A DNA stretch of 33,963 bases from Akkermansia sp. (GTDB lineage: Bacteria; Verrucomicrobiota; Verrucomicrobiia; Verrucomicrobiales; Akkermansiaceae): positions 1 to 33,963 of the forward strand of contig JAKSOV010000012.1 of assembly GCA_024405415.1 (NCBI GenBank). The letters are read 5' to 3'. Of the stretch, positions 1 through 33,963 are shown piece by piece. A program made the position numbers and the translations under genes. Each line of letters begins with the position of its first letter. Position 1 is the stretch's first letter. The notes under the pieces were generated by a model. That model did not search any database and had not been told where the DNA came from. It saw only the letters and a program-made list of their open reading frames with translations.

Positions 1-54
1 AAATAGTACCTAGTACATAGTACCTAGTAAATCCCGACAAATTCTCATTTGTCG
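1..54. repeat. Partial copy of dispersed miniature inverted-repeat element (right end)
   Basis: This is the end of an element whose full copies lie at 4988-5208 and 23651-23857. It shows four 7-bp tandem units (TACTAGG/TACTATG/TACTATT, read on the minus strand) followed by an imperfect terminal inverted repeat ending CTCATTTGTCG. The core is cut off by the window start. It lies 17 bp beyond the stop codon of the minus-strand permease gene and may provide its 3' end, since no other terminator is visible there. Confidence 0.85.
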
Positions 55-71
55 TACTGCCGGGCTTTTGC

Positions 72-965
72 TCACCGCTGTTGTCGCCCGTGTTGCACCA
101 TCTGCCATGTGGTGTACAGATGGTGGAAAAACAGGTAGAGCGAGGGGCCGAGAAACACCAGCGGCGCAGCGTAATTCATGGCCAGATAAATGCCCACCGT
201 GGCGTTCTTCTGTCCGAGACATTGCCCGCACTCCAGCCCCAGCTGCCGCCCGCCGATGAGGCGGCCCAGCGTGAAGCCGCAGATGCAGAGCACACCCATG
301 GTGAGCGCAATGGCGCAGATTTCCTGCCATGCGGAATCCGCCACCTGCACGCGGTGCACGGCCGTAGCGGCCACCACCACCATGCACACCATCCAGATAC
401 CGAAGGATACATCCTTGAGCTTCGCGCTCCATGCGCGGCTGGGCGGGTACACCGCGCGCAACGAGAAGGCGAGAATGCAGGGAAAAATCAGGATACCGAA
501 CACCTGCTGCGTCACATCCGCGAACAGGGAGGCCAAGGGCACATTCCCCGCATAGGTGCCGATGAGCAGCGGGATGCACACACAGAAGGACAGCGCAGAG
601 GTGAGGCTGTTGAGCAGCAGCCCCGTACAGGCGAACTCCGCCTTGCCGCCCAGCATGTGCACGATGACGGGCGCGCTGGCGGCCTCGCCCGCGATACCGG
701 CGTAGAAAGCCGCCTCCGCCATGTTCTCAAAGCCCAGCGCCTTCAGCAGCGCCCAAGGGCCCAAGCCCAACGCTGCATTGGCCGCCAGAATCGCCGCGTG
801 CCGCCATTGCGGCCGCATCTCCCGCGTCTCCAAGCCGAGAAAGGTAATCGTCAGCATTGTAGCGACGCCATAGGGGATGATAAAGGACAACACATGCAGA
901 CCCGAGAACACCCCGCCTGTCAAAAAGGCAATCATCAGCCCCCATGTCCGCAACACCCGCATCAT
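72..965 (-). CDS. Bile acid:sodium symporter (BASS/SBF)-family permease
   Basis: A multi-pass inner-membrane protein of 297 residues, the usual length for the BASS/SBF family of sodium-coupled organic-anion carriers. It is almost entirely hydrophobic segments. The C-terminal part has a polar stretch (ECGQCLGQKNAT) followed by a hydrophobic helix (VGIYLAMNY), resembling the conserved E-G-x-Q-N-type crossover region of the family. The substrate cannot be read from the sequence. The frame is open upstream to 1049, but I chose the ATG at 965 (a second ATG follows directly) because a promoter with a perfect TTGACA lies just before it and the longer N-terminus is polar. The implied leader is only a few bases. 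The gene is divergent from the U32 peptidase gene and is followed by a copy of the dispersed repeat. Confidence 0.72.
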   Translation of the reverse strand: MMRVLRTWGLMIAFLTGGVFSGLHVLSFIIPYGVATMLTITFLGLETREMRPQWRHAAILAANAALGLGPWALLKALGFENMAEAAFYAGIAGEAASAPVIVHMLGGKAEFACTGLLLNSLTSALSFCVCIPLLIGTYAGNVPLASLFADVTQQVFGILIFPCILAFSLRAVYPPSRAWSAKLKDVSFGIWMVCMVVVAATAVHRVQVADSAWQEICAIALTMGVLCICGFTLGRLIGGRQLGLECGQCLGQKNATVGIYLAMNYAAPLVFLGPSLYLFFHHLYTTWQMVQHGRQQR

Positions 966-975
966 AGCGCGCAAG

Positions 976-1003
976 AGTGTACACCCGTTCTCCCGTTTGT
1001 CAA
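976..1003 (-). promoter_or_regulatory. Promoter of the BASS permease gene
   Basis: On the minus strand TTGACA (998-1003) and TACACT (976-981) are separated by 16 bp. The expected start of transcription, near 969, is about four bases before the ATG at 965, so the mRNA would be essentially leaderless. Confidence 0.6.
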
Positions 1004-1040
1004 GCGGTGCACGGCGCACCGCAATCCGCAATTTCCCCTG

Positions 1041-1069
1041 TTGCGTCATTCCCCGAAATCTGCTACGAT
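1041..1069 (+). promoter_or_regulatory. Promoter of the U32 peptidase gene
   Basis: TTGCGT (1041-1046) and TACGAT (1064-1069) have a 17-bp spacer. Transcription would start around 1076, which is the A of the chosen ATG, again predicting a leaderless mRNA. Confidence 0.6.
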
Positions 1070-1075
1070 AGGGCC

Positions 1076-3523
1076 ATGCAACACACGCCCGAACTCCTTG
1101 CCCCCGCGGGCAGCCGAGACTGCGCCATGGCCGCTATCGCCAATGGGGCGGATGCCATCTACTTCGGGCTGGACCGCTTCAACGCCCGCATGCGCGCGGA
1201 CAATTTCACGCTCGCGGACCTGCCGCAGCTCATGTCCTTCCTGCATGCACACGGCGTGCGCGGGTATGTGACGATGAATGTGCTCATCTTCCCCGATGAG
1301 ACGGAGGACGCCCTGCGCTACCTCGATGCGCTGGATGCCGCGGGGGTGGATGGCGTCATCGTCCAAGATATGGGCCTGTGCAGCCTTATCTCGCAGTATC
1401 GCAAGAGCGGGCGCTGGAGCATCGAGCTGCACCTCTCCACCCAGATGACGCTGAGCAGCCCGGAGGCCGTGCACCTGGTGGACGAGCTGTATGACCCGCA
1501 GCAGATTGTGCTCGCGCGCGAGCTGTCCCTGCGCGAGATTGAGGCCTGCGCCAAGGCGACCGAAAAACCCATCGAATGCTTTTGCCACGGCGCGCTCTGC
1601 GTGGCCTACAGCGGGCAATGCCTCACCAGCGAGAGCCTCGGGCAGCGCAGCGCCAACCGCGGCGAGTGCGCGCAGGCCTGCCGCATGCCCTACCGGCTGG
1701 AGGTGGACGGCCGCATGCGCGAGCTGGGCGAGCGCCGCTACATCTTCTCCCCGCAGGATCTCTGCGCGCTGGACCGCGTGCCGGCCATGCTGGCGGCGGG
1801 GGTGCGCAGTTTCAAGATTGAGGGCCGCCTCAAGACGCCCGAGTATGTGGCCGCCACCACCCGCGCCTACCGCCGCGCGCTGGATGCCGCCATGCGCGAG
1901 CAGGGCATCCCCCCGCGCCTACGCGCCAAGGATTTGTACGCCATGCAGATGTCCTTCTCCCGCGGGTTCTCCACGGGTTGGCTGGACGGCACGGACCACC
2001 CCCTGCTCACCCACGGCCGTTTCGGCAAGAAACGCGGCGCGCTCGCGGGGCGCATCGTGAACTGCGGCGAGGGCTGGGCGGAGCTGGAGGCCCTGCCCGC
2101 CATCCCGCTGGCGGCGGGCGACGGCTTTGTGATAGACGCGGGGCAGGACCGCAACCGCGAGCAAGGCGGCCGTATCTGGAAGGTGGAGGGCACGCGCCTC
2201 TACTTCCACGGCAAGGGCAGCCGCATCGACTGGCGCTTCGTGCGCCCCGGCCAGCTGCTTTGGAAAACGCAGGACCCCGCGCTCGACAAGGAGCTGCGCG
2301 CCGCTTGGGCGGACTTCGCCCACCGCGAGGAGAAGCGCGACCTCGCCGCCGACACGCTGGAGATTCACTTCGCGGGCCGCGCGGGCAGCCAGCTGACGGC
2401 CACCTGCCGCGGCACCACCGTGGGCAGCGATATCCCGCTGGAGCCGGCGGAGAAACGCCCGCTGACGGCGGAGAGCATCACCGCGCAGTTCGCGCGCCTC
2501 GGCGGCACGGGCTACAGCCTCGGCCCCTGCACCTTCGAGCTGGAGGAAGGGCTTATCCTCCCCGTCTCCGTGCTCAACCGCATGCGCCGCGAGCTGGTGG
2601 AGAAGCTGGGCGCGCCGCAGAGCGCCGCCGCCCCCGCGGAGCGCGCCCCGCTCGCATGGGCGCGCCGCAACGCCCCCATCGCCCCCGCCAAGGGCTATAA
2701 GCTCGCCGTGCTCTGCCGAGAGGAGGAACAAGCCTTTGCCGCTGCCGCGGCGGGCATCAAACGCCTCTACCTCGATTTCAAGGATATCAAGTGCTACGCC
2801 GATGTCTGCGAGCGGCTGCGCGCGCAGTTCCCCGAGCTGAAGATTTGGATTGCCACGCTGCGCATCATGAAGCCGCACGAGGGCGGCTACTTCAAGTACA
2901 TCACCGCAGCGAAGCCCGACGGCATCCTCATCCGCAACCTCGGCGCGGCGCAATGGTTCCGCGACAAGGGCTACCCGCTCATCGGCGATTTCTCCCTCAA
3001 CACCGCCAACCCCGAGAGCGTGGCCCTGTGGGCGGCGTTCGGCATGGCGCTGAGCACGCCCTCCTACGACCTCAACGCGCAGCAACTGGCCGACCTGCTG
3101 CGCAGCGGCTGCGGCCCCCTGCTGGAGCTGACACTGCACCAGCACATGCCCATGTTCCACACGGAGCATTGCGTGTTCTGCACCTTCCTGTCGCAGGGGC
3201 ACAGTTTCAAAGACTGCGGCGAGCCCTGCCGCCACCACCGCGTGCGCGTCATGGACCGCACGCATGCCATGCACTACCTGCGCAGCGATGAGGGCTGCCG
3301 CAACACCCTCTACAACGGCAAAGCGCAGAGCGCCGCGCGCTTCACGGAGGGCATGCGCGCCTGCGGGCTGAACCGCTTCCGACTCGAGCTGCTGGAGGAG
3401 AACGCCGAGCAGACCGCGCGCCTCATCTCCCTCTACCGCGACCACCTCCGCGGCCGCCTCTCCGCCGACGACCTCCTGCGCGAACTGGGCGCCCTCGACC
3501 GCATTGGCGTCACCACGCTCTGA
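1076..3523 (+). CDS. U32 family peptidase, RlhA-like (two-domain with DUF3656-type C-terminus)
   Basis: An 815-residue cytoplasmic protein of the peptidase U32 family. It opens with ELLAPAGSRDCAMAAIANGA, the standard U32 start, and continues as a TIM-barrel-like domain. The U32 cysteine signature lies at about residues 168-205 (CHGALCVAYSGQC...RGECAQACR). A second cysteine-rich block sits near residues 698-750 (CVFC, then CGEPC, then DEGCRNTLYNG), typical of the long members. The Escherichia coli relative RlhA (YdcP) hydroxylates C2501 of 23S rRNA, and the cysteines probably hold a metal or Fe-S centre; this gene may do the same, but other U32 proteins act on ubiquinone synthesis or tRNA. The frame is open upstream to 977, but the ATG at 1076 is where homology begins and where the promoter points. 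GC-rich and ordinary in codon use. Confidence 0.88.
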   Translation: MQHTPELLAPAGSRDCAMAAIANGADAIYFGLDRFNARMRADNFTLADLPQLMSFLHAHGVRGYVTMNVLIFPDETEDALRYLDALDAAGVDGVIVQDMGLCSLISQYRKSGRWSIELHLSTQMTLSSPEAVHLVDELYDPQQIVLARELSLREIEACAKATEKPIECFCHGALCVAYSGQCLTSESLGQRSANRGECAQACRMPYRLEVDGRMRELGERRYIFSPQDLCALDRVPAMLAAGVRSFKIEGRLKTPEYVAATTRAYRRALDAAMREQGIPPRLRAKDLYAMQMSFSRGFSTGWLDGTDHPLLTHGRFGKKRGALAGRIVNCGEGWAELEALPAIPLAAGDGFVIDAGQDRNREQGGRIWKVEGTRLYFHGKGSRIDWRFVRPGQLLWKTQDPALDKELRAAWADFAHREEKRDLAADTLEIHFAGRAGSQLTATCRGTTVGSDIPLEPAEKRPLTAESITAQFARLGGTGYSLGPCTFELEEGLILPVSVLNRMRRELVEKLGAPQSAAAPAERAPLAWARRNAPIAPAKGYKLAVLCREEEQAFAAAAAGIKRLYLDFKDIKCYADVCERLRAQFPELKIWIATLRIMKPHEGGYFKYITAAKPDGILIRNLGAAQWFRDKGYPLIGDFSLNTANPESVALWAAFGMALSTPSYDLNAQQLADLLRSGCGPLLELTLHQHMPMFHTEHCVFCTFLSQGHSFKDCGEPCRHHRVRVMDRTHAMHYLRSDEGCRNTLYNGKAQSAARFTEGMRACGLNRFRLELLEENAEQTARLISLYRDHLRGRLSADDLLRELGALDRIGVTTL

Positions 3524-3643
3524 GGGAATTACAAATTAAAAATTACAATTTACAAATTGAGAAGTTTGCGCGCTTCGCGCGATGTAAGGAACCGCATCTG
3601 ACGTCCCATCAGATGCGGTTTGCCGTTTTCCTGTTCCGGGCGC
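3524..3643. other. Convergent intergenic region with AT-rich direct repeats
   Basis: The first 35 bases after the U32 stop are short reiterations of ATTACAAATT-like sequence, then a small GCGCG-CTT-CGCGC hairpin (about 3568-3581), then the terminator described separately. No gene is seen. The AT-rich reiterations differ sharply from the GC-rich neighbours and could be a remnant of another dispersed repeat. Confidence 0.5.
3590..3620. terminator. Probable bidirectional terminator between U32 and porin genes
   Basis: A perfect 12-bp stem, AACCGCATCTGA (3590-3601) with TCAGATGCGGTT (3609-3620), and a 7-base loop. On the plus strand it is followed shortly by a GTTTT run. It lies between two convergent genes, 66 bp from one stop and 23 bp from the other. 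Confidence 0.75.
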
Positions 3644-4915
3644 TCAGAAGCGCCAGCGGAGCGCGCTCGTGAACTCCCAGCCGCAGTAGGCGGTGTCGCC
3701 CTCGGCGCGGGCGTGCAGGTATTCCGCGCCGAACATGAGCTTGGCCGCGTGCTTGTCCTGCGCGGAGAGGAAGAAGTTGACACCCGCGTAGAGCGAGTGA
3801 ATGCTGTCCGCCCACTTGGGGGCCTCCGCATGGCGGGTGACGTAGCGGTCCGCGCCGAGCTTGCATGCGCCGTGGCCCGTCATGCCCATGTAGCGCAGCA
3901 CGAGGTCCGTGTGCGGGGTGAGGCTGTACACGGGTTGGAGCTGTAGGCCGATGTTGTTGCCGTTGCCCTCGCGGGTCGGGCGGCGCATCTCGGCGTTGGC
4001 AATCACATTCGTGTTGAGCGTCAGCGCATCGTGCTTCCACTCATGGCCCAGGGAGAGGGCATCCTTCACATTCAGGCCGAAGTAATTGGCCCCGGGCACG
4101 CTCTCGTTGCCATAGCTGTTGTCAAAGTCGTGGCCGTACTGCGCGGTGAGCTTGTGGTGGCCGTGCCCACTCTCGGCAAAGCGGTGCTCACCGCCGAGAA
4201 TCATGAACCACTTGTCCTCCCAGCCGAACTCCCCCTTCGCGCCGCGGCCGTCGCGGTACACATCGCGGTTGCCGTTGTCCTTGTCGTCCGAGGCGCGGTC
4301 ATTAGCCAACAGCTGGAGGAAGAGCGTCGTGCGCTTCGTGGGGCTGTAGCTCAGCTCCGCGCCCCAGTTGGAGTCCAGCCCGTACTGCGGGCCGCCCATC
4401 ACCGAGCGCTCCGTGCAATCCAGCGCCGAGGCCGAGGTGATGTAGTCCGTGGTGAACAGCGGGGAGACTTTGCCCAGTTTGAGACTCATCCCGCGAACGG
4501 CGGAAGAGAGGTCCTGCTTCACCCACAGCTCGAAAATATCCGTGTAAGAATAATCGCGGCGGCGACGGCCGTCCGAAACGCGGTAGCGATGCGGCAAGCC
4601 GCCCACGCGGAACACGGAGCCGAAATGCGTCCCCGTGCGGAAATCCGCATCCGCGCAGAGCCACGAGCGGCGGAACTCGTGGTCAAAGGGGGTCGCGCCG
4701 TCCTTCAGGCGCGAGCCGTTGCCGCCGCAGGGCTGCACCACCGCCATCTGGTACTGCTCCATCCACGACAAGCGCACATCCTGTAACAGCCCCTGCTCGT
4801 TGTGGTACACATGCATCGCCTCGCGCAGGGAGGCAATATGGCGCTCCGCCGCCTCCCACGAGGCAAGCGCCGGCGCCGCGGCAATCACAAGGGCCAAAAC
4901 AGACAACAGCTTCAT
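3644..4915 (-). CDS. Outer-membrane beta-barrel, porin-like
   Basis: A 423-residue exported protein with a clear signal peptide (MKLLSVLALVIAAAPALA, cleavage after about residue 18). A short helical-looking segment follows (EAAERHIASLREAMHVY), then many alternating amphipathic strands with aromatic girdles, ending in the sequence RWRF. A C-terminal phenylalanine is the hallmark recognised by the BAM complex in outer-membrane barrels. The overall pattern suggests a 16-18-stranded porin or alginate/carbohydrate-type channel, but I do not recognise a specific substrate family. The start is supported by the signal peptide and a promoter that ends nine bases upstream. Downstream it shares a hairpin terminator with the convergent U32 gene; upstream lies a full copy of the dispersed repeat. 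Confidence 0.75.
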   Translation of the reverse strand: MKLLSVLALVIAAAPALASWEAAERHIASLREAMHVYHNEQGLLQDVRLSWMEQYQMAVVQPCGGNGSRLKDGATPFDHEFRRSWLCADADFRTGTHFGSVFRVGGLPHRYRVSDGRRRRDYSYTDIFELWVKQDLSSAVRGMSLKLGKVSPLFTTDYITSASALDCTERSVMGGPQYGLDSNWGAELSYSPTKRTTLFLQLLANDRASDDKDNGNRDVYRDGRGAKGEFGWEDKWFMILGGEHRFAESGHGHHKLTAQYGHDFDNSYGNESVPGANYFGLNVKDALSLGHEWKHDALTLNTNVIANAEMRRPTREGNGNNIGLQLQPVYSLTPHTDLVLRYMGMTGHGACKLGADRYVTRHAEAPKWADSIHSLYAGVNFFLSAQDKHAAKLMFGAEYLHARAEGDTAYCGWEFTSALRWRF

Positions 4916-4924
4916 ACGCGGCGC

Positions 4925-4954
4925 ATTCTAACACAAAGCGCCACCCCCGCGCAA
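4925..4954 (-). promoter_or_regulatory. Promoter of the porin gene
   Basis: Minus strand TTGCGC (4949-4954) and TAGAAT (4925-4930) with an 18-bp spacer. Predicted start of transcription is about three bases before the ATG at 4915, so the message would be almost leaderless. Confidence 0.55.
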
Positions 4955-4987
4955 GCGCCGAAGGGCAATTTGTGCCGCACAGATGCC

Positions 4988-5208
4988 CGACAAAGGGGGA
5001 TTTGTAGATTTACTATGTACTAGGTACTATGTACTATGTACTATGTACTATTTTTGAATAGAGTGCGGCTGTCGCCGCAAGGATGGGAAACCCGTTCTGA
5101 CGCTTGCGTCAGAACGGGTTCGTTATCTCGCGGCGGCAGCCGCCGAACTTGATAAATAGTACCTAGTACATAGTACCTAGTAAATCCCGACAAACTGCTC
5201 ATTTCCCG
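4988..5208. repeat. Full copy A of dispersed miniature inverted-repeat element
   Basis: About 221 bp. It begins CGACAAAGGGGG and ends CTCATTTCCCG, with imperfect terminal inverted repeats of about 28 bp. Inside the left end are six 7-bp units (TACTATG or TACTAGG, the last TACTATT); inside the right end are four. The core has three hairpins: GCGGC-tgtc-GCCGC (5065-5078), a near-perfect palindrome with 15-bp arms AACCCGTTCTGACGC (5089-5103) and its complement (5106-5120), and a GGCGGC/GCCGCC stem near 5131-5144. It lies between the porin promoter and the antiporter stop codon, five bases from the latter. It carries no transposase and the small frames in it do not look coding. Confidence 0.9.
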
Positions 5209-5213
5209 CGCCG

Positions 5214-6488
5214 TCAGGCGCGCTTCGGACTTACCAAGATAAACCCCACCGCCGTCATCCCCATCACCATGGGGTAGTACAGGCAGGGGATAATCTGCAG
5301 CGCATTCAGCCCCGCCAGCGCGCTGCCCATCAGCAACTGCGCGCCGTAGGGAGTCAGCCCCTGCACCATGCACGAAAACGTATCCAGCAGCCCCGCACTG
5401 CGCGCGGGCGACACGCCGTATCGCTCCGCAATGCGCCGCGCGGGCGCGCCCACGGACACGATCGCCACCGTGTTGTTCGCCGTGCAAAGGTTAGCGAACA
5501 CCGCCATCAGCGCGATACACAGCTCCGCCCCGCGACGGCTGCGGATGTGCGCCGTTAAGTGCTGCACAAGATAGCTCAGCCCGCCGTTGTAGCGAATCAG
5601 CTCCAGCATGCCGCCCGCCAACAGCGTCACAATAATCAGCTCGCCCATGCCCGTGATACCCGCGCCCACCGCCGCGGCCCAGCCCGAAAGCGACAGCCCC
5701 GCGCCACCCAACGCCGTCAGCCCCGTGGCCGCCAGCCCCAGCAGCAACACCGCCGCCACATGCATCCCCGCCAGCGCCGTGCCCAGCACCAGCAGATACG
5801 GCAGCGCGCGCCCCCACGCAATCTCCCCCACAGGCGCCCCCTGCCCCGCACCCGAACCGAGCGCGACATACAGCGCCAGCACCGCCAACGCCGCGGGTGC
5901 CACAATCGCGAAATTCGCGCGGAACTTATCGCGCATGCGGCAGCCCTGCGTGCGCGTCGCCGCCACGGTCGTGTCCGAAATAAACGAGAGATTATCCCCG
6001 AAAAACGCCCCGCCGATGACGCACCCCGCCATGAGCGGCAGCGCCACCGCCCCGCTCTCCGCCATGCCGACCGCCACAGGCATCAGCGCCACAATCGTGC
6101 CCACCGATGTACCGATGGAAAGCGAGATGAGACACGCCGCCGCAAACACCCCCGCCAGCATCATCCCCGGCGGCAGCACCGCCAGCGTCAGCTGCACCGT
6201 CGCCTCCACAGCCCCGATATACTTCGCCGACTGCGCGAACGCCCCCGCGAGGATAAAAATCCACACCATTAAGAGAATATTCTTATGCCCCGCCCCCGTC
6301 GAAAATCGGTCAATGCGCTTGGACAACTTCCGCGGCCTGCACACCACACAAGCCCACACCGCCGCCGCCAAAAACGCCACCGTCACCGGCAGCTTATAAA
6401 AATCCCCCGCCGCCACCGACACCGCCACATACAACAGGAAAAACACGAGCAGCGGACTCAACGTCCACAACCCGCGCCCATGGTCCAT
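5214..6488 (-). CDS. nhaC: NhaC-family Na+/H+ antiporter
   Basis: A 424-residue inner-membrane protein with about eleven hydrophobic segments. The central region (LSIGTSVGTIVALMPVAVGM, then GGAFFGDNLSFISDTT) is the highly conserved core of NhaC-type Na+/H+ antiporters (IT superfamily), including the FGDNLSPISDTT-like motif. A second loop (FANLCTANNTVAIV) matches the other discontinuous-helix region. The role is export of Na+ in exchange for H+, or exchange of organic ions in some relatives. The frame is open to 6575, but the ATG at 6488 is preferred: it has a GGGAG ribosome-binding site nine bases upstream, and an earlier ATG overlaps the predicted -10 box. The stop codon is five bases from repeat copy A. 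Confidence 0.85.
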   Translation of the reverse strand: MDHGRGLWTLSPLLVFFLLYVAVSVAAGDFYKLPVTVAFLAAAVWACVVCRPRKLSKRIDRFSTGAGHKNILLMVWIFILAGAFAQSAKYIGAVEATVQLTLAVLPPGMMLAGVFAAACLISLSIGTSVGTIVALMPVAVGMAESGAVALPLMAGCVIGGAFFGDNLSFISDTTVAATRTQGCRMRDKFRANFAIVAPAALAVLALYVALGSGAGQGAPVGEIAWGRALPYLLVLGTALAGMHVAAVLLLGLAATGLTALGGAGLSLSGWAAAVGAGITGMGELIIVTLLAGGMLELIRYNGGLSYLVQHLTAHIRSRRGAELCIALMAVFANLCTANNTVAIVSVGAPARRIAERYGVSPARSAGLLDTFSCMVQGLTPYGAQLLMGSALAGLNALQIIPCLYYPMVMGMTAVGFILVSPKRA

Positions 6489-6513
6489 AACAGGTAACTC
6501 CCTCACACCGCCC

Positions 6514-6542
6514 ATTCTACCTGCTCCCGCCCCGAAAGTAAA
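6514..6542 (-). promoter_or_regulatory. Promoter of the nhaC-like gene
   Basis: Minus strand TTTACT (6537-6542) and TAGAAT (6514-6519) with a 17-bp spacer. This leaves a leader of about 20 bases containing GAGGGAG, one of few convincing Shine-Dalgarno sequences in the window. Confidence 0.5.
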
Positions 6543-6628
6543 ACGGAAAGCGATGCTTACCTTTATTATCCTCATCTAGTCGACACTTACACGTTATCAT
6601 CCAGTTCAGTTTCACTCATGAACAAGTT

Positions 6629-6649
6629 ATCGTTGTACATACTAACGAT
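6629..6649. promoter_or_regulatory. Inverted repeat upstream of the 6716 gene
   Basis: ATCGTT and AACGAT arms separated by nine bases lie directly upstream of the -35 box of the small membrane-protein gene and between two divergent promoters. Near-identical CACGT(T)ATCAT sequences occur at 6591-6600 and 6671-6680. A regulator-binding role is possible but untested. Confidence 0.3.
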
Positions 6650-6651
6650 GT

Positions 6652-6680
6652 TTGACTCAACTGTTTCTAACACGTATCAT
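6652..6680 (+). promoter_or_regulatory. Promoter of the 6716-7630 gene pair
   Basis: TTGACT (6652-6657) and TATCAT (6675-6680) with a 17-bp spacer; predicted leader of about 29 bases to the ATG at 6716. Confidence 0.6.
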
Positions 6681-6715
6681 ACACTTTCAAAAACACGTCT
6701 GACGAGCATCACTGT

Positions 6716-7234
6716 ATGGAGACATCGAACGACACAACGAAGAAAAAAAACACAAACAAACTTTCCATTAAATTTGTTTGTATCATTTTAGGCGCGAGTA
6801 TCGGACTAAACCTCATAGGCTTCCTCCTGTCAATATATTTCAAACAGCATGAGATTCAAGATTATTTCTCATACACACTCGGATTCCTCTCTCTCGTGTT
6901 TGCGCTGTGGGGTCTTTATATTGCGGGGAGCATCAAAAAAGCCCTAACTTCCAGGAGCATCTTAAGCCCGATTGAAAATTTAAGAATCAAATATTCAGCA
7001 GCATCCGGTAACGGCAGCATCAAATATGTACGAGCAGAAGATATAGACGAAGCTAAGCAAACACTGAACTTCGCCATCAAAGCAGGGAAACTTCTTCCTC
7101 AAGACGTTATCAATGCCATAAACGATGCAATTCTATACTTAGAAGGCAAACAGAACGGAAAATCGAGCGACACGAAACCACTTTATTCCGTCCTGATTAA
7201 CTACCTTGACGCCATCATCAACGCCAGCCATTAA
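6716..7234 (+). CDS. Unknown protein with two membrane segments and a helical C-terminal domain
   Basis: A 172-residue protein that I do not recognise. After a lysine/threonine-rich N-terminus there are two membrane segments, at about residues 18-43 and 50-76, joined by a short charged loop (KQHEIQD). A cytoplasmic-looking helical domain of about 95 residues follows, with a segment reading EDIDEAKQTLNFAIKAGKLL. There is no signal-peptide cleavage pattern, so it is probably an inner-membrane protein with both ends inside. It is AT-rich compared with the antiporter next door, suggesting acquired DNA. It has its own strong promoter and is followed nine bases later by a second small gene, with a terminator after both. 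Position beside an Mrr enzyme hints at, but does not show, a defence role. Confidence 0.7.
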   Translation: METSNDTTKKKNTNKLSIKFVCIILGASIGLNLIGFLLSIYFKQHEIQDYFSYTLGFLSLVFALWGLYIAGSIKKALTSRSILSPIENLRIKYSAASGNGSIKYVRAEDIDEAKQTLNFAIKAGKLLPQDVINAINDAILYLEGKQNGKSSDTKPLYSVLINYLDAIINASH

Positions 7235-7243
7235 CGCATTCCT

Positions 7244-7630
7244 ATGAATCCCAACGAGCTTTTTGTACATAACCTACTGGACAGCACCAAGGAAGGCAAC
7301 ATCAAATGGGAAAACATTTCCCCTGACGCGGACACCCAAATAGCAGGTGCATTTAAAACGATCCAAGGCCTATCCGATGGCTACGTAGCATATCTGCTTA
7401 AACTGAATTCTGATTACCTTTTAATTACATTAAAGGACAACAAATCAGATCGCGCTTTTGCCTCACAAAAGCTGAGAAATCCGGAAATTCTGGAAGAATT
7501 ATACAGATGCGCCCAAACAGCCAATAGCTCAAAAGAAATTCGGAGCGCACTTGCCTTTATTAAAAGCGATGCTCAGCGTTCAACCCCCACGGAAGAAAAT
7601 CAGGGAGATAACAAAGCGACAAAAGCGTAA
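7244..7630 (+). CDS. Unknown small soluble protein, second gene of a pair
   Basis: A 128-residue protein with no signal peptide or membrane segment, unrecognised. The first 85 residues look like a mixed alpha/beta fold (WENISPDADTQIAGAFKTI, then YVAYLLKLNSDYLLITLKDN). The C-terminal 30 residues are polar and probably disordered (rich in T, E, N, K). It starts nine bases after the stop of the membrane-protein gene, so the two are almost certainly co-transcribed and may form a membrane/soluble partner pair. AT-rich like its neighbour. Confidence 0.65.
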   Translation: MNPNELFVHNLLDSTKEGNIKWENISPDADTQIAGAFKTIQGLSDGYVAYLLKLNSDYLLITLKDNKSDRAFASQKLRNPEILEELYRCAQTANSSKEIRSALAFIKSDAQRSTPTEENQGDNKATKA

Positions 7631-7663
7631 ACAACCGCACGACGTCCTTATCATGTATTTTCC

Positions 7664-7694
7664 GCCCTCAGGCTAACCGCTTGAGGGCCTTTTT
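7664..7694 (+). terminator. Rho-independent terminator of the unknown pair
   Basis: GCCCTCA (7664-7670) pairs with TGAGGGC (7682-7688), followed by CTTTTT. It lies 34 bp after the second stop codon. Confidence 0.8.
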
Positions 7695-7819
7695 GCAGAG
7701 TCGAACCACGGCTGCCGCACGCCGGGTACGGGGCTATTTTTTCCGCCGCTTGGGAACCCTGCGGGAGTCGTGTCCGCAGAGAAAACAAGCCGCATTTTGA
7801 TAGGGAGACCTTTTTTCTG

Positions 7820-7848
7820 TTGCCAAGATGGATTCACCTCGCTATGAT
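7820..7848 (+). promoter_or_regulatory. Promoter of the mrr gene
   Basis: TTGCCA (7820-7825) and TATGAT (7843-7848) with a 17-bp spacer. The leader would be about 17 bases and contains no Shine-Dalgarno sequence. Confidence 0.65.
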
Positions 7849-7871
7849 AGACACATTGAGATTTCACGTTT

Positions 7872-8804
7872 ATGGCACTACCCAAATATAACGAGCTTTA
7901 CGACATCTTTCTGAACTATCTGGCAGACGGACAGCCGCGCAGCTGCGGCGATATGCGCCGCCACATCGCCACGGAAATGCAGATTTCAGATGAGGATTTA
8001 CGCCTCCTGCTGCCCCATGGGAACGGCAAATCCGTCTTCATGGGACGCGTCGGCTGGGCGGGCACCTACCTGAAAAAGGCAGGGCTCATCGACTACCCCA
8101 AGCGCGGAGTTTACCAAATTACGAAAGAGGGCAAAAAGCTGCTGGCCCAACACCTGCCGACGATTGACAACGCCGTCCTGAGCCAATACCCGGGTTTCAC
8201 GGCCTTCGTCCGCCCGGTCAATACACCTAAAGGGGCAACACCGCGAGAGGATAAAGAGGTTATCGATTCCGGCAGTGAGACACCCGAGGATAAAATCGAA
8301 GTAGCTTTCGCAGAGATTAACGCCTCGCTCGAAGATGAGCTGCTGACGGCCATCATGGAGCAGGATTTTAATTTCTTTGAGCGCCTCGTGGTGCAGCTCA
8401 TGCAGCAGATGGGCTACGGCGACAAGCTGGAGAATTCCGCCGTTGTCACGGGGCAAACGGGAGATGAAGGCATCGACGGCATCATCCGCGAGGACAAGCT
8501 CGGTTTCAACTCCATCTACATCCAGGCCAAACGATGGAAGCGCGACGCCTCCGTCGGCCGCCCCGAGGTACAAACCTTCGTCGGCGCGTTGGAAGGGCAA
8601 GGAGCCCAGAAGGGGCTCTTCATCACCACGGCCAGGTTTACCAAAGCCGCACAGGAATACGCCCAAAAGAATCTTTCGCACAAAATCATTCTCATCGACG
8701 GCACCACCCTCGCCAAGCTCATGATTGAGCACAACCTCGGCGTCTCCGTGCGCGCGACCTACTACATCAAAAACCTCGATTCAGACTTCTTCAACGAAAG
8801 CTGA
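7872..8804 (+). CDS. mrr: Mrr-type type IV restriction endonuclease
   Basis: A 310-residue protein with the two-domain layout of Mrr. Residues 1-95 form a winged-helix Mrr_N domain (YNELYDIFLNYLADG, then VGWAGTYLKKAGLIDYPKRG). A variable linker at 115-145 follows, and residues 155-300 form the Mrr catalytic PD-(D/E)xK-type fold. The catalytic set is visible: FFERLVVQLMQQMGYG, then GDEGIDG with Asp202, then IYIQAKRW with Gln218-Ala-Lys220, the QxK variant normal for Mrr. Members cleave foreign DNA carrying modified (usually methylated) bases, so it must tolerate the methylation made by the nearby HsdM. It has its own promoter and a strong terminator and so is a separate unit of the defence island. 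The family is common; the assignment is secure, the target modification unknown. Confidence 0.9.
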   Translation: MALPKYNELYDIFLNYLADGQPRSCGDMRRHIATEMQISDEDLRLLLPHGNGKSVFMGRVGWAGTYLKKAGLIDYPKRGVYQITKEGKKLLAQHLPTIDNAVLSQYPGFTAFVRPVNTPKGATPREDKEVIDSGSETPEDKIEVAFAEINASLEDELLTAIMEQDFNFFERLVVQLMQQMGYGDKLENSAVVTGQTGDEGIDGIIREDKLGFNSIYIQAKRWKRDASVGRPEVQTFVGALEGQGAQKGLFITTARFTKAAQEYAQKNLSHKIILIDGTTLAKLMIEHNLGVSVRATYYIKNLDSDFFNES

Positions 8805-8831
8805 TTGCATTTTCCCAAGCCCCCCCCGACA

Positions 8832-8868
8832 CGCCCTCAAGCCCCCGCTTGAGGGCGGTTTTGTTTTC
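8832..8868 (+). terminator. Rho-independent terminator of mrr
   Basis: A perfect 11-bp stem, CGCCCTCAAGC (8832-8842) with GCTTGAGGGCG (8847-8857), a CCCC loop and a GTTTTGTTTT tail. Confidence 0.85.
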
Positions 8869-8890
8869 CCGCACACCAACCTTTCCGCAG

Positions 8891-9043
8891 GGTGTACATA
8901 CACCGTGCGTACTCACTCATGCGCAACAGTTACCGCGTGCTTCCCCCGCAGGGTGTATATACACCACTTTGCAGCCATAGGCTGTGAAGAAACACGCGCC
9001 CGCGGCGCGGGGGGAAAATATCCGCGCCGGGTGTCTATACCCC
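8891..9043. repeat. Three spaced copies of a 14-bp palindrome in a gene-free region
   Basis: GGTGTACATACACC (8891-8904), the perfect palindrome GGTGTATATACACC (8952-8965) and the degenerate GGTGTCTATACCCC (9030-9043). Each is preceded by CCGCAG or CGCCG, so the shared unit is about 20 bp. Spacings are 61 and 78 bp. The whole 8869-9229 interval carries no believable gene. The copies could be operator-type binding sites, or decayed copies of a small repeat; nothing in the sequence decides this. Confidence 0.55.
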
Positions 9044-9229
9044 GAAAGCTCTCACCATCCGCCACGTTCCCAACGCCACCGCCGCGCCGACCCAACGCCC
9101 TATCGACAATCGACATACATAAAAATCTTCACACGAAACAAAACAAGTCCCTCCTTGCCTCCTCTATCGTCGGAAAATCCCACTCCGGCAATCCAGTCAG
9201 CCCGCAGTGAGAACTAATGAAGTTAGGAT

Positions 9230-10008
9230 TTAAGCTTGCGATGAAGAAATGATTATGTTATCTGGAACACCTAAGTTTATTAGTTCTTTTCTTATCCTTT
9301 CGCCTTCTTCATCTATTTCAGTTTTTATTTCCAGTGAATCAATAACAGATGAAATATCCCTAAACGGGATAAGAATGTACGGACACATGACCGTCCTGTT
9401 TCTCCTTTTAACCTTACAACTCACTTTTTCATACTCCACCAATGGAGATTCATCGTCCAAAAACAAGTACCCTCTATACTCTTTTTGATATGAAAATTTT
9501 GAAGGAATTGACAAGATATCCATAATGGGCATAGGCAGCCGCTCCAATACTTCAGACTCCCTAATTTGATTTTTTTCCACCTTTTCAAATAGTGTTTATC
9601 GATATACGTGACTTTCTCGACACCCAAAACATCGCTGCATGTCAACAATTCGCTCAAAGGCGTCATAGGATGTATTAAACTATAGAAAGACCCCAAAAAT
9701 AATCTTATTTTTCCAACGGTTGTTCGGAGCAATATGGAGTTCTTATCACCAAATACTCGCCAATTTTTACCAGATGGTTCCCCTTGAGACCAATATGTAA
9801 AGAAATAATTTTCATCCAAATCAAGCCACTCAGCACCCTCGCAATGGGGCAAAATTGCTCTATGCATCTTCATTTCCCCATTGCGCGGTTTTAATCTCCA
9901 GCGCTTGAGTGAGTTCATCTGCCACCTATTGCTGCTCAGCCTAGCAATAAAATCTTCAGCGGGCATAATCCGAAACAGGCGCTCGGCATCGTCATCAAAT
10001 CCAGACAT
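9230..10008 (-). pseudogene. DUF2971-like gene split by a frameshift in an A7 run
   Basis: Two overlapping minus-strand frames join into one protein of about 259 residues if one A is added to the run of seven (9570-9576, T on the plus strand). The first frame begins at the ATG at 10008 (MSGFDDDAERLFRIMPAEDF) and stays sensible to KHYLKRWKK; the second continues KNQIRESEVLERL and runs to the stop at 9230. The first part has a YFFTYWSQGEPSGKNWRVFG segment followed by SILLRTTVGKIRLFL, and the second has YQKEYRGYLF and a final helix plus strand. This order resembles DUF2971 proteins, which are frequent in mobile and defence regions and have no firm function. The family call is moderate. The break could be decay, an assembly error, or slippage at A AAA AAA. 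AT-rich compared with neighbours. Confidence 0.6.
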
Positions 10009-10254
10009 TTTTTTACTGATTAGTTTTCCTGCATAAAGGCTTGATATTCTTTATACATATACTCAGAAATTTCCCTCTTCGGGGATGCATTTCATTTCCC
10101 AGCGAACCATAAAGATTCAAATCATATGCTTTATATCATAGCTACATTCAAATATCAAGAAAATTTCGGCTTTTCCATCGCAATATTAGATTACATTACA
10201 ACCAACAAGAGCTTTTCCAATATTTTTCCTCTCATATCAGCGTTTTCTCCTTGA
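10009..10254. other. AT-rich intergenic region without a gene
   Basis: Together with the hsdR promoter and leader, this 350-bp gap separates the frameshifted gene from hsdR. I see no coding frame, hairpin terminator or repeat in it beyond AT-rich sequence; it must hold the divergent promoter for the minus-strand gene. Confidence 0.5.
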
Positions 10255-10283
10255 TTGCCAAATGAATATGTGGTAGAGATAAT
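10255..10283 (+). promoter_or_regulatory. Promoter of the hsdRMS operon
   Basis: TTGCCA (10255-10260) and GATAAT (10278-10283) with a 17-bp spacer, leaving a leader of about 70 bases before hsdR. Confidence 0.5.
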
Positions 10284-10361
10284 ACCGTTGCTTCGCGCGT
10301 GGGCGCGAGGCGGCGGTGAGTTTTTCGTTTATTCCCATGCCCTTCATCTTTTCATCCGCTT

Positions 10362-13148
10362 ATGGCAAAGCCTGAGGAAGCAGCTCGCAAGAAAATTGAC
10401 GCGCAGTTGGCGGCGTGCGGGTGGACTGTGACGGCGGATAAGGAGGCGTGGAAGCAGGGCGATGCGGTGGCAATCACGGAATGGGTCTTCCCGAACGGCT
10501 TGATTGCGGATTATTTGCTCTGCTGTCAGGGCAAGGCCATCGGCGTGGTAGAAGCGAAGAAGGAGAACTTCCTGCTCGGCGGGGTGTACCACCAAGCCAA
10601 CGGCTACCTTGACGCATCCGCGGAAGAAACGCGGGTTCCCAAGTGGCGGAATGCCCTGTGCTTCACATATGTCGCCAACGGAAACGTCGTGCTGTTTGCC
10701 GACCGCCGCACGGAGTATTCCCGCTCGCGGGTGGTGTTCAGCTTCCACCGCCCCGATACCTTGGCTCGCCTGATGGCGGAGGGCGAATCCACCCTGCCCG
10801 ACCGACTGCGCACGCAGGCAGGAACGCCCCTGCCCGACAAACTGCACCTGCGTGATTGCCAAACGGAAGCGATTGAGAGCTTAGAAAAATCCCTCGCCGA
10901 CCAACACCGCCGCGCATACATCCACCTCGCCACGGGCGCGGGCAAGACCTACATGGCGTGCACGTTCTGCCACCGCCTGTTGCGGCAATCGAAGGCCACG
11001 CGCATTCTGTTTCTCGTGGACCGCACCAACCTCGGAGACAACGCTCTGAGCGAATTCAGCCATTGGACCTCCCCCACCAGAGGCCACAAGTTCACGGAAG
11101 AATACATCGTCGAGCGTTTGGGCGGCAGCCCGCCCACGGGAGCCAAGGTGGTCATTTCCACCATCCAGCGCGTGTACGCCCTGCTCTCCGGCGTGCCGAT
11201 GGCACCTGAGGACGAAGAAGAATCCGCTTGGGAGCGGGAGCGCACGGATGCGCCCGAAAAACAGGTGCTCTACAACGCCGCCGTGCCGCCCGAGTTCTTC
11301 GATTTCGTCATCGTGGACGAATGCCACCGCTCCATCTACAAAAAGTGGCGCGGCGTGCTGGAGTATTTCGATGCCACGCTCATCGGGCTCACCGCCACGC
11401 CCTCCCCGCAGACACACGCCTTTTTCGATGAAAACCGCGTGGCGACGTATTCCTACGCGGAATCCGTGAAGGACGGCGTGAATGTGCCTTACACCATCTT
11501 CCGCATCAAAACGCGCATTTCCGAGCAGGGCGGCGTCATCCAAGCCGACCCCGACTTCGGCAACTACCGCAAAGACCAGTTCACAGGGCAGCTGGAAGAT
11601 ATCGAGATGGACAAGGACGAGGAGTACCAAAAGACGGAGCTCAACCGCCGTGTGGAGTCTCCGAGCCAAATCCGCCTCATTCTTTCGACCTACCGCGACT
11701 CCATCTACACCAAGCTCTACCCCCAACGCCGCAGCAACGACGAGGAGTACAACACCAACTTTATCCCCAAGACACTCATCTTCGCGCAGACGGATGCGCA
11801 CGCCGAGACCATCTGCAAAATCGCACAGGAAGTCTTCGGGCGCGGCGACCGCTTCTGTCAGAAAATCACCTGCTCCGTCACCGGAACAACCTCCCAAGCC
11901 CTCATCCGCGAGTTCCGCACCGACCCCGCCTTCCGCATTGCCGTCACCGTGGACCTCGTGGCCACAGGAACGGACATTCGCCCGCTGGAGGTTGTGCTCT
12001 TCATGCGCGATGTCCGCAGCAGCCTGTACTACGAACAGATGGTCGGGCGCGGCTGCCGCGTGATTGAGGACAACATGCTGCTCAACGTCACACCGAACGC
12101 GGATTCCAAGGATTTGTTCTATCTGGTGGATGCCGTGGGTGTCACCGAGCACATCAAGGTCACGCCGCAGCCGACGCTCAAAGGCGGACGGCATACCGAC
12201 ATGATGGAGCTCATGCAGCGCGTGGCGGATTGGCGGCGGCGCGAGCCGGATGCCGATGATGTCCGCACGCTCTCCCAACGGCTGACCCGCCTTGTGCACA
12301 AATGCCGCCGCCTGTACTACACCGCCGAGCTGAACGCCATCCGCTTCACCATCGCCGTTCCGCCCGATGATGCAGGAGAAGACCTAATGGTTGCCGAACC
12401 CGTCTTTGAAGATATTGGCTTAGAGGAGATGGCGGCACGGCTCTACGACGCGGCGGAGACAACGCCGCGCGGCGACGACGAGCACAACCTCTTCGACGGC
12501 TTCACACCCGCCATGCAACGGCGCATCTACGAGCTGGTCTGCAAGCACGGCATCCTCATCTCCCACGAGACGGATACGCTGCAGGAAACGCCGGAATTCA
12601 CCCACAGCGTGGCAGAGGAGCGCACCGCCGCCTTTGAAGCCTTTTTGGAGAAGCGCAAGGACACCCTTGCCGCCCTGCGCTTCATCTACCAAGGCACCAT
12701 GCAGCAGGAAACCCTGCTGGCCGAGCAGCTGGAGGAGCTCCTTGATGCCATGCAAGCCGCCAATCCCCACTTCAAGACAAACACCCTGTGGCGGCACTAC
12801 CAAACCCTGCACCCGGAACAATGCCGCGAAGCCTACGGACGCTCCGCCGAGCTGGGCAACCTCATCCGTCTGGTGCGCTACGCCGCGCATCTCACGGAAA
12901 CGCTGGATGACTTCGGCCGCATTGCCCGCCGCAACTACGAGCTGTGGCTCGGGCGCAAAATCAACGCCGGCATCACCTTCACGGACGAGCAGCGCGCGCT
13001 GCTGGACAAGGTGCGAGATGCCGTCATCTACCAATTCGCAGGGGATGTCAAGCGCATGCAGACCGTGGACCCCGCCCTGTACCCGCAGTGCTTCAAAGCT
13101 AAGCTGCACACCTATCTTTCTGAACTCACCTCAGCCCTTATCGCCTAA
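10362..13148 (+). CDS. hsdR: Type I restriction enzyme, R (endonuclease/translocase) subunit
   Basis: A 928-residue HsdR subunit, which cuts DNA after ATP-driven translocation in complex with HsdM and HsdS. Domains in order: an N-terminal PD-(D/E)xK nuclease with Asp50 and Glu64-Ala-Lys66 (GVVEAKKENF); an SF2 helicase core with Walker A LATGAGKT at about 189-196, the DECH box (VIVDECHRSIY) at about 317, and TATPSP; helicase lobe 2 with TLIFAQTDAHAETI, VATGTDI and a final motif VI-like YEQMVGRGCR; then an EcoEI-type helical C-terminal domain. All catalytic residues are present, so it should be active. It starts the operon; the hsdM ATG follows its stop by two bases. No Shine-Dalgarno sequence is evident before the ATG. 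Confidence 0.95.
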   Translation: MAKPEEAARKKIDAQLAACGWTVTADKEAWKQGDAVAITEWVFPNGLIADYLLCCQGKAIGVVEAKKENFLLGGVYHQANGYLDASAEETRVPKWRNALCFTYVANGNVVLFADRRTEYSRSRVVFSFHRPDTLARLMAEGESTLPDRLRTQAGTPLPDKLHLRDCQTEAIESLEKSLADQHRRAYIHLATGAGKTYMACTFCHRLLRQSKATRILFLVDRTNLGDNALSEFSHWTSPTRGHKFTEEYIVERLGGSPPTGAKVVISTIQRVYALLSGVPMAPEDEEESAWERERTDAPEKQVLYNAAVPPEFFDFVIVDECHRSIYKKWRGVLEYFDATLIGLTATPSPQTHAFFDENRVATYSYAESVKDGVNVPYTIFRIKTRISEQGGVIQADPDFGNYRKDQFTGQLEDIEMDKDEEYQKTELNRRVESPSQIRLILSTYRDSIYTKLYPQRRSNDEEYNTNFIPKTLIFAQTDAHAETICKIAQEVFGRGDRFCQKITCSVTGTTSQALIREFRTDPAFRIAVTVDLVATGTDIRPLEVVLFMRDVRSSLYYEQMVGRGCRVIEDNMLLNVTPNADSKDLFYLVDAVGVTEHIKVTPQPTLKGGRHTDMMELMQRVADWRRREPDADDVRTLSQRLTRLVHKCRRLYYTAELNAIRFTIAVPPDDAGEDLMVAEPVFEDIGLEEMAARLYDAAETTPRGDDEHNLFDGFTPAMQRRIYELVCKHGILISHETDTLQETPEFTHSVAEERTAAFEAFLEKRKDTLAALRFIYQGTMQQETLLAEQLEELLDAMQAANPHFKTNTLWRHYQTLHPEQCREAYGRSAELGNLIRLVRYAAHLTETLDDFGRIARRNYELWLGRKINAGITFTDEQRALLDKVRDAVIYQFAGDVKRMQTVDPALYPQCFKAKLHTYLSELTSALIA

Positions 13149-13150
13149 AT

Positions 13151-14590
13151 ATGTCTATCGTCGATAAAGTGTGGAAGATGGCAACGGTTCTTTGCAAAGC
13201 CGGCGTCTCCTTCACGGACTACGTCTCCCAGCTCACCTACCTGCTCTTCCTGAAAATGGATGACGAGCAAGCACAGATATACGGAAAACAATCCGCCCTT
13301 GTGCCTGAGGCCTGCCGATGGGCCACCCTTTCCGCGTTGCAAGGTGAAGATTTGGCAGCGGCGTACACCGCTGCGCTGAAAGTCCTCTCCGAACAGCCCA
13401 ACATCCTTGGTGTCATTTATCGGGATGCTCAGAACAAAATCACCAAGCCCGCGCACCTGCGCCGCGTCATTGAGATGATTGATGCGGAAACATGGCTCGC
13501 GTTGGATGTCGATGTCAAGGGTTCTATCTACGAAGGCATCTTGGAGAAAAACGCTTCCGCCGAAAAGGGCGCGGGGCAATACTTCACCTCCCGCGCCCTC
13601 ATCCGTGCCATCGTGGATGTCATGCGCCCCCGCGCCGGGCTCAACATCCACGACCCCTTCTGCGGCACGGGCGGCTTCCTGCTGGGCGCCTACGAGTACA
13701 TCCGCAAGCAGAACCCCGATTACAGAGAGCTGGAACGTCTGCAAAAGCGTGGTCTCTCCGGCAACGATATCACCCCCATGGTCGTGAGTCTCGCATCCAT
13801 GAACATGTACCTGCACGGCATCGGGGCGCAGCGAGGTGCCAATCTGCCCATTCTCTGCCGCGACACCCTGTCCGAGCCCGAAGCACGCAGTTTCGACATG
13901 GTGCTGGCCAACCCGCCTTTCGGCATCGGCGGCGGTGTGCAGGATGAATCCGGTTCTTTCACGCTCGCGGATGACCGCTTCTTCGCCATCACCTCCAACA
14001 TGCAGCTCAACGCCGTGCAGCACATCATGGCGATTCTGAACTCGACAGGCCGCGCCGCCGTTGTGGTGCCGGACAACGTGCTCTCGGGCGAAGACACCGC
14101 CGGTGCTGCCATCCGCCGCAAGCTGTTGGAGCAGTTCAACCTCCACACCATCCTGCGCCTCCCCACGGGCATTTTCTACGCACAGGGCGTGCAGGCGAAC
14201 GTCATCTTCTTCGACAAATGCCCGCTGGACGGCAAGTCTCACCACACGGAGAAAGTGTGGGTCTACGACTACCGCACCAACATCAAACACACGCTGGTGC
14301 AGAAGCCGATGAAGCGTGAGCACCTCGATGAATTCGTCACCTGTTACCACGCGGATGACATCACGCACCGCAAAGAAACCTGCAGCGAGAGGAACCCCGA
14401 TGGTCGCTGGCGTTGTTTCAGCTATGCGGACATCATCAAGCGCCCGAACACCAATCTCGACCTCCGCTGGATTAAACCGCAGGAGGACACCATCGAGGGA
14501 ACCATGGAAGAGCTGGTCGCCATGCTGGAGGAAGAAATCACCAAGCAGCAAACCGCCCTCGCCGCCCTGAAAAAGCAGTTGAGCCTCTGA
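13151..14590 (+). CDS. hsdM: Type I restriction-modification system, N6-adenine methyltransferase subunit
   Basis: A 479-residue HsdM. Residues 1-130 are the helical HsdM_N domain (VWKMATVLCKAGVSFTDYVSQL). The methyltransferase core follows: GQYFTSRALIRAIVDVM, the SAM-binding motif I DPFCGTGGFLLGAYEY near residue 166, and the catalytic motif IV NPPFG near residue 253 (ANPPFGIGGG). Motif I reads DPFCGTGGF where DPACGTGGF is more common, a conservative difference. It transfers methyl groups to adenine within the site chosen by HsdS and forms the M2S core of the restriction complex. It starts two bases after the hsdR stop and ends 12 bp before hsdS, so translation is probably coupled. The last 30 residues are a coiled-coil-like helix (EELVAMLEEEITKQQTALAAL). 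Confidence 0.95.
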   Translation: MSIVDKVWKMATVLCKAGVSFTDYVSQLTYLLFLKMDDEQAQIYGKQSALVPEACRWATLSALQGEDLAAAYTAALKVLSEQPNILGVIYRDAQNKITKPAHLRRVIEMIDAETWLALDVDVKGSIYEGILEKNASAEKGAGQYFTSRALIRAIVDVMRPRAGLNIHDPFCGTGGFLLGAYEYIRKQNPDYRELERLQKRGLSGNDITPMVVSLASMNMYLHGIGAQRGANLPILCRDTLSEPEARSFDMVLANPPFGIGGGVQDESGSFTLADDRFFAITSNMQLNAVQHIMAILNSTGRAAVVVPDNVLSGEDTAGAAIRRKLLEQFNLHTILRLPTGIFYAQGVQANVIFFDKCPLDGKSHHTEKVWVYDYRTNIKHTLVQKPMKREHLDEFVTCYHADDITHRKETCSERNPDGRWRCFSYADIIKRPNTNLDLRWIKPQEDTIEGTMEELVAMLEEEITKQQTALAALKKQLSL

Positions 14591-14602
14591 CCTGACACGC
14601 CC

Positions 14603-16063
14603 ATGCTCCTCTCCTCCATCCGTCAGCAAATCCTCGACCGCGCCATCCGCGGGCAGCTCGTTCCCCAGCTCCCCGAAGAAGGCACCGCTGAGGAACTCTA
14701 TCAGCAGATTCAGGCGGAAAAGAAAGCCCTTATCGCCAACGGCTCCATTAAGAAAGAGAAACCGCTAGAGCCTATTCAAGAGGAGGATATTCCTTTCGAG
14801 ATTCCCGCAACGTGGAAGTGGGTACAATTACAAGATATTTGCATGTCCTTGGGTGCCGGACTCACTCCGTCAAAATCCAATAAGGCCTATCACACAAATG
14901 GAACCATCCCATGGATTCTGACAGGAGATTTAAACGACCAAGAAATTTTAGAAGCTCCGAATAAAATTACACAGCTCGCTCTGGATAACACTTCTTTGCA
15001 AATCAAACCATCAGGAAGCCTCTTGATTGCCATGTACGGAGCAACCATCGGCAAGCTCGGCATTCTGACATTTCCGGCCTGCATGAATCAGGCATGTTGC
15101 TGCATTGAACCTCATCAAAATGTCAATCGTCTATTCCTTTTTTATTACCTCCGAGCCATCAGAAGCTCATTAAAAACTTCTGGTGAAGGCAGTGCTCAAC
15201 CCAATATCTCCAAAGAAAAACTTAGGATTCTACACATCCCCCTTCCCCCTCAGGAAGAGCAAACACGCATTGTCCGAAAGATAGAAGCTCTTTTCAGCGC
15301 CCTAGATACAGTTGAATCATCCAAAAAGCGTATCTCTGCTATCCAAACCGAGCTGACGAAGCGTATTCTCGAGCAAGCCATTCAGGGCAAGCTCGTTCCC
15401 CAGCTTCCCGAGGAGGGCACCGCCGAAGAGCTTTATCAGCAGATTCAAGCCGAAAAGCAGCGTCTCATCGCTGCCGGCACCATCAAAAAAGAAAAGCCCC
15501 TCCCCCCCATCGAGGAAAAAGACCACCCCTTCGACATCCCCGAAACATGGAAGTGGGTACGGCTGGGGGATTGCGGTGCATTCACTCGCGGCTCAGGCAT
15601 CAAAAAGAACGAGGTTGTAGCCGAGGGCAAGCCTTGCGTGCGATACGGACAGTTATACACCACCTATAAAACACGCTTCTCGCAAGCGGTATCGCACGTT
15701 CCGCAAGAGCTATTTGATAAGTGCAAGCAAGCCAGCAAGGGTGATATTCTGATGGCCTTAACGGGCGAAAACAAAGTAGATATCGCCATGGCCGTCCTCT
15801 ACGAAGGTGAGGAAGCCCTGGCCATCGGTGGTGATATGACAAAATTCTCCCCCGTCCGCATCGACCCGCTCTATCTCGTCTACACGTTAAACTCTCCCTA
15901 CGGCATCAGCTGCAAGACCGAGCGCTCCACAGGAGACATCATCGTCCACACCTCAAACGACAAGCTCTCCACCATCCCCATCCCCCTGCCCCCGCTCGCC
16001 GAACAAAAGCGCATTGTCGCCAAGATTGAGGAGATGCTAACCCTTTGTAAAACATTGCAATAA
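14603..16063 (+). CDS. hsdS: Type I restriction-modification system, specificity subunit
   Basis: A 486-residue HsdS with two target-recognition domains in the classic layout. A conserved region at the N-terminus (ILDRAIRGQLVPQLPEEGTA) leads into TRD1 (about 72-225), then a central conserved helix (PPQEEQTRIVRKIEALFSAL) leads into a second copy of the same block (ILEQAIQGKLVPQLPEEGTA), TRD2 (about 315-460) and a final helix (PPLAEQKRIVAKIEEML). The two blocks at about 14627-14825 and 15361-15572 are recognisably repeated at the DNA level. TRD1 is clearly AT-richer than the blocks around it, suggesting it came by recombination. HsdS decides the bipartite DNA site; the site cannot be predicted here. 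Confidence 0.93.
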   Translation: MLLSSIRQQILDRAIRGQLVPQLPEEGTAEELYQQIQAEKKALIANGSIKKEKPLEPIQEEDIPFEIPATWKWVQLQDICMSLGAGLTPSKSNKAYHTNGTIPWILTGDLNDQEILEAPNKITQLALDNTSLQIKPSGSLLIAMYGATIGKLGILTFPACMNQACCCIEPHQNVNRLFLFYYLRAIRSSLKTSGEGSAQPNISKEKLRILHIPLPPQEEQTRIVRKIEALFSALDTVESSKKRISAIQTELTKRILEQAIQGKLVPQLPEEGTAEELYQQIQAEKQRLIAAGTIKKEKPLPPIEEKDHPFDIPETWKWVRLGDCGAFTRGSGIKKNEVVAEGKPCVRYGQLYTTYKTRFSQAVSHVPQELFDKCKQASKGDILMALTGENKVDIAMAVLYEGEEALAIGGDMTKFSPVRIDPLYLVYTLNSPYGISCKTERSTGDIIVHTSNDKLSTIPIPLPPLAEQKRIVAKIEEMLTLCKTLQ

Positions 16064-16086
16064 AGTACAAACAATAAACTACCCTT

Positions 16087-16899
16087 ATGCTCAATTATAA
16101 CGATGCACAGATAGAAGCTATATGTCGAGCCTTAGCTGAAACGACCTCTGGACCTAAAATGGAAACATATATTAGGTCTCATTCCGTTCTCGGATACACC
16201 TATGTCAAGAATTCCAAATGGAAAGTCTTTATGGCGTATTTTGCAGCAATCAAGCAAGAGTACCCTTACTCAAACAGGATTGAGGAGTGTATTGAGCACT
16301 TTATGTCTCCTGCACTTTTTATTGGTAAAGACGCAGACTATAAGGCACATCGCCATGATTTAAATACCGCCCTGTCGTTCATCGGCAAAGAAATCAACGA
16401 ACGCGGCAAATTACGTGACATCGATAAAGCAGAAACCTTATCAGAAGCCGAGAATAGAGCAAAGTCTCTTCTCAAAAAAGTTGAAGAGCGGAATATGCAT
16501 CCTTTTATCAAAGGAGTCTGCCGAGCAGAATTACTACGAAACGATTTCTATGATGTCGTCTTTGAAGCCAGCAAAGGCGTGTTTGAACGTATTCGCGAGC
16601 TCTCCGGGTACAATGAGTATGACGGAGAGAACCTGATTGCAAAATCCTGTGTGGCAGATGCTCCTTGCTTCATCATTAACAAGCACCTCACGGAAAGCGA
16701 AAAAGCAGAGTACAAAGGCTTCGGCAACCTTCTGCGCGGCATCCACGGACACTTCCGCAACCCTGCTGCCCATACACTCAAGCAAAATTGGGGCAAAACC
16801 GAGATTGAGGTATTGGAGATTCTCGGCATCATATCGTACATTCATAGACGCCTAGACAACGCTCATCGAACCTGTTGTGCGAAAGGGATTGATGCATAA
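16087..16899 (+). CDS. TIGR02391 (Ymh) family protein with HEPN-type motif, linked to hsdS
   Basis: A 270-residue protein of the TIGR02391/Hypoth_Ymh family. The first 150 residues are helical and charged (AQIEAICRALAETTSGPKME). The C-terminal 120 residues carry the family core: FYDVVFEASKGVFERIRELSG, a hydrophobic strand, then GNLLRGIHGHFRNPAAHTLK. The FRNPAAH sequence fits the R-x4-H signature of HEPN RNases, in which Arg and His form the active site. HEPN toxins, including anticodon nucleases such as PrrC and RloC, often sit beside type I restriction systems and act when restriction fails. This gene lies 23 bp after hsdS on the same strand, so it is probably the last operon gene. The family call is good; the RNase role is inferred from the motif. 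Confidence 0.75.
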   Translation: MLNYNDAQIEAICRALAETTSGPKMETYIRSHSVLGYTYVKNSKWKVFMAYFAAIKQEYPYSNRIEECIEHFMSPALFIGKDADYKAHRHDLNTALSFIGKEINERGKLRDIDKAETLSEAENRAKSLLKKVEERNMHPFIKGVCRAELLRNDFYDVVFEASKGVFERIRELSGYNEYDGENLIAKSCVADAPCFIINKHLTESEKAEYKGFGNLLRGIHGHFRNPAAHTLKQNWGKTEIEVLEILGIISYIHRRLDNAHRTCCAKGIDA

Positions 16900-17105
16900 A
16901 GAAACAGGAAGGGGCGACTGCGGATTCTCTAGCGTTCTTGGGGACATACTTCGTAAAAGTTAACAATTTAGGATTGAGAGATACCATTTTTTAACTTCTC
17001 CAAGTCGCTCAATGATGAATCAAGAAACATTGATTCTTCACGTTTTTCGTCACTCTGAAATCTCATTCTCTTTCAGGGCATGAATAAACAGTCACAAAAA
17101 ATCTC
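16900..17105. other. Intergenic region with a weak hairpin
   Basis: No gene is seen. GAATCAA (17017-17023) and TTGATTC (17030-17036) form a 7-bp stem with a six-base loop, followed by CACGTTTTTC; it may be a weak terminator for the hsd operon. The rest is AT-rich and featureless up to the promoter at 17106. Confidence 0.4.
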
Positions 17106-17135
17106 TTGCAATGTTCCACGGAACAATGCTACAAT
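17106..17135 (+). promoter_or_regulatory. Promoter of the LexA-box gene pair
   Basis: TTGCAA (17106-17111) and TACAAT (17130-17135) with an 18-bp spacer. Transcription should begin about 17142, three bases before the ATG at 17145, so the mRNA would be essentially leaderless. The spacer is almost filled by a LexA box. Confidence 0.65.
17112..17125. promoter_or_regulatory. Predicted LexA box (TGTTC-N4-GAACA)
   Basis: TGTTCCACGGAACA is an exact match to the 14-bp palindrome TGTTC-N4-GAACA described as the LexA-binding motif of Verrucomicrobia. It sits exactly between the -35 and -10 boxes, where a bound repressor would block RNA polymerase. The sequence match is direct; LexA control is inferred and depends on the organism being a verrucomicrobium. 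No other exact copy was noticed in the intergenic regions I inspected. Confidence 0.65.
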
Positions 17136-17144
17136 CAGCCAACC

Positions 17145-17453
17145 ATGAAACTGCACTTGCCATCATTTCTGCACAAAATGCTCAGTGCCGTACTGTCGGT
17201 GCTGACGTGTGGGGTAATTATGCCAACACACGCGGCAGATGAACAGCGCACCTCAGCACGCATCCGCACCCTCTCAACTGGTATAAATTGGGTTCTTTTC
17301 CGCCAAGCCGCAGAAGCTACTATGAATAGTGAAGAAGGTTCAGAAATTTTACAGCAAGCTGAAATCTCTCCCGTATATAGTGCCGCTGTTTCTCGCCTAG
17401 AAGAACAAATTAGCGGAATCCAAGAAAAGGCAGACGCTCTGCGCCATGCTTAA
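17145..17453 (+). CDS. Small exported protein, predicted SOS-inducible
   Basis: A 102-residue protein with a signal peptide of about 31 residues (MKLHLPSFLHKMLSAV, hydrophobic core, likely cleavage at THA-AD). The mature 70-residue part is polar and mostly helical, ending in a coiled-coil-like stretch (AVSRLEEQISGIQEKADALR). I do not recognise a family. The N-terminus resembles that of the giant autotransporter in this window (MKTHLPTGLRKAL), which points to a lineage-specific export signal. The ATG at 17145 is favoured over an upstream TTG because the TTG lies inside the -35 box. A LexA box covers the promoter, so expression is probably raised by DNA damage. The next gene starts 36 bp downstream in the same direction. 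Confidence 0.65.
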   Translation: MKLHLPSFLHKMLSAVLSVLTCGVIMPTHAADEQRTSARIRTLSTGINWVLFRQAAEATMNSEEGSEILQQAEISPVYSAAVSRLEEQISGIQEKADALRHA

Positions 17454-17489
17454 TCTCCGTTTTACTCTCTCAGTCACAACTTGCAAGCT

Positions 17490-18035
17490 ATGAACGAAGA
17501 AAATCCCGACACCCTTGCCCCCATTCCGCACATGAGCCCTGGGGTCGCCGTTGGCGGCTCCTCCTCTACAAAAGATCCGGAGAGCGGGCAAATTACTAAA
17601 CGCAATTACATGGCGCAGTGTGCTATTCCCCATGATGTGCTGATGGTTCCTGCCATTGACAGTATGCAGGACAAAGAGGCTCAAGCAAAGTTTATTGAGC
17701 TATTTAAGGCCAATCAAGCTCATGCTTTCGAAGAAGATTCAAAAGCCCATGAGCGGCAAGAAATTCGCAACGACAAGAAAGCCGAGGTAGAAAACCATGG
17801 TCGAGTACAAAATCGATGGTTTGGTTACATATTTATCATATTAGGTTTCGCCATAAGTTTGGGTCTTCGGTGCTATAGCCTTCTTAGCACATTAGACATT
17901 GGAGTCGCGCTATTCTTCGTTACAATTCTTGGCATAGCAATCATGAATGGAAGACTTTTATCCATTTCTGCCTCAAAGAAAAGTGCCTCAAATGATGCAC
18001 ATGTAGCGGTCAGCGATACGACTGAAAGCCATTAA
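17490..18035 (+). CDS. Two-helix membrane protein, DUF2335-like, partner of the LexA-box gene
   Basis: A 181-residue protein. The N-terminal 110 residues are soluble and charged, including KFIELFKANQAHAFEEDSKA and a run HERQEIRNDKKAEVENHGR. Two membrane helices lie at about residues 110-133 and 138-160 (WFGYIFIILGFAISLGL; VALFFVTILGIAIMNGR), then a short polar tail. A helical H/E/K/R-rich stretch leading into a C-terminal hairpin of two membrane helices is the layout of DUF2335 membrane proteins; I offer that as a resemblance, not an assignment. It most likely shares the LexA-controlled promoter of the exported protein upstream. The ATG at 17490 was chosen over a TTG nine bases earlier. A strong hairpin follows the stop. 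Confidence 0.65.
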   Translation: MNEENPDTLAPIPHMSPGVAVGGSSSTKDPESGQITKRNYMAQCAIPHDVLMVPAIDSMQDKEAQAKFIELFKANQAHAFEEDSKAHERQEIRNDKKAEVENHGRVQNRWFGYIFIILGFAISLGLRCYSLLSTLDIGVALFFVTILGIAIMNGRLLSISASKKSASNDAHVAVSDTTESH

Positions 18036-18050
18036 AGATAACTTTTATCA

Positions 18051-18090
18051 TACAAAAGGAGGCAGTGCACAAGTGCTGCCTCCTTTTGTA
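18051..18090 (+). terminator. Terminator-like hairpin after the LexA-box pair
   Basis: TACAAAAGGAGGCAG (18051-18065) pairs perfectly with CTGCCTCCTTTTGTA (18076-18090); CAC/GTG near the loop extends the stem with a small bulge. The T-rich half of the stem runs into TAAAATTG. It starts 15 bp after the stop codon. Confidence 0.75.
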
Positions 18091-18145
18091 TAAAATTGTT
18101 TACAATCGGGTTTTATTTACAATTGCCCAGCGAAGAAGCCTCATT

Positions 18146-18190
18146 TTTAAATTTGCGTCAATTATCCCCGAAACTTGAGGCAAATTTAAA
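18146..18190. repeat. Long inverted repeat in the intergenic region
   Basis: TTTAAATTTGCGTCAA (18146-18161) and TTGAGGCAAATTTAAA (18175-18190) pair over 16 positions with one mismatch, around a 13-base loop. Its function is unknown; it sits between two transcription units that converge here. Confidence 0.6.
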
Positions 18191-18220
18191 CCAGATCACA
18201 AAGCAACTGTGCGCTATTCA

Positions 18221-18255
18221 CTTTCAGTTATCCAAAAAATTTGGATAACTGAAAG
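18221..18255. repeat. Perfect 15-bp inverted repeat beside the gyrA terminator
   Basis: CTTTCAGTTATCCAA (18221-18235) and TTGGATAACTGAAAG (18241-18255) form a perfect stem with a five-base AAAAT loop. The right arm shares its last base with the gyrA terminator stem, so on the minus strand the two hairpins follow each other directly. Confidence 0.7.
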
Positions 18256-18282
18256 GCGGCAGCGCGTGAGCGCTGCCGCCTT
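18253..18282 (-). terminator. gyrA terminator
   Basis: GGCGGCAGCGC (18255-18265) and GCGCTGCCGCC (18270-18280) form an 11-bp stem, extendable by two A-T pairs, with a GTGA loop. On the minus strand it comes 24 bp after the gyrA stop and is followed by TTTC. Confidence 0.75.
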
Positions 18283-18306
18283 GTGTATGAGTGGCTGTGA
18301 GGAGGA

Positions 18307-20925
18307 TTATTCCTCAGTGGTTTCGGGCGTTGCTTCCGTTGCGCCTTCGGTGTCGGAATCGCCTTCTTCGTCAATGCCCTCGGCGGGCTCGCCGTCGCTG
18401 TCGTCGGGGATGACGAGGGTGATTTCTTGGATGGATTCTTTGCCGTCGTTGAGGGTGATGAGCTTGACGCCTTGGGTGGCGCGGCCGGTTTCGCGGACGG
18501 TGGAGACTTTGATGCGGACGGATTGGCCGGCGCTGGTCATAATCATGAGCTCGTCGGCATCCGTGACGGTGGTGGCGGAGACGACGCGGCCGGTCTTGTC
18601 CGTGCAGTTCATGGTCTTGAGACCGATGCCGCCGCGGGTTTGGACGCGGTATTCATCGAAGCCCGTGCGCTTGCCGAGACCGTTCTCGGAGACCACGAGG
18701 AGGTGGGCCTCCGCCTGCACCACGGCGAGGGCGACAACGTAGTCGCCTTCGCGCAGGCGGATGCCGCGGACACCGATGGTGTTGCGGCCCTGCGTGCGCA
18801 TGTCGTCCTCATGGAAGCGGATGCTCATGCCGTCGTGCGTGACAAGCACGATGTCGGAGTCGCCGTTGGTCAGCTCGGCATTCACGAGGCTGTTGCCCTC
18901 CTCCAGGTTGATGGCGATGATGCCCGCCTTGCGGTAGTTCACGAAGTCGTTGAGGGCGGTCTTCTTCACCGTGCCGTTTCGGGTGGCGAAGACAACGTTG
19001 CCGGAGCCCTCGGCGAAGGTAATATCCTTGCCGTCCTCGCTCACCTTGCGCTCCAGACGCAGGATGGCAGAGATGTGCTCCTCGGCCTGAAGGTCGAGGA
19101 GGTTCTTGATGGAGCGACCCTGCGCGCTGCGGGCGGCTTCGTCAATCTCATACACGCGCTCCACGTACACGCGACCCGTGTTGGTGAAGAACATGATGTA
19201 GTCGTGGTTCTGGGCGGCGAAGAGGTGCTCCACGTAGTCCGCCTTGTCCTTCTTGCTCTTGGTGGTCGCCGCCTTCACGCCCTTGCCGCCGCGCGCCTGC
19301 AGACGGTACTCGTCCGTCTTGGTGCGCTTGATGTAGCCGCTGTGGGTGATGGTGACAATCATGGAGTCGTTCGGGATAAGGTCCTCGATAGCCATGTCGC
19401 CCTCGAAGGGGATAATCTGCGTGAGACGCGGGGTGGCGTACTTCGCCTTGATGGCGCGCAGCTCGTCCTTCACGATGCCGAGCACGCGGCTCTCGTTGGC
19501 AAGAATATCCAAGAAATCCTCAATCTGGAGAAGCAGATTCTTGTACTCATCGGTAATCTTGTCGTTTTCGAGCGCGGTGAGCTGGTACAGGCGCAGGTCC
19601 AAAATGGCGTTGACCTGACGCTCCGTGAACACGTAGTGGTCGCCCTGCACGCTGGGCTGGGAGTGGATGAGAATGCCCAGACCCTTGGCCAGCTCGGTGG
19701 GGAAGCGGAACTCCTGCAGGCGGCGGCGGGCATCCTCGCGGTTCTTGGAGTCGCGGATGATGCGGATGAACTCGTCCAGATTCGCCAGCGCGATGAGGTA
19801 GGCCTCCAAAATCTCGGCGCGGTCCTCAGCCTTGCGGAGCAGGAATTTCGTGCGGCGCACAACGACCTCGCGGCGGTGCTCCACGTAGAAGTTGATGGCA
19901 TCCTTCATGGTGAGCACCTTGGGGCGGTTCTCGTGGATGGCCAGCATGTTGATGGAGAAGCTGGTCTCCAAGCTGGTGAGCTTGTAGAGCTGGTTGATGA
20001 CCACCTGCGGGCGGGCATCGCGCTTGAGCTCGATTTCCACGTAGTCCGTGAGGTCGCGCATGCCGGCGATGTCGGTAATCACCTTGTCGCGGGAGAGCTC
20101 AGCGATGCGCTCCTGCACGGTGGCGCGGTTCACGCCGTAGGGCATGTCGGAGATGTGGATGAACTCACGGCCGTTCTCGTTGGTAACGACCTCCATCTTG
20201 CCGCGCATGAGCACGCTGCCGTGACCCGTGCGGAAGTAGGTGTTGATGCCCTTGTTGCCGACGATGTCGCCGCCCGTGGGGAAGGCCGGCCCCTCGCTGT
20301 GGAGCTGGAGCTCTTCGGGGGTGATGAGGGGGTTGTCGATGAAGGCGCAGATGCCGTCCACCACTTCACCGAGGTTGTGGGGCGCCATGTTGGTGGCCAT
20401 ACCCACGGCGATACCCGTGCCGCCGTTCACGAGGAGGTTCGGGAAGGCGGAGGGGAACACGACAGGCTCCGTAAAGTTGTTGTCGTAGTTCGGCTGGAAG
20501 TCGACCGTGTCCTTGTCGAGGTCGTCCATGAGCGCCATGCCCATGGGGGAGAGCTTGGCTTCCGTGTATCGGTAAGCGGCGGGGGGGTCGCCTTCGGGCG
20601 TACCGAAGTTACCCTGACCCGTCACCAGCACATCGCGCATGTACCAAGGCTGGGCCATGTTGACGAGGGTGCCGTATGCGGAGGAGTCGCCGTGCGGGTG
20701 GTATTTACCGATGGTGTCACCGACGATACGACCGCACTTCACCGTGCCCTTGTTGGGCGCAAGACCCAGCTCATGCATGGCGAAGAGCACGCGGCGCTGC
20801 GAGGGCTTGAGGCCGTCACGAGCATCCGGAAGAGCGCGCGAGATAATAACGGACATGGAGTAGTCGAGGAAGCTCTTGGAGACCTCCTCCGCCACGTCCA
20901 CAGGACGAATTCTTGTTTCGTTCAT
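18307..20925 (-). CDS. gyrA: DNA gyrase subunit A
   Basis: An 872-residue GyrA, the DNA-breaking and rejoining subunit of gyrase, which introduces negative supercoils with GyrB. The N-terminal domain is complete (SFLDYSMSVIISRALPDARDGLKPSQRRVL) with the catalytic tyrosine in AYRYTEAKL. The quinolone-pocket segment reads HPHGDSSAYGTLVNMAQ: Ser81 matches E. coli Ser83, but Gly85 stands where E. coli has Asp87. The C-terminal beta-pinwheel carries a GyrA-box variant, QARGGKG (usually QRRGGKG). The final 35 residues are a strongly acidic tail (D/E/T-rich), as in other GyrA proteins where the tail tunes supercoiling. It begins 23 bp after the gyrB stop with no Shine-Dalgarno sequence, so the two form an operon. 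Confidence 0.97.
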   Translation of the reverse strand: MNETRIRPVDVAEEVSKSFLDYSMSVIISRALPDARDGLKPSQRRVLFAMHELGLAPNKGTVKCGRIVGDTIGKYHPHGDSSAYGTLVNMAQPWYMRDVLVTGQGNFGTPEGDPPAAYRYTEAKLSPMGMALMDDLDKDTVDFQPNYDNNFTEPVVFPSAFPNLLVNGGTGIAVGMATNMAPHNLGEVVDGICAFIDNPLITPEELQLHSEGPAFPTGGDIVGNKGINTYFRTGHGSVLMRGKMEVVTNENGREFIHISDMPYGVNRATVQERIAELSRDKVITDIAGMRDLTDYVEIELKRDARPQVVINQLYKLTSLETSFSINMLAIHENRPKVLTMKDAINFYVEHRREVVVRRTKFLLRKAEDRAEILEAYLIALANLDEFIRIIRDSKNREDARRRLQEFRFPTELAKGLGILIHSQPSVQGDHYVFTERQVNAILDLRLYQLTALENDKITDEYKNLLLQIEDFLDILANESRVLGIVKDELRAIKAKYATPRLTQIIPFEGDMAIEDLIPNDSMIVTITHSGYIKRTKTDEYRLQARGGKGVKAATTKSKKDKADYVEHLFAAQNHDYIMFFTNTGRVYVERVYEIDEAARSAQGRSIKNLLDLQAEEHISAILRLERKVSEDGKDITFAEGSGNVVFATRNGTVKKTALNDFVNYRKAGIIAINLEEGNSLVNAELTNGDSDIVLVTHDGMSIRFHEDDMRTQGRNTIGVRGIRLREGDYVVALAVVQAEAHLLVVSENGLGKRTGFDEYRVQTRGGIGLKTMNCTDKTGRVVSATTVTDADELMIMTSAGQSVRIKVSTVRETGRATQGVKLITLNDGKESIQEITLVIPDDSDGEPAEGIDEEGDSDTEGATEATPETTEE

Positions 20926-20948
20926 AGTTTAGGAAAAAGGGTTAGAGG

Positions 20949-23501
20949 TTACACGTCAAGATTTCGCACATTGAGCGCGTTATCCTCGATGAAGCGGCGG
21001 CGGGGTTCAACCAAATCGCCCATGAGGATGGTGAACATCTTGTCGGCGGCGGCGGCGTTGTCGTCATCGAGACGGACGCGCAAGAGCTCGCGCTTCTCGG
21101 GGTCCATGGTGGTGGCATAGAGGTCCTTGGCGTCCATTTCACCCAGACCTTTGAATCGGGTGATATTGACGTTGCGACCGCCGATTTCCAGCACCTTTTC
21201 GAGAATGTCCGCCACATAGAAGATGGGCGTGACCACATTCTTCGCACCTTCCACCAGCTCGAAGATGGCGTTGTCGTCGTTAAGCAGGTGGTCGGGGGCG
21301 ATACCCAGCTCTTCGAGGCGGCTCATGATGCGCGTGATGGCCTTGGCCTCATGCAGCTCATGCAGCAGCGCGCGGCGACTGGGACCCTCGCGAACGGGCA
21401 GCGGGTTGGCCGCCAGCTCTTCCTCGCTGGGCTCACCGAAGAGGAAGAGGTCGCGGTTCTCATCGGAGAAGGCGGAGAGGTCTTCCTGCGTGTTGAAATA
21501 GACGATTTCCTCATCGTTACCGCAGCGCACCTTCACCAGGTACTCGGGGAAGGCACCGTGGGCGGCGCGGTGGCGCAGCAGGTCCTTCAGGTTGCCGCCG
21601 TGCTGGGCAACGCTGGCATCGAACTTCTGCAGGGAGATGAGCGTCTCCAGAATGCCCATGAGAGAGTCCGCATCGAACTCCTTGCTCTTATCGGCGGTGC
21701 GGAGGGTGACATCGCCCGCGCCCAGGGAGATGAGCTTGCGGTTGAGGTCCACCTCGGTCTGGATGTACTCTTCCTCCTTGCGGTACTTGACGCGGTACAA
21801 CGGGGGCTGGGCGATATACAGATAGCCCTTGCGGACGAGCTCCGGCATGTGGCGGCAGAAGAGCGTGAGCAGCAGCGTACAGATGTGCGCGCCGTCCACA
21901 TCGGCATCGGCCATGAGGATGATTTTGTGGTAGCGCACCTTGTTGATATCGAAGGAGCCCTCACCCTCGCCGTCGCCGATGCCGGCACCGATGGCGGTGA
22001 TGATGTTCTGGATGGTCTCGCTGCCGAGAGCTTTATCGAGACGCGCTTTTTCCACGTTGAGAATCTTACCGCGCAGGGGCAGGATGGCCTGCGAGCGGCG
22101 ATCACGACCCATCTTGGCGGAGCCGCCTGCGGAGTCACCCTCCACAATGAAGAGCTCGCTCTGCTCGGGGTCGCGGTTGGAGCAATCGGCCAGCTTGCCG
22201 GGCAGACCGCCGCCGACCGTCATCGCGCTCTTACGGACGCTCTCACGGGCCTTGCGGGCGGCTTCGCGGGCGCGGCTGGCGATGAGGCAGCGGTCGATGA
22301 TGACGCGCGCCTGCTGCGGGTTCTCCTCAAAATATTCCTTGAGCTCTTCGTAGACCACGTTGCCGACCACGCCTTCAATCTCGGTATTGACGAGCTTGTC
22401 CTTCGTCTGGGAGGAGAAGCGCGGGTTGGGCATCTTGACGGAGATGACGCAGACAAGGCCTTCGCGCACGTCGTCGCCGTTCAGGCTGGGGTCTTTGTCC
22501 TTGAGCAGGTTGTTGCCCTTGGCGTAGGCGTTGATGGCGCGGGTGAGCGCGCCGCGGAAGCCGGAGAGGTGCGTGCCGCCGTCGCCGTTGAAGATGGAGT
22601 TGGCGTAGCAGAGGATGTTGTACTTGTCGCTGTCGTTGTACTGCATCACGACATCCACAATCACGTCGTCCTCCATCTTCTTGCCGTCGTACTCCACCTC
22701 GATGTGGCGCACGCCGCTCATGACGATGGGCTCGGGGGTGATGAGGGTCTTGTTCTCGTTGAGCTGATGCACGAACTCCTTAATGCCGTCCTTGTAGAAG
22801 AAGGTTTCGCGGCGTTCGGGGTTCTCGCGCTCATCCACCAGTTCGATGACGAGACCGGGGTTGAGGAAGGCGAGCTCGCGCAGACGGCGGGAGAGCATGT
22901 CGAAGCGGAACTCCGTGGTGTCCGTGAAGATGGTGGGATCGGGCAGGAAGGTGATGGTGGTGCCCGTCTGATGCGCGGGGCAGGAGCCGACGACGTGCAG
23001 CTTCTCGGTCGTCTTGCCGCGCTCGAAGGTGATGACGTGGCGCTTGCCGTCGCGGCGCACCTCGGCCTTGAACCAGTCGGAGAGCGCGTTCACGCACTTG
23101 GCACCCACGCCGTGCAGACCGCCGGAGTATTTGTACGCACCCTGCCCGAACTTACCGCCCGCATGCAGGTTGGTGAGCACGAGCTCCACGGCGGGGATGC
23201 CGAACTTGGGATGAATATCCACGGGAATGCCGCGACCGTTGTCCACCACGGAGATGGAGCCGTCCACGTGCATCACGATGTCAATCTTGCTGCAATAGCC
23301 CGCGAGGTGTTCATCAATGGAGTTGTCCAGCACCTCGAACACGCAGTGGTGCAGGCCGCGCTGGTCCGGGTCACCGATGTACATGCCGGGGCGCTTACGG
23401 ACGGCTTCAAGGCCTTCCAGCTTGTCAATCTGGGCGGCGCCGTATTCTTGCGGAGCCCCGGTAGACGTCACGTCAGCGGGGGGAGTATCGTTGTCACTCA
23501 T
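20949..23501 (-). CDS. gyrB: DNA gyrase subunit B
   Basis: An 850-residue GyrB, the ATPase subunit of gyrase. In order: GHKL ATP-binding domain (VRKRPGMYIGD, VVDNGRGIPVD, GLHGVGAKCVNALS), transducer domain, TOPRIM domain with EGDSAGGSAKMGRDR and metal-binding DADVDGAH, an insert of roughly 170 residues as in E. coli, and a tail-like C-terminal domain (RFKGLGEMDAKDL). All active-site motifs are intact. The ATG at 23501 is supported by a promoter that ends eight bases upstream; the resulting mRNA would be almost leaderless. gyrA follows on the same transcript. The first 18 residues (SDNDTPPADV) are a short polar extension before the conserved domain. The promoter lies within an alternating CG tract, discussed separately. 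Confidence 0.97.
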   Translation of the reverse strand: MSDNDTPPADVTSTGAPQEYGAAQIDKLEGLEAVRKRPGMYIGDPDQRGLHHCVFEVLDNSIDEHLAGYCSKIDIVMHVDGSISVVDNGRGIPVDIHPKFGIPAVELVLTNLHAGGKFGQGAYKYSGGLHGVGAKCVNALSDWFKAEVRRDGKRHVITFERGKTTEKLHVVGSCPAHQTGTTITFLPDPTIFTDTTEFRFDMLSRRLRELAFLNPGLVIELVDERENPERRETFFYKDGIKEFVHQLNENKTLITPEPIVMSGVRHIEVEYDGKKMEDDVIVDVVMQYNDSDKYNILCYANSIFNGDGGTHLSGFRGALTRAINAYAKGNNLLKDKDPSLNGDDVREGLVCVISVKMPNPRFSSQTKDKLVNTEIEGVVGNVVYEELKEYFEENPQQARVIIDRCLIASRAREAARKARESVRKSAMTVGGGLPGKLADCSNRDPEQSELFIVEGDSAGGSAKMGRDRRSQAILPLRGKILNVEKARLDKALGSETIQNIITAIGAGIGDGEGEGSFDINKVRYHKIILMADADVDGAHICTLLLTLFCRHMPELVRKGYLYIAQPPLYRVKYRKEEEYIQTEVDLNRKLISLGAGDVTLRTADKSKEFDADSLMGILETLISLQKFDASVAQHGGNLKDLLRHRAAHGAFPEYLVKVRCGNDEEIVYFNTQEDLSAFSDENRDLFLFGEPSEEELAANPLPVREGPSRRALLHELHEAKAITRIMSRLEELGIAPDHLLNDDNAIFELVEGAKNVVTPIFYVADILEKVLEIGGRNVNITRFKGLGEMDAKDLYATTMDPEKRELLRVRLDDDNAAAADKMFTILMGDLVEPRRRFIEDNALNVRNLDV

Positions 23502-23538
23502 ACGCGCGCATGATACGCGCGTACGCGCGCGCGGTCAA
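23499..23538 (-). promoter_or_regulatory. gyrBA promoter embedded in alternating purine-pyrimidine DNA
   Basis: Minus strand TTGACC (23533-23538) and TATCAT (23510-23515) with a 17-bp spacer made wholly of alternating GCGCGCGCGTACGCGCG. Alternation extends over 23513-23533 and again over 23499-23512, with one break between. Such DNA readily adopts the Z form under negative supercoiling. Predicted start of transcription is one to three bases before the ATG. Confidence 0.65.
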
Positions 23539-23650
23539 GTTTAAATTGGCGCACATGACACAATAAGCCCCCTGTAAGGCTCTACAAGGGCCGTTTACGC
23601 CCCGAGCAGCATGTGGATACCCACGAGCAGAAAACAGCCCGAGAAAGGCT

Positions 23651-23857
23651 CGGCAAAGGAGGATTTGTTGGGATTTACTAGGTACTATGTACTAGGTACT
23701 ATTTATCAAGTTCGGCGGCTGCCGCCGCGAGATAACGAACCCGTTCTGACGCAAGCGTCAGAACGGGTTTCCCATCCTTGCGGCGACAGCCGCACTCTAT
23801 TCAAAAATAGTACATAGTACATAGTACCTAGTAAATCTACAAATCCCTCATTTGTCG
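23651..23857. repeat. Full copy B of dispersed miniature inverted-repeat element (inverted relative to copy A)
   Basis: About 207 bp, the reverse complement of copy A and identical to it over the core. It begins CGGCAAAGGAGGATTTGTTG and ends CTCATTTGTCG, giving imperfect terminal inverted repeats of about 28 bp. Each end carries four 7-bp TACTATG/TACTAGG units, against six on one side of copy A, so unit number varies between copies. The central palindrome is at 23738-23769. It lies between the gyrB promoter and the terminator of the large autotransporter. Confidence 0.9.
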
Positions 23858-23872
23858 AACTCGTCCGCGCGC

Positions 23873-23907
23873 AAAAACGGCCCGGCGCTTGCGCGTCGGG
23901 CCGTTTG
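23873..23907 (-). terminator. Terminator of the large autotransporter gene
   Basis: On the minus strand AAACGGCCCGACGC pairs with GCGCCGGGCCGTTT (one mismatch, four-base loop) and is followed by TTTTTGC. It begins about 22 bp after the stop codon at 23929. Confidence 0.8.
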
Positions 23908-23928
23908 ATGGGGTTGATATTCGGGTTA

Positions 23929-26900
23929 TCAGAACTTCACGTTCACGCCGACGTTGCCGCCGACGGAGGTGCGGTCTGCGCTGAACTCGAAGTTGCCGCC
24001 GCCGATGAGGGAGGTGGAGGCCGTAACGGGCAGCACCACGGAGGCACCGATTTCGCCGTAGATGGGGGCGCGCTCGGCGCTCTTGGTCGTCCAGGCGCGG
24101 CCGGCACCGGCGAAGCGGTTGGTGGCCTCAGGCTGGTTCTCGCTCAGCTCGGCGTGCACCGCGGCGGAGGCGCTCAGCGCGGCGCCGGAGGCGAAGCTGT
24201 ACGTGTACGCAGCACCGAGGGCCACATCCACCTGCACCGGCTCGTCATACTCGGTGATGACGGAGGCATCGCCCTGGCCCTTCTCGGTCAGCGTATCCAT
24301 CTGGTGGATAGCCACGTCGATGGCGGCGAAGGGCGTCAGCGTGCTGGCGGAGCTCAGCTGCACATCGTAGCTCAGCTCATAGCCGAGGTTCCAGGAGATG
24401 GCGTCCATGCTGCCCGTGCTGTTGCCCGTGTAGGTGTGGGCAGCGGCAGAGACGTAGGTGTGACGCTTGGTGTCGATGTCGTGCAGAGCCACACCAGCGG
24501 AGAAGCGGTGGGTGAAGGCACCCGCCTTGACCGTGGTGTAGAGGTCGGCGAACATCGTGTCGATGTCGGCGCGCACGCTGTCCTGGTGACCCTTAGCGCT
24601 CTCGTAGCCGAGGGAGATACCCACGGAGGTGTTGCAGCTCAGGCTGTAGTCCGTGCCGAGGATGGCACCCTGATGCTGGCGGGTGTAGTCGCTCGTGTAC
24701 TCATCAGCGCCGATGAAGTCGTGACCGCCCGTGTAGGCCGCCCACATATTGCCGCCCGTCGCCTTGCCCTTGCAGGTCGGCTCGCCCATGTGGCTGCGCA
24801 GCGTGCTCAGGTGGTTGCGGGAGGAATCCATCATCATGTTGGTCACCACCAGATTGCCCGCGGCGCTCAGGGACTGCAGAGCGTCCAGCGTAGCGCCCTC
24901 GCTGCGGGTGTTGTCCAGCGCGTCGAGCACGTGGGCGAGGTCGGAGGGCATCTCAGCCAGCACACCCGGGTTGTGGGGCACCTCAGCGGAGAGCTCCTTG
25001 AGCGGGGTGTTCACCGCCGTCTGGTTGGGCTTGGTCTTCTCCGTGCCGCGGTAGTTGGTGGAAATCACCAAATCCACATGGTCACCCGCGTTGACAAGGC
25101 TCATGTTCTTGCCCTGCAGCGCGCGCTGACCGCCATCGAGGTCGTACTTCACTTCCTCGCTCATGACTTCGTTCACGGCACCGTCCGCCAGCTTGATGAT
25201 GGTGTGTGTCACATCACCCTCGATGGATTCCAGAGACTCCTGAGCGGTCACATGCACCGTGTGAGCACCCATAGCGATACCCTTCGTCACGGTGATGAGG
25301 TCCGCGGAATCAGCGCTCGCATCGATGTTGAGCGTGGAGCCGTTCCACATTGCGATTGTGCTCGCGGTGGTCTCGGTGTCAATCGTGCCGGCGTTGATGG
25401 TGACGACCGAGCCATCATCCGAGCCATCATCATAGGCGGTCACATTGCCGAGGGAGGCACCCGTGGAGGTCACATTGAGGTCAGCGCCACCATACAGCCC
25501 AATCTGAGCTTCCGCGCCCACACCCGTGTTAGCGATGGTGAGCGTATGCTCGTGCATACTGATGTAGCCGTTGAAGGCCGAGTCATCGAAGTCAGCCGCG
25601 CGGTTCAGGTCATCCCAACTCGCAATGATCATACCCTTGCCGGAGAGCTTGCCCTGCAGCGCGTCTGCCGAGTTCTCACCCAGCCTCAGCTTGGCGCCTT
25701 CAGCCAGCTCGATGGTATCCGCCGTCACGGTCGCGCCGTCCTGCAGCATGTTCGCGTACGACGCGAAGGTCACCGTGCCCTTGGCCGCCGTGATAGCGGT
25801 GTTCTCATCGGAGACCTGCACATTCTGGTTCAGCGTGATATCGCCCTTGGTGGAGGTCACGGTCGTGCCGCCGGTCAGCGCCAACATGTCCATGCCGTTG
25901 TTCACCGCGGCATCACCGATGGTGATGTCCTCCTTGGCGGTAATCGCGGATTCCTTCAGCGTTGCGACGGAATCATTGGTCACCGTCACGCCACCCTTCG
26001 TGCTCTTCACCGTCATCTGTTCGTTGAGATTGCTGAGCGTGTCGATGGTGATGTCGCCGTTGGCAGCGGTCATCGTGGTGCCCTCGGTGTTGTTAATCTT
26101 GTTGACATGGATGTCGCCCTCGCCCTTGGTGGTGAGCGTGGTGCTGTCACCGCTGATGGTGCCGTTCACGGTGAGGTCGCCTTCGGGAGCCTTGATGGTC
26201 ACGCCTTCGGACTTCACATTACCGTCAATCGTCAGGCCCTTGCCTTCCGTACCCGTAGAGGTGATGGTGCCGCCGACGCCGTCGATGTCAGCCGTGATGG
26301 TGTCTTCCACCTTCACCTTGCTCTCCGCCTCTTCGCCGTCGTTAATCACCAGCGTCTCAGCCTCGATGGTCTGAGCCTTCAGCGTAGCCCCGTTCACGGT
26401 CACAGTCTCGGGAGCGGTCACCGCACCCTCGGCAATCAGCTTGCCGCCGTTCACGGTAATCGTCTCGGCAGCGGCCACATCACCCGTCACCTTCACGGTG
26501 GAGTCCGTGGTCGCAATCGTGCTCTCGGAGGTCACATCGCCCGTCACCGTCAGCGTGGAGTCCGTCACGGTAATCTTGGCGACAGGCATCTCATCAAGCA
26601 TCTGCTCCGCCAACGTGGCACCGAACTGGTCTTCGATGGTGCCTGCGATAGCCTCGCGCAGGGAGGAAGCATCAGCATTCAGAGAGCCCGTGGTCAGCGT
26701 GCTGCCGGCGATGGTGACATCACCCACGACATCCACATCGCCCACAGTGCCGGAGGTCACGCCCTGGACATCCACACCCATGAGCATCGACAAATTGGCA
26801 ATCTCGCCGGCGACCGCTGCCTCCTTGGCTTCGGGGGAGAGGAGGGCGTTCGCATCAATCTCCTTGATGGTGTCCTGCGTAGCGGCAATGATGTCCTTGT

Positions 26901-29742
26901 TGGCAACGGTGATGCTCGCGGCATTCAGAGAGCTGGTGCCCTCCTCATTGCCCGTCAGCAACAGACCGGCATCAGCCTTCACATCGCCCGTGGCATCCAG
27001 CGAGCCGCCTAGCACAACGACGCGACCGTGCTCAACGGTCATGTCGCCGGAGGCGAGGTCGGCTTCATAGGCGTTGATGCTGCCGTCAGCAGCGGTCACC
27101 GTGCCCGCAGCCAGCAGAGAGGCGCCATTGTCGCCGCCATGCACCTCAATCCCGGTCTCGGAGTAGACATCGCCGGTCACCATCACATCGGAGCCCACCA
27201 CGCGGATGCTCGACTGAGCGGGCTGGAGGTTCTCCAGCTTCTCCACGGCTTCGGCGCCGCCCAGCTTGGCATTCGCCTTAATGGTATTGATGATGTCCTC
27301 GCGCACCTCGGTGGAATCCGCCGTCAGAGAGTCGGCCTGCATCGTGCTGCCGAAAATCTTGATGCTGCCGTTGGTAGTCACATCGCCCACGGCGCTGCCC
27401 TCAGCCATATCGATGATGGTCACGCCCGCGAGGTCCAGAGACTCCGCCTGAAGCGCAGTAATCGCGGCATCCTTGGTGAAGGTGTCGCCGCCGACAATCG
27501 TGCCGATCTTGTCAGAAATCTCAGCGATGGTGTCCTTCGTGTCAGCGATGGCATCGTTGTTGACAACGGAGATGGCGCCCGCGGTCAGCGTGCTGGTGCC
27601 TTCCTCATTGCCGCTCACGGTCAGGCCGGCATCAGCCGTCACATCACCCGTGGCGTTGAGAGAGCCGCCCTCCACGGTGATAGCACCGTGCTCGGCGGTC
27701 ATGTTGGCGGAGGTAAGGTCGGCGTCCTCGGCGGTGATATCGCCGTCATTCGCCGTCACATCGCCCGTGGCTGCCAGATAGCCGTTCTTCACGGCAATCG
27801 TGGTGTCGGAGGTCACCTTGCCCTTCACATTCACCTTGGAGTCCTCCACGGTGATGCTCACGGTGGGCAGGGCGTCCGCCAGCGCTTCAACGCCTGCGGT
27901 GCCGAACTTATTCTCAATGATGGTGGTCAGAGCCTCGCGCACATCGGTGGCATCCGCCGTCAGGGAGTCCGCCGTCAGCTTGCTGCCCTTGATGACGATA
28001 TCGCCGTTGGTGGTAACATCGCCCACGATGCTCTTGCGCACGTTCTCGATGCTCACATCGCCGAGCGACTGCTGCAGCTCATCTTTGCGCGCGGCGAGCG
28101 CGGCCAGTGCTTCTTCGTCGTCGGCAAACACATCACCGACCGCGGCCTTCGCCTCAATGATGGCGGCCACGGCATCCGCAGTGGCGGTCACGTTCTCCAC
28201 GGTGATATCACCCGTGACGATGGTGTTGCGGTTGTCCTGCATCACGCCGTCCACCTCAACCTTGGGCGCGCCCTCGATGATAACGCCGCAATCAGCGTTT
28301 ACATTAGCAGCAGTCAGGTCGGCTTTATGTACCTCGAGAGTGCCTCCGGCTGTCACATCGCCACCGGCTTTGAGGAAGCCCTTCACCACCTTGGTGTCAT
28401 CGGGCAAGGTCACTTCGCCCTCAACCAGAATGCTATCAGCCGCCGTCACCTCGCCCGCCACCGTCACATCGGAGCCGACCAGCACAATGTTAGAAGTAGG
28501 CAGCTTCACCTCATCGGCGACCGCCTCGCTGATTTCATCGCTGATCTTGTTGTAAATCGCCTCGGCGACCGTATCGTTCGCCACCAGAGATTCGGCTTTC
28601 AGCGTGCTCTCCGTGACGATGATCGAACCGGCCGAATCCACATGACCCACGGTGGCCTCGCTCACATCCTCAAGCTCAACACCAAGGATGCGGTCAGCCA
28701 TCATCGCGCTTGCACCGTTAAGCATCGACACCTGCGTGTCATGGCCATGACCGCTGGCGTCTTCGATAATCTTTCCGGCTTGCTTGAGAAGCCACTCGTT
28801 GGTGACGGTCACATCACCGGCTTTCAGCGTGCCTTCCGACACAGCAAGACCCGAGTTCGTCAGCACATTGCCGCCGATGGTTGTCTCGGCTTCATTCAAA
28901 TAAACCGCGCCCACCGTAGCGGTCAGGTCACCGCCCACAATCAAATCGGCTTTGTTGACACCCACAACCAAGGCCTGAACGTTGCCGTTCGCACCCTTGC
29001 CGCTCGTCACCTTGAGGTATACATCGTGAACGTTGTCCGTGCCGTCAATCACGAGCGCGCCGCTCTTAATGTCCTCTAAGCCGCCGCCGATATCTTCCGT
29101 CTTGCCGCCGATGGTGAGATTGCCGTTCTTGATAGTCACTTGAGAATGGTTAGTGATATACATATCGCCGTTCTCAATCGTCAGGTGGCCATCCTTCTGC
29201 GTCAGCTCGGAGCGGTCGTTCACCACCAGGTCGGCACGCAAGTCAATATCACCATTCGTCACGGACACTTTACTGTGGTCATCAATCCCGAGCACACCGT
29301 TAGCAGGGTAGCTACCATGATAGCCGGTCGAAAGGCCGCCGTCCTGCACAATCACCGTGCCGTGATCACTCACCAGCACGGAGCTGCCGGAGATGAGGGA
29401 ACCATGCTCCACGTCAATCTTACTATTGGTGGTCACGCCGATAACGCCGGGAGTACTGCCGTCGTTGTCAGAGCGCACAGTAGAAGCAGAGTCCAGCGTA
29501 GCGCCCTCCGACACCAACAGGCCGTTGACCGTCACGCCGCCGGAGACCGTAATCTCGGCACCGTTCCTGATACTGACCTGCCTGTCATAAGACGGCGTTC
29601 CGGGCGTAGTAGTATCAATGATGCCGAGCTCGGCATCTTCTGTATATTCGGTGGCAGCCTGCGCGTTGTAGGCCACCGCGGACACCGCGAAAATCGCGGC
29701 AATCAGGGCTTTGCGAAGCCCGGTCGGGAGGTGTGTTTTCAT
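23929..29742 (-). CDS. Giant autotransporter (type Va secretion) with internal repeats
   Basis: A 1937-residue surface protein. Residues 1-29 are a signal peptide (MKTHLPTGLRKALIAAIFAV, cleavage near AQA). The passenger, about 30-1640, is a right-handed beta-helix-type sequence of short V/I/T/G/D-rich turns. Its middle part contains about four related blocks of roughly 210 residues, each marked by VGDV or VGHV, then a strand segment, then a helical insert such as TDVREALTTIIENKFG. The last 275 residues (from about GGNMWAAYTGGHDFIG) form the 12-strand translocator barrel, ending NVGVNVKF with the C-terminal Phe expected for BAM recognition. The passenger is therefore displayed or released outside the cell; adhesion is a usual role, but no ligand or protease motif is visible. 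It has its own promoter and terminator. Confidence 0.9.
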   Translation of the reverse strand: MKTHLPTGLRKALIAAIFAVSAVAYNAQAATEYTEDAELGIIDTTTPGTPSYDRQVSIRNGAEITVSGGVTVNGLLVSEGATLDSASTVRSDNDGSTPGVIGVTTNSKIDVEHGSLISGSSVLVSDHGTVIVQDGGLSTGYHGSYPANGVLGIDDHSKVSVTNGDIDLRADLVVNDRSELTQKDGHLTIENGDMYITNHSQVTIKNGNLTIGGKTEDIGGGLEDIKSGALVIDGTDNVHDVYLKVTSGKGANGNVQALVVGVNKADLIVGGDLTATVGAVYLNEAETTIGGNVLTNSGLAVSEGTLKAGDVTVTNEWLLKQAGKIIEDASGHGHDTQVSMLNGASAMMADRILGVELEDVSEATVGHVDSAGSIIVTESTLKAESLVANDTVAEAIYNKISDEISEAVADEVKLPTSNIVLVGSDVTVAGEVTAADSILVEGEVTLPDDTKVVKGFLKAGGDVTAGGTLEVHKADLTAANVNADCGVIIEGAPKVEVDGVMQDNRNTIVTGDITVENVTATADAVAAIIEAKAAVGDVFADDEEALAALAARKDELQQSLGDVSIENVRKSIVGDVTTNGDIVIKGSKLTADSLTADATDVREALTTIIENKFGTAGVEALADALPTVSITVEDSKVNVKGKVTSDTTIAVKNGYLAATGDVTANDGDITAEDADLTSANMTAEHGAITVEGGSLNATGDVTADAGLTVSGNEEGTSTLTAGAISVVNNDAIADTKDTIAEISDKIGTIVGGDTFTKDAAITALQAESLDLAGVTIIDMAEGSAVGDVTTNGSIKIFGSTMQADSLTADSTEVREDIINTIKANAKLGGAEAVEKLENLQPAQSSIRVVGSDVMVTGDVYSETGIEVHGGDNGASLLAAGTVTAADGSINAYEADLASGDMTVEHGRVVVLGGSLDATGDVKADAGLLLTGNEEGTSSLNAASITVANKDIIAATQDTIKEIDANALLSPEAKEAAVAGEIANLSMLMGVDVQGVTSGTVGDVDVVGDVTIAGSTLTTGSLNADASSLREAIAGTIEDQFGATLAEQMLDEMPVAKITVTDSTLTVTGDVTSESTIATTDSTVKVTGDVAAAETITVNGGKLIAEGAVTAPETVTVNGATLKAQTIEAETLVINDGEEAESKVKVEDTITADIDGVGGTITSTGTEGKGLTIDGNVKSEGVTIKAPEGDLTVNGTISGDSTTLTTKGEGDIHVNKINNTEGTTMTAANGDITIDTLSNLNEQMTVKSTKGGVTVTNDSVATLKESAITAKEDITIGDAAVNNGMDMLALTGGTTVTSTKGDITLNQNVQVSDENTAITAAKGTVTFASYANMLQDGATVTADTIELAEGAKLRLGENSADALQGKLSGKGMIIASWDDLNRAADFDDSAFNGYISMHEHTLTIANTGVGAEAQIGLYGGADLNVTSTGASLGNVTAYDDGSDDGSVVTINAGTIDTETTASTIAMWNGSTLNIDASADSADLITVTKGIAMGAHTVHVTAQESLESIEGDVTHTIIKLADGAVNEVMSEEVKYDLDGGQRALQGKNMSLVNAGDHVDLVISTNYRGTEKTKPNQTAVNTPLKELSAEVPHNPGVLAEMPSDLAHVLDALDNTRSEGATLDALQSLSAAGNLVVTNMMMDSSRNHLSTLRSHMGEPTCKGKATGGNMWAAYTGGHDFIGADEYTSDYTRQHQGAILGTDYSLSCNTSVGISLGYESAKGHQDSVRADIDTMFADLYTTVKAGAFTHRFSAGVALHDIDTKRHTYVSAAAHTYTGNSTGSMDAISWNLGYELSYDVQLSSASTLTPFAAIDVAIHQMDTLTEKGQGDASVITEYDEPVQVDVALGAAYTYSFASGAALSASAAVHAELSENQPEATNRFAGAGRAWTTKSAERAPIYGEIGASVVLPVTASTSLIGGGNFEFSADRTSVGGNVGVNVKF
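26700..28700 (-). repeat. About four tandem intragenic repeats in the autotransporter passenger
   Basis: The CCCAC-containing codons for VGDV/VGHV recur near 28643, 28021, 27385 and 26741, spacings of about 622, 636 and 644 bp. Adjacent units, especially the last two, are visibly similar at the DNA level; for example, the segments near 27594 and 26934 share long near-identical stretches. Boundaries are approximate. Confidence 0.7.
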
Positions 29743-29754
29743 AAGATTTTTTTC

Positions 29755-29770
29755 ATCCTCACCTGAGGAT
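29755..29770. promoter_or_regulatory. 16-bp inverted repeat in the autotransporter leader
   Basis: ATCCTCACCTGAGGAT is palindromic except for the two central bases. It lies just after the predicted transcription start (about 29772) and before the ATG at 29742. It could be an operator or an mRNA hairpin that covers the GGUGAGG purine stretch of the leader. Confidence 0.4.
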
Positions 29771-29778
29771 ATGCCTCT

Positions 29779-29807
29779 ATTCTATCAATTATTTTCCCCC
29801 GACGCAA
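29779..29807 (-). promoter_or_regulatory. Promoter of the giant autotransporter gene
   Basis: Minus strand TTGCGT (29802-29807) and TAGAAT (29779-29784) with a 17-bp spacer, giving a leader of about 30 bases. Confidence 0.6.
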
Positions 29808-30159
29808 AACATTTTTTCGTCACACACCCCTAAACCTCACCATACAACTTCACAAATGGTGATATTTTAACATTTGATTAATGTGTTAATTTTACTCCAA
29901 TTCGTTTATTCTTAATGCGTTGTTACCCCCCCCCCGCGATTTTTATAAGAAAAATCGCATGATGAAGATTTTATGTTTTGCTTCCCCGCCCTGCGGGGCG
30001 GGATGTACCAAGTCAATGTACAAATCCGGAAATATTGACGCGCGCACGCGCGCGCGGAAGTTCACATATCGGCGTCGTATTACAGAGCAAACGGAGGGGG
30101 TGGACGCCAAGCGCGAAACGCCCACAAAGCCGCCTTTGTCGTTCTGCGCTGATAAAAGC
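29808..30159. other. Intergenic region between the autotransporters
   Basis: No gene is supported. It holds an AT-rich stretch (29810-29925), a run of ten C (29926-29935), a hairpin GCGATTTTT/AAAAATCGC (29936-29958), a second hairpin CCCGCCC/GGGCGGG (29985-30002) and an alternating CG tract near 30038-30056. The stop-to-terminator part of the second autotransporter gene borders it on the right. Confidence 0.5.
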
Positions 30160-30187
30160 GCGGCCGCGCAGGATGCTGCGCGGCCGC
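30154..30187 (-). terminator. Terminator of the second autotransporter gene
   Basis: GCGGCCGCGCAG (30160-30171) pairs perfectly with CTGCGCGGCCGC (30176-30187) around a four-base loop; on the minus strand it is followed by GCTTTTATC. It lies 27 bp after the stop codon. Confidence 0.85.
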
Positions 30188-30214
30188 TGAATGAATAGTG
30201 GTGAGACCGGCTTA

Positions 30215-32623
30215 TCAGAAGCTGTAGCTCACGAAAGCCTTGACCTGCTGGTAGCAGTCACCGACACGCTGATCGATGGTGTAGAAGGCACCCGTGGACC
30301 ACTCGGAGTTGAGAATCCAGGTGAGACCGGTCTCGAGCTCGAAGCCGCTGCAGGCAGGTCTGGCGCCGCGCACCTCACCGCCGCCGGTAGCCCAATCGTA
30401 CTTCACGCGGGGCTCCTTGCGGGAGATATCACCGAGGTAGGCCACCGTCACGTGGGGCACGAGATATTCCGTCTTGTCGATGGCGGCGATGTAGCGATAG
30501 GTCACACCGACGGGCACCGTCCAAAGGGAGGCCTTACCATCATGATAGGAGACGGTAGACGTACCGTTGGAGATGGTGTACTTATCCTGCCAGGCGTGGA
30601 TGCCCTCGATACCGACGAAGGGCGTCACGATGTGAGCGTCGGAAAGCACGATGTCGTAGGAGAGGCGCACACCGCAACCGAAGGTCGTGTCATCCCAACG
30701 ACCGTCTGCGCGAGCAACGGAACCCGCGGACAGCACGCCGTGAGCACGATTGCGGGCACGACCGCCGCCGATGTAGGCATCCACGTTGAAGCGGTTGTCG
30801 CTCTTCTTCATCTCGTGCGTGTAGTGAGCGTAGAGGGAAGCCTCATAGGTCGTCTGGTTGTCCTTGATGAGGTCGTTGTTGGCCTTGTACTTGCCGATCA
30901 TCTGGCCGAGGGCCGCGCCGACGTACATCTGAGGCGTAATCACGCGGTCATAGCCCACGGCATAACCGCCGCCGACGTAGTGGTAGCCGAGGCCGTGGCC
31001 GTCCGTCGCCACGCGGTCGGAAGCGCCGAGACCGGACACCCACGCGCGGTTGGCGCCCACATAGTAGCGGCCGGTGTAGGCCAGGCGGGAGTCATCCGCC
31101 ACGTTGCCGACGGGCTGCTCGATGTTGTGGGGCATCTGGAGCTGGCTCTTCACCACGTTGAAGAGACCGCCCAGCGCAGAAATCGTGCCGTTGAGGGTAT
31201 TGATGGTCGCCGTGGAGGTGGGGGAAACCAGCGAGTCGATGATGTCGTTCACCAGGTCACCGGGCTTCTGGTCGGGATTATCCGGATTCTGGGCATACAG
31301 ATTCAGCACAAGGCCCTTCTGATCGTTATCCACCGTGTAGGTGATATCGCGTTCATCCACAATCCAGGTCACTTTGTCGGGGATTGTCCGGTGAGCATCA
31401 TCCTGCTGGGTGGAGACAAGCACAATCTCCTCCTGCCCGGAGGTAAGGGCATCCAGCAGAGAGCCGTCAACCGTCACCGTGACATCCGTCGTGGTGCAGG
31501 TGGACGTCTTGTCCTCCAAGTGAATCTGACCGGCGGAGTAGTTGTCATTCGTCACCGTGAAGTGGATTTCATCAGCAGCGATGTGAGATGTTCCGCTCAC
31601 GTTGATGTTCGCACCGGCCGCCAACTCCATGTAGGGGATTTCCGTGCCGGCGGCACCGATGTTGGCAGCGTTGGAGACATTCATCGTCGTGTTGGCATTC
31701 ATATACACGGCCTCGGACACATCCACCGTGGCATTGTCCACCGTCACGGTAGCCGTATCGCCGGTCAGCTCCACATAAGCCACTTCCGTCGAAGCACCTT
31801 GCATCACTTTCACCTCCGAGTTATCCACCCAGATAGCGTCCGCCGACAGAGAAGAATCAGCACCCGTCACCGTCACGGAGCAGGACTCCGACACGACGAG
31901 GTCTGCCTCAACCGTCATCGAACCGCCGGAAACGGTCACGGAAGAATTGGTGGAGCCGTCCTCCGCGCCGACCGTCACGGCAAAGAACTTGGCCTCCGCA
32001 TCATCCTCAATGATAAGCTGAGCATCGTCCTCGGTACCGACGAGCGTTTCGGAAACCAGGTTTGTGAGCGTTGCCGTGCTCTTCACCGTCACATCACCCT
32101 TGCGGATAAGCAGGCCGTGGAAAGCATCCAGCTCGCCCTGCGTATGAAGAAGCGTCAGCTTGCCGTCACCGGAGATGACGATATGACCGGTACCGCCGTT
32201 TTCCTGGCCGACCACGACCTGCTCAGCGGAAACGGTAGCGCCGTTGATATTGAGGACGCCCGTGATGGCATCCTTACTGTTACCCACGTTGATGTGAGAA
32301 GAGCGAGCCTCACCGGACGTATCCGAGGCGCCCACTTTCAACGTAGCGCCCTCGTTGAGCGTCAGCGTACCGTTGCTACCCGTACCCTCGGGAGCGCCGG
32401 AATATGAACCCTTACCGCCGACAAAAAGTGCACCGGGAAGTGTAAGATTCACACCGGAAGAGACGGTCACACCACCTTCACCGTCAACGGTGCCGATGGA
32501 AAGAGCACCGGACACGGGCAAATCGGCAGCGGAATTGACCACAACACCGGTGGAGCTCACCATCGTAGCCTGCGACAGTCCGGCGAGGCCGAACGCCATA
32601 GCAAGGAACAGAGTTTTTTTCAT
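30215..32623 (-). CDS. Autotransporter (type Va secretion), 802 residues
   Basis: The signal peptide is MKKTLFLAMAFGLAGLSQA, about 19 residues. The passenger, about 20-500, is made of beta-helix-like repeats (for example GTLTLNEGATLKVGA and SVTVSGGSMTVEADLVVSE), typical of autotransporter passengers with polymorphic-repeat turns. The final 270 or so residues form the translocator barrel, ending QVKAFVSYSF with a C-terminal Phe. The frame is open upstream to 32734, but the ATG at 32623 gives an immediate signal peptide and the promoter lies about 70 bases upstream of it. It shares architecture, not obvious sequence, with the giant autotransporter next to it; each has its own promoter and terminator, so they are separate units on the same strand. 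Its ligand is unknown. Confidence 0.88.
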   Translation of the reverse strand: MKKTLFLAMAFGLAGLSQATMVSSTGVVVNSAADLPVSGALSIGTVDGEGGVTVSSGVNLTLPGALFVGGKGSYSGAPEGTGSNGTLTLNEGATLKVGASDTSGEARSSHINVGNSKDAITGVLNINGATVSAEQVVVGQENGGTGHIVISGDGKLTLLHTQGELDAFHGLLIRKGDVTVKSTATLTNLVSETLVGTEDDAQLIIEDDAEAKFFAVTVGAEDGSTNSSVTVSGGSMTVEADLVVSESCSVTVTGADSSLSADAIWVDNSEVKVMQGASTEVAYVELTGDTATVTVDNATVDVSEAVYMNANTTMNVSNAANIGAAGTEIPYMELAAGANINVSGTSHIAADEIHFTVTNDNYSAGQIHLEDKTSTCTTTDVTVTVDGSLLDALTSGQEEIVLVSTQQDDAHRTIPDKVTWIVDERDITYTVDNDQKGLVLNLYAQNPDNPDQKPGDLVNDIIDSLVSPTSTATINTLNGTISALGGLFNVVKSQLQMPHNIEQPVGNVADDSRLAYTGRYYVGANRAWVSGLGASDRVATDGHGLGYHYVGGGYAVGYDRVITPQMYVGAALGQMIGKYKANNDLIKDNQTTYEASLYAHYTHEMKKSDNRFNVDAYIGGGRARNRAHGVLSAGSVARADGRWDDTTFGCGVRLSYDIVLSDAHIVTPFVGIEGIHAWQDKYTISNGTSTVSYHDGKASLWTVPVGVTYRYIAAIDKTEYLVPHVTVAYLGDISRKEPRVKYDWATGGGEVRGARPACSGFELETGLTWILNSEWSTGAFYTIDQRVGDCYQQVKAFVSYSF

Positions 32624-32690
32624 ATTGATTACTTTCGGATTAGAAAAGAGAGGGTCGCGCGCACGGACGCACGCGAGAGCTATCAGCTGA

Positions 32691-32719
32691 AGCATACCTG
32701 TTCTGAGCCTCTGAGTCAA
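32691..32719 (-). promoter_or_regulatory. Promoter of the second autotransporter gene
   Basis: Minus strand TTGACT (32714-32719) and TATGCT (32691-32696) with a 17-bp spacer. The leader would be about 60 bases and includes an alternating CG stretch near 32657-32680. Confidence 0.6.
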
Positions 32720-32790
32720 GACCAAAGAGCGCATTCTCCCGCAAGGATTTCACAAATAACATTTTTTATTTAAGAATACCGAAATTATGC

Positions 32791-32819
32791 TCGCCAAGCC
32801 TTGCAACGCGTGCTAAAAT
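32791..32819 (+). promoter_or_regulatory. Possible promoter of fabH
   Basis: TCGCCA (32791-32796) and TAAAAT (32814-32819) with a 17-bp spacer. This is weaker than the other promoters listed but is in the right place, leaving a leader of about 60 bases. Confidence 0.4.
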
Positions 32820-32828
32820 GCCACCGTT

Positions 32829-32857
32829 GCAGCGGAGGCTATGCCACGCTCCGCTGC
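32829..32857 (+). promoter_or_regulatory. Hairpin in the fabH leader
   Basis: GCAGCGGAG (32829-32837) and CTCCGCTGC (32849-32857) form a perfect 9-bp stem with an 11-base loop, within the predicted 5' leader of fabH. No T tract follows, so it is not an ordinary terminator. Confidence 0.45.
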
Positions 32858-32884
32858 GCTGCGGTATTACCCCCCTCTCTCGAC

Positions 32885-33901
32885 ATGAACGATCTGACGA
32901 AACCTTTCAAGCGACTTCCCGTCGCCCTCATCGGCACGGGGTCTTATGTTCCCGAACGCCGTCTCACCAACTCCGATTTGGAGAAGATGGTGGACACCTC
33001 TAACGAGTGGATTGTGACCCGCACGGGCATCGAGGAGCGCCGCATTGCCGCGCCGGATGAAACGACCTCCGACATGGCCGCCAAGGCCGCACAGAAAGCC
33101 ATGGAGGCCGCGGGTGTCACCCCCGAGCAGCTGGACCTCATTATCGTGGCCACCATCACGCCCGACACCTACACCCCCTCCACCGCCTGCTATGTGCAGG
33201 CCAAAATCGGCGCCAAGAACGCCGCTGCCTTCGATATCTCCGCCGCGTGCTCCGGTTTCCTCTTCGCGCTCAAAACCGCGGTGCAGTACATCGGCTGCGG
33301 CCAGGCTAAGACAGCCCTCATTGTGGCCTCCGAAAAGCTCTCTCACATTGTGAACTGGGAGGATCGCTCCACCTGCGTGCTCTTCGGCGACGGTTCGGGC
33401 GCAGCCATCCTTCAATCGGGCACGGGCAAGGCGGGCGACCCCGCCGTGCTGGCCTCCCACATCGGTTCGGACGGCACGCTGACCGATCTCCTCCTCGTCC
33501 CCGGCGGCGGCACCGCCATCCCCACCACCGAGGAGAACATCCACGAAAAGCTGGCGACTATCGCCATGCGCGGCAACGAGGTTTTCCGCCACGCCGTGGA
33601 GCACATGACGGAATCTGCCCTATCGCTCATTCACCGCACGGGCATCAAGCCCGAGGACGTGGCCCTCGTCATCCCGCATCAGGCCAATCTCCGCATTATC
33701 ACCGCCGTTACGAAGCGTCTCGGCATCCCCGCGGAGCGCGTGTTCGTCAACCTGCAAAAGTACGGCAACACCAGCGGCGCCGCCTGCGCCATCGCGCTGG
33801 ATGAAGCCGTGCGCACAGGCAAGGCTAAAAAAGGCGATATCATCCTCATGGTCACCTTCGGCGCCGGCCTTACATGGAGCTCGGCAGCCATTCGCCTGTG
33901 A
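32885..33901 (+). CDS. fabH: Beta-ketoacyl-ACP synthase III
   Basis: A 338-residue KAS III, which condenses acetyl-CoA (or another short acyl-CoA) with malonyl-ACP to start fatty-acid synthesis in the cytoplasm. The catalytic triad is complete: Cys122 in DISAACSGF, His265 in IPHQANLRI and Asn295 in YGNTSGAA. The N-terminal signature (VALIGTGSYVPERRLTN, then SNEWIVTRTGIEERRI) and GDGSGAAIL are standard for FabH. Length fits the family. The ATG at 32885 starts the conserved protein; the open frame before it is not conserved in character. No plsX or fabD neighbour is seen inside the window. A copy of the dispersed repeat starts five bases after the stop codon. Confidence 0.95.
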   Translation: MNDLTKPFKRLPVALIGTGSYVPERRLTNSDLEKMVDTSNEWIVTRTGIEERRIAAPDETTSDMAAKAAQKAMEAAGVTPEQLDLIIVATITPDTYTPSTACYVQAKIGAKNAAAFDISAACSGFLFALKTAVQYIGCGQAKTALIVASEKLSHIVNWEDRSTCVLFGDGSGAAILQSGTGKAGDPAVLASHIGSDGTLTDLLLVPGGGTAIPTTEENIHEKLATIAMRGNEVFRHAVEHMTESALSLIHRTGIKPEDVALVIPHQANLRIITAVTKRLGIPAERVFVNLQKYGNTSGAACAIALDEAVRTGKAKKGDIILMVTFGAGLTWSSAAIRL

Positions 33902-33906
33902 CGGGA

Positions 33907-33963
33907 TAACAAATGAGGGATTTGTAGATTTACTATGTACTAGGTACTATGTACTATTTTTGA
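33907..33963. repeat. Partial copy of dispersed miniature inverted-repeat element (left end)
   Basis: The terminal repeat (ACAAATGAGGGATTTGTAG) is followed by four 7-bp units (TACTATG, TACTAGG, TACTATG, TACTATT) and TTTTGA, where the window stops just before the hairpin core. It begins five bases after the fabH stop and may act in its 3' end. Confidence 0.85.

Follow-up and report, generated by a model that had tools for sequence, protein, structure and literature searches.

The occurrence of a perfect LexA-type palindrome in the spacer of a promoter-like sequence, ahead of two genes for predicted membrane-associated or exported proteins, raises the question of whether this gene pair of Akkermansia sp. 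belongs to the SOS regulon and what the two proteins might otherwise represent. The pair lies in the 33,963-nucleotide stretch of contig JAKSOV010000012.1 (assembly GCA_024405415.1) that is here termed the window (Table 1). The promoter-like site is composed of TTGCAA (17106-17111) and TACAAT (17130-17135), and its 18-nt spacer holds TGTTCCACGGAACA, which confirms the exact TGTTC-N4-GAACA box recognized in an earlier, sequence-only reading of the locus. The TTGCAA-18-TACAAT match itself is at the chance level for its region, since the 1.6 kb scanned should contain 2.6 promoter-like sites of such quality at random. The first ORF starts with the ATG at 17145 and the second, which encodes a C-terminal hydrophobic hairpin, with the ATG at 17490, the intergenic gap between them being 36 nt. 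There is no evident Shine-Dalgarno sequence at either start codon, and the first message would be nearly leaderless provided that the promoter call is right. No Rfam RNA was detected in 16900-18300. The first product has the length described earlier, and its N-terminal hydrophobic segment may be either the signal peptide proposed then or a membrane anchor. Searches of Pfam, NCBIfam and PADLOC returned no match for either protein, and we agree with the earlier view that neither has a known function.

Table 1. Features of the gene pair and its surroundings in the window
Feature	Position	Strand	Remarks
Type I restriction-modification genes hsdR, hsdM, hsdS	10362..16063	+	Context
HEPN/Hypoth_Ymh protein	16087..16899	+	PADLOC PD-Lambda-3_B, E 1e-54; after hsdS
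Promoter-like site TTGCAA-18-TACAAT, TG before -10	17106..17135	+	9/12 consensus matches
Palindrome TGTTCCACGGAACA	17112..17125	.	Equals the verrucomicrobial LexA consensus; genome without LexA
ORF, 102 aa, hydrophobic N-terminal segment	17145..17453	+	Signal peptide or membrane anchor
ORF, 181 aa, long helix and two-helix membrane hairpin	17490..18035	+	Distant DUF2335 relative
Terminator-like hairpin, 19 pairs, closing the pair	18050..18091	+	Strong

The motif TGTTC-N4-GAACA, which we take to be the LexA-binding motif of verrucomicrobia, agrees with the boxes that our analysis located at sister-genus lexA genes. These genes served as a positive control: of the 10 examined, 7 have the box, at 0-1 mismatch, 18-19 nt ahead of the start of the LexA domain. 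Across the 260 genomes of the family, nearly all other genera yield LexA matches at about 1e-16 to 1e-28, whereas none of the 76 same-genus genomes yields a strong match (best 8e-6). In the genome of the window (1.98 Mb, 95% complete), a search with the LexA DNA-binding family (PF01726) recovered only a sub-threshold match, a MarR-type protein, and the sole S24 peptidase is a UmuD-like protein of 135 aa devoid of a DNA-binding domain (no HTH). Because this genome is 95% complete, the absence of LexA at the level of the genus is the stronger point. The S24 proteins of the genus are either UmuD-like, a version retained in many of its LexA-less species, or CI-like proteins of 269-307 aa, and one complete genome has none. 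On the whole, the entire genus (L005, L006 and G000-G075) appears to have lost LexA, with recA being kept in the genome of the window. The motif is therefore right for the family, its reader is missing in this genus, and the pair is accordingly most probably not under LexA control in Akkermansia sp. A "LexA repressor" has been listed in some A. muciniphila strains (PMC8262928), and these proteins may be the CI-like S24 proteins of the genus.

The exact box occurs once in the 34-kb window against 0.02 expected, which is nominally rare, and three times in the whole genome against about 1-2 expected from composition, with the other two copies located inside coding regions. It is absent upstream of recA and at the umuD-like gene of this genome, as well as from the homologous pairs (L008 and L024-L029), relatives which are few and distant, and no homologous pair with a box was found in any genus. 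The proposal that recA, lexA and the pair would share the box fails on a boxless recA and a lexA that was not found, and the box is likewise not conserved at homologous loci, both being outcomes that the earlier reading had named as counting against it; the genome-wide count is near chance, and LexA control of the pair is not supported.

Instead, the palindrome may serve a different regulator as its operator, be a remnant of LexA control in a donor that had LexA, or have arisen by chance. The first two of these, with either an island-borne or phage-type repressor acting at the site or the pair being constitutive here, form a tentative explanation. In their favor are the extension of the palindrome to arms of 6+6 (TGTTCC-N2-GGAACA) and its place exactly in the promoter spacer, the presence of both LexA and the box in other genera of the family, and the position of the pair in a low-GC block. 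Set against this, no boxed homologous pair was found in any genus, the surroundings of the pair showed no regulator gene, and the box may have arisen by chance.

The low-GC block (43-47% versus about 60%) also holds an Mrr-type enzyme, the type I restriction genes and the HEPN protein matching PD-Lambda-3_B, so that the placement of the pair directly after a restriction/HEPN operon, as first described, is upheld. The B protein seems to be attached to the type I restriction operon, given that the neighbors scanned include no partner of the PD-Lambda-3 system. In six same-genus genomes, neither the pair nor the Mrr, restriction and HEPN genes are found within 11-15 kb beyond gyrA. Two ORFs with no assigned function occur near the Mrr gene in this block, at 6716-7630 (+) and 9421-10008 (-), the latter weakly resembling PADLOC PDC-S31 (E 6e-4). 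Elsewhere in the window, two large autotransporter-type proteins are encoded near gyrB (23929-29742 and 30215-32734, - strand).

The 181-aa protein has no match to PF10097 at E<=1 and thus falls short of the Pfam gathering threshold. A single same-genus homologue was recovered (in G067, E 6.6e-5), which is directly preceded by a 92-aa ORF and lacks the box. When a profile of 36 DUF2335 proteins was used as the query, this homologue ranked first (E 3.5e-5) and the 181-aa protein next, with a weak E-value of 0.33, yet 0 of 1000 shuffles scored as well. Profile-profile comparisons with hhalign linked the window group to the variants of the genus (E 1e-4, a modest probability of 57%) and these variants in turn to canonical DUF2335 (2.5e-5, likewise modest at 75%). 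AlphaFold2 models of the 181-aa protein and of a canonical DUF2335 protein both predict a long helix running into the membrane, a short turn and a returning helix. Judging from these comparisons, the 181-aa protein is a distant relative of DUF2335 that can be linked to it via the same-genus intermediate, and the profile ranking together with the predicted hairpin layout bears out its earlier description as DUF2335-like. Among viral contigs, plasmids and phages it found no direct match, and structure searches returned nothing significant and no solved relative. Another candidate homologue, L009 (E 0.006), was rejected as a chance match lying antisense to recN. In one further genome of the genus (G073, L127:454-3985), a more typical DUF2335-like gene is followed in tandem by the 92-aa ORF that also precedes the G067 homologue and by a truncated gene of the window type, and this locus adjoins a MunI-type restriction-modification system.

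Searches that used only DUF2335 led to loci in Verrucomicrobiota, Bacteroidota, Acidobacteriota, Planctomycetes and Pasteurella as well as in phages and plasmids. Across 36 DUF2335 loci there is an upstream partner gene of 65-160 aa (usually 65-110 aa), which often overlaps the start of the DUF2335 gene. The partners share the consensus TDFLxxxxSFxxGAGSxxNxxGxxxxYNxSxxxxEADxxAIxSDWxxVGxDIxxA. With leave-one-out profiles, the true partner outscored every other local ORF at all 36 loci, mostly with strong E-values, and a Bacteroidota partner directly retrieved the partner from a Leptospira phage (E 3e-5). None of the partners tested belongs to a Pfam family. The upstream partner of DUF2335 (L060-L100) is an uncatalogued family of small proteins, which could become a new Pfam entry.

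Several temperate phages carry the pair as typical cargo, in the slot between the lysis genes and the integrase. It lies between lysin and integrase in the Staphylococcus phages E72 and IME-SA4, after the lysin in the Streptococcus Javan433 and Lactococcus D6890 phages, and next to the integrase in Pseudomonas MD8, Arthrobacter Gusanita and one E. coli prophage; PHROGs files DUF2335 (PHROG 3996) as a moron. The chromosomal pairs have mixed neighbors, comprising housekeeping genes, prophage genes and a few restriction genes, and hence show no clear enrichment in defense islands, so that genomic context alone is no proof of defense. No PADLOC model matches the DUF2335 modules or the window pair. 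Our literature searches found no paper describing the module and neither a function nor an experiment for DUF2335; the entry "DUF2335 (phospholipase)" in a Vibrio T6SS table is probably a slip for DUF2235.

The 102-aa protein agrees with the small partner in position, size and the hydrophobic N-terminal segment. Its sequence disagrees with the partner profile (the SDWxxVGxDI family), against which it ranks 13 of 220 ORFs with a score no better than that of shuffles, and it is therefore a positional counterpart rather than a recognized homologue. BLASTP against the partner in the homologous pair L008 gave no alignment, the 260 family genomes contain no relatives, and a PHROG search returned only weak matches (E 0.06 or worse).

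Taken together, we favor, at a probability of roughly one half, the reading that the pair is a horizontally acquired two-gene membrane cargo module not controlled by LexA, and a strongly diverged relative of the combination of a small anchored protein with a DUF2335 membrane protein found in temperate phages, prophages, plasmids and bacterial chromosomes. Two other interpretations of the proteins appear unlikely. The pair could be a toxin-antitoxin or abortive-infection membrane system whose small member would keep a pore-forming two-helix protein in check, and the two-gene order with start and stop codons often overlapping in the relatives, the membrane hairpin and the restriction neighbors are consistent with this; the small partner, however, comes first and is itself hydrophobic, and the modules are without a PADLOC match. 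Equally improbable is a chance resemblance to DUF2335, whereby the two genes would be unrelated lineage-specific orphans. This would fit the failure of the 181-aa protein to reach PF10097 and the lack of relatives of the 102-aa protein both in the family genomes and by profile, but it is at odds with the position of the former immediately after its own homologue in the DUF2335 ranking, unequaled by shuffles, and with the small ORF immediately upstream of that homologue as well. Finally, an SOS-controlled pair, with LexA repressing the promoter through the box until DNA damage releases it, is highly improbable despite the exact box within a promoter-like spacer, its use by sister-genus lexA genes and the LexA reported for some A. 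muciniphila strains, and the pair was rejected as a member of the SOS regulon given that the genus has no strong LexA match, recA is boxless and the box is neither conserved nor more frequent in the genome than near chance.

Under the favored reading of a cargo module, the two helices of the 181-aa protein would form a hairpin in the inner membrane with the long helix in the cytoplasm, and the 102-aa protein would be anchored or exported next to it. The two might physically interact and together change the membrane or its proteins, thereby blocking either the phage DNA that enters the cell or a superinfecting phage. This suggestion of a block to superinfection is prompted by the prophage cargo position, the membrane layout and the restriction neighbors of the window pair. 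A role in the conflict between phage and host is possible, the argument for it coming from the occurrence of the module as phage cargo and not from the box, and the damage-triggered arrest once proposed for the pair finds no support. A wider proposal, which we regard as speculative, is that the small partner and DUF2335 constitute a superinfection-exclusion or other anti-phage device that spans multiple phyla and occupies the lysogenic-conversion slot of temperate phages, of which the window pair would be a very diverged branch in LexA-less verrucomicrobia. DUF2335 is a Pfam family without a function, and its conserved pairing and phage-cargo location, the latter extending from Firmicutes to Leptospira, turn it into a testable phage-conflict system.

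Comparison with known systems places the pair as follows. With the verrucomicrobial LexA regulon it shares an exact box in the promoter spacer, but it differs in that its genome lacks LexA and that neither recA nor the homologous pairs carry the box. Even a perfect LexA box can thus be a misleading guide in a lineage that has lost LexA, a point to bear in mind when a regulon is carried over from one verrucomicrobial genus to another. Prophage superinfection-exclusion proteins, which block superinfecting phages, are generally small membrane proteins encoded in a cargo slot near the integrase and resemble the pair in these respects; they have no known sequence relation to it, and exclusion by DUF2335 pairs is a conjecture. 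The third comparison is with DUF2335 itself (PF10097/PHROG 3996, "moron, membrane protein"). The window protein differs from it in retaining only fragments of the core SGPLPxPxxLxxYNEIIPNGAERIMxMAExQ, in scoring below the Pfam threshold, in its longer helix and in the 36-nt gap that separates it from the upstream gene, but both have a cytoplasmic helix followed by a two-helix membrane hairpin, a similar length, a small upstream ORF and a setting in mobile elements.
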